From Phenylobacterium deserti (GTDB lineage: Bacteria; Pseudomonadota; Alphaproteobacteria; Caulobacterales; Caulobacteraceae), in the NCBI RefSeq assembly GCF_003254705.1, contig NZ_QFYR01000002.1, positions 310,001-374,000 of the forward strand: a DNA stretch of 64,000 nucleotides. The letters run 5' to 3'. Made by a program: the position numbers and the translations under genes. Positions 1 through 64,000 of this stretch are shown here, piece by piece. The notes under the pieces are model-generated. The model did not search any database and had not been told where the DNA came from. It was given only the letters and a program-made list of their open reading frames with translations. How positions within the stretch are numbered: position 1 is the first letter of the stretch; every line of letters begins with the position of its first letter.

Positions 1-1
1 G

Positions 2-2485
2 ATGCCCGGCATCTCCCTGGACTACACCGAGGTGGACGCCACGGCGGTGCGGATCGGCGGCCTCGACCCGAAGTACTCGACCTTCACGGTGGACGGGGCG
101 CGGCTCGCCACCGCCACCTCGAACAACAATGCCGGGCGGCAGAACTCCTTCGAACAGATGTCGATCACCGGCATCGAGTCCATCGAGCTGAACAACACCC
201 TGACCGCCAGCATGGACGCCGACGCGCCCGGCGGCTCGATCAACCTGCGCAGCAAGTACGCCTTCCAGCGTTCCGGCCGGGAGGTGCGCTTCCAAGCGGG
301 CGCGGTGGGCACCTCGGACAGCGGCCTGTCGCGGGCCTATTTCCCCGACGACCGCAAGCATTCGCGGATCTTCCCGTCTGGCCAGATCGGCTACGCCGAC
401 GTGTTCCTCGGAGGGCGGCTCGGGGTGGCGTTCAACGCCAGCTACAACGCCAACTACGTCCAGCAGGACCGGGTGCAGGTCGACTGGTCCTACCTGCCGG
501 GCGGCCGGGTGCTGCCCTACCAGGTCATGTGGCGGCCGGGGCCGAAGTTCACCCACCGGGAGGCGGCCAACCTGAGCGCCGACTACCGGATCACCGACGA
601 GCTGACCCTCTCGCTGCGCAGCACCTACTCGTTCTACGACGTCGAGTACTTCAACCAGTACACTTACCTGATTTTCGGCAGCGCCACGGCCACCCAGGCG
701 ACGGCGGACTCCACGCCCACCCACATCGTGGTGAACCCGAACGGTACGAACACCCGGCTGCACACCCAGTATTCGCATCGTTACGCCGGCACCCCCTCCT
801 ACCTCATCGCGCCCCGGCTGGAGTACAAGGGCGAGACCTTCGAGGCGGCGCTGCGGACCAGCTACTCGAGCTCGGAGTTCAATTTCCGCGACAACAGCAA
901 GGGCTTCTTCCAGCGGACGGACAGCTATCTGACGCGCATCGGCTTCACGCTGGACCGCGCCTCCGAGGACTCCCGGGCCTGGGTGCTGCAGCAGACGGCG
1001 GGCCGCCCCTGGGGAGACCCCACAAGCTTCAACCGGGACGACGATATCGGCAACAACATCCGCACCTCGGAGTCCGACGCCCAGAACAGCATGCTGACCG
1101 GCAATCTGGACCTGAAGAAACGGCTGAACATCGGCGAGGTCCCCGTGACGCTGCTGGCCGGCGTCGGGGCCCGGCGCAACGCCTGGAAGACCAATGAGGG
1201 CTCCTACCGCCAGTTCCAGTATGTCGGGCCGACGGGCGACCTGACCCAGCGGGCGCCGGAGGCGGTGATCCCCTGGACGCGGAACTACGATTTCAGCATC
1301 CACGGCTTCGACGCCGGAAACATGAACGCCCAGAACTGGCGGGCCGACAGCAACTACGCCGTCTACGACATCTACCAGGCGCACCCCGAGTACTTCGTGC
1401 CCGACACGGTGGGCAACCTGAAGCGGCTGCTGGACAACAACAAGCGCATCGAGGAGCGGGTCGAGGCGGCCTATCTGGAAGGCCAGACACGCCTGGGCCG
1501 CGCCGCCTTCGACCTGGGGCTGCGCTATGAGCGGACCCGCACCGAGGCGCGGGTGGCCGACATCCGCCCGGCGCGGGAGGTCACCGCGGCCGGCCTGTCC
1601 ACCAGCACGGTGCAGGGCCTGCTCTACCAGTACCGCAACGGGACCTATTCGGCGCGCAAGGGCGAGTACGCTGACTGGTTCCTGAGCGGCGGGGTGAAGT
1701 ACGACTTCTCGCGGCGGCTGGTGGGCCAGCTGGCGTTCAGCCAGTCCATCCTGCGGCCGGACTACGGCAACCTTGGCGGCGTGGTGTCGGTGGACGACAA
1801 CAACCTGATCGTCAGCGTGCCCAACCCGGAGCTGAAGCCGGAGCACTCGACCAAGTATTACGCCAGCCTGCAGTACTATCTGGAGCCGTCCGGCATCGTG
1901 GCGCTGTCCTACTACGTGCTCGACATGAAGGACATGCAGGTTACCGGCCTGACGGTGGATCCGGCGGAGGTCGGCTACAGCGCCGAGGACTACGCCGGCT
2001 ACACCTTCCGCAGCGCCCAGAACGCCCCGGGGGTCAGCACCAACAAGGGCCTGACCTTCGAGTACGACCAGCAGCTGACCTTCCTGCCGGGCGCGCTGCG
2101 GGGGCTGGGCCTGCGCGGCTCGATCACCCGGGTCGATCCCGATGGCGAGCGGGTGAACCTGCCGAAGACCGCCGCCAACTGGGGTGTCCGCTACAGCTAC
2201 GGGCCGTTCGACATCCAGCTGACCGGCAACCGGCAGTCCAAGTACCGGACCAGCGGTCTGAACAACACGCCGACCACGGCCAACAACGGCATCCTGTACC
2301 ACGCGCCCCGGGAGATGTGGAACATCAGCGCCAGCTACCGGCTGAATGATCGCTTCGACGTGATGCTGGCGGGCCGCAACATCTTCAATGCGCCGGACGT
2401 GATCTACTCGAACGTGTCCACGCGCCTGCAGCAGTACAGCATCTACGGCTCCATGTGGAACGTCGGGGTCAAGGGCGTCTTCTAG
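2..2485 (+). CDS. TonB-dependent receptor, 5' truncated
   Basis: Outer-membrane TonB-gated transporter. The window opens inside the plug domain: the first about 80 residues show the plug pattern (FTVDGARL, then SITGIESIELNNTLTASMDADAPGGSINL), followed by about 740 residues of alternating beta strands of the 22-strand barrel, with the usual late motif NPELKPEHSTKYYASLQYYL and a final aromatic residue (GVKGVF). The signal peptide and TonB box lie upstream of the window, so the first methionine here is not the start. A PhoD-like phosphatase and a secreted protein follow on the same strand 57 bp downstream, which suggests uptake linked to a phosphoester substrate, but the substrate cannot be read from the sequence. 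Confidence 0.93.
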   Translation: MPGISLDYTEVDATAVRIGGLDPKYSTFTVDGARLATATSNNNAGRQNSFEQMSITGIESIELNNTLTASMDADAPGGSINLRSKYAFQRSGREVRFQAGAVGTSDSGLSRAYFPDDRKHSRIFPSGQIGYADVFLGGRLGVAFNASYNANYVQQDRVQVDWSYLPGGRVLPYQVMWRPGPKFTHREAANLSADYRITDELTLSLRSTYSFYDVEYFNQYTYLIFGSATATQATADSTPTHIVVNPNGTNTRLHTQYSHRYAGTPSYLIAPRLEYKGETFEAALRTSYSSSEFNFRDNSKGFFQRTDSYLTRIGFTLDRASEDSRAWVLQQTAGRPWGDPTSFNRDDDIGNNIRTSESDAQNSMLTGNLDLKKRLNIGEVPVTLLAGVGARRNAWKTNEGSYRQFQYVGPTGDLTQRAPEAVIPWTRNYDFSIHGFDAGNMNAQNWRADSNYAVYDIYQAHPEYFVPDTVGNLKRLLDNNKRIEERVEAAYLEGQTRLGRAAFDLGLRYERTRTEARVADIRPAREVTAAGLSTSTVQGLLYQYRNGTYSARKGEYADWFLSGGVKYDFSRRLVGQLAFSQSILRPDYGNLGGVVSVDDNNLIVSVPNPELKPEHSTKYYASLQYYLEPSGIVALSYYVLDMKDMQVTGLTVDPAEVGYSAEDYAGYTFRSAQNAPGVSTNKGLTFEYDQQLTFLPGALRGLGLRGSITRVDPDGERVNLPKTAANWGVRYSYGPFDIQLTGNRQSKYRTSGLNNTPTTANNGILYHAPREMWNISASYRLNDRFDVMLAGRNIFNAPDVIYSNVSTRLQQYSIYGSMWNVGVKGVF

Positions 2486-2542
2486 GCCGTCTTTCGCAAA
2501 CCCAAGCGTTGTCCGGCCGCGCGGCCGGCGAGGGGAGACCTC

Positions 2543-4189
2543 ATGGTTCTGACGATGGATCGTCGCCGCCTGGTTCTGGGCGGCGCGATGGGGCTGGGCG
2601 CCCTGGCGCTGACCGCAGGCCGCAGCCTGGCGGCGGAGGTGCTCGCCGCCTCCGGCTTCACCCACAGCGTGGCGAGCGGCGAGCCGGGCGCCGACAGCAT
2701 GCTGCTGTGGACGCGCTATGTGCCCCGCGACGGCGCGGCCACGGCGACCCTGCAGGTGGAGGTCGCGCTCGATGCGGATTTCCGCCGTGTGGTGGGGGGC
2801 GGCGCGGTGCGCACCGGCGCCTTCCGGGACTGGACGGCCAAGATCACGGTGGACGGGCTGCGGCCCGGGACGGTGCACTGGTACCGCTTCATCGCCCCGG
2901 ACGGGGCGACCTCGCCGGTGGGACGGACCAAGACCCTGCCGGCCGGCGAGGCGCGTCGCTTCCGGCTGGCGGTCTTCTCCTGTTCGAACCTGCCGTACGG
3001 CTGGTTCAACGCCTACGGCCATGCGGCCGAGCAGGGCGACCTGGACCTGTGGCTGCACACCGGCGACTACATCTACGAATACGGTCCGGCCTCGATCCGC
3101 GAGGCGGCGTGGACGCCCGGGCGCAGCCTGCAGCCGGAGCACGAAATCCTTGCCGCGGCGGACTACCGGCTGCGCTTCGCCTGCTACCGCGCCGATCCGG
3201 ACCTGCAGCGTCTGCACCAGATGGCGCCCATGGTGGCCCTGTGGGACGACCACGAGTCCACCAACGACAGTTGGGAAGGCGGAGCGCAGAACCACCAGCC
3301 GGCCAAGGAGGGGGACTGGACCGCGCGCAAAGCCGCCGCCATGCAGGTCTACCGTGAGTGGATGCCGGTCTCCGAGGCGCCCTGGGCGTCCTACCGGATC
3401 GGCAGCCTCGCGACCCTCTACCGGACGGAGTCGCGGCTGCTGGCCCGCACGCAGCCGGCCGACATCGGCGCCGCCTTCCGGGCGGCGGATCCGGATCGGG
3501 CGCTCGAGCAGTTCCGGGACGGCGCATGGCGCGACCCGTCCGCCACCATGCTCGGCTCAGACCAGGAGAGCTGGCTGCGGCGCGAGCTGAAGGCCAACGC
3601 CCGCACCTCGGCATGGCAGCTGGTCGGCATGGGGACCATCCTTGGCCGGACGGTGATGCCCGCCGAGGGCCTGACGTGGTTGCGCCCGGACGCCGGCGCC
3701 CGGACGGTCGCCAAGTACGACAATTACATTCGGGCGGCGAAGCTCGGCATGCCGATGTGGATGGACCGTTGGGACGGCTATCCGGCCGCCCGCGCCCGCC
3801 TGCTGCAGTCGGCCCAGGCGGCGGACGCCAATCTCGTGATGATCGCCGGCGACAGCCACAACGCCTGGGCCTATTCGCTGGTGGAGGGCGGCCGCCCCGC
3901 CGGAGTCGAGTTCGCCGGCCAGAGCGTGACCTCGAACGGCGCCGAGGGCGACTTCGGCGCAAACCCTGCTGTGGTCGCCCGCGGCTTTGTCGCCGCCAAT
4001 CCCGAGCTGGGCTGGGCCGACACCAGCCGGCGCGGCTACATGATGCTGGAGGTGACGCCCCAGCGGGTCGTCGGGGAATGGCGGTTCCTGCGCACCATCA
4101 GGTCCCGCGATCTCACCCTTGCGGGAACGCATCGGATGCAGGTGGAGCGCGGCCGCAACGCCTTCGCCGCGGAAGGCGCTCAGGTATGA
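2543..4189 (+). CDS. phoD: PhoD-family alkaline phosphatase/phosphodiesterase, Tat-exported
   Basis: Metal-dependent phosphoesterase of the PhoD family, expected in the periplasm. The 548-residue protein opens with a twin-arginine signal (DRRRLVLGG, then a hydrophobic stretch to about residue 31), followed by the N-terminal Ig-like PhoD domain (HSVASGEPGADSMLLWTRY) and the catalytic domain with LHTGDYIYEYG, ALWDDHESTNDSW and MIAGDSHNAWAY metal-site motifs. Length is normal for the family. AGGGGAG lies 6 nt before the ATG and supports this start; a second Met five codons in is an alternative. The stop overlaps the ATG of the next gene (ATGA), so the two are probably translationally coupled. 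Confidence 0.93.
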   Translation: MVLTMDRRRLVLGGAMGLGALALTAGRSLAAEVLAASGFTHSVASGEPGADSMLLWTRYVPRDGAATATLQVEVALDADFRRVVGGGAVRTGAFRDWTAKITVDGLRPGTVHWYRFIAPDGATSPVGRTKTLPAGEARRFRLAVFSCSNLPYGWFNAYGHAAEQGDLDLWLHTGDYIYEYGPASIREAAWTPGRSLQPEHEILAAADYRLRFACYRADPDLQRLHQMAPMVALWDDHESTNDSWEGGAQNHQPAKEGDWTARKAAAMQVYREWMPVSEAPWASYRIGSLATLYRTESRLLARTQPADIGAAFRAADPDRALEQFRDGAWRDPSATMLGSDQESWLRRELKANARTSAWQLVGMGTILGRTVMPAEGLTWLRPDAGARTVAKYDNYIRAAKLGMPMWMDRWDGYPAARARLLQSAQAADANLVMIAGDSHNAWAYSLVEGGRPAGVEFAGQSVTSNGAEGDFGANPAVVARGFVAANPELGWADTSRRGYMMLEVTPQRVVGEWRFLRTIRSRDLTLAGTHRMQVERGRNAFAAEGAQV

Positions 4190-5346
4190 AGCGCCTGCTG
4201 CCCCTGCTGCTGCTGGCGGCCGTCGCGGCGCCGGCCCAGGCCGAAGGCCCGAGGGTCTCGCCGACACCGCCCCTGAACCAGAACGGCGGGGCCTGGCCGT
4301 CCGGCCACGTGCAGGGTGTCGCCGTCGACCTGAAGGGCGGCTACATCTATTACTCCTTCACCAACCTGCTGGCGAAATACGACTTCCAGGGCCGGCTGGT
4401 CGGCACCCTGGTCGGCTGGACCGGCCACCTCGGCGACCTCGACTTCAATCCGGCGGACGGGAAGGTCTACGGCTCGCTGGAGTACAAGGCGGACAAGGCC
4501 TTCTACATCGCGGTGATCGATGCCGCCCGCCTGGACCGGGTGGGCGTGCAGGCGAGCGCTTCGGACCTCTTCCGGACCGTCTACCTCTCGGAGGTGGCGG
4601 AGGACTACGCCGCGGACGTGAATGGCGACGGCCGCTTCGACGGCGACGACGGCAGGTTCCGCAAGGACGCCGCCGCGTCGCCCGATCACCGCTTCGGGTG
4701 CTCGGGCATCGACGGGGTGGCGTTCGGCCCGGCGTTCGGCCGCACGGACGGCAAGCGCTTTCTGACGGTGGCCTACGGCATCTATGGTTCGGTCGACCGC
4801 GCCGACAACGACCACCAGATCCTGCTGCAGTACGACGTGGCCGGCTGGGGGCGCCTCGCCCGGCCGCTTACCGAGGCCGCGCCTCACCGCAGCGGTCCGG
4901 CGGAGCCCCGGGCGAAGGTGTTCGTGCGCACCGGCAACACCACCTACGGCGTGCAGAACCTGGCCTACGACAGCGCCCAGCAGCGCTGGTTCATGGGGGT
5001 CTACCGCGGGCGGAAGCCCGGCTTTCCGAACTACGGCCTGTTCGCGGTGGAAGCCCGCGCGCGGCCGGTGGAGGGGGATCTCGTGGGTGTAACGTCTGCC
5101 GCGGGCGAGGGGTGGGCCCGCGGCGCCCTGCTGCCGCTGGCGGCAGACGGCTTGCGGGATCCGGCGACGGGCGTTCGCGGCTGGAACCAGAAGGCGGACG
5201 TCGGGATGCAGCCCCTCGGCGACGGCCTCTGGTACCTGGCGGCGAACGGCCGGCGCGGCGATCTGCAGACCGCCGACCTGACGCTCATGCGCTGGACAGG
5301 CGATCCGCATGCGCCCTTCGCGCCCGTTATGTCGATAGATCGCTGA
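4186..5346 (+). CDS. secreted protein of unknown function, possible beta-propeller
   Basis: The 386-residue product has a clear Sec signal peptide (MKRLLPLLLLAAVAAPAQA, cleavage before Glu20). The mature part has several propeller-like segments (GVAVDLKGGYIYYSF, LGDLDFNPADGKVYG, GVAFGPAFGRTDGKRFL) and a calcium-loop or dockerin-like acidic stretch, DVNGDGRFDGDDGRF, near residue 147. The start ATG overlaps the phoD stop by 4 nt, so it is probably co-translated and may work with the phosphatase in the periplasm. I do not recognise the family and assign no function. The coordinates use the signal-peptide start, because the same reading frame is open far upstream inside phoD. Confidence 0.8.
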   Translation: MKRLLPLLLLAAVAAPAQAEGPRVSPTPPLNQNGGAWPSGHVQGVAVDLKGGYIYYSFTNLLAKYDFQGRLVGTLVGWTGHLGDLDFNPADGKVYGSLEYKADKAFYIAVIDAARLDRVGVQASASDLFRTVYLSEVAEDYAADVNGDGRFDGDDGRFRKDAAASPDHRFGCSGIDGVAFGPAFGRTDGKRFLTVAYGIYGSVDRADNDHQILLQYDVAGWGRLARPLTEAAPHRSGPAEPRAKVFVRTGNTTYGVQNLAYDSAQQRWFMGVYRGRKPGFPNYGLFAVEARARPVEGDLVGVTSAAGEGWARGALLPLAADGLRDPATGVRGWNQKADVGMQPLGDGLWYLAANGRRGDLQTADLTLMRWTGDPHAPFAPVMSIDR

Positions 5347-5381
5347 CGTTGGTGGAAGCAGGAGGCGGCGACCCGGCGCGA

Positions 5382-5414
5382 GAGTGTCCGCTATGGGTCG
5401 TAAACCGACGCTCG
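5382..5414 (+). repeat. intergenic small repeat, copy 1
   Basis: A 33-bp unit starting GAGTGTCCGC, with GGGTCG in the middle and GACGCTCG at the end. It aligns without gaps to the reverse complement of 7574-7606 (about 23 of 33 positions identical, with GTCCGC, GGGTCG and GACG conserved). It sits between the 4186 gene and the convergent P450 gene. Confidence 0.45.
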
Positions 5415-5481
5415 CGAGGTCTGCTTCACGCTTGGACCGCTGCACGGTTACGCCCGTAGATCTGATTGCGGGTTCAGTCGG

Positions 5482-6837
5482 TCAGGGCACTTCACCATCG
5501 ATGGTGATCTTCATCGGCAGTCCACCTAAGGGGCGCAGCGAAAGGTCGGTGATCGGCCACGGCGGCTCGCCAGCCAGCTCAAACCGTGCGGATCTAAAGA
5601 GCGTAGCTAGAGCCGCTGTAAGCTCTGTGATCGCGAACGCAGCACCGATGCAGATGCGAGGCCCTGCTCCGAAAGGCATGTAGAGGTGACGGTCAGGCGG
5701 CGATGCGCTTGGAGCAAACCTGGATGGCTTGAAAGCGTCCGGCTCGGTCCACCAGCGGCGATGACGATGGAGCGCGTAGGTGGGGATCACCACCCGATCG
5801 CCGCTCTTGAGGACATGCGGCCCCAAGCGCGCGTCCCCCGTGCAGACACGGGTCATCATGTACGCAGGGGGGTAGAGACGAAGGGCTTCGCAAATCACCT
5901 GCCGCGTGGAGACAAGCTGTTCCACATGCTCAGGCTGGAGCGGCCCTTCGCCGATCACGCTTTTCGCCTCGGCTCTGAGCGCTGCGGCGATGCTCAGGTC
6001 CGAGGACGCGAGGAACACCGCCCAGGCCAAGCTCACGGCCGAGGTGTCGTGTCCGGCTGCAAGATAGCCGGACACGTTGTCTTCGAGGAGGTCGGGGTCG
6101 GTCGTCAGGCTGCGCGTTAAGTTGCTGCCGCCATTCTCTAGCGAAGCGCAAATCAGCCGCCGTACGCCTTGTCGGAACGCAGTCAGGTTTGCTGCGGCCG
6201 GGCTCGGGCGACCATCGTGGTGAGCGTCCGGCGCGAGGAAATAGCTCAGCCGCATCGTGCCTGCCTGCTTCAGCAGCCCTCGAAGGTGGGCCAGAAGCTC
6301 GTTACGCTCGAGCCCTTCCGCCTTCCCTGGGGAGAAGAAGCTGTCGACGAAGGCGTCAAAGGCCCAAAGCAGGGCGCCTTCGTAGACGTCCTGCACCACT
6401 TCCGGTCCCTGCAGTCGCCATCGCTTCAGCAGGCGTTCCGCGGCTCGGCTCGCCACAGGGCCGAATTGTTTCATCTCGGCGGGCCGAAAAGCCGGCGCAG
6501 CTAATCGTCGTTGCCGCGCCCATTCAGCCCCTTCAGAAACCGCGAGCCCACGGCCCCAAATCGGCCGGGTGATCCGACGCCACAGCGCGCCATGCACAAA
6601 GGTCTCGGCTTGGTGGACTAAGACCTCATGGATGGCGACGGGATCCATGACGAAGAGCGGAGCGCCGGGCAGCGGAGGTCGATAGAATGGCTCCTCGAAC
6701 ACGGCCGGCGGCCAGCTTTCGATCGAACGTGTGACGGCGAGCTGAAGGCGTCGCCACGGCGTAAGACGTCTCGGTCCGGGAGCTGAGGGACAGAAAAGCT
6801 CATCGGCAAGCATGCTCTTCAAGCGCCACCTCACCAT
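5482..6837 (-). CDS. cytochrome P450
   Basis: Haem-thiolate monooxygenase of 451 residues. Diagnostic motifs are all present: I-helix oxygen-activation motif AAGHDTSAVSLAW (about residue 256), K-helix ExxR in EALRLYPP, and the haem-binding loop FGAGPRICIG with the axial cysteine. There is no signal or N-terminal anchor, so it is a soluble bacterial P450 and needs separate redox partners, none of which are in the window. The substrate is unknown; its resemblance to fatty-acid-type P450s is only an impression. It is divergent from a TetR regulator and shares its 41-bp promoter gap containing a perfect palindrome. No good ribosome site precedes the first ATG; the Met nine codons in is an alternative start. 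Confidence 0.95.
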   Translation of the reverse strand: MVRWRLKSMLADELFCPSAPGPRRLTPWRRLQLAVTRSIESWPPAVFEEPFYRPPLPGAPLFVMDPVAIHEVLVHQAETFVHGALWRRITRPIWGRGLAVSEGAEWARQRRLAAPAFRPAEMKQFGPVASRAAERLLKRWRLQGPEVVQDVYEGALLWAFDAFVDSFFSPGKAEGLERNELLAHLRGLLKQAGTMRLSYFLAPDAHHDGRPSPAAANLTAFRQGVRRLICASLENGGSNLTRSLTTDPDLLEDNVSGYLAAGHDTSAVSLAWAVFLASSDLSIAAALRAEAKSVIGEGPLQPEHVEQLVSTRQVICEALRLYPPAYMMTRVCTGDARLGPHVLKSGDRVVIPTYALHRHRRWWTEPDAFKPSRFAPSASPPDRHLYMPFGAGPRICIGAAFAITELTAALATLFRSARFELAGEPPWPITDLSLRPLGGLPMKITIDGEVP

Positions 6838-6852
6838 CTCTGATAAGACAAT

Positions 6853-6868
6853 CGTCTAAATTTAGACG
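6853..6868. promoter_or_regulatory. perfect 16-bp palindrome, probable TetR operator
   Basis: CGTCTAAATTTAGACG is exactly self-complementary and lies in the 41-bp gap between the divergent P450 and TetR genes, where it would overlap both promoters. This is the usual layout of a TetR repressor controlling itself and its neighbour; binding is inferred. Confidence 0.75.
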
Positions 6869-6878
6869 GGAGTCCAGA

Positions 6879-7472
6879 ATGTCAGGAATCCACAGGGGCC
6901 GGATCCGCACCATCGAGGCGGTTCTCGATGCAGCGAAGGCGCTATTCGAGGAGCGACCCTATGAGCTCATAGCGATGGAGGAGATCGCCGCCCGGGCAGG
7001 GGTGGCGAGGGCGACGCTGTACTACAACTTCAGCTCCAAGCAGGAGATAGCGGTGGCCGTTAGCGAACGCGAAAGGCGCCGCGCTTTGGAGGGGCTCCGC
7101 CAGCTGATCGACGCCGAACCTCCCGCGGAAGATGTGCTCCAAGCGGTCTTCTGGAGGGCGGGGCAAGCGAACACGGCCATGAGCGAAGTAAGCCGGATCG
7201 CCACCCTTGCTGCGCTAAGTTCCGGCGCAGGGCGCCGACCTTCACCAGATGACCCTTGGTCCACCCTGCGCGCGCTGGAGGACTTGGTGCGCCTAGGCCA
7301 GCGTCAGGAAGTCTTCAGGTCAGATCTGCCGGCAGAGCGGCTTGCTCTGATGATCGCCGGCCTTCTTCTCCAAGTCTCTTTGGCCGCGACGCCAACCGAC
7401 GTCAGCACACCCGCTTGGGCTGAGGAACTGGCGGGGCTGGCTCTGGACGCGCTCAAGGCCCGAAGCGCCTGA
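6879..7472 (+). CDS. TetR/AcrR-family transcriptional regulator
   Basis: A 197-residue one-component repressor. The N-terminal TetR helix-turn-helix spans about residues 10-56 (TIEAVLDAAKALFEERPYELIAMEEIAARAGVARATLYYNF in outline, with the recognition helix ending ATLYYNFSSKQE). The rest is the variable all-helical ligand domain. GGGAG lies 6 nt before the ATG. The gene diverges from the P450 gene and its probable operator is the palindrome at 6853-6868, so the likely model is derepression of the P450 by a small hydrophobic ligand that may be the enzyme's substrate. Confidence 0.93.
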   Translation: MSGIHRGRIRTIEAVLDAAKALFEERPYELIAMEEIAARAGVARATLYYNFSSKQEIAVAVSERERRRALEGLRQLIDAEPPAEDVLQAVFWRAGQANTAMSEVSRIATLAALSSGAGRRPSPDDPWSTLRALEDLVRLGQRQEVFRSDLPAERLALMIAGLLLQVSLAATPTDVSTPAWAEELAGLALDALKARSA

Positions 7473-8066
7473 GGTGGCGCGAAAGCCCAGAGCTACGGTC
7501 AGCTTCTGACCCGCAGAGGCCTTTGCACGCGCTCTCGGGTAAGGCTGAAGGAAGTCCGCTTTGCCGCCGGGAGCCAACGTCCGCTCCCGACCCGTTGCGG
7601 ACTCTCAACTTCCTGTGCCGCAATTGCGCTGGTCTTGGGTGCTTCCGAGATGGATGGTGACCCACTACGTCCTCATTGCTGCCCTCCTTGCTCTCTGCGG
7701 CGTCTCGTTTGGCGAGAGCGAACAGCTGGGGCTGCGGCTAGCGGTGCTGCACTTGTCGGAGCCGCAACCGTCGCGGCGTTCCAGGTCTGTAGCCCAGAGT
7801 CCCGAGACGAGCATGGCTTGGCGTTCGAGGTGCTGCCTGTTCGCGTCAGGGTTTAGGTTGAGCTGACCACCCCCGAGTATCCACTGTACGTCAGCGCGGG
7901 CCGGATGGTTTGGAGGAGGGACGGCCGGGGCGCATGCGCGTGTGCTAACGACGATCGATGCGGCCCTGAAGAAAGATCCCGATCTCGGCCGCCCCAGATG
8001 GATGGGTAAGCAGGAGCTGGATTCCGGCATCCGGGACATGCCGCGCCGGTGGAGGCCTAAGTTCCC
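7473..8066. other. gene-free stretch
   Basis: About 590 bp between the TetR gene and the iron operon. ORFs of about 100-125 codons exist on both strands, but none has a domain, a good ribosome site or Caulobacterales-like codon use. It contains one copy of a small intergenic repeat. I see no RNA gene. Confidence 0.5.
7574..7606 (-). repeat. intergenic small repeat, copy 2
   Basis: Reverse complement reads GAGAGTCCGCAACGGGTCG and continues to GGACGTTGG. It is gap-free alignable to 5382-5414. The two copies flank the P450/TetR pair in opposite orientation. Confidence 0.45.
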
Positions 8067-8249
8067 TTAGGCTCGCCGTCGCCAAGCCCAGGCAACGGCG
8101 GCCACGGGGGCGGCGAGTGCTAACCACGAGACAGCATTCCATGCCCCATCACCCACCAGGGCGGAGACAAGGCCGACCAAACTGGCCACCGCGATAGCCA
8201 GCGGTAGGGCGAAGGTTCGCGTTAGCTTTGACGATTTCGGCGCAGCCAT
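8067..8249 (-). CDS. small two-helix membrane protein
   Basis: A 60-residue protein (MAAPKSSKLTRTF start) with two predicted transmembrane helices (about residues 13-33 and 38-55) and an Arg-rich C terminus. The start is placed at the Met two bases downstream of the PepSY gene stop; the longer upstream reading is Arg/Pro-rich shadow sequence. As the last gene of a TonB receptor/PepSY operon it is probably an accessory of iron-chelate uptake, but no family is recognised. Confidence 0.6.
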   Translation of the reverse strand: MAAPKSSKLTRTFALPLAIAVASLVGLVSALVGDGAWNAVSWLALAAPVAAVAWAWRRRA

Positions 8250-8251
8250 GC

Positions 8252-9385
8252 TCACTCCGCCGCCAGGGCGAGGGCTTCGGCGTCTTCGGCGCGGGCGGCG
8301 GCGGGGGCGCGTCTGCGGGAGAGCCATAGGTAGAGGCCGCTGGCGAGCACCACGATGGTGGCGAGGTCGAGCAGGGCCCAGAGGATCTTCAGCGGTAGGC
8401 CGCCGTAGTCTCCGAAGTGCAGCGGCTGCGAGAGCGACAGGGCCTTGTTGTACCAGGGCATGTGACCGACCGCCGTGAAGGCGCCCGTTTCGGCGTCGAT
8501 CAGGGCGGGCGTGATCAGGTGCTCGGTCAGCGGACTCGAGCCGTGAAAGAAGACGGCGTAGTGCCGCTCGGTCGAGTAGGATCCGCCGGGGAAGGCGACG
8601 AACTGCAGCTCCATCCCGGGGAGGGCGGAGACGGCGCGCTGGACGGCGGCGTCAATCGAACTCGGTCGCTGGGCGGGAGCGCCGTGGTGGCCGGCGGTCA
8701 GCGCCGCGAGCTCGTGAGTCTTCCAGAGGTCCATGATCGGCGTGGCGAGGGTGTTGATCACGCCCGTGAGGCCGACGACCATGACCCAGGCCACCGTCAC
8801 GACCCCCAAGAGGTTGTGATAGTCGAGCCACTTCACGCGACGGGACCGGCTGATTCGTAGCGCGCCTAACTCGAGCTTGCGCATGAACGGCGCGTAGAGG
8901 ACCACGCCAGAGACCACGGCCACGGCGAAAAGAACGCCCATCGCGCCCAGGAACAGCATCCCCGGCAGGCCCAGGAACATGTCCGTGTGCAGCTCAAGGA
9001 TGAAGTCCATGGCGCCGCCACCCGCGACCGGCGGCACGAGCTCGCCGCTGGTTCGGTCGAAGGAGGCGAAGTGCATCTCCGAGCCTGGGGCGTCCGCGCG
9101 TGGGCCGGTGGTGACGTTCACCACCGGACGCTCGGTGTCGAAGCTCATGAAGAGCGGGACCTCGCCAGGCCGCTTGTCGAGCGCGATCTGCAAGATCTGG
9201 TCGTAGCCGAGAAGAGGGCCGCTCGGATTGGCCGGCTTCCAGCGGTCATGGCCCAGGGCGTCGTCGATCTCGTGGTGGAAGATCAGCGGCAGGCCGGTCA
9301 CGCAGAGCATGAGCAGGAAGACCGTGCAGATCAGGCTCGTCCACTTGTGGACGAAGGACCAGGCGCGGACGGTCTTCGGCGTCAT
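8252..9385 (-). CDS. PepSY-associated membrane protein
   Basis: A 377-residue inner-membrane protein of the PepSY-TM family, often encoded beside TonB siderophore receptors and thought to take part in reduction or handling of imported iron chelates. It starts MTPKTVRAWSFVHKWTSLICTVFLLM (first transmembrane helix, His in HKW), then a periplasmic PepSY region, a second helix around LFLGAMGVLFAVAVVSGVVLY, a third after KWLDYHNLLGVV with conserved histidines, and a C-terminal helix (ALLDLATIVVLASGLYLWLSRRR). It starts 5 nt after the receptor stop, so it is in the same operon under the Fur box upstream of the receptor. Confidence 0.9.
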   Translation of the reverse strand: MTPKTVRAWSFVHKWTSLICTVFLLMLCVTGLPLIFHHEIDDALGHDRWKPANPSGPLLGYDQILQIALDKRPGEVPLFMSFDTERPVVNVTTGPRADAPGSEMHFASFDRTSGELVPPVAGGGAMDFILELHTDMFLGLPGMLFLGAMGVLFAVAVVSGVVLYAPFMRKLELGALRISRSRRVKWLDYHNLLGVVTVAWVMVVGLTGVINTLATPIMDLWKTHELAALTAGHHGAPAQRPSSIDAAVQRAVSALPGMELQFVAFPGGSYSTERHYAVFFHGSSPLTEHLITPALIDAETGAFTAVGHMPWYNKALSLSQPLHFGDYGGLPLKILWALLDLATIVVLASGLYLWLSRRRAPAAARAEDAEALALAAE

Positions 9386-9390
9386 GATAG

Positions 9391-11535
9391 CTAGAAGTCC
9401 ACGGAGGCGGAGACGAGCAGCGTACGCGGCGCGCCCAGCACCAGGTAGTTGGCGCCCGGGTAGCCGCCAGCCGAGGCCCAGTAGTCCTCTCCGGTGACGT
9501 TTTCCAGCCGGGCGCGCACCGTGATGGGTTGGCCGGCGACCTGAAGGGCATAGCGTGCGCCGAGGTCGAGACGCGTCCAGGCGTCGAGTGCCACCGTGTT
9601 CAGCCCGTTGGCCCATTGCGATCCGGTGTGGGTGATGCGGCCTTCGAGGATAAGCCCCTCGGCGGCGGGCACGTCCCACTCCGCGTTCAAGCTCGCTTGG
9701 AAGTCCGGGACGCCGATGGCGGACCTGCCCTGGAAGGCGGCGGTGGCGCTGCGGGCGATCTCGGTGTCGAGCCAAGTTGCCCCGCCGATCACGCGCAGTC
9801 CCTCGACCGGCTCGCCGTAGACGCTCAGCTCCACCCCGCGGTTCTGCTGCTCGCCGCCCGCGGTGAAGCGGGCGTTCTCGACGACCGCGCTAGGCATGGT
9901 GGTGTTGAAGACGCTGAGCGTCCCGCCGAAGCGCCCAGCGTCGTACTTGGCGCCCGCCTCGACCTGCTCGGCGCGGAACGGCTCCAGCACTTCGCCCGCG
10001 TTGACGATCGGAACGCCGCCGCTGGTCGCCGGCGCGATCTGCCCGGGGACCAGGGCCTCGGAGTAGTTGGCGTAGAGCGAAAGCTGCTGGCTCGGCTTAT
10101 AAACGAGGGCGAAGGCGGGGGTGACGGCGTCAGATTTGTAGCGGGAAAGCTCCGCACCGGAATTGTAGTCGAAGGACGCCGTCTCGATCTCCTGACGGCG
10201 AAGGCCGACGGTTGCGAGCACGGCGCCGTCAAGGAACGACAGCATGTCGGCGATGGCCAAGCTGCCGTTCTCGGTCCGCTCCGTGACATGCGGGGCGTCG
10301 AAACTGCCGCCGACGAAGAAGTTCGGGACCGGCGGGGCTACGGCCGTCGGCGCATAGAGGCTGCCTGGAAAACCCGCGAAATTGGAGAAGGCGTAGGCGT
10401 TGCGGGACTTGAGGCTGACCGAGGAGGCCGAGACCACCAGGCGGTGGCCAACAGGGCCCGTCTGCAGCTGAGCCCGCAGGCCGATGTCGGCCGAGACCAC
10501 GGCGTCCTCGCGGCGGTTGTCGAAGCGGTAGGCGCTGGTGACGCCGCTGGCCTGCGCCGTCGGGTTGGCCAGCACGTTCTGCTCTTCACCGTCGCGGCCG
10601 CCGACCGCGGCCCACGCCGAGAAGGTGTCGGTCAGATCGACCTCGCCGCGCACAACGCCGAACAGCTGCCGCTCGTCGGTGTAGGTCCAGGGCTGGGCGA
10701 AGTTGCTGTCCGCCGAAGGCGGCTCCGGAATAGCGCCGGCCGGCGTGACGCTGGGGCGCGGCGCGTCGATGTGGTGGTCCTGTAGTCCCACGTCGGCGGC
10801 GAAACGGAACCGCTCGCCGCGATAGTCGAGGCCGAGGGCCGCGACGCCCAGCTCGCGCTGCTGGCCCTGGATGGCCTGCTCGCCGTCCCGGCGCGCGAGG
10901 TTGAGGCGAGCGCCGAAGTCGCCGAAGCGGCGGGCGACGTCGGCCGCGCCATAGAGCTGGCCGCCCGTCTCCCAGCCGGCGGTGAGGCGGGTGAGAGGCG
11001 CGTCGGGCGCCCGCTTGGGCACCAGGTTAAAGGCGCCGCCCACGCCGCTGCCGCCGGGGGCCGCGCCGTTGAGGAAGGTGTTGGCCCCGTGGAAGACCTC
11101 CACACGCTCGAGGAACTCGGCGGCCACGAACTGGCGGGGCAGGATGCCGTAGACCCCGTTGTAGGCCATGTCGTCGGAGTAAACCGGGAAGCCGCGGACG
11201 ACGTAGAGCTCCTGGAAGTTGCCGAAGCCCTTGGCGACGCGGACCACAGGATCATTCTGCAGGACGTCGGCGACGCTGCGGGCCTGCTGATCGAGCATCA
11301 GCTGCTGGGTGTAGCTGGTGACCGCGTAGGGCGTGTCCATCACCTCCAGCGCCCCAAACAGGCCAACCCGTCCGCCACGAGCGACCTGCCCCCCGGCGTA
11401 GGCGCCCGGCAGCTCGACCTGCGAGCCGCCGGTGACCACCACAGCCTCGACTTCAGGCGCATCGGTCTGGGCTAGAACAGGGGGGGCGGCGATCAGGACC
11501 AGGGCGGCGACGCTAGACGACGAGAACAGACGCAT
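9391..11535 (-). CDS. TonB-dependent siderophore receptor
   Basis: A 714-residue outer-membrane receptor with a signal peptide (MRLFSSSSVAALVLIAAPPVLA), TonB box region (VEAVVVTGG), plug domain (SYTQQLMLDQQARSVADVLQNDPVVRVAKGFGNFQELYVVRGF) and a full barrel ending in an aromatic residue (LLVSASVDF), the layout of ferric-siderophore receptors. First gene of a three-gene operon with the PepSY protein and the 60-residue membrane protein. A 19-bp Fur-box palindrome ends 11 bp before the start, so iron repression is expected. The reading frame stays open far upstream, but the signal peptide fixes this start. The siderophore is unknown. Confidence 0.93.
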   Translation of the reverse strand: MRLFSSSSVAALVLIAAPPVLAQTDAPEVEAVVVTGGSQVELPGAYAGGQVARGGRVGLFGALEVMDTPYAVTSYTQQLMLDQQARSVADVLQNDPVVRVAKGFGNFQELYVVRGFPVYSDDMAYNGVYGILPRQFVAAEFLERVEVFHGANTFLNGAAPGGSGVGGAFNLVPKRAPDAPLTRLTAGWETGGQLYGAADVARRFGDFGARLNLARRDGEQAIQGQQRELGVAALGLDYRGERFRFAADVGLQDHHIDAPRPSVTPAGAIPEPPSADSNFAQPWTYTDERQLFGVVRGEVDLTDTFSAWAAVGGRDGEEQNVLANPTAQASGVTSAYRFDNRREDAVVSADIGLRAQLQTGPVGHRLVVSASSVSLKSRNAYAFSNFAGFPGSLYAPTAVAPPVPNFFVGGSFDAPHVTERTENGSLAIADMLSFLDGAVLATVGLRRQEIETASFDYNSGAELSRYKSDAVTPAFALVYKPSQQLSLYANYSEALVPGQIAPATSGGVPIVNAGEVLEPFRAEQVEAGAKYDAGRFGGTLSVFNTTMPSAVVENARFTAGGEQQNRGVELSVYGEPVEGLRVIGGATWLDTEIARSATAAFQGRSAIGVPDFQASLNAEWDVPAAEGLILEGRITHTGSQWANGLNTVALDAWTRLDLGARYALQVAGQPITVRARLENVTGEDYWASAGGYPGANYLVLGAPRTLLVSASVDF

Positions 11536-11545
11536 TGGAACCCCG

Positions 11546-11564
11546 ATTGCGAATAATTCGCAAT
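11546..11564 (-). promoter_or_regulatory. Fur box
   Basis: ATTGCGAATAATTCGCAAT is a perfect 19-bp palindrome with a central A and contains the 7-1-7 core TGCGAAT-A-ATTCGCA of many proteobacterial Fur boxes. It lies 10 bp upstream of the siderophore receptor start, so it would repress the operon 11535-8067 when iron is plentiful. Confidence 0.75.
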
Positions 11565-11959
11565 AGCAGAGGTGCAGCGTCGCGGGAACCGCTTTCTGAT
11601 CGGGCGGCTCAGCGCGGGTTGAAGCTGATGGTTTCGCTCTTGCAGCGCATGCGTGGGGTGGGCAGGCGCTCGCTCCCGCGCGCGAACCAATAACCGCTTC
11701 CCACCCATGGCGGACGTTCAGGGTCCGCGAGCGCGATGTCGCAGGCCACGAGGCCGGCTCCGAAGCCTGCGTGGCGGACAGCCTGCAGCGCTGCCGGGCT
11801 GTCTTCGCATAGGCTCCACCCGCTCGCAGAGCAGCTCCGATCGCCGCCAAACAGGCATGTGCCGGCCGAACCTGGTCACGGCGCATTGACGGCAGGCCGG
11901 GACCTTCCGATAGGCTGCAATGCGCTGCTCGGCGCGGTGACGCGCGGAAGGCCTTTGGG
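11565..11959. other. gene-free stretch
   Basis: About 395 bp upstream of the Fur box and of the XRE regulator gene. ORFs here are antisense or out-of-frame shadows without domains; no RNA gene or strong hairpin was seen. It must carry the promoters of both flanking genes. Confidence 0.4.
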
Positions 11960-12391
11960 ATGTCGAAGAGAGCCGAGGTGCAGATTTCACCGAAGAAGGC
12001 GACGGAGTCGATGGATGTCGCCTTGGGCGGCGCCATCCGGCTGCGGCGCCGGTCGCTGGGCCTGTCGCAGGACAGCCTGGCCCGGCAGTGTGGGGTCAGC
12101 TTCCAGCAGATCCAGAAGTACGAGAACGGCGCCAACCGGATTCCCTTCTCCCGCCTGGTGCAGATCGCCCGGGCTCTGGAGTGCCGCGTGGCCGACCTTC
12201 TGGTGGTGCTCGACGCGGGGGACGGAGCGCCGCACAGCCCGGACCTCGACATGCTGTCGCGCCTGCGGACCCCCGGGGCCATCGAGCTCCTGGGCGCATA
12301 CGAGAAGCTGTCCGAGGCGGCTCGCACCTCGTTGGTGAGGCTCCTCGGCCAGGTGGCGGCGGAGCAGCAGCGCGTCGGGAGAGGTCCGTGA
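11960..12391 (+). CDS. XRE-family helix-turn-helix regulator
   Basis: A 143-residue DNA-binding protein. The Cro/C1-type HTH covers about residues 22-76 (GGAIRLRRRSLGLSQDSLARQCGVSFQQIQKYENGANRIPFSRLVQIARAL pattern, strongly matching the family). The C-terminal part (RTPGAIELLGAYEKLSEAARTSLVRLLGQVA) is helical, as in many alphaproteobacterial XRE regulators. The stop codon overlaps the GTG start of a membrane protein gene, so the two are coupled. Target genes are unknown. Confidence 0.92.
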   Translation: MSKRAEVQISPKKATESMDVALGGAIRLRRRSLGLSQDSLARQCGVSFQQIQKYENGANRIPFSRLVQIARALECRVADLLVVLDAGDGAPHSPDLDMLSRLRTPGAIELLGAYEKLSEAARTSLVRLLGQVAAEQQRVGRGP

Positions 12392-12837
12392 ACCTCTCCG
12401 CCGTGCTGCCGATGCTGCTGGTGCTTTCCGCCGGCGGACTGATCGCGTTGCAGGCGCCCACCAACGTCATGCTGGCACGGGCCGGTGGCTCGCCGATCCT
12501 GGCGGCGCTGATCTCGTTCGCCGTCGGCACGGCGACGCTGCTTGCGGTCGCGCTGGCGAGCGGAAGTCGGCCTGCGGCCGCGCCGTTCGTCGGCTTGCCC
12601 TGGTACGCCTGGATGGGCGGCGTCTATGGCGCCATCTATGTCGCCATCGCGGCCTACGCGGCGCCGCGCATCGGACTGGCGTCGCTGATCACCATCGGCA
12701 TCGCCGGTCAGATCGTCATGGCGATGTGGCTGGATCACGTCGGCGCGCTGGGCCTGGCGCGGCACGCCGTCAGTCCGGCGCGTGTGGGCGGGGCCGTGCT
12801 CGTGATCCTCGGCGTGGTCCTGGTGCGTCGCGGCTAG
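12388..12837 (+). CDS. YdcZ-type DMT-family membrane protein
   Basis: A 149-residue inner-membrane protein with five hydrophobic segments and the pattern of the DMT/YdcZ family (ALQAPTNVMLARAGGSPILAALISFAVGT; PWYAWMGGVYGAIYVAIAAYAAPRIG; ILGVVLVRRG at the end). Transport substrate unknown. The GTG at 12388 overlaps the TGA of the XRE gene (GTGA) and has GGAGAGG 3 nt upstream; the longer frame has no family-like sequence before it. Confidence 0.85.
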   Translation: MNLSAVLPMLLVLSAGGLIALQAPTNVMLARAGGSPILAALISFAVGTATLLAVALASGSRPAAAPFVGLPWYAWMGGVYGAIYVAIAAYAAPRIGLASLITIGIAGQIVMAMWLDHVGALGLARHAVSPARVGGAVLVILGVVLVRRG

Positions 12838-12909
12838 GGTTGCGCCGGCCTTTCGGCGACCGTCGCGGGCGGCTGGACCGCCTCCGGCTCCCCCGTCTAA
12901 CTTGCGCCG

Positions 12910-13113
12910 ATGATCGGGGGGCTTCGAGATCACGCAGCTCAGCGACGCCTGCGGCTGCAGGCGCGGGTGCTGGCGGTCATCGCGGTGCTGCTCGCCGGCA
13001 TGTGCGTGTGGCTGGCCCGGGCGTGGGACCGGGAGCACCGTGTCGCCGAGTGCTGGCGGGACATCGCCGAGGGCGAGACCCCGGCCGAAGGGTCGTGCGG
13101 ATCAACGAAATAG
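12910..13113 (+). CDS. small single-pass membrane protein
   Basis: A 67-residue ORF with a basic N terminus, one transmembrane helix (VLAVIAVLLAGMCVWLA, about 20-36) and a short acidic tail with two cysteines (AECWRDIAEGETPAEGSC). No family is recognised. Support is the plausible membrane topology and the hairpin terminator that begins at its stop codon. It could be spurious. Confidence 0.45.
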   Translation: MIGGLRDHAAQRRLRLQARVLAVIAVLLAGMCVWLARAWDREHRVAECWRDIAEGETPAEGSCGSTK

Positions 13114-13142
13114 CCCCCGGGCCTGACGGGGCGCCGGGGGCT
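13112..13142 (+). terminator. GC-rich hairpin terminator
   Basis: AGCCCCCGG (13112-13120) pairs perfectly with CCGGGGGCT (13134-13142) around a 13-nt loop directly at the end of the 12910 gene. There is no long U tract, so termination efficiency is uncertain. Confidence 0.6.
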
Positions 13143-13256
13143 TGCGGGGTTCCTCGGGGGGCTCGTGAACCGGAGTTGTCGTCCTGTCCGCCCGCCGTCA
13201 ACAGCCTGCCCAGGCTGTGGTTCCGGCGTCCGGGAATTTACAATTGAGGGTCGTGC

Positions 13257-13960
13257 TTAGAGCATCCGCCGCAACTCGCGCCCGATGATCTGTTCGCGGG
13301 GGGCATGGGCCAGGGTGTAGGTCCCGGCCGGAGCCGGTTCTGCGAACCCGGCCTTGCCCGGTCCTTCGAGGTTCAGCCAGGCCAGCGCCTGCTCGGCTGT
13401 CAGCACGGCCGGCGTGCGGTCGTGGATGGGCTCGACATCGGGGCAGCAGGGGCCGGTGACGATGTGAAGCTTTCAAGGCCTTCGGGCATGTCGGCCGGCG
13501 TCGCGCGGTCCCAAAGGCCGGCGAAGTAGCGGATGTCGCCGCCGGCCCAGCTGATCTCGTGTCGCGTCTTCGGCTGACCCTTCTTCCAGCCCGGCGGCTT
13601 GGAGTACTCGATGAAACTGGTCAGCGGCACGATGCAGCGGCGCGCCTTGTACGGGCCGCGAAAGGTGGGGGCGGTGTCCACCGTCTCGAAACGTGCGTTG
13701 GTGCACATGGAGCGCCAGTCCTTGACGGACCCCTTGTGGAAGTACGGCACCATCCACCAGCGCAGATCCAGGCCCGCAAGCCCGGCCCGCGGGCTGGCCG
13801 GGTCCGCCGGCCGCAGAATGGTGGCGCGGTCGGTTGGCTTGATGGGTTCTCCGGGCGGGCGGTTAGCGGCCGCGTCCAGCCACACGACCGGGATCTGCAG
13901 CTGCGCCCATTGCGCGGAGATGGCGTCGCGCGCCTGGCTGAACCGGTATTCGTTGCACAT
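13257..13960 (-). pseudogene. SRAP (YedK/HMCES-like) abasic-site protein gene with a frameshift
   Basis: The SRAP family crosslinks to abasic sites in single-stranded DNA through an N-terminal cysteine. The first 166 codons read a typical protein: MCNEYR with catalytic Cys2, NARFET, and CIVPLTSFIEYS with the conserved Glu. At about 13464 one base is missing: the sequence reads TTCACATCGTC where TTCACCATCGTC is expected. Downstream, in the next frame, the rest of the domain continues to a TAA at 13257 (IVTGPCCPDVEPIHDRTPAVL with the conserved His, then EQALAWLNL and a normal C terminus REQIIGRELRRML). As written the product loses the His and ends in unrelated sequence. It is either an inactivating deletion or a sequencing error. 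Confidence 0.85.
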
Positions 13961-14035
13961 GGCGGCGAGCTAAACGGCGGAGACACGGTCTGTCGAGATC
14001 ACCGCATCCGAATGCGGCCGCCATGCGTCTCGACC

Positions 14036-14518
14036 TTAAGGCTCGTCTTCAGGGTCGGGCGGACCGCCCCGCTGCGTTAGCCAGGCCTGCGCCAGGCGTT
14101 CGCGGGTTCGGACATCGTCGCACAATTTCTCGAGTATTTCGCTGAAGCCAGCGATCAGGCTGGCGGCCTCGAGGCGGGGGATCACCTCCGGAGCCCTCTC
14201 GACGAGGTCCAGGAGGGCCAGGTTCACAATTGTCAGGAACTTATTGTCCGAGGTCAGCACGGCCAGTTCGGGGCATCGCAGCAGGATGGCGGCCAGCAGG
14301 GCGAACGGGTCGCTGTCGGTGGCGCGGGCGAAGAGTTCGAGCTTGTCGAGGTGAAGGCGGCCGGCTCCCGCCTCGAAATGTTCGTACGAGCGTTGGGGGA
14401 GCCCCATGGCCGCCGCCACCTCGGCGGTCCGCAGCCGCCGATGGCGGCGAACCGCGCGCAGCGTGGCGGCCACGGCGACGCCGTCCGGTTCTTGGGAAGG
14501 CGCTGTCGAGAGCGGCAT
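14036..14518 (-). CDS. helix-turn-helix protein
   Basis: A 160-residue protein starting MPLSTAPSQEPDG. Residues about 14-66 look like a degenerate XRE-type HTH (VAATLRAVRRHRRLRTAEVAAAMGLPQRSYEHFEAGAGRLHLDKLELFA), followed by a helical C-terminal half of unknown role. It is divergent from the GntR gene next to the lasso-peptide cluster, so it may be part of its control, but this is only positional. The upstream in-frame extension is low-complexity and was rejected. Confidence 0.75.
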   Translation of the reverse strand: MPLSTAPSQEPDGVAVAATLRAVRRHRRLRTAEVAAAMGLPQRSYEHFEAGAGRLHLDKLELFARATDSDPFALLAAILLRCPELAVLTSDNKFLTIVNLALLDLVERAPEVIPRLEAASLIAGFSEILEKLCDDVRTRERLAQAWLTQRGGPPDPEDEP

Positions 14519-14786
14519 ACGCAAACCAGGCAACCAGAAATAGACTGCCCAGCTTCCACAGGCCGGCGCGGAGATCAATGTCGAACCGCGTTTTGTCCGT
14601 GTTCGGAGGGTGCGCGCCAGCCGCCGCTCAAAACATGCGCAGACAGACGCGGCGTTTCCGCAAAGAACTTGCGGGTGCGCCGCAAACCGACTGAATAATT
14701 TCGTTTTTCTTGTTCCTGGTCGCGCTGCGGGAGTCGACGTCGATTGCGCTTGCCCGCAAGCTGGCGGGGCGAGGAGAGCGCCTGAC

Positions 14787-15428
14787 ATGGACCGTGCGGA
14801 GCCGTTTGCAACCGCCCTTACCGCGTTGCGGGAGGCCGTTGCGGAGCGCATCTATCCGCCAGGTGCGCGCCTGAAGGTGCAGGGTATCGCCTCTGGGTTG
14901 CGTTTAAGCCCGACCCCGGTTCGGGAGGCGCTGAGCCGCTTGGCGGGTGAGGGTCTGGTGGAGGACCGCCGCGGGGAGGGCTACTTCACCTGGCGATTGT
15001 CGCCGCCGGATGTGGCGGAGCTCCTCGATCTGCACCTTGCTGTCCTGCTCGCCGCCCTGTCGCGCCCGGGTCCGCCGCCTGCGGCCTCGGCGTCGGCGTC
15101 CCTGGACGCAGCGCTTGGCGACGGAGGCGATGCGCTTGCGCCCGTCAACTGGAGTCGCCGGCTGTTCGCCCAGGTGCTGCGCGAGCGCGCGGGTCGGGTG
15201 CTGGTGGGCGTCCAGGCGCAGGTCGACGCCCGGCTTCGACCGGTGCGCCGGATCGAGCCCCAGGTGCTGGAGAATCTGGCCGCCGAGGCCCGGCTGCTCG
15301 CCGCGGCTTATGAAGGCGGCGCCCCGCGGCGGCTGGCGGCCGAGCTGCGCCGCTTCCATGCGCGTCGTCGGCGGCTCGCGGTGGTGTTCGCCCGTCAGCT
15401 GCAGGGCGAAGATATAGACGAGATATAG
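14787..15428 (+). CDS. GntR-family regulator of the lasso-peptide cluster
   Basis: A 213-residue regulator with an N-terminal winged HTH (about residues 8-72: LREAVAERIYPPGARLKVQGIASGLRLSPTPVREALSRLAGEGLVEDRRGEGYF), the classic GntR/FadR pattern, and a short helical effector domain. GAGGAGAG lies 10 nt upstream of the ATG. The gene ends 80 bp before the lasso precursor gene on the same strand. GntR genes occur beside proteobacterial lasso clusters, so it probably controls precursor expression. The reading frame is open upstream without family-like sequence. Confidence 0.9.
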   Translation: MDRAEPFATALTALREAVAERIYPPGARLKVQGIASGLRLSPTPVREALSRLAGEGLVEDRRGEGYFTWRLSPPDVAELLDLHLAVLLAALSRPGPPPAASASASLDAALGDGGDALAPVNWSRRLFAQVLRERAGRVLVGVQAQVDARLRPVRRIEPQVLENLAAEARLLAAAYEGGAPRRLAAELRRFHARRRRLAVVFARQLQGEDIDEI

Positions 15429-15441
15429 ATAGAATATCGAG
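15411..15441. promoter_or_regulatory. AT-rich direct repeats upstream of the lasso precursor
   Basis: GATATAGA at 15411, GATATAGATAG at 15422 and GAATATCGAGG nearby form spaced direct repeats in an otherwise very GC-rich region. They overlap the end of the GntR gene and lie 70-100 bp before the precursor start. They could be promoter elements or the GntR operator. Confidence 0.3.
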
Positions 15442-15508
15442 GCGCCGGGGCGCGCAATCCTCGTCGTTCCGCCAGTTCCGGCGGGACATCCAGAAGAGGA
15501 ATGATGTC

Positions 15509-15634
15509 ATGCGTAAGCTCAAGAAGATTCTTCCCCTGCGTCTGGTCCGGCTCGGCGACGTCAAGCGCCAAACCAACGGGGGACCGTTCGGCGCCAAGCC
15601 CGAGATCGACCAGGTGCTCCGCTACGACGACTGA
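15509..15634 (+). CDS. lasso peptide precursor
   Basis: A 41-residue precursor. The leader is basic (MRKLKKILPLRLVRLGDVKR...) and ends QTN, placing the conserved Thr at position -2, as required by lasso leader peptidases. The predicted 18-residue core is GGPFGAKPEIDQVLRYDD: Gly1 plus Glu9 gives a 9-residue macrolactam ring and a 9-residue tail (IDQVLRYDD), where bulky residues such as Leu, Arg or Tyr could be the plug. No disulfides, so class II. GAGGA lies 8 nt before the ATG. The gene is followed by a UUCG hairpin and then the B and C maturation genes. The core identity and ring are predictions from the motif and context. Confidence 0.92.
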   Translation: MRKLKKILPLRLVRLGDVKRQTNGGPFGAKPEIDQVLRYDD

Positions 15635-15657
15635 TCTGCCGCCGCAGCTCGCTCAGG

Positions 15658-15681
15658 ACTGGCGCCCTTCGGGGCGCCAGT
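15658..15681 (+). terminator. UUCG-capped hairpin between precursor and B gene
   Basis: ACTGGCGCCC (15658-15667) and GGGCGCCAGT (15672-15681) form a perfect 10-bp stem closed by a TTCG tetraloop. No U tract follows. Placed between the precursor and maturation genes, it probably attenuates transcription or stabilises the 3' end of an abundant precursor mRNA. Confidence 0.75.
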
Positions 15682-15702
15682 CGCTTCGCTAAGGGTCCGC
15701 TG

Positions 15703-16326
15703 ATGGAGTGGAGTCTCGCGCCGCAGGTCCACGCGGCCAAGATCGCTGACGATCTGGTGCTGCTCGACCTGGGATCCGGCGCTTATCAATGCCTGCCCGG
15801 CGCTGCGTTTCTGGTCGACGCTCCGGTTCGGCGGGTCCTCAACGAGCCGCCGCCAGTCCTGGCGCCGTTCGTCCGGCCGGGGGCGCCGCCGCCGCCGCCG
15901 CTGATGCTCCAGCCGGGATCACGAGCGGCGAGCCGGCCGGATCGGCCGCTGCGCGGCGCCGATGCGATCGCGGCGTTTCGCCACCTGGGCCGCATGGGAC
16001 GCTTCTACGCAGGCCGGTCGGTGCGCGCGCTGATCGAGGCGGCCGGGCCGCGCCCGACGGGGCTCCTGCCCACGCCCGATCCTGAGGCTTGCGCCGAGAT
16101 CGCTGCGGCGCGTCGCGCGCTCGTTTTCACCCCGGGGACCGGCAAGTGCCTGCTTCGGTCCTTCCTGCTGCTGCTCGAGCTGCGCGAGCGCGGGGTGAAC
16201 GCCCACTGGGTATTCGGGGTGCGGACCTGGCCCTTCGCCGCCCACTGCTGGCTCCAGGCGGGCGAGGTGGTTCTCGACGACCACCCGGACCGCCTGCGCG
16301 CCTTCACCCCGATCCTGGTCGCCTGA
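15703..16326 (+). CDS. lasso peptide B protein (RRE plus leader peptidase fusion)
   Basis: A 207-residue maturation enzyme that binds the leader and cleaves it from the core with ATP dependence. The N-terminal part (about 1-60, DDLVLLDLGSGAYQCLP) is a PqqD-like recognition element; the C-terminal part is a transglutaminase-like cysteine protease with Cys149 (GKCLLRSF), His181 (AAHCWLQAG) and Asp192/193 (VVLDDHPDR), the expected triad. Both parts are in one chain, as in proteobacterial clusters. It starts 68 bp after the precursor stop, and its TGA shares a base with the cyclase ATG, so B and C are co-translated. Confidence 0.95.
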   Translation: MEWSLAPQVHAAKIADDLVLLDLGSGAYQCLPGAAFLVDAPVRRVLNEPPPVLAPFVRPGAPPPPPLMLQPGSRAASRPDRPLRGADAIAAFRHLGRMGRFYAGRSVRALIEAAGPRPTGLLPTPDPEACAEIAAARRALVFTPGTGKCLLRSFLLLLELRERGVNAHWVFGVRTWPFAAHCWLQAGEVVLDDHPDRLRAFTPILVA

Positions 16327-18128
16327 TGCGCGGGGACCTCGTCGCCCTGGCCTGGAATCCCGGCGCGCCGCAGGCCGTCGGGTTGGTTCGGCATCTGGTT
16401 CGGCAACTGGAGCTGACCGAAGGGTGGGGCCGGGCGCTTGCCTGGCCGGCCTTCGAACTGTGGAGCTGCGGCGTCCCGCCGCCGGTTCGCCCGCTGTCGG
16501 ACGGTGTGCTGGTCGGACGGCTCTACGGCCCGATCCCGGAGACGGACCCTGGCGCCCAGGAAGCGCCGCCCGCCGACCTGGGGCCAGCGACCGTCGCGGC
16601 GGCGCGCGAGGCGTTCAAGGCGGGCGCCTGGGGTCGCTACCTGCTTTTTGGTCCGCTGCGGCCGGACGGCGGCTTCGATCTCTTCCGCGATCCGAGCGGC
16701 GCGTATGAGGCCTTCACCTGGACGCGTGGACTGGTGCGACTGGCGGCCACCGGCCTGCGCGCCGTGCCGGATGTGCTGCTGCCGGAAACGCTCGCCCTCG
16801 ACTGGTCGGTGCTCGCCTGCGTGGCCGCTTCGCCGGGGCTGGTCAGCACGGACCTGCCTTTACACGGGATACGCGCGCTCCTGCCCGGAGAGCAGCTGGC
16901 GGCCGGACCGCCGCCCGCGACGTCAGCCGTGCAAAAGATCTGGACGCCGGCCCGGGCGGCGATGGAGGGGCCCGCGCCGGACCCGCGGCCCGCAGCCCTG
17001 GCGCGTCGCGTGGACCTCTGCACCGCCGCACTGGCGGGCAGTTACCGCATCCTGGCGGCCGAAGTGTCCGGCGGGTTGGACTCGGCGATGGTGGCAGCCG
17101 CGCTCGTCAAGGCCGGTCGGCGGAACGATGTCGCCCTATGGCTGAACTATGTCGCAGATCGGCCGGAGGGGGACGAGCGTCCCTGGGCGCGGGCGGTGGC
17201 GACGCAGCTGGCGCTGCCGCTGACCGAGGTCGGCAAGGCGCCGCAGACCCTGGATCCCGAGGCGGTGGCGGAGATCTGCGATGAGGGCCGCCCGCCAATG
17301 GCCGCGACGGACTGGGTGCGTGACCGGGATACGGCCAGTCGGCTGGCGTCCGTCGGTGCGGAGGCGCAGGTGTCAGGGCTGGGCGGCGACGCCGTGTTCT
17401 TTCAGATGCGGACGCCTCTCGTGCTGTCCGACCGGTTGCGGTCGGAGGGCTTGAGGGCGCTCGATCCGCAGCGGCTGTCCGCCCTGTCGCTCTGGATCGG
17501 GTCCTCCGCCTGGGCGGTGATCCTGGCCGCCCTGCGCGGCGCCCTCGGCGGCCGCATGGCCGAGCCATGGCCGCCGCGGTTCCTCACCCGAGCGGCTGCC
17601 CGTCTGCGGCCCCGGCACCCCTGGCTCGACGACACGGGGGACTTGCCGCCGGCCAAACGGCTGCAGGTGGGCGCCATCGCCCACGGCTTGTCTTCGCTCG
17701 GGGACAGCCGGCGCGCCCGGCAGGCCGACGTGCTGCTGCCGCTGCTGGCTCGCCCAGTGTTGGAGCACGCCCTCCGACTGTCGACGGTTGCCCTGACTGG
17801 CGGGCTGCGGGACCGCTGGCTGGCCCGGCAGGCCTACCGAGGACGCCTGCCGGACCTGCTGCTGGATCGCCAGAGCAAGGGCGACCTGAGCTCGCTTTAC
17901 GCCCGCACCGCAGCCGTCAGCCTCCCGCAGCTCCGGGACCTGCTGCTGGAGGGGCGGTTCTGCGCGGAGGGCGTCTACGACCGCAGCGCGCTGGAGCGGG
18001 AGCTCGACGCCGAGCGGCTGCTGGTCACCGGCGAAGGCAGCCCGCTGATCACCGCTGCAGCGCTGGAGAGCTGGGCGGCGCACTGGGCGGTGCGGTCGGC
18101 GCGGGTGAGGGCCCTGCATCGCGGCTGA
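16326..18128 (+). CDS. lasso peptide macrolactam synthetase (C protein)
   Basis: A 600-residue asparagine-synthetase homologue. It adenylates the ring acidic side chain (predicted Glu9) and closes the macrolactam with the N terminus of the core. The N-terminal half resembles the glutaminase domain without a catalytic Cys2 (it begins MRGD), as usual in lasso cyclases; the ATP-pyrophosphatase domain has the P-loop SGGLDS at 248-253 and later VSGLGGDAVF. The start overlaps the B stop. The last 80 bp overlap, in antisense, the 3' end of the isopeptidase gene. Confidence 0.94.
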   Translation: MRGDLVALAWNPGAPQAVGLVRHLVRQLELTEGWGRALAWPAFELWSCGVPPPVRPLSDGVLVGRLYGPIPETDPGAQEAPPADLGPATVAAAREAFKAGAWGRYLLFGPLRPDGGFDLFRDPSGAYEAFTWTRGLVRLAATGLRAVPDVLLPETLALDWSVLACVAASPGLVSTDLPLHGIRALLPGEQLAAGPPPATSAVQKIWTPARAAMEGPAPDPRPAALARRVDLCTAALAGSYRILAAEVSGGLDSAMVAAALVKAGRRNDVALWLNYVADRPEGDERPWARAVATQLALPLTEVGKAPQTLDPEAVAEICDEGRPPMAATDWVRDRDTASRLASVGAEAQVSGLGGDAVFFQMRTPLVLSDRLRSEGLRALDPQRLSALSLWIGSSAWAVILAALRGALGGRMAEPWPPRFLTRAAARLRPRHPWLDDTGDLPPAKRLQVGAIAHGLSSLGDSRRARQADVLLPLLARPVLEHALRLSTVALTGGLRDRWLARQAYRGRLPDLLLDRQSKGDLSSLYARTAAVSLPQLRDLLLEGRFCAEGVYDRSALERELDAERLLVTGEGSPLITAAALESWAAHWAVRSARVRALHRG

Positions 18129-20607
18129 GGGCTTCGCTGGCCGGCGGCCATGCGGTCCATCGACGGATCCAGTCCAGCACCTGGGCGTAGACGTCCTCGA
18201 CATTGCCTGGGCTGCGGATCACGTGGGCTTCGCCCCAGTAGGTGACCAGCCGGGCCGTCCGTCCCTGCCGGAACAGCGCGGAGAACATCTCCTCGCTCTG
18301 GGACAGGCTGATGGCGTCCTGATCGCCGTGCAGCAACAGCACCGGGGTGTGGATCCGGTCGGCCAGCAGCACCGGGCTGCTGCGGCGATAGAGGTCGAGG
18401 GCGGCCCAGGGCGGCGCACGGAGCGCCGGCTGCGCGGCCTCGACCCAGCCCGCAGGGCGCGTGACCGCCACCTCGAGCTCCGGCGTGTGCCGCCAGGAGG
18501 GCTGGAAGGTCCCATAGAAGCTGATCAGGTCGGTGATGGGAGCGCTGGCGACGACCGCCCGGAACCGCGGCGACTGGCTGGCGGCGATCAGCGAGGCCGA
18601 GCCGCCGAAGCTGTGGCCCCAGAGGACCAGCCGATCGGGGTCGAAAGCGCCCGCCAGTTCTGGGCGAGCGGCGGCGGCGTCGACCGCGGCCAGGATGCCG
18701 TCCGCCAGACCGGCGGCCGGCTCGCCGGGTTTGTAGGAGAGGGCGGGGACCAGCACCGCCAGGCCCTGCGCCGCCAGCAGCTGGCCGTTGGGCGGCAGGT
18801 AAAGGAGGCCTGGAAGCCCGTCCGGCGTCGGGGCGCTGATCGGGTTCACGCGAGGGTAGGGCAGCACCACCAGCGGCGGCGGCGGTCCTGGTCGACGGGC
18901 GGACCTGGGCGGCTGGTACAGCCAGCTGACGAACGGGCGCCCGTCGGCTCCGCGGTGCTCGATGCGCGTCGCGGCGGCCGGCTCGACGTCGGCGAGGGCG
19001 GCGTTGAGGGTCAGCAGGGTCGCCGGCGCGCCTTGGGGGCCGGCCTGCTGCAGGCGCAGCACGCCGTGCGCGTCGCGGACTGCGTAGACGATCCGGCTGT
19101 CCGCCCCGGCGCTGGTCCGCGCCAGCACGACGGCGTCCCTCGGCGCCTCGAGGGTCGACGCCAGTTGGGCGGCGGCGTCGGGCGCACGGGTCACCGTCGC
19201 GAAGCTGAGGCGGTCGGCGTCGAAGCGGCGGGCGATCGGGTCGGGCCGCTCGCCGATCGCGGGCCGCCACCGGCCGGTGCGGTCGCGCCGCCAGGTCCCG
19301 TTGGGGCCGACCGCCAGGGTGAGGCGGCCGTCCGGGGTGACGAGCAGCCGCTCGGGGATCTCGTCAAGGTCCGGGAGCAGCGGACGCGGACCCGTCGGCT
19401 GGAGCCGCATCCAGGGCGCTGCGGCGTCGCCGGACGGCTGCAGGCGGGCGACCGGGGTCTCGCCCAGCCAGCCGGCGGAGACCGCTTCGGGGCGGAGGTT
19501 TAACCGCGCCGGGGCTCCGGCCGTCGGGAGAACCCGGGCCAGGCCGCCGCCTGGCCGGACCTGGAGGAAGGCGCCCGCCGTCCACGGCGTCCCGGGCCGT
19601 CGCCCGTAGAGCAGCAGCTGACGCCCGGACGGCGACCAGGTGAGCAGGGTCTCCAGCAGGTCCCAGCCTTCGGCCGGCGCCTGCACGGCGCCGGAGCGGA
19701 GATCGACGAGCTTCAGGACGCGCTGGCGGGCGGTGATGCCCCAGACCCCGTGCAACGGCTGCTCGGCGGTCAGGCCGACGGGGGCGCCGTCCGCCAGCAC
19801 CGCGGCCCAGCGGCCGTCCGGCGACAGCTCCAGGTCGTAGGCCTCGCCCACGGGCGTTCGCTGTTCGGCCCCCGTGCGCAGGTTGAGGCGCCAGAGCACC
19901 CGAAGGTCCGTCGGCCCGGCGTCGGCGCCCAGCATCGCGCCGGAGCCCACCACCGCCCGGGACGCACGGCCCTCGGCCTGGGCGCGCCAGAGCGCCGGGG
20001 CGAGGCGCGGGGCGACGCAGCCGGCCCGCAAGGGGCGCGGCAGGTCGCCGTCGGGGCGGATCAGAGCGACCAGCTCGTCGGACGAGCGCCACTGGATGGA
20101 GCGGCCGATGAACGCGCGGTCGGGCGTGACGCCCAGCCAGCGGACCGCGCCGTCGGCGAGGGTGACCACGCCCAGCTCCCAGCGGCCGCCCTGCAGGCGG
20201 AACACCGCCAGCCGGCGGCCGTCCGGCGACGCCGGGCCCAGGCTGACCCCGCGGTCGGGGAGCAGCGGCCGGGCGGGTCCGGGCGCGGCCAGGTCCACCC
20301 GCCAGAGCCGGTTCAGCGAGAGCTCGATCTGCAGCTCGCAGTCAAACGCCGGCGCCGCCTGGTACGGGTCGCGGACCTCGAACACCAGCCAGCGGCCGGC
20401 CGGATCGACCGCCGCGTCGCCCAGCGTCTGCAGCGACAGCAGGTCGCCGACGGTGAAGGGGCGGGCGACGGCCGGGCCGGCGGCCAGGGCGGTAAGGAGA
20501 CCGGCCGCGAGGAGGGCGCCGGTCAGGCGCCGCGGCGCCGCGGCGGGGGCGCGGGCAGGGCGGAGCGAACGCGCGCGTTGCGCGCGGCGGAACAGCTGCG
20601 GGCGCAT
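18049..20607 (-). CDS. lasso peptide isopeptidase, S9 prolyl-oligopeptidase family
   Basis: An 852-residue serine hydrolase that, by homology to AtxE-type enzymes, opens the lasso isopeptide bond and linearises the cluster's own peptide. After a basic N terminus there is a signal-like segment (GALLAAGLLTALAAGPAVA, about 30-48), a seven-bladed propeller region, and a C-terminal alpha/beta hydrolase with Ser666 (GHSFGGS), Asp764 (HGDQD) and His795 (GEAHVIRS). It starts 4 nt after the TonB receptor stop, so it belongs to the receptor/FecR operon. General S9 peptidases look similar; the context makes the isopeptidase role likely. The C-terminal tail is Ala/Pro-rich and overlaps the cyclase gene. 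Confidence 0.9.
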   Translation of the reverse strand: MRPQLFRRAQRARSLRPARAPAAAPRRLTGALLAAGLLTALAAGPAVARPFTVGDLLSLQTLGDAAVDPAGRWLVFEVRDPYQAAPAFDCELQIELSLNRLWRVDLAAPGPARPLLPDRGVSLGPASPDGRRLAVFRLQGGRWELGVVTLADGAVRWLGVTPDRAFIGRSIQWRSSDELVALIRPDGDLPRPLRAGCVAPRLAPALWRAQAEGRASRAVVGSGAMLGADAGPTDLRVLWRLNLRTGAEQRTPVGEAYDLELSPDGRWAAVLADGAPVGLTAEQPLHGVWGITARQRVLKLVDLRSGAVQAPAEGWDLLETLLTWSPSGRQLLLYGRRPGTPWTAGAFLQVRPGGGLARVLPTAGAPARLNLRPEAVSAGWLGETPVARLQPSGDAAAPWMRLQPTGPRPLLPDLDEIPERLLVTPDGRLTLAVGPNGTWRRDRTGRWRPAIGERPDPIARRFDADRLSFATVTRAPDAAAQLASTLEAPRDAVVLARTSAGADSRIVYAVRDAHGVLRLQQAGPQGAPATLLTLNAALADVEPAAATRIEHRGADGRPFVSWLYQPPRSARRPGPPPPLVVLPYPRVNPISAPTPDGLPGLLYLPPNGQLLAAQGLAVLVPALSYKPGEPAAGLADGILAAVDAAAARPELAGAFDPDRLVLWGHSFGGSASLIAASQSPRFRAVVASAPITDLISFYGTFQPSWRHTPELEVAVTRPAGWVEAAQPALRAPPWAALDLYRRSSPVLLADRIHTPVLLLHGDQDAISLSQSEEMFSALFRQGRTARLVTYWGEAHVIRSPGNVEDVYAQVLDWIRRWTAWPPASEALSRDAGPSPAPTAPPSAPPSSPALQR

Positions 20608-20611
20608 GCGG

Positions 20612-23600
20612 CTACCAGCGGCGGGTCAGCTGCAGGGCCGCGAAGCGCCCCACCGGGTCGGTGTTGGCGGCGTCGTAGCCCACGCCGTACGGGCTGTTGT
20701 GGAACGGCGGGTCCGCGTCGAACAGGTTGCGGAGGCTGAGGGAGAGGTCAAGGCCGGCGAAGCGGCCCTCAGCCGGCCCGCTTAGCCGGGCCTGCAGGTC
20801 GGCGGTGGTCCAGGCGCCGATCCGGACGCCGAGGTCGTCGCGGCTTCGGCTCATGTGGTTGACGGCGACGCCCAGCCCGAACGGACCGCGGCCCCAGTCC
20901 AGGCTGGCGCGGGCCCTGAAGCGAGCCGGATAGTTGGCCCGGCCGGCGAGGTCCTGCGGCGCCGAGGTGGGCGTGACCGTCTGCCGGAAGCGCAGCAGGT
21001 AGGAGCCGTTGGCGGCCAACGCCCAGCGGTCGCGGCCCCGCGTCCAACGCCACGCGCCGCCGAGATCCAGCCCCTCGGCCTCGAAGGCGGCGGTGTTGAC
21101 GTAGCGGGCGTCGATGATCGCGCCATAGGACTCCGGCGGGAACACGCCCTGGGAGGTGTTGGTCTGCGGACTGGCGATCAGCTCGGCGATCCGCGCCCGG
21201 TCGGCGGCGTCGCCCACCGGGTCGATCCGCTGGACGAAGGGCGCCAGGGTTGGGTCGGTGAGGGCGGCGGCCAGGTTGGCGAGCACCGGCTGGGCGATCC
21301 GCTGGTCGAAGTCGATCGAGAACCAGCCGGCGGTCAGCCGCAGGCCGGGGTGGCGGACCGGCTGGTACTCGAGGCCGGCCGTCCAAGAGGTGGCGGTCTC
21401 CGGCTCCAGCCCAGGGTTGCCGCCGTACTGCACGAGGCTGAGCACCCGCACCGCGCCGACCGGGATCAGCGACGGCGAGTTCGACGCCGGATCGCTGAGT
21501 TCGCGCAGGCTCGGCGAGCGGAAGGAGGTCCCGTAGCTGGCCCGCACCCGCAGGTCCGCGACCGGCTCCCAGATCAGGCCGAGCTTCGGGTTGGCGGTGG
21601 TTCCGAAATCCTCATAGCGCTCCACCCGCCCCGCGAGGGACAGCTCGAGCCGCCGCAGGCCGGGGAGTTCGGCCTCGGGATCCACCAGGGGCGCGCGCAG
21701 CTCGGCGAACGCCGCCGTGATGTCCCGGCGGCTCGACACGGCGGCGAAGGGCCTGGGCGTGACGCCGGCGTACAGGCTTTCGCCGCCCCGCTCGAAGGTC
21801 TCGCGGCGCAGCTGGGCGCCCGCCGCCAGCCGCAGCGGCCCGCCGGGCAGGCGCAGCAGGCTGCCGTCGGCCTGCAGGTTGACGGAGCTGACCCGCGAAC
21901 GCGTGTGGGTCGCCTGGTAACCGCTGCCGATGAAGGCGGCGGCGACCGGGGTCCCGCCGGGCGCGCCGGCGAAGGGATTGAAGAAGCCGTCGCGTGCGGC
22001 GCTGAACGGCGTCGCCGGGTTATCGGGAACCGCCCCGATCGCCTCCCGCAGGGCGTCGCTGTTGATCAGGCCGTCGATGCGGTCGCGGCCGCGCTCTTCA
22101 GCGAAGGCCAGGTAGCCGCTGGCCTGCCAGTCGCCGGGGAGGCGCAGGTCGCCGCCGAAGGAGGCGCCGAGGCTGCGGGCCAAGCCGACGCCGCGGGGCG
22201 GCGGCATGTCGCCGCTGAAGCCGTAGGCCACCAGATGCGAGGCGGCGCCGGTCGGCGAGGCGAAGAACGGGTTGGCGGAGGTGACGCTGATCAGGCTGCC
22301 CTGCGAGGCGCTGCGGGAGACGAAGCGCCGCTCGCTGAGTCGCAGGTCGCCGGACAGGGTGAGGCGGTCGCCGAGCTCCTGGGAGAGCGCCCCATAGAGG
22401 CTGTGGCGGCGCTGCTGCGGCAAGAGGTCGGCGGCGGCCCGCGGGCTGGACAGGTTGGCCTGCCCCGGCAGGAAGTCCTCGGCCGTCAGCGGTCCGGCGG
22501 CCCCAGGCCGTATTGCATAGGCGGGCAGGTAGGCGCGGGTGACCGGGTCCTGGACGACAAGGGTGCCGGGCGAGCCGTAGTAGGTGCGCTGATCGGTCCC
22601 GCCGAACGGCCTCAGGTCGGCGCTGGCGGAGAACGCCCGGTCCGCGGCCGGCAGGGCGTCGCGGCGATGATACTCGTAGGAGAGCAGGCCCGAGCCGCCG
22701 TTCCAGCGGCGGCCGACCGTCTGGGCGGCCATCCATTCGGCCGGCTCGCCGCGCGTGCCGACCCCGGCCCGCAGCCGGGTCTCCGCGCCTTCGAAGTCCC
22801 GGCGCAGCACGATGTTGACCACCCCGCCCACCGCGTCCGAGCCGTAGAGCGCCGAAGCGCCGTCCAGCAGCACCTCGATCCGGGAAATCGCGGCGGTCGG
22901 CAGGGCCGAGACGTCCGAGAAGTCGCCCATCGCCCCGGCTCCGGCCATCCGGCGGCCGTTGACCAGCACCAGGGTGGCGTCGGGGCCCAGGCCGCGGAGG
23001 TTCACCGAGCTGGCGTAGTTGTTGTTGGTCCCCAGCCGGTCGGCGCCGGTGGTCGCCGTGCCTTCCGTGCCCACCCCCGAGAAGTTCTGCGGCAGGGCCT
23101 GGAGGGCGGCGGCCACCGTGGCGTGGCCGGCCTGGTCGATGTCGTCGCGGCTGAGCACCGTCACCGGCGAGGGGCTGTCCGTCACCCCGCGGATATGGCT
23201 GCCGGTGACCAGCACCTCGGCCAGGGTCGGAACCGCGCCGGCCGGGGCGGCCGCCTGGGCGCCGGTCACGACCGGCGCTTCGGCGGGATCAGCGGCCGCT
23301 GCGACGTCCGGGAAAGGGCGCGGCGCGGCGGCGCCTCCCGCGCCGCCGTCCCCAGACGCCGGGCGCAGCACGGTGACCCCTGGCGCGGTCTCGGCGGCCG
23401 CCAGACCGGTGCCGGCCAGCAGCCGGGCGAGGGCGGCGTCGGCGGTGAAGCGGCCCTGCAGGGCCGGAGCCCTGCGGCCGCGGACGAGCTCGGCGGGATA
23501 GAGCAGCTGCTGGCCGGTCTGGTCGGCCAGCGACAGCAACGCCCGGTCGAGGTCGCCGGCCGGGATGTTCACGGGCCGGGCGACACCGGGCTGCGGGCGG

Positions 23601-23716
23601 GCGTCCGCCGCCGCGGCGACGGCAGGCGTTGCGGCCAGGGCGAAGCCGGCGAGCAGCGAGGTGGCGAGAAGGCGTCGGCGAAGACGGGCAGGCGGCGTAT
23701 GAGGCGTCGAAGGCAT
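20612..23716 (-). CDS. TonB-dependent receptor with STN signalling domain
   Basis: A 1034-residue outer-membrane transducer. After a signal peptide (about 1-37) it has a secretin/TonB N-terminal (STN) domain at about 48-115 (VNIPAGDLDRALLSLADQTGQQLLYPAELV ... APALQGRFTADAALARLLAGTGL), then a plug (EVLVTGSHIRG ... VLVNGRRMAG) and barrel ending in LQLTRRW. STN receptors pass a substrate signal to a periplasmic FecR. It lies between fecR and the isopeptidase, so its ligand is most likely the lasso peptide made by the cluster. The Met at 23716 starts the signal peptide; an upstream in-frame extension is Gly/Pro-rich shadow. Confidence 0.93.
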   Translation of the reverse strand: MPSTPHTPPARLRRRLLATSLLAGFALAATPAVAAAADARPQPGVARPVNIPAGDLDRALLSLADQTGQQLLYPAELVRGRRAPALQGRFTADAALARLLAGTGLAAAETAPGVTVLRPASGDGGAGGAAAPRPFPDVAAAADPAEAPVVTGAQAAAPAGAVPTLAEVLVTGSHIRGVTDSPSPVTVLSRDDIDQAGHATVAAALQALPQNFSGVGTEGTATTGADRLGTNNNYASSVNLRGLGPDATLVLVNGRRMAGAGAMGDFSDVSALPTAAISRIEVLLDGASALYGSDAVGGVVNIVLRRDFEGAETRLRAGVGTRGEPAEWMAAQTVGRRWNGGSGLLSYEYHRRDALPAADRAFSASADLRPFGGTDQRTYYGSPGTLVVQDPVTRAYLPAYAIRPGAAGPLTAEDFLPGQANLSSPRAAADLLPQQRRHSLYGALSQELGDRLTLSGDLRLSERRFVSRSASQGSLISVTSANPFFASPTGAASHLVAYGFSGDMPPPRGVGLARSLGASFGGDLRLPGDWQASGYLAFAEERGRDRIDGLINSDALREAIGAVPDNPATPFSAARDGFFNPFAGAPGGTPVAAAFIGSGYQATHTRSRVSSVNLQADGSLLRLPGGPLRLAAGAQLRRETFERGGESLYAGVTPRPFAAVSSRRDITAAFAELRAPLVDPEAELPGLRRLELSLAGRVERYEDFGTTANPKLGLIWEPVADLRVRASYGTSFRSPSLRELSDPASNSPSLIPVGAVRVLSLVQYGGNPGLEPETATSWTAGLEYQPVRHPGLRLTAGWFSIDFDQRIAQPVLANLAAALTDPTLAPFVQRIDPVGDAADRARIAELIASPQTNTSQGVFPPESYGAIIDARYVNTAAFEAEGLDLGGAWRWTRGRDRWALAANGSYLLRFRQTVTPTSAPQDLAGRANYPARFRARASLDWGRGPFGLGVAVNHMSRSRDDLGVRIGAWTTADLQARLSGPAEGRFAGLDLSLSLRNLFDADPPFHNSPYGVGYDAANTDPVGRFAALQLTRRW

Positions 23717-23811
23717 GGGCGGGTCCCGCGGGCCCGCTGGCGAACCCGCCGGTCCGGCGTGTCCTTCCCCCGTTGCGGGTCCCTGGCCGCCAAGACGCAA
23801 GTGACGCGGTC

Positions 23812-24876
23812 CTACCCTGAGGGTGGTCGAGGATTCTCGTCCGCGCCGCTGCGGCGCGTGAGCCGGACGGCGCCGTTCTCCCGGTGGACCTCAAGGTCGT
23901 AGAGCGCCTGGGCGGCGGCCACGAAGGCGGCGTTGTCGCCCGCCTGGAACACCCCGCTCACCCGGGCGTCGGCCAGGTCCGGCGCCTCCAGCCGCACCGG
24001 CTCGCGGCTGTAGCGGTTCACCTCGGCCACGGCCGCGGCCAGCGGCGTGTCGCGCAGGGTGATGCGTCCGCTCGTCCAGGCCTCCGCCTCGGCCACGTCC
24101 ACCGGCGCGAGTTCGGCGGCCCCGCCGGCGAGCCGCAGCTGCTGGCCTGGGCGCAGCGCCCAGCTGCGGGCCTGATCGGGTCCCCGCACCTCCACCGCGC
24201 CCTGCAGGAGGGTGATCGCCAGCTGCGCGCCCTTGCGATCCACCTCGAAGCGCGTGCCCAGCGCGCGCACCTGGACGTCGAACGCGACGACCGTGAACGG
24301 ACGGGCCGCGTCGTGCGCCACCGCGAAGAGAACCTGGCCGCGTTCGAGCTCCACCGTGCGGGCTCGAGGGGTCAGGCGGACCCGCACCCGGCTGGCGGTG
24401 TCGAGGGTGAGCTGCGAGCCGTCGGCCAGCCGGACCTGCCGCGGCGCGCCGACCGGCGTCTCAAAGGTCTCGGGCTGCACCCGGCTGTAGGCGACGCCGA
24501 TCGCCGCCAGCAGGGCCACGGCCGCCGCCGCAGCCAGGGCGATGGCCAGCCGGCGGCGGCTGCGGGACGGCGCTTCGCGGCTTGGCGCGCCGGTCAGGGC
24601 GGCGCGGGCGAGGGCGGCGATCTCCGGGTCCTCGGCCAGGCGTCCCGACGCTCGCCAGGCCGCTTCCACAGCCTCGTAGGCGCGGCGGTTGCCGGGGCGC
24701 CTGCGCCAGGCGTGGAAGTCCTGCAGCGCCTCGACGCTCACCGCCCGATTGTTGAGCCGCGCGAACCAGGCCGCCGCCTCCTCGCGCGCCACGGCCTGCG
24801 CCTGCCGTTCGTCCACCATCGGGGCCCGCTGCTCCGTGGCGCGGCGGTCCGTCCGGATCGCCGGCGCCTTGCTCAT
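23812..24876 (-). CDS. fecR: FecR-family anti-sigma/signal transducer
   Basis: A 354-residue inner-membrane protein. The cytoplasmic N terminus carries the FecR-N motif (EEAAAWFARLNNRAVSVEALQDFHAWRRRPGNRRAYEAVEAAW outline), a single helix follows (LAIALAAAAAVALLAAIGVAYS, about 112-133), and the periplasmic FecR domain has the usual GAPRQVRLADGSQLTLDTASRVRV and an STN-like C terminus. GAGGGCGG before the ATG supports this start. It is the first gene of the operon with the STN receptor and isopeptidase. FecR normally controls a FecI sigma factor, but none is encoded here. Confidence 0.92.
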   Translation of the reverse strand: MSKAPAIRTDRRATEQRAPMVDERQAQAVAREEAAAWFARLNNRAVSVEALQDFHAWRRRPGNRRAYEAVEAAWRASGRLAEDPEIAALARAALTGAPSREAPSRSRRRLAIALAAAAAVALLAAIGVAYSRVQPETFETPVGAPRQVRLADGSQLTLDTASRVRVRLTPRARTVELERGQVLFAVAHDAARPFTVVAFDVQVRALGTRFEVDRKGAQLAITLLQGAVEVRGPDQARSWALRPGQQLRLAGGAAELAPVDVAEAEAWTSGRITLRDTPLAAAVAEVNRYSREPVRLEAPDLADARVSGVFQAGDNAAFVAAAQALYDLEVHRENGAVRLTRRSGADENPRPPSG

Positions 24877-25037
24877 CCGCCCTCGACCCGTCCGGCCGAG
24901 AGCGAACAGCGTTGCCTGATCTGCGCCGACGTCAAGCCCATCCGGCGCAGAGGCCCTTGTCAGCGCCTGTTCGACGGCGACCAGCGCAGGCGCGTCGGCT
25001 CCGCGCGTCATCCCGGCGCGCCGGGCCGTGCAGCGCC

Positions 25038-25075
25038 GCTGGCGTCCGACCGATGGTGTTTGGTAACGGGATCGC
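25038..25075 (+). repeat. conserved 38-bp upstream block, copy 1
   Basis: The 38 bp before the first glycosyltransferase-like gene match the 38 bp before its paralogue (27450-27487) at 29 positions without gaps, including GCTGGCGT and TTTGGTAACGGG. It may be the promoter or translation signal copied with the gene. Confidence 0.55.
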
Positions 25076-25897
25076 GTGAACGTCGCCGCGAACCCCCTGG
25101 ATCACGCCTACGGCCTGCTGCGCGCCGGCAGGTACCGCGAAGGGTTCGCGGCGCTGGAGACGCGCCGGCAGCGGGAGACGTTGGCTCCCAGGCGCACCGG
25201 CAAGCCGGAATGGGCAGGCGAGCCGCTGGACGGCCAGCACATCGTGATCTGGGGTGAACAAGGCCTCGGCGATGAGATCATGATGGCCCGCTTCCTCAGG
25301 CCGCTGCGGGCTGCCGGCGCCCAGGTCACCTATGTTTGCCAGAAGCCCAACATGCGCCTCCTGGTGGGGTGCGGCGCGACCTGGCTGGCGAACCGGGGAT
25401 CGGTGGTGACGCCGCCGCCGTTCGACTACTGGCTGGGCGCCTTGTCCCTTCCGCACCGGCTGGGTGTCACCGTTGAGAACCTGTCCGGCGCCGCTTACCT
25501 GCGCCGGCCTGAAGCCCAGCGTTCGGGCGGCGTCGGCCTCGTCTGGCGAGGCAACGCCGGGTTCGGCCATGACCGGTTCCGCTCCATGCCGTCGCCGGAC
25601 CTGCTGGCCGAAGCCTTCCCCGACGGTGTCTTCATGGAGCCCGAGGGCGACATGCTGGACAGCGCCCGCAAGCTGCTGAGCCTGGATGCGCTCGTCACAA
25701 CGGACACGTCGTGGGTCCATCTCGCCGGAGCGCTGGGCGTCCCGACCTTCGTCCTGATCTCCGACCAATATCCCGAGTGGCGCTGGGGCGCAGCGGGCGA
25801 CCGCACGCCCTGGTACGACAGCGTGACTATCTGCCGGCAGGACGCGCCGGGTGACTGGCCGTCAGCTGTCGCGAAGGCCGTAGCTCACCTCCGATAA
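25076..25897 (+). CDS. glycosyltransferase-like protein (GT9-like fold), paralogue 1
   Basis: A 273-residue protein starting at GTG. An N-terminal TPR-like helix pair (HAYGLLRAGRYREGFAALETRR) precedes a GT-B-like domain with WGEQGLGDEIMMARFLRPLR and a nucleotide-binding C-terminal part (KLLSLDALVTTDTSWVHLAGALGVPTFVLIS ... PEWRWG ... TPWY), the pattern of TPR-linked ADP-heptose-transferase-like proteins common in alphaproteobacterial accessory regions. Strongly similar along its length to the product of 27488-28330. Acceptor unknown; with the methyltransferase between the copies a surface-glycan role is plausible. Confidence 0.8.
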   Translation: MNVAANPLDHAYGLLRAGRYREGFAALETRRQRETLAPRRTGKPEWAGEPLDGQHIVIWGEQGLGDEIMMARFLRPLRAAGAQVTYVCQKPNMRLLVGCGATWLANRGSVVTPPPFDYWLGALSLPHRLGVTVENLSGAAYLRRPEAQRSGGVGLVWRGNAGFGHDRFRSMPSPDLLAEAFPDGVFMEPEGDMLDSARKLLSLDALVTTDTSWVHLAGALGVPTFVLISDQYPEWRWGAAGDRTPWYDSVTICRQDAPGDWPSAVAKAVAHLR

Positions 25898-25908
25898 CCG
25901 CCGACGCC

Positions 25909-26754
25909 TCAAGCTGGCGTAATCTCGCGCTGCGCTCGCTTGAGCAGCGGAACCGCCCAGGTTGGCGGCTCAGAAAACGCGCAATGCCAGACGTCTCCAA
26001 ACGACACGCACCGCATCCCCTGCGCAGCCCAGGTCAGCCCGAGTGACTGGCGGCTGTGCAGGGTGATGTGGCCGTTACGCGGGGCCATGTACCACCACGA
26101 CGAGCCAATCCGCTCGATGTCGTCTGGCTGAACGAGGGTCGAGAAGAACACGACGCCGGGCGGCTCAACGAAGCCGGCGAGATCGCGCGCTGTCCCCAAG
26201 GGGTCAGGCACATGCTCGAGCGTCTCGAACGACGTCACAAGGCCGAACCTGCGGGCGGGTCGCTCCGAGAACTCGGCGCTGAACGGATCGTAGGTCACGC
26301 AGTCGGCTAGGCCGCGCGCCCGCAGGCTAGCAGCAAGAGCGCCGCTTCCCCCGCCGTAGTCGAGCGCAGACGGCGCCGAGCTGAAGTGCTCCCAGACGAT
26401 GCGGGCGTTTCGGCTCGGGCGCTCAGCCACGAACTCCGGGTCAGTCTTCACATAGTCGGCGTTGTAGATCCGAGCCTCGAACTCCGCGTGTGACCAGCCG
26501 TCAAAGTGGCTGGTGAAGATCAGCCCGCACGACTGACACCGCAGGTAGGGAACGAGCTCGCCGCTCGGGGCGAACACCGGCCCGCCCGCCTTGAGGTCTT
26601 CGCAAGTGCGATTGGCGTCCGCCTCGGCGAGCAGCGCCGTGTAGCCACCGCAAACCTTGCAAGAGATCGAAGACACCTGGCGGCCATACCACGGGTCGCT
26701 GGTGTGTCCATCTATAAGCCGCTCCGCCAGAGCGGCCTCAACGACCTGCATCAT
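25909..26754 (-). CDS. zinc-ribbon class I SAM-dependent methyltransferase
   Basis: A 281-residue protein if started at the Met at 26754. A CxxC...CxxC ribbon (ISCKVCGG ... LRCQSCG, about residues 29-78) precedes a class I methyltransferase core with motif I LDYGGGSGALAASLRARG, acidic end of strand beta-2 at TYDPF, and FETLEHVPDPLGTARDLAGFVEPPGVVFFST. This two-part architecture is common in methyltransferases acting on sugar nucleotides or glycans. It is convergent with paralogue 1 (11 bp apart). The start is uncertain: the frame stays open upstream but is not methyltransferase-like. Confidence 0.8.
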   Translation of the reverse strand: MMQVVEAALAERLIDGHTSDPWYGRQVSSISCKVCGGYTALLAEADANRTCEDLKAGGPVFAPSGELVPYLRCQSCGLIFTSHFDGWSHAEFEARIYNADYVKTDPEFVAERPSRNARIVWEHFSSAPSALDYGGGSGALAASLRARGLADCVTYDPFSAEFSERPARRFGLVTSFETLEHVPDPLGTARDLAGFVEPPGVVFFSTLVQPDDIERIGSSWWYMAPRNGHITLHSRQSLGLTWAAQGMRCVSFGDVWHCAFSEPPTWAVPLLKRAQREITPA

Positions 26755-26924
26755 CAGAAAGCCACCGCATGCGTGCACCCCGCACTGCGGCCCGTCGGGC
26801 TGCGTCTTCGCCACCGCGCATTCGCTTCGCGGCCTGCCGCTGGCGCTCGCCCTGGCAGCCGGCCTTTGGGCGCTCGCCGCGGCCTTCATCTTCCTCCTGT
26901 GGCGCGTCGGGTAGGGGGCTTGAG

Positions 26925-27443
26925 GTGGATGCACTCGTCTCCCAACTTGAGCGGCTGTGGCCGTTTCTCATCGTCGCCGCGCCTGGCCTGTTCGCCATCT
27001 GGCGCCAGATGCAAACCAGCCGCGCGGCTGACCGGCGCGACCGGATCGACCTCGTGCGGATTGCGCAGGAGGCGGCCGGCGGCCGCGCGGCCAAGGAATG
27101 GCCGCCCCGCCGACCCGTTCCGGTCCCCTTCTACCGAGCGCCTCCGCTTTCGCCTGGCGGCCCGTCCAAGGCGGTCGTCAAAGCGCCTTCCGGCCGTCAA
27201 CGCGCGGGCGCCGGTTCGAGCAGCTCCTTGCTGCGGCGGCGAGGCCGCCCTGCGATGGACCAGGCTTGCGAGCGCCCTCGCCAGATGGCGCCGGTCGCCC
27301 TCCCGACGGTGCGGTGGCCGGGCGACGGCGCGTCAGTTGTGGGGCCGCTTCGGGCGGCGGGAGAGGCTTCCAAGCTGTCCATCGGCCGCAACGGCGACCT
27401 GGATGGCGCGTGGAGGATGTCCTTGTTGCTCGCGGGCTGCTGA
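26925..27443 (+). CDS. possible small membrane protein, doubtful
   Basis: A GTG-initiated frame of 172 codons. Only the first about 60 residues look protein-like: one hydrophobic helix (PFLIVAAPGLFAIW) followed by a charged segment (RAADRRDRIDLVRIAQEAAGG). The rest is Pro/Arg-rich and could be out-of-frame sequence after a lesion. Ribosome site weak. It recalls small phage or mobile-element membrane proteins but no family is assigned. Confidence 0.25.
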   Translation: MDALVSQLERLWPFLIVAAPGLFAIWRQMQTSRAADRRDRIDLVRIAQEAAGGRAAKEWPPRRPVPVPFYRAPPLSPGGPSKAVVKAPSGRQRAGAGSSSSLLRRRGRPAMDQACERPRQMAPVALPTVRWPGDGASVVGPLRAAGEASKLSIGRNGDLDGAWRMSLLLAGC

Positions 27444-27449
27444 GGCTCC

Positions 27450-27487
27450 GCTGGCGTACGACCCGCCGTCTTTGGTAACGGGGCGGC
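27450..27487 (+). repeat. conserved 38-bp upstream block, copy 2
   Basis: Counterpart of 25038-25075, ending exactly at the GTG start of paralogue 2; 29 of 38 positions are identical with no gap, and both continue as GTGAAC. Confidence 0.55.
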
Positions 27488-28330
27488 GTGAACGAAGCGA
27501 CCTCGAACTGGCACACCCGGGCCGTCCACCACATCAGGGCGGGCCGGTATGAGTCGGGCTTTGCCGAATTCGAAGGGCGACCGCGCCGTCGTGAGCTGCG
27601 CCAGAGGTTCAGCAAGCCGGAATGGAGCGGGGATGCGCTCGCCGGCCGACGCCTGCTGGTCTGGGGAGAGCAGGGCCTGGGCGATGAGATCCAGATGGCG
27701 CGCTTCCTGCCGGCGCTCCGACGGCTCGGCGCCAGCCGGATCACGCTCGCCTGCTCGCGGCCGAACATGCGGCTGCTCGCGGGTCTGGGCGCCGCCGAGG
27801 TGATCGGGGACCGGGCGAAGGGGTTCGCCGCCGACTATGACTGCTGGGTCGGCCTGCTGTCCCTGCCGCATCGTCTCGGGGTGACGCGCGAGACCCTGAG
27901 CGGCGCGCCGTACCTACGATGCCGCGATGTGCGGCGGACCGGCGGGATTGGCCTGGTCTGGCGCGGGAACCCCGACTTCGCCGATGACCGCCTCCGCTCG
28001 ATGAGCTCGCCGAACCTCCTGGCGGCGGCCTTCCCGGACGGCGAGTTCCTCCAGCCGGCGGGGGACATGCTGGACAGCGCTCACAAGCTTCTGTCGCTCG
28101 ACGCCCTGGTGACGACGGACACCTCCTGGGCGCACCTCGCCGGCGCCCTCGGCGTGCGGACCTTTGTCCTGGTTTCCGACGAGTACCCGGAGTGGCGCTG
28201 GGGCGGCGAGGGGGACCGTACGCCCTGGTACGACAGCATCACGGTCTGTCGCCAGGACGCGCCCGGTGATTGGCGCTCCGCCGTGCACAAGGCCGCGCGC
28301 CAGCTCGGCAGGGGCTTTGGCGCGACCTGA
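27488..28330 (+). CDS. glycosyltransferase-like protein (GT9-like fold), paralogue 2
   Basis: A 280-residue GTG-initiated protein with the same architecture as the 25076 gene: short TPR-like N terminus (AVHHIRAGRYESGFAEFEGR), WGEQGLGDEIQMARFLPALR, and C-terminal KLLSLDALVTTDTSWAHLAGALGVRTFVLVSDEYPEWRWG. The two are clear in-locus duplicates that have since diverged. Downstream lies a bidirectional hairpin terminator. The acceptor and sugar donor are not readable from sequence. Confidence 0.8.
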   Translation: MNEATSNWHTRAVHHIRAGRYESGFAEFEGRPRRRELRQRFSKPEWSGDALAGRRLLVWGEQGLGDEIQMARFLPALRRLGASRITLACSRPNMRLLAGLGAAEVIGDRAKGFAADYDCWVGLLSLPHRLGVTRETLSGAPYLRCRDVRRTGGIGLVWRGNPDFADDRLRSMSSPNLLAAAFPDGEFLQPAGDMLDSAHKLLSLDALVTTDTSWAHLAGALGVRTFVLVSDEYPEWRWGGEGDRTPWYDSITVCRQDAPGDWRSAVHKAARQLGRGFGAT

Positions 28331-28384
28331 AGGAGAACCGGACGTTCCGCTCTGGGTGTGCGGCTCCGCATAGACGCAGCGCCG

Positions 28385-28421
28385 GGACAGCCGGAGGCCG
28401 CGGCTCGCAACCCGGCTGTCC
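28385..28421. terminator. bidirectional hairpin between convergent genes
   Basis: GGACAGCCGG (28385-28394) pairs perfectly with CCGGCTGTCC (28412-28421) around a 17-nt loop, between the 3' ends of paralogue 2 and the last gene of the type IV secretion operon. Confidence 0.6.
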
Positions 28422-28434
28422 TGGCGTTTGCGTA

Positions 28435-28833
28435 TTAGTTGGCGGGGCGCGCCCGCTGAGCGAGGTAGGCCTCGATGCGCGCGGCCAATAGCGCGGGGCC
28501 CCCTTCGGCCGGGATCGCTGCGAGGCGCTGGCGCAGGGCGTCGAGCTCCGCCTCCACCCGCGCGAAGGGCGGTTCGGCGTCCCGGAGCCGCAGCTCGGCC
28601 CAGAGGTCATCGAGCATCTTGCGGACCTGGGGGTGGTGCGTGGCCGTCCAGGTCTTGAAGGCGGCCACCCAGCCGGCCTCCACCTCGCCGAGCGGATCCG
28701 CCTCGAAGATCCGGCCGCGCCGGAGGTAGTCGGCGGTCTCCTCCATCAGCACGTGGGCGATGTAGCTGCGGGCGTCTTCGTCGCCGCGGGCGTCCTCGTC
28801 ACTCAAGCTCTGCTCCCCGGTTCCGTGGCTCAC
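28435..28833 (-). CDS. hypothetical protein at the end of the T4SS operon
   Basis: A 132-residue soluble, helical, acidic protein (SYIAHVLMEETADYLRRGRIFEADPLGEVEAGWVAAFKTW...; C terminus rich in Glu/Ala/Arg helices). The family is not recognised. It lies 60 bp downstream of the LPD7 gene on the same strand, so is probably transferred with the secretion operon. Start uncertain: GTG at 28833 is preferred over the TTG at 28851, with AGAGG upstream. Confidence 0.65.
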   Translation of the reverse strand: MSHGTGEQSLSDEDARGDEDARSYIAHVLMEETADYLRRGRIFEADPLGEVEAGWVAAFKTWTATHHPQVRKMLDDLWAELRLRDAEPPFARVEAELDALRQRLAAIPAEGGPALLAARIEAYLAQRARPAN

Positions 28834-28893
28834 GCGCCTCTGACCTCGCAAGCCTAGCCTGCGGGTCGCCCTGGCTCCAGACGCGGCGGGCGG

Positions 28894-29472
28894 TCAAAGG
28901 CTCCGCTCCGGTCCGTCCCGTTGGCGCTCGGGCCGGCGGCCCAGTCGCCGCTGCGCATAGGCCAGCACCCGCGCCCGCAGCTCGGGGTCGGCCACCCGGG
29001 CCTGCAGCACCCGGCGGATGATCTCCAGGCGGCGGTCGGCGTCGGCCGGGCGGTCGCGCGGCCCCGGTCGACCTTGCGTGCGGCGGGCGGCGCGCTCGGT
29101 GCGGCGCGCCAGATACTGCCGATCGCGCTCGGACGGGCGGTGGCCCTGCACCTCCAGCCCGGCGAGGCGCGCCTCCAGCCAGACGGCCCGGCGGAACTCG
29201 GGCGCGCCCTCCACCCGAAGCCGGGTCCAGCCGCGGTGGGCGGCGATGGCCACCAGGTCGCGGACCAGCTGCGGGTCGTTGCGCAGGGCGGTGAGGCGGC
29301 GACCGGCGTCCTCGAGCACAGGCGCGCGGCCGGTGGCGTCGCGGAACAGCCGCACGCGGCCGCGCGGCGCCGGCTCGCGGAAGTAGCGTCCGTTGAGCGG
29401 CTCGGGGAGGTCGCCGGCTACGTCGGTCGGCGCGTCGGCGTCGGCGGACAGGCGGTTGCGGCGGTCAGCCAT
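28894..29472 (-). CDS. LPD7-domain protein (relaxase-associated domain)
   Basis: A 192-residue protein. Residues about 35-120 (RGRVRLFRDATGRAPVLEDAGRRLTALRNDPQLVRDLVAIAAHRGWTRLRVEGAPEFRRAVWLEARLAGLEVQGHRPSERDRQ) match the large-polyvalent-protein-associated domain 7, usually found at the C terminus of conjugative relaxases such as TraI/MobA. Here it stands alone without the relaxase catalytic domain. It overlaps the coupling-protein stop by 8 nt, so it is in the operon. It may assist the coupling protein or be a remnant of a longer relaxase. Confidence 0.8.
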   Translation of the reverse strand: MADRRNRLSADADAPTDVAGDLPEPLNGRYFREPAPRGRVRLFRDATGRAPVLEDAGRRLTALRNDPQLVRDLVAIAAHRGWTRLRVEGAPEFRRAVWLEARLAGLEVQGHRPSERDRQYLARRTERAARRTQGRPGPRDRPADADRRLEIIRRVLQARVADPELRARVLAYAQRRLGRRPERQRDGPERSL

Positions 29473-31306
29473 GGGCGAGCTCCGGGAGGCGATCTCTGGG
29501 CGCCACCAGGGCGTCGACCCAGGCCTGCAGCTCGGGCTCGGAGGCGCCGGCCGGCGGCGGCTCGAGGCCCTCCGCCGCCAGGGCGGTCAGCAGCTCCGGG
29601 GACAGGTCCTCGGCGTCTCCTGACGTCTGGATCGGCAAGGCGCCGGCCGGCGGCTCGCAGGGCGGAACAGGGGGCGGCGGGCGCAGCCGCCAGGTGAACA
29701 GCGGATCGGCGTAGTAGCGGATCTTGCGGCCGCGCACCGGCGGCGCGCCCGCCTTGAGCACCAGCAGGGCCGAGGGCGGCAGCTGCAGCAGTTCCTGCGG
29801 CAGCAGCAGCGGCCGCCGGTGGTCGGATTCGGAGACGCTGCGGGGGCCGGCGGAGAGGCCGGCGGGGCGGGTGCGCGCGGCGCCGGGGACGGTGGTGTCG
29901 CCGAGCCGGGCGGAGAGCTCGCGGGCGACGGCCAGCTCCTTGGGGGCGAAGGCGATCTCCGCCCCGCAGTTGGCCAGGATCTCCTCGGCCAGGTCCGGGC
30001 CGTACTCGGCCCGCAGCTGGGCGGGGCTCTGCAGCACCGGCAGCAGGCGCAGGCCGTAGCCGGCCAGATAGGCGAAGCCGTGCGCCAGGGCGGGCGCGGG
30101 CCCGAGGCGCGCGAACTCGTCCAGCAGCACCAGCACCGGGAAGGGATGCCGGCCGCCGCCCGGTCGCTCGGCGGCGGCGGCGTCCACCAGCTGCTGGAGC
30201 AGCAGGCTGTAGAGCGGGGCCAGGCGCGGCAGGTTGTCGGGGCTGGCGGCCAGATAGATGGACTGCGGCCGGCTGCGCAGGGCGGCGAGGTCGAAGTCGC
30301 TGGCCGCCGTGGCGGCCCGCACCCGCGGGTTCAGCCACAGGTTCAGGCGCGAGGTGAGGGTCTGGCGGACCCCCGCGAAGGTGTTGTCCGAACTGGAGGT
30401 GAAGTCGGTCAGCGCCTGGACGCAGGCCGCCGGCAGCGGCGCGCCGGCCCGGCGGCGGGCGGCGATCAGCTGCGGCAGCCGCCGGCGCGGATCGCCCTGG
30501 GTGAGCAGGTCGTAGATCGAGCCGAACGCCAGGGGCAGCTCGGGGGTGGCGGCCACATAGGCGCCCAGGCCCACCAGGCCGGTGCGGGCGGCCTCGGACC
30601 AGAAGGGATCGGCCCGGAGCGGCGCCGGAAACAGCATGGCGGCGATCTTCTGCAGGGCGTCGATCACCGCGGTCGGGTCGGCGCGGTCGATGTGGCCCAG
30701 GGGATTGAACCGGGCGGTCCGGCCTTCGGCCTCCAGCGGATCGAACAGGTGGACCGGCTGGCCGGCGGCGGCCCGGAAGCCGGCGGTGGCGTCCCAGTTC
30801 TCCCGTTTGACGTCGAGCACCACCACCGAATGCGGCCAGCTCAGCAGGTTGGGGATCACCACGCCCACGCCCTTGCCGGTGCGGGTGGGGGCGTAGAGCA
30901 TCACGTGCTCGGGCCCGCCCAGCACCAGGGGGCGGCCGCCCTTGCGGCCGAGCACGATGCCCGCCTCGGCCCGCAGGCCCGCCCGCCTCAGGTCGGCTTC
31001 GCACGCCCAACGGGCGGCGCCGTGCAGCGGGCGGCGATGCGCCCGGACCGCGGCCATGACCAGGACGAGCAGGCCGGCGGCGGCCAGCAGGGCGCCGTCG
31101 GCCAGCGCCGCTTGCAGCTCGGGGCGGCGGCGGTGACGCCAGAACCATGCGGGCAGGGCGGCGGGGTCGAGCTCGGGGGACAGCTGGCCGAGCGCCGCGA
31201 GGGCCAGCAGGGCCGCCAGGGCGGCGAACAGCAGCAGACCGGCGAGACCTGCGGCCGCCAGCGCGACGCCGCGCGCCAGGCGCTCAAGCCTTGGCGGCGG
31301 GGTCAT
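29465..31306 (-). CDS. virD4: type IV coupling protein VirD4/TraG
   Basis: A 613-residue inner-membrane ATPase that brings DNA or protein substrates to the type IV secretion channel. Two N-terminal transmembrane helices (about 11-40 and 67-87) are followed by the RecA-like domain with Walker A APTRTGKG (Lys145) and Walker B VLVLLDEFARLG, and the DVKREN motif. Length is normal for VirD4. It overlaps virB11 by 23 nt and is downstream of it. A VirD4 inside the operon argues for DNA transfer or effector export rather than a simple uptake channel. Confidence 0.95.
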   Translation of the reverse strand: MTPPPRLERLARGVALAAAGLAGLLLFAALAALLALAALGQLSPELDPAALPAWFWRHRRRPELQAALADGALLAAAGLLVLVMAAVRAHRRPLHGAARWACEADLRRAGLRAEAGIVLGRKGGRPLVLGGPEHVMLYAPTRTGKGVGVVIPNLLSWPHSVVVLDVKRENWDATAGFRAAAGQPVHLFDPLEAEGRTARFNPLGHIDRADPTAVIDALQKIAAMLFPAPLRADPFWSEAARTGLVGLGAYVAATPELPLAFGSIYDLLTQGDPRRRLPQLIAARRRAGAPLPAACVQALTDFTSSSDNTFAGVRQTLTSRLNLWLNPRVRAATAASDFDLAALRSRPQSIYLAASPDNLPRLAPLYSLLLQQLVDAAAAERPGGGRHPFPVLVLLDEFARLGPAPALAHGFAYLAGYGLRLLPVLQSPAQLRAEYGPDLAEEILANCGAEIAFAPKELAVARELSARLGDTTVPGAARTRPAGLSAGPRSVSESDHRRPLLLPQELLQLPPSALLVLKAGAPPVRGRKIRYYADPLFTWRLRPPPPVPPCEPPAGALPIQTSGDAEDLSPELLTALAAEGLEPPPAGASEPELQAWVDALVAPRDRLPELAHG

Positions 31307-32273
31307 GCCAGATCTCCGTCACCTGGAAGCGGTCGCGGCGGCGGGCGATGTGCACCACCACGTCCACCAGCCGCCGCAGCAGGCCGCGGATCTCCGCGCC
31401 CGGCAGCGCCTGGCCCGCGCCGCTTTCCTTCACCAGCAGGGCCAGCTGCTCGAAGGCCAGGTCCGGGCTGTCGGCGTGCAGGGTGGTGATCGAGCCCGGA
31501 TGGCCGGCGCTGACCGTCCGCAGGTAGAAGAAGGCCGCCTCGTCGCGCAGCTCCTGCAGCAGGATGCGGTCGGGCCGCATCCTCAGGGCGGCCTCGAGCA
31601 GCGCCTTGGGGGCCACCCGGGCCAGCCCCTGGCCGTCCTTGGCGTAGAGCAGGTGCACGGCGTTGCGGTGCGGCACGGTGAGTTCGCGGGCGTCCTCCAG
31701 GGTCACCAGCCGCTCGTCGGCGGGGATCAGCCGCACCAGGGCGCGGGCCAGGGTGGTCTTGCCGGAGCCTGTGGCGCCGCAGATCAGGATGTTGCGGCGG
31801 GCGCGCACGGCCGCCGCCAGGAAGGCGGGCCAGTTCCCCGCTGCGGCCAGGGCCGCGAGGGCGGCGTCCGCAAGGGCGCGGGCCGCCCCCGGCGCGCCCA
31901 CCGTCTGGAACAGGCCGGCGGCCGCCAGCTCGGCCAGCTCCAGGGCGCGGCCCGGCGGGCGGCGCAGGGTGAGGGACAGCTGCTCGGCGGCCGGCGGCAG
32001 CACGATCTGGCAGCGCTCCCCGCCCGGCAGGACGGTGGCGCAGAGCGGCCGGGCGGCGGAGACGTCCTGCCGGGTGTTGGCCGCCGCCGCCACCGCCAGG
32101 GTGTGCAGCCAGTCGGCGGTGAGTTCGGGCGCGGCCTGGAAGCTCCAGGTCCCGGCCCGTTCGATCCCGTACTCCCCCGGCCGGTTGACCACGAGTTCGG
32201 TTACGCCAGGAAGATCAAGCGCCTGGCGAAGCGGCTTGAGGTGGTGGTGGAGGATGGCGGCGTCCCCGCTCAT
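31284..32273 (-). CDS. virB11: VirB11 secretion ATPase
   Basis: A 329-residue hexameric traffic ATPase. N-terminal domain followed by the ATPase domain with Walker A ICGATGSGKTTLAR (Lys172), Asp box VTLEDARELTVP, Walker B-like MRPDRILLQELRDEAAFFYLR and His box GHPGSITTLHADS. It starts MSGDAAILHHHLKPL; the ATG overlaps the virB10 stop by 4 nt. The longer upstream frame is virB10 in another frame. Confidence 0.95.
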   Translation of the reverse strand: MSGDAAILHHHLKPLRQALDLPGVTELVVNRPGEYGIERAGTWSFQAAPELTADWLHTLAVAAAANTRQDVSAARPLCATVLPGGERCQIVLPPAAEQLSLTLRRPPGRALELAELAAAGLFQTVGAPGAARALADAALAALAAAGNWPAFLAAAVRARRNILICGATGSGKTTLARALVRLIPADERLVTLEDARELTVPHRNAVHLLYAKDGQGLARVAPKALLEAALRMRPDRILLQELRDEAAFFYLRTVSAGHPGSITTLHADSPDLAFEQLALLVKESGAGQALPGAEIRGLLRRLVDVVVHIARRRDRFQVTEIWHDPAAKA

Positions 32274-33268
32274 GGCGCGGCCGCCAGGGCGTAGACCTCG
32301 GAGAAGTCGAGGTCGCGGGTGGTGAGCACGCCGATCTCGGCGCCCGGCGGGACCGCCACCCGCGGGGCGACCTCCCGACCGGCGCGGAGGGCCTCGGTCG
32401 TCGCCGAGGCGCCGGGCGCGGCCAGCCAGGCCCAGGGGCCGCGGCGGGCGAGCCGGCCGGCGGCGCCTTCCACCAGCGACACGAGCAGGGCCGGCCCGAG
32501 GCGCTCGCCCCAGCGGTTGTCCACCACCCCCGGCAGGCCGGCGCGGCCCAGCGGGTCGACGGCCGGGGCGGCGAGGTCCGCCGCCACCCCGGCGGGGGTG
32601 ACGATCCGGGTCCAGCTCACGGCCAGCCGGCGGTCGCCGGCCCGCAGGCCGCCGCGGTGTTCGCCCAGCAGCCGGGCGCCGCGCTCCAGCAGCACCACGG
32701 TTCCGTCCTCGCCCCAGACATCGTCCGCCAGCAGGCAGGTCGCCGGTCCGGGGACGGCGCTGTCGAGGGCGGTCTCCAGGATGCACGGCAGGCGCGCCCC
32801 GGCCAGCAGCACCAGCCGGCGATCCGGCAGCCGGCCGGCGCGGACCACGGCCACCGCGGGCGGGTCGGAGCGCTGGACGGGTGTCGCGGCCGGCGTCCGC
32901 GGTTCGGACCCGCCGGCGCGAAACGCGAGGAGCGGGGCGCCTGGCGGCGGCGGCAGATCGCTCGCCGGGACCTCCGGCGGGGTGAGATCCACCGGGGCGT
33001 CCGGCGTCCCGACCGGCGGCGGGGGCGTGGCGGGCGGCCGTCGGGGCGCGGGCTCGAACGGCGCCAGCTCGCGGGCGGCGGCCGAGGGCGACTGCTCCGG
33101 CGCCGGACCCGTCGGGCGGGCGGCGGCCAGGGCCAGGGCGCCGCCGCCCAGCCCGAGGGCGGCCAGCAGGACCAGGCGGGCGGGTGCCCGCCGCGCGCGG
33201 CCGGACACCGGCGAGATCCCGCGGTCGAGGGGCGGCTCGGGGACCGGCGGGTCGGCCTCGGCGGTCAT
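32270..33268 (-). CDS. virB10: VirB10/TrbI core-complex protein
   Basis: A 332-residue bridge between inner and outer membrane. A cytoplasmic N terminus, one transmembrane helix (LVLLAALGLGGGALALAAA, about 32-50), a long Pro-rich linker (about 60-130), and a C-terminal TrbI domain (LPCILETALDSAVPGPATCLLADDVWGEDGTVVLLERGARLLGEH, then ending VPPGAEIGVLTTRDLDFSEVY). Starts 4 nt into the virB9 stop. Confidence 0.94.
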   Translation of the reverse strand: MTAEADPPVPEPPLDRGISPVSGRARRAPARLVLLAALGLGGGALALAAARPTGPAPEQSPSAAARELAPFEPAPRRPPATPPPPVGTPDAPVDLTPPEVPASDLPPPPGAPLLAFRAGGSEPRTPAATPVQRSDPPAVAVVRAGRLPDRRLVLLAGARLPCILETALDSAVPGPATCLLADDVWGEDGTVVLLERGARLLGEHRGGLRAGDRRLAVSWTRIVTPAGVAADLAAPAVDPLGRAGLPGVVDNRWGERLGPALLVSLVEGAAGRLARRGPWAWLAAPGASATTEALRAGREVAPRVAVPPGAEIGVLTTRDLDFSEVYALAAAP

Positions 33269-34104
33269 GGCGCAAGCCCCTTCAGGGTGCGCACGACCTC
33301 GCGGGCGGCCGTGCCGGTGGGGGTCGGGGCCGCCTCCGGGCGCCAGGCCAGGTTGAACAGGCAGAGCGCCTGCCGGCCGCGGCGGAGCCGCAGCTGGGCG
33401 GCGACGCCGTGCACCACCAGCCGGTCGCCGCGGACGTCGAAGCGGGCCAGGGCCTCGGCGCCGTCGGGGCCTACGGTGTAGACCGCCGGCAGGGCCTGGG
33501 CGCCGGCGAAGCGCAGGACGGTGAAGCGGCCGTTGTCGCTGACCTCGGCCGGCGCCAGGGACTCGGGTCCCTGCCGCTCGTAGGCCAAGTTGCGGGGACC
33601 TTCGACCGCGCCGTGCTCGAGTCGCGCGGCCAGGGCCAGGTCGGCCAGCTCCGAAAGCCGGTCGGCGGCGGCGGCCGCCTTCCGCAGGGCGTCGGCCTGC
33701 GGATCCTGGAAGCGCACCACATAGAGCGGCGCGCCGGCTTTGGCCGGGGTCGCGGTCCGCAGGCTGAAGGCGTAGTGGCGCAGGATCCCGTCGGCCCGTG
33801 CGGTCGCCACCAGCAGGTTGCCGGCCGCGGCCGGCGCGGTGGGCCGCAGGAACAGCGCCCCGCCTTCCACCGCGACGTCCCAGGCGGCGCCGTCGCCGGC
33901 CGCCACGTGCCGGACGGTCTCCCCCGCCGGGAACTGCACCTGCAGCGCGGTGCGCGGCGCGGCGGTGAGCGCCACCACCTTGTCCGGCTGATAGTCCAGG
34001 GTGCGGATGCGCGGGTCGGACGCGGCGGCGGGCGGCGCGGCGGCGAGCAGGGCGGCCAGCGTCAGGGACGCGAAATATCCGAGGGGCCTGCGGCGGGGGA
34101 TCAC
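33265..34104 (-). CDS. virB9: VirB9 outer core-complex protein
   Basis: A 279-residue periplasmic protein with a signal peptide (GYFASLTLAALLAAAPPAAA) and the CagX/VirB9 domain: DPRIRTLDYQPDKVVALTAAPRTALQVQFPAGETVRHVAAGDGAAWDV at the N terminus and DNGRFTVLRFAGAQALPAVYTVGPDG in the C-terminal domain that lines the outer-membrane pore. GTG start overlapping the virB8 stop (GTGA). Confidence 0.94.
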   Translation of the reverse strand: MIPRRRPLGYFASLTLAALLAAAPPAAASDPRIRTLDYQPDKVVALTAAPRTALQVQFPAGETVRHVAAGDGAAWDVAVEGGALFLRPTAPAAAGNLLVATARADGILRHYAFSLRTATPAKAGAPLYVVRFQDPQADALRKAAAAADRLSELADLALAARLEHGAVEGPRNLAYERQGPESLAPAEVSDNGRFTVLRFAGAQALPAVYTVGPDGAEALARFDVRGDRLVVHGVAAQLRLRRGRQALCLFNLAWRPEAAPTPTGTAAREVVRTLKGLAP

Positions 34105-34781
34105 GGCGTCACCTCCGGATCGGTGCGATAGCGGGTGACCTGGAAGCCGAGCGGATTGCGCAGCCGGTCGGCCTCGCGCAGCGGCGCGCGGACATAGGCG
34201 AAGCTGATCGTGGCCAGCCAGTCGCCGGTCTCGACCTGACCGCCGCGCCGGAGGGTGCGACGGAACCGGACGGTGGCGACGCCCGGGGCGGCCAGGCTGA
34301 TGGCCCGCAGCTGAACCTCGGCCTCGGCGTCGGGCCCGAGCGCCACTTGCGGACTTGCCGGGTTGGAGGGCCGGAAGGCCTCCGCCCAGCGCTGCTGCTC
34401 GGCGGGCGCCGACATCACCGCCACCTGCCGGAAGTTGGCCTCGGCGGCGGGCGCCAGCCAGCTCTCGCGGGCCCGCACATAGGTGGCCAGGAAGCTCTTG
34501 GTGACCGCTTCCTCCACCGGCATGTCCCGGCGGCCGGACAGACCGGTGAGCACCTCGACCGCGCCGCTGGTCCGGTCGACGCGCACCACATAGGGCTCCA
34601 CCGTCTTCAGCGGCGCGAGGGCGGCCAGGGCCAGGGCGCAGCAGCCGGCCAGGCCGGCCGCGCCGGCTGCGGCGGCCCAGGCCCGCCGCCGGGAGCGCTC
34701 GGCGGCCCGCCAGCGGTCGTGGTCCCAGCTCTCCGCTTCGGCGAGGTAGGCCTGCAGGCCGGACGGGGTTACCGGAGCCAT
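34101..34781 (-). CDS. virB8: VirB8 inner-membrane protein
   Basis: A 226-residue protein with a short cytoplasmic N terminus (ESWDHDRWRAAERSRRRAW), one helix (about 35-58) and the VirB8 periplasmic fold (LKTVEPYVVRVDRTSGAVEVLTGL, KSFLATYVRARESW, and the late NPLGFQVTRYRTDPEV). Start at MAPVTPSGLQAYL; it overlaps the virB7-like gene by 13 nt. Confidence 0.94.
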   Translation of the reverse strand: MAPVTPSGLQAYLAEAESWDHDRWRAAERSRRRAWAAAAGAAGLAGCCALALAALAPLKTVEPYVVRVDRTSGAVEVLTGLSGRRDMPVEEAVTKSFLATYVRARESWLAPAAEANFRQVAVMSAPAEQQRWAEAFRPSNPASPQVALGPDAEAEVQLRAISLAAPGVATVRFRRTLRRGGQVETGDWLATISFAYVRAPLREADRLRNPLGFQVTRYRTDPEVTP

Positions 34782-34948
34782 GGCGTGGGTTCCGGAAGAG
34801 ACGGCCCGGCGTCGGCCGGCGCGGAGGGCGGATTGGCCGGGCGGCGGGGGCCGTGGCAGCCGGTCGACTGCTCGTGGGTTGCGCAGCCGGACAGGGCGAG
34901 CGCCAGCACAAGGGCGAGGGCTGGAGGCCGGGGACGGGATCGTGGCAT
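34769..34948 (-). CDS. virB7: VirB7-like small lipoprotein
   Basis: A 59-residue lipoprotein gene. The N terminus MPRSRPRPPALALVLALA ends in lipobox LSGC with Cys22, followed by a short polar, Pro-rich mature part with a second Cys. GAGGAG lies just upstream of the ATG. The location, between virB6 and virB8, is where virB7 sits in the virB operon; VirB7 anchors the outer core with VirB9 and VirB10. Sequence in this family is barely conserved, so assignment rests on lipobox, size and position. Confidence 0.8.
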   Translation of the reverse strand: MPRSRPRPPALALVLALALSGCATHEQSTGCHGPRRPANPPSAPADAGPSLPEPTPWLR

Positions 34949-34960
34949 CGGAGGGTCTCC

Positions 34961-35899
34961 TCAGGCGCGGCCGCGCAGGGGCCGCACCGAGCCGCCCTCG
35001 CGGGCGATGCGGGTGCGGCCGCCGCCGGCCGGCGACGGGGTGCGGGGACGGGCGCCGAGCCCGAGGGCGGCGGCGTTGGCGAAGTCGGCCAGGCCGGCGG
35101 AGGCCCCGCCGGCGATGCCGGCGGCGATGGCCGGGACCTGCAGGAAGAGCACGCCGGCCAGCAGGGCCAGGGCGACGAACAGCAGGCCGGCGGCCACCGG
35201 ATCCTGCCCCTGCAAGGCGGACCACTGGTCGGCGACGAGCGCCTCCACCAGCGCCAGCACCGCCAGCAGCAGGGCGAACAGCACCAGGTAGTTCACCGCC
35301 TGGCTGAGCCAGCCGACGAACCAGCGGCGGGTGGCGTCGAACAGGGCGAGGCCGACGAACAGCGGGCCCAGGGCGATCAACAGGGCGAGGGCGACCTTGG
35401 CCAGCAGCAGCACGCCGAAGCCCACGGCCGCAGCGGCGGTTCCGGCGGCGAACACCGCGCCGGCCACCAGCAGCGGCAGCCAGTCGAAGGCGCTGGCCTG
35501 GTCGGCGCAGGCCTGGCCGAGCAGGCCGGCCCGCGCCAGGAAGGCGTCGAACACCTGGCCGGCGTCCTCGGCCGCCGCCGCCCCGCCGACCGCCCGGGCC
35601 AGCAGATCCGGGGCGGCGTGGAACAGCGGCTGGACGATCCAGTCGCCGTAGGCCGGCGTGGCGGCCAGGGCGTAGAGGGCGGCGAGCTTCACCGACCGGA
35701 CGGCGAAGTCGGCCAGCGGCTCGGCGATGGCCCCGCGCAGGATGGCGAAGCCGTAGAGCAGGACGTAGAGCGCCAGCGCCAGGCGCAGGGGCCCGGCGAC
35801 CTCGGCGATGGCGCGGGCGGCCCCGTCGCCCAGGGCGGCGGCGAGCCGGGCGTCCACCGCCGCATAGGCGGGCCCGAACACCTGGAAGCCGCCGTTCAC
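34961..35899 (-). CDS. virB6: VirB6/TrbL inner-membrane channel protein
   Basis: A 312-residue polytopic protein with five or six hydrophobic segments (LALALYVLLYGFAILRG; LPLLVAGAVFAAGTAAAAVGFG; VALALLIALGPLFVGLALFDATRRWFVGWLSQAVNYLVLF; LLFVALALLAGVLFLQVPAIAAGIAGG). GPLFVGLALF...W and the Gly/Ala-rich end after AAGIAGGAS are typical of VirB6. GTG start overlapping the virB5 stop in the compact operon. Confidence 0.92.
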   Translation of the reverse strand: MNGGFQVFGPAYAAVDARLAAALGDGAARAIAEVAGPLRLALALYVLLYGFAILRGAIAEPLADFAVRSVKLAALYALAATPAYGDWIVQPLFHAAPDLLARAVGGAAAAEDAGQVFDAFLARAGLLGQACADQASAFDWLPLLVAGAVFAAGTAAAAVGFGVLLLAKVALALLIALGPLFVGLALFDATRRWFVGWLSQAVNYLVLFALLLAVLALVEALVADQWSALQGQDPVAAGLLFVALALLAGVLFLQVPAIAAGIAGGASAGLADFANAAALGLGARPRTPSPAGGGRTRIAREGGSVRPLRGRA

Positions 35900-36600
35900 G
35901 GCAGGGCGCCCTGGAACAGGGCGCGGCGGGCGGCCGCGGCGGCGGCGGCGCGCTCGCGCAGCCGCTGGTCCGCCAGGCGCTGCTCCGCCGCCTGGCTCAT
36001 GGCCAGCGCCTGAAGGCGCAGCTGGTCGTTGGCGGTCAGCGCCTGTTCGGCGGCCAGTCGCGCCTGCAGCTCCAGCACGCCGCGGGCGGTGGGCGCCGTG
36101 CCGATCGCCCCGGCCAGCTGCTGCAGCCCGGGTCGGCGGCGGTCGCCGGCCTCCGCCGCGGCTTCGGCCAAGGCCTGGTCGCGGGCGGCGCGGTCGCCGG
36201 TGCGGGCCAGGGCCTGGCCAGGCTCGTCCTCCGGCGCGGGCCGGTAAAGGCGAGCCGCCTCCCGCAGCGCCGTCGCCCGCGGGGCGAGCGCCCCGAGGGC
36301 GGCGAGGTCGCCGTCGGCGGCGCGGCGGACCGCCTCGAGCTCAGGCAGCGCGCCCCGCAGGCCGGGCGCCGCCAGGACGGGCGCCAGATCGGCGAGGCCC
36401 GCGGGATTGTTCAGCCGGTCGGAGAGCCGGCGGGCCTCCTCCAGCTGGCCCCGCAGGGTCTGCAGCTGTTCGGCGGCGGTCTGAGCCTGCCGCAGCAGGC
36501 TGGCGTAGCTGGTCGGATCGTGGACCACGACCTGAGCGGCGGCCGGCTGGGCGGCCGCCAGGGCCAGGGCGAGACAGAGGTGCGGGCGGAGACGGCGCAT
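35896..36600 (-). CDS. virB5: VirB5 minor pilin
   Basis: A 234-residue secreted, alpha-helical protein with signal peptide (LCLALALAAAQPAAAQ). The mature protein begins VVVHDPTSYASLLRQAQTAAEQLQTLRGQLEE, the N-terminal pattern of VirB5/TrbJ-type proteins, and is rich in long Ala/Glu/Arg helices. Its ATG overlaps the virB4 stop. VirB5 sits at the pilus tip. Confidence 0.9.
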   Translation of the reverse strand: MRRLRPHLCLALALAAAQPAAAQVVVHDPTSYASLLRQAQTAAEQLQTLRGQLEEARRLSDRLNNPAGLADLAPVLAAPGLRGALPELEAVRRAADGDLAALGALAPRATALREAARLYRPAPEDEPGQALARTGDRAARDQALAEAAAEAGDRRRPGLQQLAGAIGTAPTARGVLELQARLAAEQALTANDQLRLQALAMSQAAEQRLADQRLRERAAAAAAARRALFQGALP

Positions 36601-38981
36601 CAGGCGGATTCCCGTAGGGCTTGGTGGAAGGCGGGGCGCCAGCGGGCCGGGTCGTCGCCGTGGACGGCGCGCAGGCGCTCCAGCAGGGCGACGGTGCCGG
36701 CCCGGCCCGAGAGCACCGCCAGGTGGTCGTCGAGGCCCGTGAGGTCGAGCTCGGCGACGGTGGACTCCAGGCCCTGGCGGAGCAGGAAGCGGTGGGGCCC
36801 GCCGAACCCCTCGCGCACCAGGGCGAGCTCGCGCCGGCTGAGGCCGAACCCCTCCACATAGTCGCGGACCGTGGCGTGCGGGTTGGGCAGGAAGATCTGG
36901 GTGGCGCACTGCTCCACCAGGGTGTGCGCGATCGGCGAGCGCAGGACGTCGGCGGGCGACTGGGTGCCCAGGACCAGCAGGGCGTTCTGCTTGCGGAAGG
37001 TCTTCAGCCCGTCCTCGGCCAGGGCCCGGAAGGCCGGGTCGCCCAGCGCCTTCCAGAACTCGTCGATGTCGATCACCAATCGGCGGCCGTCCGCCAGCTG
37101 CTGCAGGCGGTGGAAGAGGTAGAGCAGCACCGGAGTCCGCACCTCGGCGTCGTCCAGCAGGGCGGTCATGTCGAAGCCGGCCAGCCGCGGGGAGAGGTCG
37201 AGGGCGTCGGCCGCGCCGTCCAGCGCCCAGCCGAGGGCGCCGCCCTGCGTCCAACGCTCCAGCCGCGCGCCGATTCCGCCGGCGTCGCTGTGTCCCAGCA
37301 GGCTGCGGGCGGCGGCCATGGAGCGGTCGGCGGCCGGCAAGCGAAGCAGGCCGGCGGCGGCCGCATCGAGCGCGGTCTCCTCGACGGCGGTGAGCGGCCG
37401 GTCGGAGGGGGCGGCCAACGCCCGCAACAGCCGGCCGAGGAAGCGCCGGTCGGCCGGCGCGTCGGTCAGCGCCTTGAGCGGGGCGAAGCCGGTGGGCTCG
37501 CCGGGCCTGAGGGCCAGGTAGGCGCCGCCGCTGGCGCGGATGAAGATCTCCGCGCCGCGGTCCTTGTCGATGAACACCCGCTGGGCGCCGAGCCGCTCCA
37601 CCTGGGCGAGCAGCAGGTTCTGCAGCACGGTCTTGCCGGAGCCGGAGGGGCCGCAGATGAAGGTGTGGCCCAGGTCGCCCACATGGAAGCTGAACCACAG
37701 GGGCGAGCCGGCGCGGGTGCGCAGCCGGCTGACCGCAGCGCCCCAGTGGCAGCCCTGAGCCTGGCCGGCCGGATGGGTGTGGAAGGGCGCCAGGGCGGCG
37801 AAGTTGCGGCTGGTGATCGCCGCGGGCCGCAGCCGCCAGCGGAAGTTGCCGGGGAACTGCGCCCAGAAGGCCGCCTCCAGCCCCAGGTCCTCGCGCGCCG
37901 CCACCAGGCCGGACTCGGCCAGCAGGGCGCGGGCCGCCGCCATGTTCTGGGCCAGGGCGCGGCCGGTCTCGCCGTGCACCAGGACGCTGGCCTGGTGCTC
38001 GCCGAGGACGAAACGGCCGGACGCCAGGCCGTCGCGGGCCGCGGCCAGGTCGTCGACCTGGGAGGCGGCCGGGTCCTGGGCCGAGACCAGCTGGTTCTGC
38101 TTGCGGCCGAGCACTCCTTGCGCCGCTGCCGGCGAAAGGAAGGCGAAGGACTGGCTGCAGGTGAACGCGAACGGCGCGGAGAGCAGGGCGTCCCACTGCC
38201 CGGGCCGGGTCGTGGCCGGATAGGCCTTGATCCCCAGCAGCCCGGCGTAAGCGGCGGCCCCGGGCGTGCGGATCTCCAGCGCCTCGCGGCCGAAGATCAC
38301 CCGGTCGGCGTAGAGCGCGGCCCCCAGGTGGCCGCGGACCAGCGGCGCGGGTTCGGGGCGCCTGGACAACAGCAGCCGCAGCATCTCCAGGGGCTCGGAG
38401 AACAGGACGCCGTCGCGCTCGACGAGGCTGAGCCGGCGCGGCCCATAGCGCGCCAGGTGCTGCACGAGGTCGCGGCCGGCCTCCGACAGCCGGGCCACGT
38501 CCTCCCGCTCCGTCAGGCTGTCTGCAGGGCGGCGCATCCGCTGCGCCAGCCAGGTTTCCGTCCCGACAGCCGGGACGCTCCCGGGGCGGAGCACCAGGGT
38601 GAGGAACAGCCGGTTGGCGAACAGCGGACGCGTCTGCGTCCGCGCGCGCCAGGCGGCGTCCAGCTCGGCGGCGTAGGCCGACTCGAAACGCCCCTCCGGC
38701 CAGTCGGCCTGCGGCTGGCGCACCAGGTGATGCCAGACCGCCAGCCGTGGGTGGGCGAGGCTCAGCCAGGCGTCGTTCAGCGCCGCGTGCCGGGCGTTGA
38801 GGGTCTCGGGGTCTGCGGTCTCGAAACTGGCGCCGGCCAGTTCGAGGCAGACCATCAGGCCGCCGCTGTCCAGCGCCAGGATGCTTTCGGTGACGTGCCG
38901 GGCGTAGGGCAGGACGCGGCCGGGCTCCGGCTCCCGGCGCAGCGCGCCGGCCGGCGCCGGACGGGCGAGGGGTTCAGCCAT
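36600..38981 (-). CDS. virB4: VirB4 secretion ATPase
   Basis: A 793-residue AAA+ ATPase that powers pilus assembly and substrate transfer. The N-terminal CagE/TrbE/VirB domain is followed by an ATPase domain with Walker A FICGPSGSGKTVLQN (Lys450) and Walker B RLVIDIDEFWKALGD, plus VLGTQSPADVL. The start overlaps virB3 by 8 nt and the stop overlaps the virB5 start. Confidence 0.96.
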   Translation of the reverse strand: MAEPLARPAPAGALRREPEPGRVLPYARHVTESILALDSGGLMVCLELAGASFETADPETLNARHAALNDAWLSLAHPRLAVWHHLVRQPQADWPEGRFESAYAAELDAAWRARTQTRPLFANRLFLTLVLRPGSVPAVGTETWLAQRMRRPADSLTEREDVARLSEAGRDLVQHLARYGPRRLSLVERDGVLFSEPLEMLRLLLSRRPEPAPLVRGHLGAALYADRVIFGREALEIRTPGAAAYAGLLGIKAYPATTRPGQWDALLSAPFAFTCSQSFAFLSPAAAQGVLGRKQNQLVSAQDPAASQVDDLAAARDGLASGRFVLGEHQASVLVHGETGRALAQNMAAARALLAESGLVAAREDLGLEAAFWAQFPGNFRWRLRPAAITSRNFAALAPFHTHPAGQAQGCHWGAAVSRLRTRAGSPLWFSFHVGDLGHTFICGPSGSGKTVLQNLLLAQVERLGAQRVFIDKDRGAEIFIRASGGAYLALRPGEPTGFAPLKALTDAPADRRFLGRLLRALAAPSDRPLTAVEETALDAAAAGLLRLPAADRSMAAARSLLGHSDAGGIGARLERWTQGGALGWALDGAADALDLSPRLAGFDMTALLDDAEVRTPVLLYLFHRLQQLADGRRLVIDIDEFWKALGDPAFRALAEDGLKTFRKQNALLVLGTQSPADVLRSPIAHTLVEQCATQIFLPNPHATVRDYVEGFGLSRRELALVREGFGGPHRFLLRQGLESTVAELDLTGLDDHLAVLSGRAGTVALLERLRAVHGDDPARWRPAFHQALRESA

Positions 38982-39300
38982 GACGCGTCTCCGCCCGCGG
39001 CCGCAGGGCCAGCGGCGTGGTCGAGGCGCCGCCCCAGAGGCGGGCGTTGCGCGCGGCGGGCCGGGTCTCCAGCCAGAGCCGCAGGACGCGGAAGGCGTTC
39101 GGATCCGCCCGGCAGACGCCGCGGAACACCAGGTGCAGCACGGGCGCGGCGAGCAGCCAGGCTGGCGAGCCGGCGGCCAGGAAGGCGACCGCGGAGGCGA
39201 TCAGGTTGAGCCCCATGGCCTCCATCGGCACGCCCCAGACCAGCGCCGGGCGGGTGCAGGCGAGGAACAGGACGTCCTCTGTGAGCGGCGCCGCGTCCAT
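38974..39300 (-). CDS. virB3: VirB3 inner-membrane protein
   Basis: A 108-residue protein of the VirB3/TrbD family: DVLFLACTRPALVWGVPMEAMGLNLIASAVAFL with one or two hydrophobic helices (about 25-60) and the C-terminal DPNAFRVLRLWLETR motif. It lies between virB2 and virB4, one nucleotide downstream of the virB2 stop. Confidence 0.93.
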   Translation of the reverse strand: MDAAPLTEDVLFLACTRPALVWGVPMEAMGLNLIASAVAFLAAGSPAWLLAAPVLHLVFRGVCRADPNAFRVLRLWLETRPAARNARLWGGASTTPLALRPRAETRHG

Positions 39301-39301
39301 C

Positions 39302-39601
39302 TCAGCCGCCCTGTCCGCCGGTGATCATGTCGACGATGGTGGAAGCGCCGAAGATCACGATGATCCCCACGACCACCGTGCCGGCGCGCCGCAGGTCCAG
39401 GTGGCCGAACATCCAGGCGATGCCGGTGAGGATCACCGCCAGGATCGCCAGGCCGCGGACCACGCTGCTGTTCAGCAGGTCGATGATGTTCTGGATGAAG
39501 GCCCCGAGGTCGGCGCCGCCGCCCGCCTGGGCCGCGGCGGGGGTCGCGGCGAGCAGGGCGGCGGCGAGCGCAAGGGGGCGCAGGGCGGCGGCAGGGATCA
39601 C
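39302..39601 (-). CDS. virB2: VirB2 major pilin
   Basis: A 99-residue prepilin. Signal peptide (about 1-24, ending AAQA), then the mature pilin with two hydrophobic helices (VVRGLAILAVILTGIAWMFG and AGTVVVGIIVIFGASTIVDMI) separated by a small polar loop (HLDLRR), as in VirB2/TrbC pilins. GTG start (VIPAAAL) overlapping the virB1 stop; the longer upstream frame is virB1 out of frame. Confidence 0.92.
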   Translation of the reverse strand: MIPAAALRPLALAAALLAATPAAAQAGGGADLGAFIQNIIDLLNSSVVRGLAILAVILTGIAWMFGHLDLRRAGTVVVGIIVIFGASTIVDMITGGQGG

Positions 39602-40191
39602 GGCTGGGCTCCAGGGGCTGGGGTGACGAGCAGGTCTGCGCTGCCGGACCGGGTTGCGAAGACGTCCCAAGGGCGCTCGGCTGCGGGCGGCGCGGACGAG
39701 GCGATAGGCGGAGGGGCCAGCCGCGGCGCGAGGCGCGCGGCGGCGGCGAGCACCTTGGCCACGTAGCCGTTCCGCAGGCCGGCGGTGGCGCGGCCGGTGT
39801 TGTAGCGGCTGAGCGCGATGTGCAGCGCCGGCGTGCCGCTTCGGGCGGCGTCATGCGGTCGGTATCCCGCCTGCAGCACCCGGGCTGCGGCGGCGAGGTT
39901 GCGGCAGGGGTCGAAGGCCGCCTCGACCGAAAGCCCCAGCCATCCGAGGTTGCGGACGTTGATCTGGGCCAGGCCGAGGTCGAGGTTGCGCCCCTCGGCG
40001 ATCAGCCGGCGGGCGGTCGCCGCCGCCTCGCCGGCGGTGCGCGGTCGGAGGGCGCGTGGCTGCGCGCCATTGATCCCGATCGCGAGGGGATCGAGCCCGC
40101 TTTCGACCTGCGCCACAGCCACCAGGGTGACCGGCGCGACCTGCGGGGCGCAGGCGGCGGCGAGAGCGGCGAGGGCGGCGGGGTCGAGCAC
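39598..40191 (-). CDS. virB1: VirB1 lytic transglycosylase
   Basis: A 197-residue peptidoglycan hydrolase that opens the wall for the secretion channel. SLT motifs: catalytic Glu in AVAQVESGLDP (about residue 30), NLDLGLAQINVRNLGWLGL, and LSRYNTGRATAGLRNGYVAKV. First gene of the virB operon. The start codon at 40191 is GTG; no signal peptide is visible from it, so a start further upstream in a different arrangement cannot be excluded. Confidence 0.9.
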   Translation of the reverse strand: MLDPAALAALAAACAPQVAPVTLVAVAQVESGLDPLAIGINGAQPRALRPRTAGEAAATARRLIAEGRNLDLGLAQINVRNLGWLGLSVEAAFDPCRNLAAAARVLQAGYRPHDAARSGTPALHIALSRYNTGRATAGLRNGYVAKVLAAAARLAPRLAPPPIASSAPPAAERPWDVFATRSGSADLLVTPAPGAQP

Positions 40192-40301
40192 GGCGAGGTC
40201 CCGAAGTGAGGACCGACTCCTGACGTGTCCGCCGCGAGCGCGCGATCCGTAGACCTACGGGGTCAGGGCAAGTAAGACTACCTGGAGGGCGCTGCCCATG
40301 T

Positions 40302-40315
40302 CCTGCAGTTGCAGG
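40302..40315. promoter_or_regulatory. lux-box-like inverted repeat in the virB/luxR-type promoter region
   Basis: CCTGCA-GT-TGCAGG is a 14-bp inverted repeat in the 282-bp gap between the divergent virB1 and LuxR-type HTH genes. It lies 110 bp upstream of virB1 and resembles the CTG...CAG dyads of LuxR operators. The rest of the gap holds no gene. Confidence 0.4.
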
Positions 40316-40473
40316 TATCCGCAAGGATTCGGCGTGAACGCCGCAATCGCCTTGCGGCGCTGGACCAATGAACTTGTGAGTTTCGACTGCAGATTGAAGT
40401 CACGGGAACTACTTCCTGAATGGCGTCGTCTTTCTTGGCGGTTTGGGTGGATGCTGTTTCAGGAAGTTTTGCC

Positions 40474-40749
40474 ATGAGCATTGTTGATGATCGCGGGGAT
40501 CGTTCCGCATCGCTTGCCGACGCGGCGCGGCTGGCGCGGCTTGTGACCGACCGTCAAAGGGCCTGCCTAGAGTGGGCGGAAAAAGGCAAATCGGCTTCAG
40601 ACATCTCGGTGATTCTAGGTATCTCGCCGCGCACCGTGGAAGGTCACCTGGCGAAGGCCTGCGCGCTGCTGGGCGTCCGCACGCGGGTGCAGGCTGTGGT
40701 GCGCGCCCGCAAGCTCGGTCTGATCGGTGACGCCGCCGACGATCCGTGA
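40474..40749 (+). CDS. LuxR-type helix-turn-helix regulator
   Basis: A 91-residue regulator consisting almost only of the C-terminal LuxR/GerE HTH (LVTDRQRACLEWAEKGKSASDISVILGISPRTVEGHLAKACALLGVRTRVQAVVRARKLGLI); no autoinducer or receiver domain. AGGAAG lies 8 nt before the ATG at 40474, which is preferred over the upstream in-frame ATG at 40420. It is divergent from virB1 and is the obvious candidate regulator of the secretion operon. Confidence 0.88.
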   Translation: MSIVDDRGDRSASLADAARLARLVTDRQRACLEWAEKGKSASDISVILGISPRTVEGHLAKACALLGVRTRVQAVVRARKLGLIGDAADDP

Positions 40750-40769
40750 TGCGGCGGGTCGGCGGCGGC

Positions 40770-42167
40770 TCAGCCTTGGCGCGGTCCGGCGCTTGGTCGC
40801 GGTCGGGCCAGGAGCGCCTGTCGTCGAGTGGGGGTGTAGCCGACGGCGGCGTACACCCCCGCCATGCCGCCGAAGCGTTGGCTCAGCATCGCGGCGGAGG
40901 GCAGGGCCGGATCCTCGTCGATGGCGTCCACGGTGATCCGCCCGGTGCGATCGAGCAGGGCCTGCAGGCCTGCGGTGAGCTCCGCGTTGGACCGGGTCGG
41001 GCGCGGGGGGCGGCGCGTGAACGGCCGGTCCCGCCGCGCGGCCTCAGCGGAGCGGACCTGGTGGGGCGTAGGGGCGTAGCCGATCAGCTGGTAGGCGCCC
41101 AGCAGGCCGCCGAACCGCGCCTTGTAGACGGACGGGGCGTGGGTGGCCGGGTGGGCCGCGATGATCTTGGCGGAGAGCGCGCCCTGATCGGCCCACGCCG
41201 TGCGGAGCTCGTCGAGAAGGGCGGCGTCTTCCATCCAGGGCTTGCGCTGGCGGCAGCTGGTCTGCGCGGCGTCGAACATCGCGCGGCTGATCACCGGCCG
41301 CCAGGCGCCGGCCAGGCGCAGGCGGCGCGTGCCCCGGCGCCGGCCCTGCAGGTCCTGGTGTGTCATCCCGTAGGTGTAGACGCCGCAGTACTTCTCGCTA
41401 CGAAGCACCGACTTGACCCGCGACTTGGTCCAGAGGCCGCCATGGAGAGCGGGCGTACCCTCAGCGTTGAGCAGCGCGACCAGTCCGACCATCGAATAGC
41501 CGCCGACCACATACAGCCGGAAGATCCGGCGCACCGTCTCCACCTCGGCGGCGGGGCCGGGCGTCAGGATCACCCGGTGTCCTTGCAGCGCCTTGCGGTC
41601 GCCGTCCTGGAGGAGCTGGCCTGGCGCGCCGTCCGGCATGACGATCCTGCGCCGCATTCCGTAGCCCGGCGAGCCGCCGACCCAATAGCCCTTGGCGGCA
41701 AGACCGTGCTTGGCTCGGATCACCTTCGCCGAAAGCTCTCGACTGTACTCGGCCGCCATGCCGCGCTTGATGTGCTTGACGAGGATCGCTGCAAACGAGC
41801 CGTCGTTTACGAACGGCTCAGCGCAGTAGACGACCTGCACTCCGGCTTGCCGGCAGAGGAACTCATAGTGGGCGCTCTCGTCGGGATCCTGGAAGCGTCC
41901 CCAGCGGCTCACGTCGTAGACCAGCACGGCCTCGAAAGCGCGGTCGCCCGACAGCACGTCCGTGAGCAGCTGCTGCAGCGCGGGGCGGGTCTCGAACCGC
42001 AACCCGCTGATGCCGGGATCGGCGTAGGTGCGGTGGATCTCGTACCCTGAGGCCAGAGCGTAGGCGGCGATCGCTGCAGTCTGCGCCTCGATCGAGTACC
42101 TCTGATGGTCCGTGGACATCCGGAGGTACTGAGCAGCGCGGCGGGGCGGGTCGAACGCACGGCGCAT
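40770..42167 (-). CDS. serine recombinase (resolvase/invertase family)
   Basis: A 465-residue site-specific recombinase. N-terminal resolvase domain with catalytic Ser18 in YLRMSTDHQ, then YADPGISGL and VLVYDVSRWGRF; recombinase domain from about 165 (GYWVGGSPGYGMRRR ... RIFRLYVVGGYSMVGLVALLNAEG ... SRVKSVLRSEKYCGVY). The C terminus carries two copies of a roughly 50-residue repeat (317-367 and 397-447), both ending RFGG..G.Y...GY.PT. It probably integrates or excises the neighbouring mobile DNA. Convergent with the LuxR-type gene, 20 bp apart. Confidence 0.93.
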   Translation of the reverse strand: MRRAFDPPRRAAQYLRMSTDHQRYSIEAQTAAIAAYALASGYEIHRTYADPGISGLRFETRPALQQLLTDVLSGDRAFEAVLVYDVSRWGRFQDPDESAHYEFLCRQAGVQVVYCAEPFVNDGSFAAILVKHIKRGMAAEYSRELSAKVIRAKHGLAAKGYWVGGSPGYGMRRRIVMPDGAPGQLLQDGDRKALQGHRVILTPGPAAEVETVRRIFRLYVVGGYSMVGLVALLNAEGTPALHGGLWTKSRVKSVLRSEKYCGVYTYGMTHQDLQGRRRGTRRLRLAGAWRPVISRAMFDAAQTSCRQRKPWMEDAALLDELRTAWADQGALSAKIIAAHPATHAPSVYKARFGGLLGAYQLIGYAPTPHQVRSAEAARRDRPFTRRPPRPTRSNAELTAGLQALLDRTGRITVDAIDEDPALPSAAMLSQRFGGMAGVYAAVGYTPTRRQALLARPRPSAGPRQG

Positions 42168-42265
42168 GGCGGCCTCGGCAGAACTCCCCGACGACCTACG
42201 CTACGCCCGCCGCTGCGTTCGTGGAAGGCGTCTGAGCCCGTAGATGGCGAGCGTATCGCGCTCCG

Positions 42266-42982
42266 TTAGGTCGATCCGATTTCCTGAGGCGCAACGGCGG
42301 ACCCCGCCCCCAATGGCGCCTGGCTGAGGAGCACCTGAGCTTCCGCCTGGTGGGTGACCTCCACATCGAGATCCACCCAGACCTCGCCGCCGATGTCCCG
42401 CCAGCGACGGCAGAACGCCTGGTAGTCGTTCAGGTAGCGGCGGGTGTCCGGGTCTACGAATGAGTCGAACACCATCGCCGCTTCCGGCGCGGTGCTGGCC
42501 TTCACGTCGCCCAGCCGGGCGCGCAGCTGAGGGTAGCCGTCGGTGATTCGGCGAGCGGCCGTCCGGCTGATCAGCAGGAAGCCCGTTCCGACCTCAAGCG
42601 CCGGCTGCAATCCGCCGTCCTCAGTCGCGTTCGTCGCGAGGATGAACTCGGGTTGCGGTCCCCGCGCCGTCAGCGTCTTCCGCGCGTAAGCCCCGCCGAC
42701 CACTTCCTTCCTGTGGTCGAGCAGCCGGAAGACGGCTTCAGGCGGGAAGCCAATGTCAGCGTCGATGAAGAGCAGGTGGCTTGCGTCCGACCCCAGGAAG
42801 GCGGCTAGCGCCGCGGCGCGGAACCTGCCGATCAAGGCTTCGCCGCCGCCGAGCTCGACGCGGAGTGGAATGCCGTTCGCTGCGCAGGTTCGGCGGAGGG
42901 CCAGCAGCGAGCTGAAGCAGGCCGCGTGGGCCATGCCGCCGTAGCACGGTGTAGCGACGGTGATAGAGGGGCGCAGCGTCAT
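42266..42982 (-). CDS. GT-A glycosyltransferase-like protein
   Basis: A 238-residue soluble protein. It begins RPSITVATPCYGGMAHAACFSSLLALRR, like family 2 glycosyltransferases, and has a DxD-type motif in HLLFIDADIGFPPEAVFRLL followed by VVGGAYARKTL. The C-terminal region (FDSFVDPDTRRYLNDYQAFCRRWRDIGGEVWVDLDVEVTHQ) is typical of a widespread uncharacterised GT-like group of alphaproteobacteria and phages. Substrate unknown. Confidence 0.8.
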   Translation of the reverse strand: MTLRPSITVATPCYGGMAHAACFSSLLALRRTCAANGIPLRVELGGGEALIGRFRAAALAAFLGSDASHLLFIDADIGFPPEAVFRLLDHRKEVVGGAYARKTLTARGPQPEFILATNATEDGGLQPALEVGTGFLLISRTAARRITDGYPQLRARLGDVKASTAPEAAMVFDSFVDPDTRRYLNDYQAFCRRWRDIGGEVWVDLDVEVTHQAEAQVLLSQAPLGAGSAVAPQEIGST

Positions 42983-43076
42983 CAGCGCATACTAGACCGA
43001 CGCCCTAGAAGGGCGCGAGCATCGATCCGACTGCAGTCAAAGAGTTGTGCAAGGCATTGTTATTGCGTTCGAAAAG

Positions 43077-43126
43077 CTAGATTGTGGCTCTGGAGGTCTC
43101 CCGTTCGATCCGGGAGGGCGGTACCA
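43077..43126 (+). tRNA. tRNA-His(GTG) 3' fragment, probable attachment-site scar
   Basis: Fifty bases fold as positions 27-76 of a tRNA: anticodon stem CTAGA/TCTGG around the loop TTGTGGC with anticodon GTG, variable loop AGGTC, T arm TCCCG-TTCGATC-CGGGA, 3' acceptor strand GGGCGGT, discriminator A73 and CCA. No matching 5' half (acceptor ACCGCCC or D arm) is found upstream. A73 without the G-1 pairing partner fits tRNA-His of many alphaproteobacteria. The fragment is not functional alone and probably marks the end of integrated DNA. Confidence 0.75.
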
Positions 43127-43474
43127 TCGCTTTCCTGTCGCCCCTCGGGCGTCGGGCTCTGAGCACCCACGATCAACTTGCCTGCGGTCGTGACCGTGGA
43201 GCGCGCGCCGTGTGGGGCAGCGGAGTGTTCCGCGTTACGCCGGGATTCGGTCCGACAGGCTCAGCGAGCTGTCGTGACCGCTGTTGAGGGAGCGCACGCC
43301 AGGTGCGGCCTCAATCGGCGCGCTCAGACGCAGGGGCCTGCCGCCGAGCGGCTTATGTAAGCGGAAGTCCTGTGAGGTTGGCAGCGCTCGACGGGCTGAC
43401 AAGCTCAGCCGGCGAGCTACCTGCCACCGCCCCCAGTCCGCCGCCTCCTGATGTTCGTTAAACGTCGATCCGGG

Positions 43475-43501
43475 TTGACGGCTGCGGGTCGTCGATCTAC
43501 C
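43475..43501 (+). promoter_or_regulatory. putative promoter of the small RNA
   Basis: TTGACGG at 43475-43481 equals the -35 of the Caulobacter housekeeping consensus (TTGACGS, 10-14 nt, GCTANA); TCTACC follows after 14 nt and keeps the CTA core. Confidence 0.4.
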
Positions 43502-43502
43502 G

Positions 43503-43583
43503 ATGGTAACGTTCACATTCCCTTTGATGTGACCTTTTCCTTTCCTTGGCGCCTCCGCCCGTTCACGGTCGGAGGCGTTTCTT
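43503..43583 (+). ncRNA. candidate small regulatory RNA
   Basis: A transcript from the promoter-like site would be about 75-80 nt: a first hairpin TCACAT(43513-43518)/ATGTGA(43527-43532) with a pyrimidine-rich loop TCCCTTTG, an unpaired CCTTTTCCTTTCCTT linker able to pair with ribosome-binding sites, and a strong intrinsic terminator. No ORF lies in it. The 5' end is estimated. Confidence 0.45.
43550..43583 (+). terminator. intrinsic terminator
   Basis: CGCCTCCG (43550-43557) pairs with CGGAGGCG (43570-43577) and is followed by TTTCTTTATAT. It is the clearest rho-independent terminator in the window, yet no gene ends just upstream on this strand. Confidence 0.8.
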
Positions 43584-43761
43584 TATATCGGCCGTAGGTT
43601 GTTGCGCCGCCTTAAGCCTAGGCAGGCGCGGGAATTGGGAACGTTCTCATCCGCAATGGCCCCGCCTTGCTCTCGGCGTTCTTCCTCTTAGATCCGCCCC
43701 TAGTTGGCCTTGGCGCGGAAATGTTGCAGGAGAGGGAAGGGTATCGATCGGGGAGATCGGA

Positions 43762-44814
43762 TTGGCGAAGGCCATCGGCCGCGGGCGCGGCCCGACGATT
43801 ATCGATGTCGCGCGCGTGGCTGGCGTCTCCAAGATGACCGTCTCTCGCGTCATCAACAACGAGGCCGGCGTGCGCGATGGCACCCGCAAGGCCGTTCTCG
43901 CCGCCATTCGCACCCTCAACTATGAGCCCAACATCGCGGCGCGGACCCTTGTGACTGCCGGTGAGGCGAGGGTGGGGGTCGTCTACTCCAACCCCAGCGC
44001 CGCCTTCATGAGCGACTTCCTGATCGGAGTGTTCGAGGAAGCCGCCGCCAAGGGCGTGCGCCTGACGCTCGTGAAGGGCGAAGACGGCCTGGCGCCGCCC
44101 GAGGCCGAGTTGCGACGGATGGCGCAGGGCGTCGACGGCGTGGTGCTCGCGCCACCGCTGGGAGAGCTGCCCGCCATCCGGCAGGTGCTCAGCGACGCTC
44201 ACCTCCCGACGGCGGTGGTTGCCGTGGGCCAGCCCACTGGCGAAGGAATAAGCGTGCGTATCGACGACTGGCAGGCGAGCCACGACATGGCGCGCCATCT
44301 CCTGTCGCTCGGTCACCGCCGCATCGGCTTCATTGCGGGCAACCCGGACCAGTCGTCCAGCGCGCTGCGGCTCGAGGGCTGTCGCGCGGCGGTGGACGCC
44401 ACCCCGGGCGCGGAGCTCATCATCGCCCAGGGCGCTTTTAGCTACACCTCCGGGCTGCGCGCCGCCGAATGGCTTCTGGACGAAGCCTGCCCTCCGACTG
44501 CGATTTTCGCCAGCAACGACGACATGGCCGCCGCGGCGGTCTCTGTGGCCCACCGCCGGCACCTGGACGTGCCCCGAGACCTCACCGTCGTGGGGTTCGA
44601 CGACACGACCGTCGCCACCACCCTTTGGCCGCCGCTGACCACCATTCGCCAGCCGGTCCGCCAGATGGCCGCGACAGCGCTGGAGCTGCTGATGGGAGCG
44701 ATCCGCAACGGCGCCCCGGCCGCCGGCGACCACCTGCTGAGCCACGCCCTGGTGGAGCGCCAATCCACCGCCCCCCCGAACCGCGCCCGAGCGCCGGCGC
44801 CGGCGCTGTCTTGA
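43762..44814 (+). CDS. LacI/GalR-family transcriptional regulator
   Basis: A 350-residue repressor started at TTG 43762, with GGGGAG about 7 nt upstream; the open frame before it is not protein-like. LacI HTH at about 11-60 (TIIDVARVAGVSKMTVSRVINNEAGVRDGTRKAVLAAI, hinge NIAARTL), then the periplasmic-binding-protein-like sugar domain (VGVVYSNPSAAFMSDFLIGVFEEA; FASNDDMAAAAVSVAHRRHLDVPRDLTVVGFDD). Such regulators usually control nearby sugar genes; the next gene holds only the C-terminal half of a sugar epimerase/isomerase. Confidence 0.92.
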   Translation: MAKAIGRGRGPTIIDVARVAGVSKMTVSRVINNEAGVRDGTRKAVLAAIRTLNYEPNIAARTLVTAGEARVGVVYSNPSAAFMSDFLIGVFEEAAAKGVRLTLVKGEDGLAPPEAELRRMAQGVDGVVLAPPLGELPAIRQVLSDAHLPTAVVAVGQPTGEGISVRIDDWQASHDMARHLLSLGHRRIGFIAGNPDQSSSALRLEGCRAAVDATPGAELIIAQGAFSYTSGLRAAEWLLDEACPPTAIFASNDDMAAAAVSVAHRRHLDVPRDLTVVGFDDTTVATTLWPPLTTIRQPVRQMAATALELLMGAIRNGAPAAGDHLLSHALVERQSTAPPNRARAPAPALS

Positions 44815-44878
44815 CGCCCTCCAGGCGCCTGCCGCCGGCCAGCCAGAACCGCAGCTGCCGCACGGGCGTTGTGCCGGC

Positions 44879-45793
44879 ATGGATCAGGATCGCGAACGCG
44901 CCCACCGGGCCTGGCGGCAAGCCGAACGGATCAAGCGGCTCTCGGACGGGCTGCTGCGCCTGGGGCCTTTGCGGCTAGGCGTCGACGGCGTGGTCGCCTG
45001 GGCCCCTGGCGCCGGCACCCTCTACAGCGCCGGCGCGGCCGGGCTGCTGATCTACGAGGCGCTGCAGGCGGGCGCCTCGCCCAAGACCGTGGCGCGCATG
45101 GCCGCCTATCTGCTGGCCGACACCGGCGCCTCGAGCGTGCCCTTCGTCGGCTGGGCCATCGACACCCTGTTCCCCGCCCACCTGATGGCCGCCAAGCATT
45201 TGCTTGAAACGGCGCTGGAATGGCAGGCCGCTGGCGGGGACGCGGAGTGGGCGGCGTTGGCCGACGAGCTCGCGGGCTTAGCCCTGGACCGCTTCATCGA
45301 TCCTGAGACAGGAGTGCTGCAGGAGTTCTTCGACGCGGAGTGGCGGCCGATCACTGGCGAGGCCGGGCTGGTTGAGCCAGGGCACCATTTCGAATGGGCG
45401 TGGCTGCTTGAGCGTTGGGGCGTCAGCCGTGGCGATACGCGCGCCAGGAGTGCGGCGCGCAAGCTGTTCGAACTGGGCAAGCGTGGTGTCGACACGGAGC
45501 GCGAGGTCGCGGTGAACGCCCTGTGGGACGACCTGTCGGTGCGCGACGCGACGGCTCGCCTTTGGCCGCAGACGGAATACCTGAAAGCAGCGCTGATCCT
45601 GGGGGAGGAAGGCGACGCCCTGATGGCGTGCCGAGGTCTGGCGCGGTACCTGGACGTCCCCACCCGCGGCGCCTGGCGCGACAAGATGCGGCCCGACGGC
45701 AGCTTCGTGGACGAGCCGGCGCCCGCGAGCAGCTTCTACCACATCATGGTCGCGCTCCAGGAGCTGTTCGGCACGGCGCGCGCAGCAGGCTGA
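44879..45793 (+). CDS. DUF4112 - AGE-epimerase C-terminal chimera
   Basis: A 304-residue fusion of two unrelated families. Residues about 1-111 are a complete DUF4112 membrane-associated domain (RIKRLSDGLLRLGPLRLGVDGVVAWAPGAGTLYSAG ... GASSVPFVGWAIDTLFPAHLMAAKHLLE). From about 112 on it reads as the C-terminal half of an AGE/mannose-6-phosphate-isomerase-like (alpha/alpha)6 barrel: LDRFIDPETGVLQEFFDAEW, EPGHHFEWAWLLERWG with the active-site His/Glu, LWPQTEYLKAALIL, and PASSFYHIMVALQEL at the end. The N-terminal half of the barrel is absent, so sugar isomerase activity is doubtful. It probably arose by an in-frame deletion joining two neighbouring genes. Confidence 0.85.
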   Translation: MDQDRERAHRAWRQAERIKRLSDGLLRLGPLRLGVDGVVAWAPGAGTLYSAGAAGLLIYEALQAGASPKTVARMAAYLLADTGASSVPFVGWAIDTLFPAHLMAAKHLLETALEWQAAGGDAEWAALADELAGLALDRFIDPETGVLQEFFDAEWRPITGEAGLVEPGHHFEWAWLLERWGVSRGDTRARSAARKLFELGKRGVDTEREVAVNALWDDLSVRDATARLWPQTEYLKAALILGEEGDALMACRGLARYLDVPTRGAWRDKMRPDGSFVDEPAPASSFYHIMVALQELFGTARAAG

Positions 45794-45874
45794 ACAGCGG
45801 CATCGCGGCGCTTGGGCGGCGCAGGCAGCTGTCCTAAGTAGGGCCAGCGCTTTGTCGCGCATGATGGGTGGGCG

Positions 45875-47209
45875 TTGGGCGCAGGATCGCAGTTGAACCA
45901 GGAGCGCAGCGCCGAGGCCAGCGAGCAAGTTTTCCGGCGCGTCCTGGTGAACACCGGCAAGCTGCTGGGCGGGCGAACCGTGAACGCGGTGATCAGCCTA
46001 GGCTACACCGCCTTGGCGGCGCGCGCCCTCGGCGTGCAGCCCTTCGGCATCCTTGTGCTGATGCACGCCTTTGCACAGCTGCTCGGCGACGTGGTGCGCT
46101 TTCAGTCGTGGCAGACAGTGCTCCAGTACGGCGCCGAGCCCTTGCAAGAGCGCCGGATCGGCGAGTTCCAGCGGGTGATCCGCTTCACCGCCATGCTCGA
46201 CGTCTTGAGCGGCGTGGCGGGCGTGGCGATCGGGGTGGCGGCAGCGCTCCTGTTCGCAGGCCCGCTCGGATGGGAGCCGGCACAGGCTCCCGCCGCAGCC
46301 GCATATGCGACTTCGGTCGCCATCATCGTCGCCGCGGCGCCGCTTGGGCTGCTGCGGCTGTTCGACCGCTTCGACATCTTGGCGGGGCAGGCGGTGGTGA
46401 TCTCCCTGGTCCGCTTGGCCGGCTGCGGTCTCGGTTTATGGCTGAACTGGTCGCTTGGCCCTTTTCTGCTGGTGTGGGCGGCGGGCACGCTCGCCGGATT
46501 CCTGTGGATGTGCGGCGGCGCCTGGCTCGAACTTCGCCGACGGGGACTGCTGGAGGGGTTCAGCTGGGGCGGTTCTTACCGCATCCCTCAGCCGGGGGTC
46601 TGGCGCTTCGCCTGGGCGACCAACCTCAACGCGACCCTGGGGACCGCCTTCACCCATCTGGTGACCTTGATGGTCGGCAGCGTGCTCGGGCCGTCCCAGG
46701 CGGCGCTTTGGCGGGTTGGCCGGCAGGTCGCCGACGCGATCGCCAAGCCCGCCAAGCTGCTGGTTCCGGCGCTCTACCCAGAGCTTGCGCGGCTGCGCGC
46801 GAGTTCCGGGGAAGCGATGATGTGGCGCCTCGCCGTGCAGATCGGCCTTGCCGCGGGTGGGGTCGGGATTGTGCTGCTGGTGGTCTCGACGTTTGCGGGC
46901 GCGCCGCTGCTGCGCCTCATCCTCGGAGCGGGCTTCGAATCGGCGGCCTCGTTGATGACCTGGCAGGTGGCCGCGGCCGTGGTGGGGCTGATCGCATTGC
47001 CGCTGGAGCCGCTGGTGATCTCGCTGGGCCACGCGGGCGCTGCGGTGCGGGTGCGAGTCGTCGTGGCGGTATGCTATGCGATCGCGTTGCCGCCGCTGGT
47101 GCGCCGTTTCGGCGTCGAAGCGGCCGGGGCGAGCCTGCTTGCGGCCTCCATCGCGCTGGCGCTGGGCATGCTCGTGCTGGTGCTGCGGCGGCGCGGCCGG
47201 TCCGCTTGA
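45875..47209 (+). CDS. polysaccharide/lipid flippase (MOP superfamily)
   Basis: A 444-residue inner-membrane protein with 12 or more hydrophobic helices and the polysaccharide-biosynthesis pattern at the N terminus (KLLGGRTVNAVISLGYTALAARALGVQPFGILVLMHAFAQLLGDV) and in the middle (TNLNATLGTAFTHLVTLMVGSVLGPSQAALWRVGRQVADAIAKPAKLL). It would flip a lipid-linked substrate. It is directly upstream of the acyl-ACP synthetase of the ceramide cluster and may serve sphingolipid or surface-glycan export. Starts with TTG at 45875 or 45893; neither has a strong ribosome site. Confidence 0.88.
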   Translation: MGAGSQLNQERSAEASEQVFRRVLVNTGKLLGGRTVNAVISLGYTALAARALGVQPFGILVLMHAFAQLLGDVVRFQSWQTVLQYGAEPLQERRIGEFQRVIRFTAMLDVLSGVAGVAIGVAAALLFAGPLGWEPAQAPAAAAYATSVAIIVAAAPLGLLRLFDRFDILAGQAVVISLVRLAGCGLGLWLNWSLGPFLLVWAAGTLAGFLWMCGGAWLELRRRGLLEGFSWGGSYRIPQPGVWRFAWATNLNATLGTAFTHLVTLMVGSVLGPSQAALWRVGRQVADAIAKPAKLLVPALYPELARLRASSGEAMMWRLAVQIGLAAGGVGIVLLVVSTFAGAPLLRLILGAGFESAASLMTWQVAAAVVGLIALPLEPLVISLGHAGAAVRVRVVVAVCYAIALPPLVRRFGVEAAGASLLAASIALALGMLVLVLRRRGRSA

Positions 47210-47240
47210 TTTTCGATCCGTATTGCCTGGACGTTTTGCT

Positions 47241-48947
47241 TTGACGATCACCCCGACTTCGCCTGGACGGCGCCTGCGCCATGCCGATTTTGCGACGCTC
47301 ACCGAGGCGCTCGACTATGCCGCCACGGGCGAGACCGGGATCAATTTTCATGACCTGCGCGGTCAGCTGGTCCTGTCGCAGACATACAGACGTCTGAGGG
47401 AGGAGGCGCAGGGCCTCGGGCGGGCAATGCTGGCGGCGGGGCTGGAGGCGGGGGACCGCGTCGGTCTGGTAGCCGACACAACGCCGGAGTTCGTGCGGGC
47501 CTTCTTTGCCTGTCAGTACGCGGGGATCATCCCGGCGCCGCTGCCGCTGCCGGCGCCGCTGGGCGGCAAGGAGGCCTACGTCGCGCAGATCGGGCGGATG
47601 CTGTCGTCGGCCAAGGCCGCGGCGGTGTTCGGGCCGGCGGCCTACGACGAGTGGGTGCAGGAAGCCGGGCGCGAAGCGGGCGCTCGGCTGCAGCTGAGCC
47701 TCGAGACGCTGCCGGACGGGGCGGGGCGGGAGCTGCCGGCCATCGCGCCGGACCAGACCTGTTACCTGCAGTTCTCGTCGGGAAGCACGCGGCATCCGAC
47801 GGGCGTGGTGGTCACCCACCGGGCGCTGATGGCCAATGCGGTGGCGATCACCCGCGACGGGCTGCAGGTGAAGCCGGAGGACCGGGCGGTCTCCTGGCTG
47901 CCGCTGTATCACGACATGGGGCTGATCGGCTTCCTGCTGAGCCCTCTGGCCAGCCAGATGTCGGTGGACCTGCTGCCGACGGCGGCGTTCGTGCGCCGGC
48001 CGAACCTGTGGCTGGACATGATCTCGCGCAACGGCGGCACGATCTCCTACAGCCCGACCTTCGGCTACGAGCTGTGCGCCCGGCGAGGCGACGGCGGCGG
48101 GCTGGACCTGTCGAAGTGGCGCATCGCGGGCGTCGGCGGCGACATGGTTCGCCCCGGGCCGCTGGACGCTTTCGCGGAGACCTTTGGCGGTTCGGGCTTC
48201 CGGCGAAGCGCCTTCGTGGCGAGCTACGGCATGGCGGAAGCCACCCTGGCGCTGACCATGGCGCCGCTGGAAGGCGGCCTGCGCACCGAAACGGTGGATG
48301 TGGACCGGATGGAGCAGGACGGCGCCGTGGTCGCGCCGCAGGGCGAGGGACGCGAGCGCAGCTTTGTGCGGTGCGGCCCCATTCTGCCGGGCCACGAGCT
48401 GCAGGTCCGCGACGAGACGGGTGAGCCTTTGGGCGAGCGTCAGGTCGGGCGGATCTTCGTGCGCGGGCCGAGCCTGATGCGCGAGTATTTTGAGCAGCCG
48501 GAAGCCACCGCCGCCGCCCTGTCGGCGGACGGCTGGCTGGACACCGGCGACCTGGGGTTCGTGGTGGAAGGCGAGGTGGTCCCGACCGGCCGGGCCAAGG
48601 ACCTGATCCTGCTGAACGGCCGCAACGTGTGGCCGCAGGACCTTGAATGGACGGCCGAGCAGGCGGTGGGCGCCCTGCGTAGCGGCGACGTGGCCGCCGT
48701 GTCGGTGACCGACGAGGCGGGCGAGGAGCGGGTGGTGGTGCTGGTGCAGTGCCGCAGCAGCGACCCGGACGTTCGCCGCACGATCACGGAAGACGTCACG
48801 GCCGTGCTGCGGGCCCGGCACGGGGTGGACGCCCAGGTGCAGCTCGTGGGGGCTCATGCCCTGCCGCAGACCTCGTCGGGCAAGCTCAGCCGCTCTAAGG
48901 CGCGAGCGCTGTTCGAATCGGGCGCCTTCGAGAAGACGGCGCGCTGA
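47241..48947 (+). CDS. fatty acyl-AMP ligase / acyl-ACP synthetase of ceramide synthesis
   Basis: A 568-residue ANL-superfamily enzyme. Motifs: YLQFSSGSTRHPTGVVVTH (phosphate-binding loop), WLPLYHDMGLIGFLL, ASYGMAEATLALTMAP, GWLDTGDLGFVVEGE and the C-terminal TSSGKLSRSKARALF with the catalytic Lys. The YHDMGLIG and fatty-acyl-AMP-ligase features suggest it loads fatty acids onto the dedicated carrier protein encoded 1 kb downstream. It adjoins the ceramide reductase gene with no gap. In Caulobacter the same neighbour is the acyl-ACP synthetase supplying serine palmitoyltransferase. TTG 47241 is taken as start; the frame upstream overlaps the flippase. Confidence 0.9.
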   Translation: MTITPTSPGRRLRHADFATLTEALDYAATGETGINFHDLRGQLVLSQTYRRLREEAQGLGRAMLAAGLEAGDRVGLVADTTPEFVRAFFACQYAGIIPAPLPLPAPLGGKEAYVAQIGRMLSSAKAAAVFGPAAYDEWVQEAGREAGARLQLSLETLPDGAGRELPAIAPDQTCYLQFSSGSTRHPTGVVVTHRALMANAVAITRDGLQVKPEDRAVSWLPLYHDMGLIGFLLSPLASQMSVDLLPTAAFVRRPNLWLDMISRNGGTISYSPTFGYELCARRGDGGGLDLSKWRIAGVGGDMVRPGPLDAFAETFGGSGFRRSAFVASYGMAEATLALTMAPLEGGLRTETVDVDRMEQDGAVVAPQGEGRERSFVRCGPILPGHELQVRDETGEPLGERQVGRIFVRGPSLMREYFEQPEATAAALSADGWLDTGDLGFVVEGEVVPTGRAKDLILLNGRNVWPQDLEWTAEQAVGALRSGDVAAVSVTDEAGEERVVVLVQCRSSDPDVRRTITEDVTAVLRARHGVDAQVQLVGAHALPQTSSGKLSRSKARALFESGAFEKTAR

Positions 48948-49886
48948 ATGGCGCGCCTTGCGGCGGTCACCGGCGCCACGGGTTTCCTGGGGCGTCACCT
49001 CGTCCGGGCGCTGTTCGAAGCGGGCTGGCAGGTGCGCATCCTGGCCCGCAAGGACCCGATCGACCCATCCTGGCGCGGCTTCGAGCCGGAGGTTGTTCCT
49101 GGCGACCTCGCCGACAGCCGCGGGCTGGCGGCGCTCTGCGCCGGCGCCGAGGTCGTGGTGCATGCGGCCGGGCTGGTGAAAGCCCGCTCCAAAGCCGCCT
49201 TCGAGGCGGTCAATGTGGCCGGGACGCGCCGGGTCGCGGAAGCCGCCCTCCAAGCCGGCGCTGAGCGCCTGCTGCTGGTCTCCAGCCTGGCGGCGCGAGA
49301 GCCGCAGCTATCCGACTATGCGAGCAGCAAGCGGCAGGCCGAGGACGTCGCCCGGGAGATCCTGAGCGAACGAGTGACGGTGGTGCGGCCGCCGGCGATC
49401 TACGGACCGGGCGACGTGGAGTTGCTGCCCCTGTTCCAGGCGGCCCTGACCAGCCCGGTGCTGCCGGTGTTCGATTCGCGGGCGCGGATCGCGGCCATCC
49501 ACGTGGAGGACGCGGCGCGGCAGATCGCCGCGATGGCCGGCGCCCCACCAGCCCAGGAGTTGGTCACGCTCTCGGACGCCAGGCCCGACGGCTACGGCTG
49601 GCGCGAGCTGATGGAGGCGGCGCTGGCGGCAAGCGGCCGGAAAGCGCCGCTGGTGCGTACACCCGAGCTTCTGGTGACTTTCCTGGGCGTATTCGGCGCT
49701 CTGGGGCAGGCGATGGGCCATTCTCCCATGCTCACGCCCGGAAAAGCCCGCGAGATGCGGCACCTGGACTGGAGCGTCCATGAGGGGGAGCGCGGCCGGG
49801 ATCTGCCCCCGCCCGTCTACAGCCTGACCGACGGTTTCCGCGACACATTGCGCTGGAACCTGGAGGCGGGCGTTCTGTCCCGGTGA
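48948..49886 (+). CDS. cerR: NAD(P)-dependent epimerase family, probable ceramide reductase CerR
   Basis: A 312-residue extended short-chain dehydrogenase. Rossmann motif VTGATGFLGRHLV at the N terminus, VVHAAGLVKARSKAAFEAVNVAGTRRV, and the catalytic YASSKRQAEDVARE (YxxxK) with PPAIYGPGDVE. Immediately follows the acyl-ACP synthetase and precedes the carrier protein and serine palmitoyltransferase, the order of Caulobacter cerR. The reductase reduces the 3-keto group of the oxidised ceramide. Function is by context and homology. Confidence 0.85.
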   Translation: MARLAAVTGATGFLGRHLVRALFEAGWQVRILARKDPIDPSWRGFEPEVVPGDLADSRGLAALCAGAEVVVHAAGLVKARSKAAFEAVNVAGTRRVAEAALQAGAERLLLVSSLAAREPQLSDYASSKRQAEDVAREILSERVTVVRPPAIYGPGDVELLPLFQAALTSPVLPVFDSRARIAAIHVEDAARQIAAMAGAPPAQELVTLSDARPDGYGWRELMEAALAASGRKAPLVRTPELLVTFLGVFGALGQAMGHSPMLTPGKAREMRHLDWSVHEGERGRDLPPPVYSLTDGFRDTLRWNLEAGVLSR

Positions 49887-49981
49887 CGAAATTATTACGT
49901 TTCTATAAGGAACCTGTGGCGCTTCCCGCTCGGGGTTCTTAGCTGTGAGCGCGCGAGGGGCGTAAGGGGAGTCGTCATCCA

Positions 49982-50236
49982 ATGGGTGAGGTGGTCGCAG
50001 ACCTGACGGTGCGCGAGATCGCGCGGGCCGCCGAGACTGTGTTGGGACAGCCGGTGGTGCTGACGCCGGCGACCGATATCGCCCGGGATCTGGCGGTGGA
50101 TTCCCTGGCTTTGATGAACATCGTGATGGAGCTGGAGGACAAGTTCGACCTGTCCATTCCGCTCGATCGCATGGCGCTCGTTCAGACGGTGGGAGACCTC
50201 GCCAGCCTGATCGACGAGCTCCGGACGAAGGCGTGA
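49982..50236 (+). CDS. acpR: acyl carrier protein of sphingolipid synthesis
   Basis: An 84-residue acyl carrier protein. The phosphopantetheine site is the Ser of DLAVDSLALMNIVMELEDKFDL (about residue 40), and the acidic helix after it is typical of type II carriers. It lies directly before serine palmitoyltransferase; its TGA overlaps the GTG of that gene's longer start. It would carry the fatty acid activated by the 47241 ligase. A 95-bp AT-richer gap upstream may hold a promoter. Confidence 0.93.
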   Translation: MGEVVADLTVREIARAAETVLGQPVVLTPATDIARDLAVDSLALMNIVMELEDKFDLSIPLDRMALVQTVGDLASLIDELRTKA

Positions 50237-50238
50237 AA

Positions 50239-51456
50239 ATGGGGCTTCTGCAAAAACACCTCGGCCAACTCGAGGCCTACTCGGGCATCCGGCGCGCCGG
50301 AGCCGATCCATTCCAGGTGGCGTTCGACGCCGTGCTGTCGCCCACCGAAGGGCTGATCAACGGCAAGCGGGTCATCCTGCTCGGCACGAACAACTACCTC
50401 GGGCTGACCTTCGACCAGGAAAGCGTCGAAGCGTCCGTCGAGGCGGTGCGCCGCTGGGGCACCGGCACGACCGGCTCGCGAATCGCCAACGGCAGCTACG
50501 GCGCGCACACGCAGCTGGAGCAGTCTCTGGCCAGCTTCTACGGCCGCAAGCATGCCATGGTGTTCACCACCGGCTACCAGGCGAACCTGGGCGTCCTGTC
50601 GGCCCTGGTCGGTCGCGGCGACCACCTGATCCTGGACGCCGACAGCCACGCCAGCATCTATGACGGCGCGCGCCTGGGCCACGCCGAGGTGATCCGCTTC
50701 CGCCACAACGATCCGGAAGACCTCTACAAGCGCCTGCGCCGGCTGGAAGGCCAGCCGGGCGACCGCCTGATCGTCGTCGAGGGCATCTACTCGATGATGG
50801 GCGACGTCGCGCCGCTGCGCGAGATGGTCGAGGTCAAAAAGGAAACCGGCGCCTACCTGCTCGTGGACGAGGCCCACTCGATGGGCGTCCTGGGCGAGAA
50901 GGGCCGGGGCCTGGCCGAAGCCGCAGGCGTGGAAGAGGACGTCGATTTCATCGTCGGCACCTTCTCCAAGAGCCTGGGCGCGATCGGCGGGTTCTGCGTT
51001 TCCGACGCGGACGACTTCGACATCCTGCGGGTGGTCAGCCGCCCCTACATGTTCACCGCTTCGCTGCCGCCGGCGGTGGTCGCCTCGACGCTGAAGTCGC
51101 TGGAGAAGGTCGAAGCCGACGGCGCCCTGCGCGCCCAGCTGATGGCCAACGCCGAGCGTCTGCACGCGGGCCTGAACGCCCTGGGCTTCACCACCGGACC
51201 GAAGGCCAGTCCGATCGTGGCGGTCGTGATGCCGGATCTTCCGACAGCGCTGTCGATGTGGAACGGGCTGCTGGCCGGCGGGGTCTATCTGAACCTCGCC
51301 CTGCCGCCCGCCACGCCGAACAACCGCCCGCTGCTGCGCTCCAGCGTCAGCGCGGCGCACACGCCGGAACAGATCGACGAAGTGCTGGCGATCTTCGAGT
51401 GGGTCGGACGTGAGTTCGGCGTGCTGCCGAGCCTGGATCAGCGCGCCGCCGGCTGA
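50239..51456 (+). CDS. spt: serine palmitoyltransferase
   Basis: A 405-residue PLP-dependent alpha-oxoamine synthase that condenses serine with an acyl thioester to 3-ketosphinganine, the first step of sphingolipid synthesis. Conserved features: NNYLGL near the N terminus, TGSRIANGSYGAHTQLEQSLA, LLVDEAHSMGVLGEKGRG and the PLP lysine in FIVGTFSKSLGAIGG. Cytosolic, normal length. ATG 50239 with GAAGG seven nucleotides upstream is preferred over GTG 50233. Its last 19 bp overlap the convergent gene. Confidence 0.95.
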   Translation: MGLLQKHLGQLEAYSGIRRAGADPFQVAFDAVLSPTEGLINGKRVILLGTNNYLGLTFDQESVEASVEAVRRWGTGTTGSRIANGSYGAHTQLEQSLASFYGRKHAMVFTTGYQANLGVLSALVGRGDHLILDADSHASIYDGARLGHAEVIRFRHNDPEDLYKRLRRLEGQPGDRLIVVEGIYSMMGDVAPLREMVEVKKETGAYLLVDEAHSMGVLGEKGRGLAEAAGVEEDVDFIVGTFSKSLGAIGGFCVSDADDFDILRVVSRPYMFTASLPPAVVASTLKSLEKVEADGALRAQLMANAERLHAGLNALGFTTGPKASPIVAVVMPDLPTALSMWNGLLAGGVYLNLALPPATPNNRPLLRSSVSAAHTPEQIDEVLAIFEWVGREFGVLPSLDQRAAG

Positions 51457-52367
51457 CGCCGGCGGGCTCGCCAGAGCTTCCAGACCACGATCGGCGCGGC
51501 CAACAGGGGGTGACGCTCACGCCAGGGCGTCACCTCGATGTGCAGGCCGGTATGCCGCTCGATCTTCCAGGCCGCATAACGCGCTGCGCCTTCGAAGGTG
51601 AAGGTCGCCTTGATCAGGCGGGCGACGTTCAAAGGCTTTCCGGCTCTGCGCCGCTGCGCCCAGGCGGCCAGGATGCACCGCCGCTCCGCCTGCGGCAGCT
51701 TGGGCGTGAGCTGATCCCTCGAGACATCGAAGCCGATCCCGGCGCTCGCCCAGGCCAGCGGCAGCAGGGCGCGGTAGCGTTCCGGCTGATAGGCGAGGAT
51801 CTGGGCCGAGCGGGTCGGGTCCTCCATGCGCAGTTCGGCCTGGTAGGTGCTGCGGAACAGGGCGAGCCAGAAGGCCTCCGCCGAGCCGCTCTGCGGCCCT
51901 AGGGCGGCGGCGAACCGCGCGGCGGTCTCGCAGGCGGCGGCGACCGCGACGACGATCTCCTCGGCCACGGCGGTTTCGGCGGACCAGATTACAGCGCTAG
52001 GCTGCACGAAGCGGGTCCAGATGGTGGTGTCGAGCTGCAGCCCGCCGGCTGCGCTGCGGAAGGTCTGGACTGGCAGGGTGGCCGCCTTTGCCCGAAGAGT
52101 CTCTCCGCCCAGGTCCATCTGATGGTAGCTGACCTCCGGCCAGAGCCAGCGCTCGGCCAGGGCCCGCACGCCGCGCCGCAGGGGGCGAGGCGTCAGAAGG
52201 TAGTAGTCCAGCACGCCGCTGAGATCGCCGGTGCGCAGGATCGAGCCGTAGAACAGAACCGCCACAGCGCCTCGGTCGCGGGCGAGCGACTCGCCAAACT
52301 GGCGCACCTGATCGGGAACAGGCGCGGCCAGCTCACGACGGACAAAGGACAGGAGTTCGGGGCTCAT
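51438..52367 (-). CDS. nucleotidyltransferase-like protein of the sphingolipid head-group module (Tam41-like)
   Basis: A 309-residue protein starting MSPELLSFVRRELAAP. The segment VAVLFYGSILRTGDLSGVLDYYLLT has the GS...D pattern of a polymerase-beta-type nucleotidyltransferase and recalls mitochondrial Tam41 CDP-DAG synthases; SYHQMDLGG and RFVQPSAVIWS fit the same comparison. With the kinase and the CDP-alcohol phosphatidyltransferase it would form a head-group pathway, possibly making a CDP-activated ceramide. The Caulobacter counterpart next to spt is needed for ceramide phosphoglycerate. Its ATG overlaps the kinase stop. Function inferred. Confidence 0.7.
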   Translation of the reverse strand: MSPELLSFVRRELAAPVPDQVRQFGESLARDRGAVAVLFYGSILRTGDLSGVLDYYLLTPRPLRRGVRALAERWLWPEVSYHQMDLGGETLRAKAATLPVQTFRSAAGGLQLDTTIWTRFVQPSAVIWSAETAVAEEIVVAVAAACETAARFAAALGPQSGSAEAFWLALFRSTYQAELRMEDPTRSAQILAYQPERYRALLPLAWASAGIGFDVSRDQLTPKLPQAERRCILAAWAQRRRAGKPLNVARLIKATFTFEGAARYAAWKIERHTGLHIEVTPWRERHPLLAAPIVVWKLWRARRRQPAAR

Positions 52368-53296
52368 GGGGTCTCGGAGCCTACCGGGGTGACGAACTGC
52401 AGGGGCGCGCCACGGCGGACCGTGAGCTCTCCGCCCGGATAAGTTTCGCCGTCCAGCACGAAGGACGAGGGGAGGCGCAGGTCGAAGATCTCCAGCGCAT
52501 GGCGGCGATAGCCGGCCGCTTCCAGCCAGGCGGGCGATCGGCCGGCCAGCACAGGCGGGAGGGCGGCGGCCAGCCTGCGGGGTGGCGCCTCCACGGTGAG
52601 GGCGCGAAGGCCCCGCGTTCCCGCCCCGAAAGGCGCAAGGCCCATGGGAAGGCGTTCCAGGGTCGAAGCGAGCAGAAGGAACAGCTGCTGCTCGCAAGGC
52701 GCCTCGCCATCGAAGCCCAGGGCCAGCCGTTCGCCGGCCCGCCAGCCGCGGTCGTCACGGCCGGTGAGGGTCTGGAGCACGGCGGCGGCCAGGGTGGCGG
52801 CCACGGACAGGTTGTTGAAGATGCCGAGGCGATGCCCGGTCTGAGCGAGCTCCGAAGCGCGGACATAGGCCGCCGCTCCGAACACGAAACCGCGCAGATC
52901 CGGGGAGGTCGCGCCGGGCCGCAGGACCTCAAGCGGGCTGCGCGAGGCTACGCCGCCGCGTTCGGCGCTGGCCAGGGCCTGCTCGAGCGTCCAGCCGCGC
53001 GGGGCGCCAAGGTCATGCGCCAGGACGTTGGTCTTGCCGGAGGGCAAGACGGCGATGCGCGGCATGCCGGCCGTGAAGCAGCGCGGCGCACGGGTGAGCA
53101 CCTCTCTGACCGTGCCGTCGCCGCCGTCGATCACCAGGAGATCGATACGGGCGGCGGCGAGACGGGCAAGTTCCTCGTCCAGCGTCTCCAACCCTCGCGA
53201 AACCTCGACCTGGACGCCGGCTGGCGCAGGCGTGGGCTGAGCGCCGGCCAGGTTGCGGCGGCTGCGGGGGTTGGTGAGGACGCCGGCGTGGATCAC
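52364..53296 (-). CDS. cerK: lipid kinase, probable ceramide kinase
   Basis: A 310-residue member of the diacylglycerol-kinase catalytic family. GTG start (VIHAGVLTNPRSRRNL, nucleotide-binding start), IDGGDGTVREVLTR with the GGDGT motif, and IAVLPSGKTNVLAHDLG. The locus next to serine palmitoyltransferase is where the Caulobacter ceramide kinase lies, so the likely reaction is ceramide to ceramide 1-phosphate. The start overlaps the stop of the CDP-alcohol phosphatidyltransferase (GTGA), so the three minus-strand genes form one operon. Confidence 0.87.
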   Translation of the reverse strand: MIHAGVLTNPRSRRNLAGAQPTPAPAGVQVEVSRGLETLDEELARLAAARIDLLVIDGGDGTVREVLTRAPRCFTAGMPRIAVLPSGKTNVLAHDLGAPRGWTLEQALASAERGGVASRSPLEVLRPGATSPDLRGFVFGAAAYVRASELAQTGHRLGIFNNLSVAATLAAAVLQTLTGRDDRGWRAGERLALGFDGEAPCEQQLFLLLASTLERLPMGLAPFGAGTRGLRALTVEAPPRRLAAALPPVLAGRSPAWLEAAGYRRHALEIFDLRLPSSFVLDGETYPGGELTVRRGAPLQFVTPVGSETP

Positions 53297-54438
53297 CGGG
53301 ACAACCAGGAGGTCACCTTGGCTTTCGGCGTAGCGAAGGCCTGCACCAGCTGGGCCAGGTGGACGAGCAGGGACAGGGCCGTCCACAGCGCGATGGCGGC
53401 AAAGCCGACGTCCGGCCGGCCGAGCAGCCAGGTCCCGGTCAGCAGGATCAGGTTGGGGTTGCGGCGAGCGGTGATCAGCCGGAACCAGCTGTCGAAGGGG
53501 CGCCAGGCATGAACGTGGAAGCCGAAGGCGCGCATGAAGATGCCTTCCAGGATCCGCTGGACGACGTAGCCCACGAGGACCACGGCGAGCATCGCGCCGG
53601 CGTAGGGCACGGGCTGGCCCACGGCGGAAAGGCCCACCCACCAGGCCCACCACCAGAAGGGCGGGTGCACCAGGTCAATGCCGTGGTCGAAGACGTTGCC
53701 CCACTTGGACGAGGTCATGGTCACGCGGGCGAGCTTGCCGTCGACGGTGTCGAGGAAGGTCATGACCCAGCCGCAGGCGAGACCCCAGCCGTAGTGGCCG
53801 TTCCAGAACAGCCAGAAGGCGGCCAGCACCAGCAGGAAGCCGATGGTGGTCACCTGGTTGGGCGTCATGCGGGCGAGGGCGCACCAGCGGGTGACCACGC
53901 GGGCCGGCGCCGGCCACAGGTACTTGGTGACGATGTCCGTCACCCCCTTGTACGAGCCCTGGAAGGTCCGCCGTTCCACCTGACCCACGTTGTCGGAGGT
54001 GAGCGGCTCAAGCACCGGCGGCTCGCGCTTGCGGAGCGCCTGGTTGTAGGCGAGCTCGTCGCGATCGAGGGGCGTCAGACCCGCCACGCGAGCCGACGGG
54101 TTCTCGCCGGCGGCTAAGGCGGCAGCCGCCGCGGAGGCGTCGGTGGAGGTCACGTGGGCCGCCAGGGCGGTTCCGTTCGGCGCGACCAGCAGGCCGCCCG
54201 GACGCTGGGCCAGCGCCTTGATCAGCGATTCGTCATAGACCCAGTCGGCGCGGGAGATCAGCACGCCGCCCTCCGACGCCGCCGGGGCGGCCAGGGCCTC
54301 CGGCGCAACGATGTCGAGACCGGCCCGGCGGTACATGCGCTCCAGACGCTCGGCGCCCGTCATGCCCCAGATCCGCGCCTCGCCTCCGGCGACCGTGGTC
54401 GCCCGCGTCGCCCGACCTTGTGCGTCCGCGCTGCCCAT
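53293..54438 (-). CDS. CDP-alcohol phosphatidyltransferase with N-terminal nucleotidyltransferase-like domain
   Basis: A 381-residue two-domain protein. Residues about 20-130 resemble the tail of a sugar/inositol-phosphate nucleotidyltransferase (GGVLISRADWVYDESLIKALAQRPGGLLVAP). The C-terminal membrane domain has several helices and the CDP-alcohol phosphatidyltransferase motif DTVDGKLARVTMTSSKWGNVFDHGID (all four Asp present). It should transfer a phospho-alcohol from a CDP-activated donor, here most likely to build the ceramide phosphoglycerate-type head group. ATG 54438 is chosen because AGGGGCGG lies 8 nt upstream; a TTG two codons earlier is possible. Confidence 0.85.
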   Translation of the reverse strand: MGSADAQGRATRATTVAGGEARIWGMTGAERLERMYRRAGLDIVAPEALAAPAASEGGVLISRADWVYDESLIKALAQRPGGLLVAPNGTALAAHVTSTDASAAAAALAAGENPSARVAGLTPLDRDELAYNQALRKREPPVLEPLTSDNVGQVERRTFQGSYKGVTDIVTKYLWPAPARVVTRWCALARMTPNQVTTIGFLLVLAAFWLFWNGHYGWGLACGWVMTFLDTVDGKLARVTMTSSKWGNVFDHGIDLVHPPFWWWAWWVGLSAVGQPVPYAGAMLAVVLVGYVVQRILEGIFMRAFGFHVHAWRPFDSWFRLITARRNPNLILLTGTWLLGRPDVGFAAIALWTALSLLVHLAQLVQAFATPKAKVTSWLSR

Positions 54439-54515
54439 CTTCAAATCCGCCCCTGTTCAAACCCGCCGAAGTTGATACGCAGCTCGAGCTTCACAGGCCA
54501 GAGAGCATCCCCACC

Positions 54516-55394
54516 GTGGCGTTTCGCCTCGCCCATATCTCGGACTTGCACCTGCCGCCGCCGCCGGGCGCCGGCGGACGCGATCAGCCGCTCAAGCGCC
54601 GCCTGAGCCGCTTCGCCTGGCGACGCAAGGGGCGCACGCACGATCCGGCGGTGCTGGCGCAGCTGGTCGCCGACGTAAAGGCGCACGCGCCCGATCACCT
54701 GGCCATCACCGGCGACCTGACGAACTTCTCCACGAACGAAGAATTCGAGGCGGCGCGCCGCTGGCTGGACGGCCTGGGGCCCAGCGCCGATGTCACCGTC
54801 AGCCCCGGCAACCACGACGCCCTGGTGGGCCGGGCGGACGCGGCGCGGTTCGACCCCTGGCGGCCCTGGCTGGGCGACGAGGCGGCGACCGCATTCCCGT
54901 ACGTGCGGCGACGGGGGCCGGTGGCGGTGATCAACCTCTGCTCGGCGCTGCCGACCGCGCCGCACCTGGCGCAGGGGGAGCTGGGGCCCGAACAGCTGGA
55001 TCGGCTAGCGCGCCTGTTGCCGGAGCTGAAGGGCGAGGGGCTGTTCCGGCTGCTGTTGATCCACCATCCGCCGGTGAACGGGGTGGTGTCGCGGCGCAAG
55101 AGCCTGCGGGACGGCGAGACCTTGCGGGCCGTGCTCCGCGAGGCCGGAGCGGAGCTGGTGCTGCACGGCCATGCCCATACGGCCGCGGTGGGCAGCGCCC
55201 CAGGTCCCCGAGGGCCGATCCCGGTGCTGGGCGTGCCGTCCGCGTCTTCCGTGGAGGGCCATCACGAGGCCGCTCGTTGGCATGGGTTTGACATCGAGAC
55301 GCGGGACGGCGGCTGGGACGTGCGGGTCACCGCCCGGGGACTTTCCGGCGGGACGATCGGCGAGCTGGGCCGCTATCGCCTGCGGGTCGGCTGA
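54516..55394 (+). CDS. calcineurin-like metallophosphoesterase
   Basis: A 292-residue enzyme starting at GTG (VAFRLAHISDLHLPP). Metallophosphatase motifs: ISDLHL, LAITGDLTNF, VSPGNHDALVG, LLLIHHPPVNG and VLHGHAHTAAVG, all metal ligands present. Divergent from the head-group operon with a 77-bp gap, so the two probably share a control region. A role in dephosphorylating a sphingolipid intermediate or a headgroup is possible but only positional. Confidence 0.9.
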   Translation: MAFRLAHISDLHLPPPPGAGGRDQPLKRRLSRFAWRRKGRTHDPAVLAQLVADVKAHAPDHLAITGDLTNFSTNEEFEAARRWLDGLGPSADVTVSPGNHDALVGRADAARFDPWRPWLGDEAATAFPYVRRRGPVAVINLCSALPTAPHLAQGELGPEQLDRLARLLPELKGEGLFRLLLIHHPPVNGVVSRRKSLRDGETLRAVLREAGAELVLHGHAHTAAVGSAPGPRGPIPVLGVPSASSVEGHHEAARWHGFDIETRDGGWDVRVTARGLSGGTIGELGRYRLRVG

Positions 55395-55400
55395 GCCCGG

Positions 55401-55874
55401 TCAGGGGTAGTGCATCTTGATCTTCAGGGTGCGGCCCACCGGCGGCAGGCGGAAGCGCGCCTGGTCAAAGGAGGGCAGGCCGAAGCGGGTCGGGGCGTCG
55501 TTGGAGAAGCCGAAGCCTTCGGCCGGGCGACCCAGGCGGTTGCGGTCGAAGTCCCGGTTCTCGTTCCGGTCATGGTAGACGGCGACGGCGTAGACGCCGG
55601 ACGGCAGCCAGAAGCAGGCGCTGGTGGTCGGCAGGTCCGTCCTGACCCGGGCGCGCAGCAGCTTGCCCCCGCGCGCCATGAAGCGGCGGGGATCGTCTGG
55701 ATAGACGGTGACCGCGATCTCGCCCTGCGCGTCCCGCATGCCCGTTGTCTCAACCGTGAGCTTCGCCGCCCCGTCGCCGGACTGCCCGACGCAGTCGTCC
55801 TGGGCCAGGGCGGGTGCGGCGGCCGCAAGAACAGCCGCCGCCACGAGCAAGGGCGAGAGGGTTCTGGCTTTCAT
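55401..55874 (-). CDS. secreted DUF2141 protein
   Basis: A 157-residue protein with signal peptide (MKARTLSPLLVAAAVLAAAAPALA). The mature part is the DUF2141 beta-sandwich: LTVETTGMRDAQGEIAVTVYPDDPRRFM, LPSGVYAVAVYHDRNENRDFDRN, GFSNDAPTRFGLPSFDQARFRL. The family has no established function. It is convergent with the phosphoesterase gene, 6 bp apart, and inside the sphingolipid locus. The longer reading upstream has no domain. Confidence 0.88.
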   Translation of the reverse strand: MKARTLSPLLVAAAVLAAAAPALAQDDCVGQSGDGAAKLTVETTGMRDAQGEIAVTVYPDDPRRFMARGGKLLRARVRTDLPTTSACFWLPSGVYAVAVYHDRNENRDFDRNRLGRPAEGFGFSNDAPTRFGLPSFDQARFRLPPVGRTLKIKMHYP

Positions 55875-55932
55875 GGGCGAAGCTGAGTTCCTATGATCCG
55901 GCGGCGGTCGATTTGGCCGTCCGAAGGCGCAC

Positions 55933-56370
55933 ATGACCAATCCGACCGCCCTGAAGTTCGGCTACCCGTCCAGCCTTGTCGTCGAGACGGGTCACTGGCT
56001 TGTGCTGGTACGGCCAAGCCAACCCACATTTGGCTCTCTTGTGCTGGTGTGCAAGGACCAGGCGACGGCGTTCTCCGAGATCAGCCCCGAGGCCTTCGCC
56101 GAGCTGGGCCAAGTGACGCAGGGCGTCGAGCAGAGCCTGCGCAGCCTCGTTGCGTACGAGCGCATCAATTACCTGATGCTGATGATGGTGGACCCCGACG
56201 TCCACTTCCACGTCATTCCCCGCTACGAGGGCGAGCGCCGGTTCGAGGAGCAGGCGTTTCCCGACGCCGGCTGGCCGGGCGTGCCGGCGCTGTCGCCCGC
56301 CGTGGCGCTTGACGAGGCGGCCATGGCCCGGCTTTGCGAGCGCCTGCAGGCGCTTTGGCCCAAGGCCTGA
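55933..56370 (+). CDS. HIT-family hydrolase
   Basis: A 145-residue protein with the histidine-triad motif HFHVIPRY (about residues 96-103) and the upstream HIT pattern (GHWLVLVRPSQPTFGSLVLVCK). HIT enzymes cleave nucleotide phosphoramidates and dinucleoside or nucleotide-alkyl pyrophosphates. First gene of an operon with Lpt-like permeases, ceramide synthase and a nucleotidyltransferase; 20 nt separate it from the next gene. The link to CDP- or NDP-activated head groups is an inference. Confidence 0.9.
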   Translation: MTNPTALKFGYPSSLVVETGHWLVLVRPSQPTFGSLVLVCKDQATAFSEISPEAFAELGQVTQGVEQSLRSLVAYERINYLMLMMVDPDVHFHVIPRYEGERRFEEQAFPDAGWPGVPALSPAVALDEAAMARLCERLQALWPKA

Positions 56371-56390
56371 AAGGGCGGGACCGCACCGAA

Positions 56391-57581
56391 GTGAAGATTA
56401 TCGATCGCTACATCCTGCGGCTGACGCTGTGGCCGCTGCTGGGGGCGTTGGGCGTGACCCTGGTCGCGCTGCTGCTGGAGCGGGTGCTGCGGCTTCTGCA
56501 GCTTTTGTCGGACAGCAGCGACCGGTTCGGCTTCGTGGCCGAGCTGGCCGCCAACCTGGTGCCGCACTACCTCGGCCTGACCCTGCCCACCGCGTTCTTC
56601 ATCGCCCTGTTCATGGTGGTCAGCCGCCTGAACGAGGGATCGGAGATCGACGCCCTGCTGGCCAGCGGGGTGTCCCTGAGCCGGCTGGCGGCGCCTTACC
56701 TCGCGCTGGCGGCGGTGCTGACCCTGATCAGCCTGGTGCTGTTCGGCTTTGTGCAGCCCTACAGCCGCTACACCTATCGCGCGGTGTTGCACCAGGCGCA
56801 GAGCGCGGGCTGGAATGGGCTGGTGCAGGCGCGGACGTTTCTGTCGCCCGATCCGTCGCTGACGCTGACCGCCGACAATGTGGACGCCACGGGCCAGCGG
56901 CTGCAGCGGCTGTTCATCCGCGAGGTGCTGACGGACGGGCGCGAGCAGGTGACCACGGCGGCCTCCGGCCAGCTGGTGCGCTCGCCCGACGGGCGCTCGG
57001 TGACCCTGCAGATGCGCGACGGCCAGCAGCTGAGCACCAGCGCAGGCGGCCGGGCGCGGGTGCTGACCTTCGAGAGCTTCAGCCTGGAGCTGCCGCTGAG
57101 CGGGGCCGAAAAGCTGCTGCGGCCGCGGGGCGGGGACGAGCGGGAGCTGACCCTGTCCGAGCTGCTGAAGTCGGCGGGTGATCCGAACTCCGTGATCCCG
57201 CGGGCGACGTTGATGGCCGAGCTGTGGGCGCGGCTGGCGCGGACCTTCTGCCTGCCGCTGCTGCCGCTGCTGGCGCTGCCGCTGGGGCTGTCGGCCAAGC
57301 GCGGCGGGCGGGCGCCGGGGATCATCATCGCGGGCCTGCTGCTGCTGTTCTTCCAGCACATGCTGGCGCTGGGGCAGGGGCTGGCGGCAGACGGCAAGGC
57401 GCCGGCCCTGCTGGGCGTCGGCGCGCCGTTCCTGGTGTTCGCCGGCATCTGCATCGGCATCTTCGCGTCGAGCCGCAAGCGGCCGGGCGAGACGCCCGTC
57501 AGCCGCCTGGCCGAGCGGATCGGCGAGGTGATCCGCCGGCTGACCCCGCGCCGCCGGCCCAAGGCGGAGGCCGCGGCGTGA
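56391..57581 (+). CDS. LptF-like permease of the sphingolipid locus
   Basis: A 396-residue inner-membrane protein of the LptF/LptG family: six helices (first MKIIDRYILRLTLWPLLGALGVTLVALLLERVL outline; motif LPTAFFIALFMVVSRLNEGSEIDALLASGVS with the coupling helix) and a central periplasmic beta-jellyroll (about 130-250). GTG start 20 nt after the HIT gene. It overlaps the LptG-like gene by GTGA. In a ceramide locus such a pair probably extracts sphingolipid rather than lipopolysaccharide from the inner membrane, but the sequence does not decide the substrate. Confidence 0.9.
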   Translation: MKIIDRYILRLTLWPLLGALGVTLVALLLERVLRLLQLLSDSSDRFGFVAELAANLVPHYLGLTLPTAFFIALFMVVSRLNEGSEIDALLASGVSLSRLAAPYLALAAVLTLISLVLFGFVQPYSRYTYRAVLHQAQSAGWNGLVQARTFLSPDPSLTLTADNVDATGQRLQRLFIREVLTDGREQVTTAASGQLVRSPDGRSVTLQMRDGQQLSTSAGGRARVLTFESFSLELPLSGAEKLLRPRGGDERELTLSELLKSAGDPNSVIPRATLMAELWARLARTFCLPLLPLLALPLGLSAKRGGRAPGIIIAGLLLLFFQHMLALGQGLAADGKAPALLGVGAPFLVFAGICIGIFASSRKRPGETPVSRLAERIGEVIRRLTPRRRPKAEAAA

Positions 57582-58636
57582 TCATCCAGCGCCATGTGAC
57601 CAAGATCCTGGCCACCCGGGTGCTCGCGGCCCTGGTGATCCTGGTGTCGATCCTGCAGATCCTCGACCTGCTGGACGCGACCACGGACATCCTGGAGCGC
57701 AAGCTGGGGGCCGGCGGGGTGGTCTATTACGCCCTGCTGCGCACGCCGACGCTGATCCAGCAGGTGGCGCCGTTGGCCATGCTGGCCGGGGCGCTGTTCG
57801 CCTTCACCCAGATGGCCCGAGAGAACGCGGTGGTGGCGCTGCGTTCGACCGGCATGTCGGTCTACCGGCTGGTGACCATCGCCCTGCCGGTGGCGCTGGG
57901 CGTCGCGGCGCTGCACCTGGCGTGCGCCCAGTGGCTGTCCCCCAGGGCCGATGCGGCGCTGGACGCCTGGTGGGCGCGCGGTGCGCCGGAGGCCGAGGAC
58001 AAGGCGCCGGAGCCGCGTAGCTTCCGCGTCGGCACGGACGTGGTGGTGGCGACGCCGGGCGATACGGCCGGGCGGCGGCTGGTGGACCTCAGCCTCTACC
58101 GGCGGGACGGGCAGGGACGGCTGGTGGAGCGCGTGCGCGCCCCCGCCGCGGCCTGGCAGGGCGGCGGCTGGCGGCTGGAGCGGCCGGCCATCGAGACGGT
58201 GGGGCCGAACGGCGTGCAGCAGGCGAGCGCCGCGCAGATGGACTGGACGCAGGGGCCGCGTCCGGCGGACGTGCGGGCCCTGTTCGGCGATCCGCAGGAC
58301 CTGGCGCCGGCCTCAGCGGCCCGGGCGCTGGCGGGGGGCGCGGCGGTGCGGCCGCCGTCCTTCTACGAGGCCGCGCTGCAGCGGGGCTGGGCCGCGCCGC
58401 TGGGGGCGGTGGTGATGCTGCTGCTGGCCGCGCCGGTGCTGCTGGTCAACTTCCGCAGCGGCGGCGGGCGGACGGTGGTCGGCTGCCTGGCGGCGGGGCT
58501 GCTGTTCATGGTGGTGGACGGGGTGTTCACGGCCATGGCGCAGAGCGGGGTGCTGCCGGCGGCGCTGGGCGCCTGGTCGGGCGCGGCGATCTTCGCCTTC
58601 GCGGCGGCGGGCGCGCTGGTTCATCTGGAAGGCTGA
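57578..58636 (+). CDS. LptG-like permease of the sphingolipid locus
   Basis: A 352-residue partner of the LptF-like protein: helices at the N terminus (VTKILATRVLAALVILVSILQILDLLD), the coupling region ARENAVVALRSTGMSVYRLVTIALPVALG, a periplasmic beta domain (about 130-245) and C-terminal helices (APLGAVVMLLLAAPVLLV). Start GTG overlaps the preceding stop. Together the two would form an LptB2FG-type ABC exporter needing an LptB ATPase; one is encoded at 61360-62118. Confidence 0.9.
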   Translation: MIIQRHVTKILATRVLAALVILVSILQILDLLDATTDILERKLGAGGVVYYALLRTPTLIQQVAPLAMLAGALFAFTQMARENAVVALRSTGMSVYRLVTIALPVALGVAALHLACAQWLSPRADAALDAWWARGAPEAEDKAPEPRSFRVGTDVVVATPGDTAGRRLVDLSLYRRDGQGRLVERVRAPAAAWQGGGWRLERPAIETVGPNGVQQASAAQMDWTQGPRPADVRALFGDPQDLAPASAARALAGGAAVRPPSFYEAALQRGWAAPLGAVVMLLLAAPVLLVNFRSGGGRTVVGCLAAGLLFMVVDGVFTAMAQSGVLPAALGAWSGAAIFAFAAAGALVHLEG

Positions 58637-58646
58637 GGGGATCGGC

Positions 58647-59804
58647 ATGGACGGCTCGCAGGCGCTCGCAGGCGCGGACATCGCCATCGTGCCGGTCCAG
58701 ACGAAGGCGGAGCTGGAGCGGTTCATCCGGCTGCCGATGCGCCTGAGCGCGCACGATCCGAACTACATTGCGCCCCTCCTGATGGAGCGGCGCGAGGCGC
58801 TGTCGCCCAAGCACAACCCGTTCTTCGCCCACGCCGAGGTGCAGCTGTGGCTGGCGGTGCGCGGCGGGCGCGACGTGGGCCGGATCAGCGCGCAGATCGA
58901 CGAGCTGACGCCGGACGACGGGCGCGGGCCTGTGGGCCACTTCGGCATGATCGCGGCGGAGGATGACGCGGAGATTTTCTCGGCCCTGTTCCGCACCGCC
59001 GAGGACTGGCTGCGGGCGCGTGGCAAGACGCGGGCGATCGGGCCGTTCAATCTGTCGATCAACGAAGAGGTCGGCCTGCTGATCGACGGCTTCGACACGC
59101 CGCCGATGGTGCTGATGGGCCACGACCAGCCCTATGTCGCCGCGCAGGTTGAGGCGCAGGGCTACGCCAAGGCCAAGGACGTCTACGCCTGGGTCAGCCC
59201 GCACACCGACGACCTGCCGCACAAGATCGTCGAGCTGGCGCGGCGCGGGCGCGAAGGGGTGCGGATCCGGCAGCTGGACATGTCCCGCTACGACGAGGAA
59301 GTCGCCACCCTGACGCAGATCCTCAACGACGCCTGGTCGGGCAACTGGGGGTTCACTCCCACGACAGAAGCCGAGACACGCCAGCTGGCCAAGGCGATGA
59401 AGCCGGTGATCGATCCGCGCATGACTCTTTTCGCCGAGATCGACGGCGAGTCGGCCGGGTTCATCGTGCTGCTGCCGAACGTGAACGAGGCCATCCGGGA
59501 CCTGAAGGGCGAGCTGCTGCCGTTCGGTTGGGCCAAGCTGCTGTACCGCCTGAAGGTGAAGGGCCTGACCAGCGTGCGCATGCCTCTGCTGGGGGTGCGG
59601 CGGAAGTTCCACGGCACGCGCAAAGGCCAGTTGCTCCCGTTCATCTTGATCGACCAGGGCGTGACGGCGGCCCGCGGCCTGGGCTACCGCACCTTCGAAG
59701 CGTCCTGGATCCTCGAGGACAACACGGCGATGAACGCCATCATCCGCGCGGTGGGCTCGCAGATCTACAAGACCTACCGCATCTACGAGAAGTCGATCGC
59801 CTGA
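58647..59804 (+). CDS. bcerS: bacterial ceramide synthase
   Basis: A 385-residue protein that matches the bacterial ceramide synthase group: N-terminal IAIVPVQTKAELERFIRLPMRLSAHDPNYIAPL, KHNPFFAHAEVQLWLAVR, GPFNLSINEEVGLLIDGFDTPP, and a GNAT-like acyltransferase core (LGYRTFEASWILEDNTAMNAIIRAVGSQIYKTYRIYEK). It N-acylates 3-ketosphinganine (or sphinganine) from acyl-CoA. It is ten nucleotides downstream of the LptG-like gene in the same operon, and its stop overlaps the next start. The Caulobacter enzyme in the same locus has this activity. Confidence 0.9.
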   Translation: MDGSQALAGADIAIVPVQTKAELERFIRLPMRLSAHDPNYIAPLLMERREALSPKHNPFFAHAEVQLWLAVRGGRDVGRISAQIDELTPDDGRGPVGHFGMIAAEDDAEIFSALFRTAEDWLRARGKTRAIGPFNLSINEEVGLLIDGFDTPPMVLMGHDQPYVAAQVEAQGYAKAKDVYAWVSPHTDDLPHKIVELARRGREGVRIRQLDMSRYDEEVATLTQILNDAWSGNWGFTPTTEAETRQLAKAMKPVIDPRMTLFAEIDGESAGFIVLLPNVNEAIRDLKGELLPFGWAKLLYRLKVKGLTSVRMPLLGVRRKFHGTRKGQLLPFILIDQGVTAARGLGYRTFEASWILEDNTAMNAIIRAVGSQIYKTYRIYEKSIA

Positions 59805-60550
59805 TGGTCCCGCGCGCGCTCGTGCTGGCCGGGTCGCGTCCGGGCGTAGACCCGCTGGCCGCCTATGCCGGCGTCGGCCACAAGGCGCAGATCGTGCTGG
59901 AAGGCCGCACCCTGATGGAGCGGGTGGTCACGGCCCTGCGGGAGGCCGGCGCGCCGGAGGTGGCGGTCTCGACGTCCGACGAGACGGTGGCCGAGCTCGC
60001 CCGGCAGTGCGGGGCGCGCGTGCTGCCGGCCGCCGAAGGCCCGAGCCAAAGCGTCGGCCAGGCGCTGGAGGCGCTGGGCGCGCCCTTGCTGGTCACCACG
60101 GTCGATCACGCTCTTCTGCAGCCCCGCTGGGTCAGCGACTTCCTGGCCGACTCGCCGGCCGAGGCCGACATCAGCGTGCTCATGGCTCGGCGCGAGCTGG
60201 TGGAGGCCGCCGCGCCGGACACCCGCCGCACCTGGATCAAGTTCGCCGACGGCCAGTGGTCCGGCTGCAACCTGTTTCTCCTGCGCTCGGCGCGCGCGGC
60301 CGGGGCGGTGGCGCTCTGGCGGCGCGTGGAAGCCGATCGCAAGCGGCCCTGGCGCATCGTCGGCAAGATCGGGCCCGGGACCCTGCTGCGCTATCTGCTG
60401 GGCCGGCTGACTCTGGCCGAGGCGCTGGCGCGCCTGGGAGCGCTGGCGGGCGCCAAGGCGGCAGTGACCCCCAGCCGCGACGGGTTGGCGGCGGTGGACG
60501 TGGACAAGCCCGCCGACCTCGACCTCGTGCGGCAGATCACCGGCGGCTGA
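59804..60550 (+). CDS. MobA-like nucleotidyltransferase
   Basis: A 248-residue protein with a degenerate glycosyltransferase-A-like nucleotidyl fold: ALVLAGSRPGVDPLAAYAGVGHKAQIVLEGRTLMERVVTALREAG, LVTTVDHALLQPRWVSDF with the metal Asp, and late VDVDKPADLDLVRQIT. Similar to MobA/CTP-dependent nucleotidyltransferases; the acceptor is unknown. Last gene of the HIT-permease-ceramide synthase operon; a hairpin terminator begins at its stop. It probably activates a head-group alcohol. Confidence 0.82.
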   Translation: MVPRALVLAGSRPGVDPLAAYAGVGHKAQIVLEGRTLMERVVTALREAGAPEVAVSTSDETVAELARQCGARVLPAAEGPSQSVGQALEALGAPLLVTTVDHALLQPRWVSDFLADSPAEADISVLMARRELVEAAAPDTRRTWIKFADGQWSGCNLFLLRSARAAGAVALWRRVEADRKRPWRIVGKIGPGTLLRYLLGRLTLAEALARLGALAGAKAAVTPSRDGLAAVDVDKPADLDLVRQITGG

Positions 60551-60571
60551 AGACGCCTAGGCGGCGTCTTC
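60549..60571. terminator. hairpin between convergent genes
   Basis: GAAGACGCC (60549-60557) and GGCGTCTTC (60563-60571) form a perfect 9-bp stem with loop TAGGC, spanning the 6-bp gap between two convergent nucleotidyltransferase genes. Works in both directions. Confidence 0.75.
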
Positions 60572-61312
60572 CTGGCGGGCCCAGCGGCCGGTCATCTCGG
60601 TGTTGACCGCGTGATCTTCCGGGAAGTCCATCTCGCCCCACTCCAAGCCCTCGATCGAGCAGACGTGCACGCTGTCGCTGGTCTGGGCGATGTGGTCGAT
60701 CACGCTGAGATACCAGCGACGCAGGCCTTCCGGCCGGCGCATGGCCTCGTCCACCGCGCGGGAGAACAGCTGCGCGCCCTCCGCGGAGAACCGCAGGAAG
60801 CCGATGGATTCGGCGTCATAGGCCTCGATGGTCTTGCCGATGGCCTTCAGGCGCGAACCCTCGGTCAGCACCTTCATGTCGTCGGAGTCGTAGGCCGGCT
60901 TGCGGTCGATTGTGACGGTGATCGGGGCGTCCGGCGCCGCGATCAGCCGCTCGGCCACGCCCTGCTGGAAGAGGGTGTCTCCGTTCAGCAGGAGGACGTC
61001 GCCCTCGAACTCATGGCGGGCGACCCAGCAGGACGCCAGGTTGTCGGCCAGCCCGTAGAAGGGATTGTACTGGGTCCGCACCTGCATGCCGGGCAGGGCG
61101 AGGCGGGCGATTTCCGCCTCCACCAGATTGGCGCCGAACCCGGTGACCACCACGACCTCGGGCACGCCCGCGGCGTGCAGCCGCTGCAGCTGCCAGCCGA
61201 GCAGGGTGCGCCCGGACAGGTCGATCAGGCACTTGGGGCGGCGGTCTGTCAGCGGCGAGAGCCGCTTGCCCTGGCCGGCGCTCAGGATGATGGCGCGACG
61301 GGGTGTGTTCAC
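60557..61312 (-). CDS. sugar/alcohol-phosphate nucleotidyltransferase
   Basis: A 251-residue NTP_transferase-family protein: AIILSAGQGKRLSPLTDRRPKCLIDLSGRTLLGWQLQRL (GxGxRLxPLT, then KCL), VVVVTGFGA, YNPFYGLADNLASCWVARHEF, DVLLLNGDTLF with the metal Asp, and MDFPEDHA. Resembles LicC-type choline/inositol-phosphate cytidylyltransferases; the alcohol is unknown. Downstream of lptB on the same strand (47-bp gap), so it may be cotranscribed with lptC-lptB. Confidence 0.87.
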   Translation of the reverse strand: MNTPRRAIILSAGQGKRLSPLTDRRPKCLIDLSGRTLLGWQLQRLHAAGVPEVVVVTGFGANLVEAEIARLALPGMQVRTQYNPFYGLADNLASCWVARHEFEGDVLLLNGDTLFQQGVAERLIAAPDAPITVTIDRKPAYDSDDMKVLTEGSRLKAIGKTIEAYDAESIGFLRFSAEGAQLFSRAVDEAMRRPEGLRRWYLSVIDHIAQTSDSVHVCSIEGLEWGEMDFPEDHAVNTEMTGRWARQEDAA

Positions 61313-61359
61313 CTGGAGCGTTCCTTCAGGGTCATGCAGTCAGACGTTGTAGCGGTCGG

Positions 61360-62118
61360 TCAGCGGAATGAGTCGCCGAGGTAGACGCGGCGGACTTCGG
61401 CGTCCTGCAGCACCTCTTCCGGCGAGCCGTCGAAGAGCACCTGGCCGGCGGCGATGATCGAGGCGCGGTCGATGATGTCCAGCGTCTCGCGCACATTGTG
61501 GTCGGTGATCAGGATGCCGATGCCGCGCTGCTTCAGGTAGCCGATCATCTCCCGGATGTCGGCGATAGCCAGAGGGTCGATGCCGGCGAACGGCTCGTCC
61601 AGCAGCAGGAAGGACGGTTCGGAGGCCAGGGCCCGGGCGATCTCCACCCGCCGCCGTTCACCGCCGGACAGGGCGATCGCCGGTGAATCGCGCAGGTGGT
61701 CGATGTGCAGCTCCTCCAGGATGCTGCGGACCATCTCCTGCGCCTTCTTGCGGCTGCTCTCCCGCAGTTCGGCCACGGCCATGACGTTCTCAGCGACCGT
61801 CAGGCCGCGGAAGATGGAGGTTTCCTGCGGCAGGTAGCCCACACCCATGCGGGCGCGCTGGTACATGGGCTCGCTGGTGATGTCCTTGCCGTCGAGCAGG
61901 ATGCGGCCTGCGTCGGCCGGAACGAGGCCGGTGATCATGTAGAACGAGGTGGTCTTGCCGGCGCCGTTAGGGCCCAGCAGACCGACCACCTCGCCGCGGG
62001 CGAGGGTGAGGGATACGCCGTTCACGACCTGGCGGCCGTGATAGGCCTTGCTGACCCGGTCCACAACGAGACCGGCGGCCTGAGTTTCCGGCGCGGCCGG
62101 GACCTGCTGCTGTTTCAA
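61360..62118 (-). CDS. lptB: LptB-type ABC transporter ATPase
   Basis: A 252-residue ATPase that drives extraction of lipid by LptF/LptG. Walker A GPNGAGKTT, Q-loop LPQETSIFRGLTVAENV, ABC signature LSGGERRRVEIARAL, Walker B SFLLLDEPFAGID and H-loop ITDHNVRETLD, all typical of LptB. Only 35 nt after lptC; lptA, normally between them, is missing. Whether it serves the LptF/G-like pair 3 kb away or the housekeeping lipopolysaccharide exporter cannot be told from this window. Confidence 0.94.
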   Translation of the reverse strand: MKQQQVPAAPETQAAGLVVDRVSKAYHGRQVVNGVSLTLARGEVVGLLGPNGAGKTTSFYMITGLVPADAGRILLDGKDITSEPMYQRARMGVGYLPQETSIFRGLTVAENVMAVAELRESSRKKAQEMVRSILEELHIDHLRDSPAIALSGGERRRVEIARALASEPSFLLLDEPFAGIDPLAIADIREMIGYLKQRGIGILITDHNVRETLDIIDRASIIAAGQVLFDGSPEEVLQDAEVRRVYLGDSFR

Positions 62119-62153
62119 GGCGACCTTTCCGACGCGCTGACCGAACCGGCCGT

Positions 62154-62816
62154 TTAGTCCAGGTTGAGGCGGCTGCGAACACCGCCCGAGTAGGTCACCG
62201 AGCGGTTTTTCGTATCGGCGGTGACGGAGCGGGCCTGGACCTCGCTGGATTGCGCCCGGGTCTGCACGCGGCCGGAGCCCACCAGCTGGCCCGACTTGAC
62301 GTCGAACACGGTGGAAGGGGCCTGGAATTCGCCCCTGGCGCCGGTGAGGCTGACGCCGCCTTCCAGGAACAGCTTCTCGTCCGCCGGGTCGTAGGTCCCG
62401 CGGGCGGCGACGACCTTCAGATTGTCGGGGCCTTGTTCATCGCTGACCAGCACCGGGTGATCCAGCTGGATGCGCTGGGGCGGCGCGGAGCTGCGCGTCG
62501 CCGAAACGGCGGTGATCACGAAGGGTCGGCCCTTGCCGTCAGCGCCGGCCAGCCGCGGCGCGGTGAGCTGGGTCTCGCCCGGCTGTGCGCTGGCGCGGGC
62601 GCTTGGTTGCAGTCCTCCTCGGAAGGCGGCGGCGATCACGATCAGGAAGAGCAGGGCGCTCACGGCCGGCAGCGCGATCCGCAGCGTCCGGACACGAGAG
62701 GCGTGACCCGTCCGGCCTTTCAAGGCGAACGAAACTCGTGGAGCGGCGGTGGGCGACGAAGCCGGCATACGCCCTATGTGGCAGCCCATGGTCGAGCCCA
62801 CAACGGCTGACGACAT
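62154..62816 (-). CDS. lptC: LptC-like periplasmic anchor protein
   Basis: A 220-residue protein with a basic N terminus, one transmembrane helix (LPAVSALLFLIVIAAAF, about 50-66) and the LptC beta-jellyroll (AVSATRSSAPPQRIQLDHPVLV ... LKVVAARGTYDPADEKLFLEGGVSL ... SGQLVGSGRVQTRAQSSEVQA). LptC links the inner-membrane LptB2FG complex to the periplasmic lipid bridge. Start uncertain: Mets at 62816, 62789 and 62768 are all possible; the last has AGGG upstream. Followed directly by lptB. Confidence 0.85.
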   Translation of the reverse strand: MSSAVVGSTMGCHIGRMPASSPTAAPRVSFALKGRTGHASRVRTLRIALPAVSALLFLIVIAAAFRGGLQPSARASAQPGETQLTAPRLAGADGKGRPFVITAVSATRSSAPPQRIQLDHPVLVSDEQGPDNLKVVAARGTYDPADEKLFLEGGVSLTGARGEFQAPSTVFDVKSGQLVGSGRVQTRAQSSEVQARSVTADTKNRSVTYSGGVRSRLNLD

Positions 62817-62921
62817 CTTGGGCGAAGGCGCCGCGGATCTGGCCTGCGGGCGTCACCGAACATTGACCGAGGTCAAATAACCTCGCTCAGTAAGAATCGC
62901 AGAGCGCACAGGGGCTTAGTC

Positions 62922-64000
62922 GTGGAAACGGTCGGTGGACACGAGATCGGCGAGCCTCCTTGCTCCCCCCGTGAACGGCGCCTCCAGGCAAAGGACGGCG
63001 TGCTTGTCTTCTTGCCGCGGTTCGGCGCCGGCGGCGCCTCGAAGGTCAGCTGCGTCCTGGCCAGTCGTCTCCAGCAATCTGGCGTCCGCACCACGGTCGC
63101 GACGCTGGGTCCCGGGGGTGGTCGGGCTCGCCGGTTCCTGGACGAGGACGTACCCGTCCTCCCGCTTACGCCCATCAAGGGAAGCGCTCGCGGAGCGGCT
63201 CACTTGCTGGCGGCGCTAGTTCCGCTGGCCTTGTCCATCCGGCGGCTGCGTCCGGGGGTTCTGCTTTCGGCCGGCAATCACGCGAACATCCTGTGCGCCG
63301 CCGCGCACTGGCTGTCGGCGCGTGACGACACCAACCTGGTGTTGAAGATGACGAATCCTATCCGGCGTACAGGACGGGGGCGTCTGCGCTCCGGACTGAA
63401 AGCGGTGGCGTACCGGCTAGCGATTGGCAGAGCGTCGGCTGTGCTCGTGCTCTCTCCCGAGGACGCTGCGGAGATCGTGGCCTTCCATCCGGCCGCCGCA
63501 AACAAGGTTCAGGTCGTGTCGAACCCTTACCTGGACAGCTTGCCGGCCAGCCGCTCGCCAGCCGAGCGCACAGCGGAGCCGGCGATGCTTCTGGCCGTCG
63601 GTCGGCTCACCGAGCAGAAGAATTTCGAGCTGCTGTTGAGAGCGGCGGCCCAACTCGGTGATCGTCCATGGCGGCTCAAGGTGCTGGGCCAGGGCGCGCG
63701 CCTGGCGAGTCTCCAGGCTTTGGCCAAGACCCTCGGCATCGCGGATCGTGTGGAGTTCGTGGGCTACGTCAGCGACCCAAGGCCGTACTATCGAGAGGCC
63801 CAAGCGCTTGCCATCACATCGGCCTGGGAGGGCCTTCCTGCCGTCGCGGTGGAAGCCCTGGCGGAGGGCTGCCCAGTTGTGGCGGTGGACTGTTCGCCGG
63901 CCTTGTCACGCCTGATCACGGCGAGCGGTGCTGGCCGGTTGAGCCCGGCCTCGCCAGAGGCTTACGCCGCGGCCCTGGCGCAAGCCTTGGATGAAGACCG
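62922..64000 (+). CDS. GT4-family glycosyltransferase, 3' truncated by window end
   Basis: A GTG-initiated open frame running past the end of the window (359 codons seen). N-terminal GT-B domain begins VLVFLPRFGAGGASKVSCVLASRL; the C-terminal donor domain has AVGRLTEQKNFELLLRAAAQL, LKVLGQGARLASLQALAKTLGIADRVEFVGYVSDPRPYY and the ExE-like SAWEGLPAVAVEALAEGCPVVAVDCS. This is the GT4 (RfaB/PimB-like) pattern. AGGGG lies 8 nt before the GTG. It is divergent from lptC. It may glycosylate a lipid or polysaccharide, but the product is unknown. Confidence 0.85.
   Translation, partial: METVGGHEIGEPPCSPRERRLQAKDGVLVFLPRFGAGGASKVSCVLASRLQQSGVRTTVATLGPGGGRARRFLDEDVPVLPLTPIKGSARGAAHLLAALVPLALSIRRLRPGVLLSAGNHANILCAAAHWLSARDDTNLVLKMTNPIRRTGRGRLRSGLKAVAYRLAIGRASAVLVLSPEDAAEIVAFHPAAANKVQVVSNPYLDSLPASRSPAERTAEPAMLLAVGRLTEQKNFELLLRAAAQLGDRPWRLKVLGQGARLASLQALAKTLGIADRVEFVGYVSDPRPYYREAQALAITSAWEGLPAVAVEALAEGCPVVAVDCSPALSRLITASGAGRLSPASPEAYAAALAQALDED

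Follow-up and report, generated by a model that had tools for sequence, protein, structure and literature searches.

An in-frame fusion of DUF4112 and half an AGE barrel in Phenylobacterium deserti, made from second copies of two genes

The window analysed here is a stretch of 64,000 nucleotides (positions 310001-374000 of contig C4, genome G000). On its forward strand, an uninterrupted open reading frame of 304 codons extends from an ATG at 44879 to a TGA at 45793 and has normal coding periodicity, with GC fractions of 0.74, 0.52 and 0.86 at the three codon positions. Pfam searches identified two domains within this single frame, DUF4112 (PF13430) at residues 12-108, matching profile positions 2-101 of 105 (E 5e-15; 55.9 bits against a curated cut-off of 23.3), and GlcNAc_2-epim (PF07221) at residues 106-292, matching profile positions 143-347 of 347 (E 1e-36). 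The frame is an in-frame DUF4112/AGE chimera with two sources (see below), as stated in a preliminary description of the sequence. The half (alpha/alpha)6 barrel with EPGHHFEWAW and LWPQTEY recognized there was confirmed as well, because only positions 143-347 of PF07221 are present; this part of the frame carries GHHFEW (GHxxEW), LWPQTEY and a C-terminal FYH. The assertion of a complete DUF4112 holds for the Pfam domain, which is matched as a whole, but not for the gene, whose C-terminal tail has been lost: the intact paralogue encodes 154 amino acids and the frames of most relatives about 136-200, so that the DUF4112 part represents an incomplete gene.

The joint reads LMAAK/HLLETALEW in the protein. 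It had been placed near 45205, but DNA comparison located the homology break at 45193-45196, ~10 bp farther upstream (Table 1). Neither parent was significantly similar across the joint, and no long sequence common to both halves was found there. Upstream of the start codon, similarity to the intact DUF4112 gene covered only ~47 bp and was equalled by 1-3 of 500 shuffles; downstream of the stop codon no homology above that of shuffles was detected. Rfam and tRNA scans of the window gave no hits.

Table 1. Position and origin of the parts of the fusion and of its intact parents (window coordinates unless marked C4 or L037).
Feature	Position	Strand	Remarks
Leader common with intact DUF4112 gene	44832-44878	+	Weakly similar to the 47 bp preceding the intact frame
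DUF4112 half (residues 1-105)	44879-45193	+	Second copy of the gene starting at C4:173856; Pfam, 81.7% DNA identity over 44832-45192, 89% protein identity
Joint MAAK/HLLE	45193-45199	+	DUF4112 homology stops at 45192, AGE homology starts at 45196
AGE C-terminal half (residues 107-304)	45197-45793	+	Second copy of the ManC-AGE 3′ part; PF07221, 95.4% DNA identity over 45196-45781, 97% protein identity
Probable gene-conversion tract	45452-45781	+	Near-identical to intact ManC-AGE; gradient of synonymous differences
Intact DUF4112 gene	begins C4:173856	+	154 amino acids
Intact ManC-AGE bifunctional gene	C4:195299-197530 (L037:299-2533 = C4:195299-197533)	+	744 amino acids

A search for the parents in the same genome found each half once more, in both cases on contig C4, where the two intact genes lie on the same strand, DUF4112 first, with ~23 kb between them. 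The 744-residue protein consists of NTP_transferase (nucleotidyltransferase), a ManC beta-helix and GlcNAc_2-epim and is a mannose-1-phosphate guanylyltransferase plus an AGE-fold isomerase, with the full AGE domain (C4:196562-197494) as its C-terminal domain. Since the halves of the fusion are only 82% and 95% identical to these resident genes, the fusion was built from second copies of them. Compared with the intact genes, the DUF4112 half has 46 differing codons out of 104, 12 of them with a changed amino acid, and the AGE half 26 out of 195 (27 differences, 3 of them nonsynonymous). ManC-AGE sits in a polysaccharide locus together with a Wzz-type kinase, an O-antigen-ligase-type protein and a glycosyltransferase. 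Two tyrosine recombinase genes (L035:16524-17726 and 17795-18820) are located directly upstream of the intact DUF4112 gene. Conserved DUF4112 neighbours that would mark the native copy were not found in this genome.

Among 101 genomes of the genus and 398 of the order, a joined DUF4112-AGE frame was present in P. deserti only, and the two halves were separate elsewhere. Likewise, when profiles of both halves were run against all six frames of 211 sequences (1.5 Mb), both were found in the fusion ORF alone, and none of 72,556 plasmid records covered 80% of the query. Conservation of this architecture in several lineages, which would have spoken for a real family, was looked for in these sets and not found, in keeping with the earlier statement that no established family has it; the DUF4112-AGE fusion is lineage-specific and does not define a protein family of its own. 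The closest match of each half is its parent in the same genome, with relatives reaching 67-70% protein identity at best. The expected separate DUF4112 and AGE genes do occur in relatives: in seven genomes of the genus (G025, G074, G009, G068, G096, G066 and G011) DUF4112 lies 5-90 kb upstream of AGE on the same strand and contig, and in four others (G022, G028, G067 and G115) the two are linked in another order or strand. In many relatives the AGE matches fall within open frames of ~720-790 amino acids. Some matches spanned residues 16-300 and were considered as further chimeras; the two-profile search revealed no second chimera, and these matches are AGE frames with a spurious N-terminal extension. 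Judged by titles and abstracts, no paper on a bacterial DUF4112 protein was found.

The fusion lies close to one end of a possible mobile element. The 3′ 55 bp of a tRNA-His gene (C4:156335-156411; L035:1335-1411) are repeated at window positions 43076-43130, the core of the repeat occurs in exactly two copies in the genome, an integrase gene (L035:1423-2625) abuts the tRNA gene, and conjugation genes and a serine recombinase gene are situated just inside the presumed far attachment site formed by the repeat in the window. This arrangement of sequence features suggests an integrative and conjugative element of ~197 kb that would hold both intact parents, the fusion lying 1.75 kb beyond its end. 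The fusion may be all that was left of a resident polysaccharide region once a related copy had arrived. Window positions 29465-42167 encode a T4SS coupling protein (29465-31306), a VirB4-type ATPase (36600-38981) and a serine recombinase (40770-42167). At the other end, a RES-domain protein (L035:2895-4196, a frame whose listed start may be too early) adjoins the integrase and is probably part of a RES-type toxin-antitoxin pair.

Changes on the chimera lineage were polarised by outgroup counts, that is by the states in the 20 nearest relatives and with no ancestral sequence, which is a rough procedure at synonymous sites because these relatives are distant (~72% DNA identity). In the AGE half, 14 of the 15 lineage changes were synonymous and 1 was nonsynonymous (P ~1e-6 to 1e-8, with a neutral expectation of ~70% nonsynonymous), and in the DUF4112 half 8 of 17 were nonsynonymous (P 0.03-0.10). 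GC3 was 0.765 versus 0.847 in the 5′ part, codons having drifted to AT-ending forms while the protein remained constant. The reading frame itself is undecayed, with neither stops nor frameshifts. These data exclude an old pseudogene in decay. The lineage substitutions may reflect selection on the fusion, or divergence before the joining, when the AGE copy was still full length; as they could predate the joining, the low nonsynonymous count does not show selection on the fusion.

Synonymous differences from the intact gene were unevenly distributed along the AGE half. They affected 18 of 83 codons between 45197 and 45451 versus 5 of 109 between 45452 and 45781 (Fisher P 0.0005, an optimistic value because the cut point was picked after the data had been seen). 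The relatives have no such gradient (means 0.31 and 0.30), and a four-fold ratio occurred in 1 of 41 pairs. Gene conversion with the intact ManC-AGE gene has probably homogenised the last ~110 codons. The DUF4112 half, with synonymous differences in 35 of 93 codons, was in turn more diverged than the 5′ part of the AGE half (18 of 83; Fisher P 0.02).

Because both parents are intact, the fusion must stem either from a deletion within another copy of the region or from a duplicated fragment that was inserted. We favour the first course, which we consider somewhat probable: a lineage-specific chimera would have formed by non-homologous joining in a second copy of the polysaccharide region, with the intact copies in service, later conversion of the 3′ part and a product that is a by-product. 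In this account, a second, diverged copy of the region would have carried DUF4112 upstream of ManC-AGE on the same strand, and a deletion of ~23 kb within it would have joined the start of DUF4112 to the end of AGE non-homologously. The intact copies of both genes would still serve the cell, and the 3′ part of the fusion would afterwards have been homogenised with intact ManC-AGE. A deletion between linked DUF4112 and AGE genes yields exactly this type of chimera, with the 5′ part of one gene and the 3′ part of the other in frame, and the order and strand of the parents on C4 and in the seven genus genomes match what such a deletion needs. An intact pair was seen elsewhere in the genome and, as linked genes, in these seven relatives, the comparison covering these pairs. 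The earlier proposal of a deletion joining two neighbouring genes fits in order and strand but holds only in part, as both intact copies remain, ~23 kb apart. Three points speak against a deletion in a second copy: as the flanks have no wider homology, a 23-kb duplication cannot be seen directly; the unequal synonymous divergence of the halves fits a single event only if rates differ; and the undecayed frame would also fit a maintained gene.

The second course, in which a duplicated ManC-AGE fragment was pasted behind an already existing second DUF4112 gene by illegitimate recombination, is possible but in our judgement rather unlikely. It would explain why the halves diverge unequally from their parents, and it agrees with an AGE fragment that ends near the stop codon with no shared flank. 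However, it needs an independent duplication whose landing happened to give an open frame, the right strand and the gene order known from the genus, and the conversion-like tract accounts for part of the higher identity of the AGE half.

For the predicted product, AlphaFold2 (83-row alignment) gave a highly confident model of residues 161-304, with pLDDT >90 over most of the C-terminal part of the barrel, but a poor one of residues 11-40 and 91-160. Foldseek matches to the model were AGE-superfamily enzymes, with about half of the target covered and a TM score by target of ~0.4. The (alpha/alpha)6 barrel is incomplete, PF07221 positions 1-142 being absent. In solved members of the AGE superfamily the active-site residues come from both halves (Arg58, Glu243 and His373 in Nostoc AGE; contacts of YihS through Tyr111, Asn172 and His176), and it is the N-terminal half that supplies the arginine and the contacts to the substrate (Arg58; Phe116/Tyr111; Ala173/Asn172) (PMC6333288). 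Mapped by motif without superposition, the positions of Arg58, Tyr111 and Asn172 are missing from the fusion, GHHFEW and FYH are present, and the joint falls at the position of YihS His176. If made, the product would, to judge from its sequence, comprise a truncated DUF4112 and half an (alpha/alpha)6 barrel. Such a protein most likely has no isomerase activity, because the arginine and sugar-binding residues of the N-terminal half are absent and only the histidines of the C-terminal half are kept.

A functional new gene, expressed and under purifying selection, for example as a sugar-binding half barrel or as a partner of the intact enzyme, would be consistent with the low nonsynonymous counts of the AGE half and, at P 0.03-0.10, of the DUF4112 half, with the drift to AT-ending codons at constant protein sequence and with the confidently modelled barrel part. 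We nevertheless judge it unlikely. The substitutions may predate the fusion and so do not isolate selection on it; the model is poor from the joint to residue 160 (pLDDT 40-70), where the missing half barrel would pack; the fusion was kept in no other genome searched; and a promoter and terminator scan found nothing, including no promoter-like site upstream of the fusion, although such a scan is a weak test in this group. The more specific idea of a young functional gene, in which a half barrel borne by DUF4112 is a sugar-binding or regulatory partner of intact ManC-AGE, appears doubtful to us. Most likely the fusion is a by-product and not a selected gene, with function probably absent.

Acquisition of the ready-made fusion from an unsampled related species would suit its position just outside the tRNA-His-derived repeat that bounds the possible element, but is quite improbable, as the fusion is absent from the sampled relatives and plasmid records and hardly differs from the resident gene in its 3′ part. 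An assembly artefact is very improbable, because the halves, which diverge by 18% and 5% from the resident copies and have no repeat where they meet, could hardly be a splice of those copies, and the genome is 99.8% complete with 0.4% contamination in 10 contigs.

Bacterial gene fusions born by deletion are documented, and no function of clear benefit has been identified for them (Kaul et al. 2026 preprint, PMC12803068). The present case is a real lineage-specific fusion of this known kind: the start of one ORF runs in frame into the end of another, a deletion being the simplest cause. It differs in that both parents survive and a second copy was used, and in that it is described from one genome. 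ManC-AGE proteins are the source of its C-terminal half, but the fusion has none of their guanylyltransferase part and no N-terminal half of the barrel. With DUF4112 proteins (PF13430) it shares residues 1-105, whereas their C-terminal tail has been swapped for the AGE half. With the AGE superfamily (PF07221; PDB 3wkg, 8bry, 5x32 and 2zbl) it shares the C-terminal half of the fold and the histidine motifs but not profile positions 1-142, the complete barrel or the complete active site. The fusion is a clean natural example of gene birth from parts of two unrelated genes, and as both intact parents are still in the genome, the joint, the divergence and the probable gene conversion can all be read. 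If it proved to be made and needed, it would bear on the question of whether deletion-born fusions are beneficial (PMC12803068); if it is a by-product, it is a modest curiosity, an example of accidental gene fusion.

The suggestion that the LacI gene upstream once controlled the intact sugar gene found no support, since the intact AGE domain belongs to the ManC fusion in the polysaccharide locus. The nearest LacI orthologue (68% identical, in G009) is flanked by TonB-receptor-like and MFS-transporter-like genes, as read from ORF sequences and not from a family search, and these neighbours point to sugar uptake and not to AGE. Downstream of the fusion, window positions 45893-50236 hold a run of genes named from sequence as encoding flippase-, acyl-AMP-ligase-, NAD-epimerase- and acyl-carrier-like proteins. 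The stretches of the P. deserti genome that were compared did not contain the gene that lies upstream of this flippase in relatives. A match to the flippase occurred in 37 of 100 genomes of the genus, in most cases next to the ligase.
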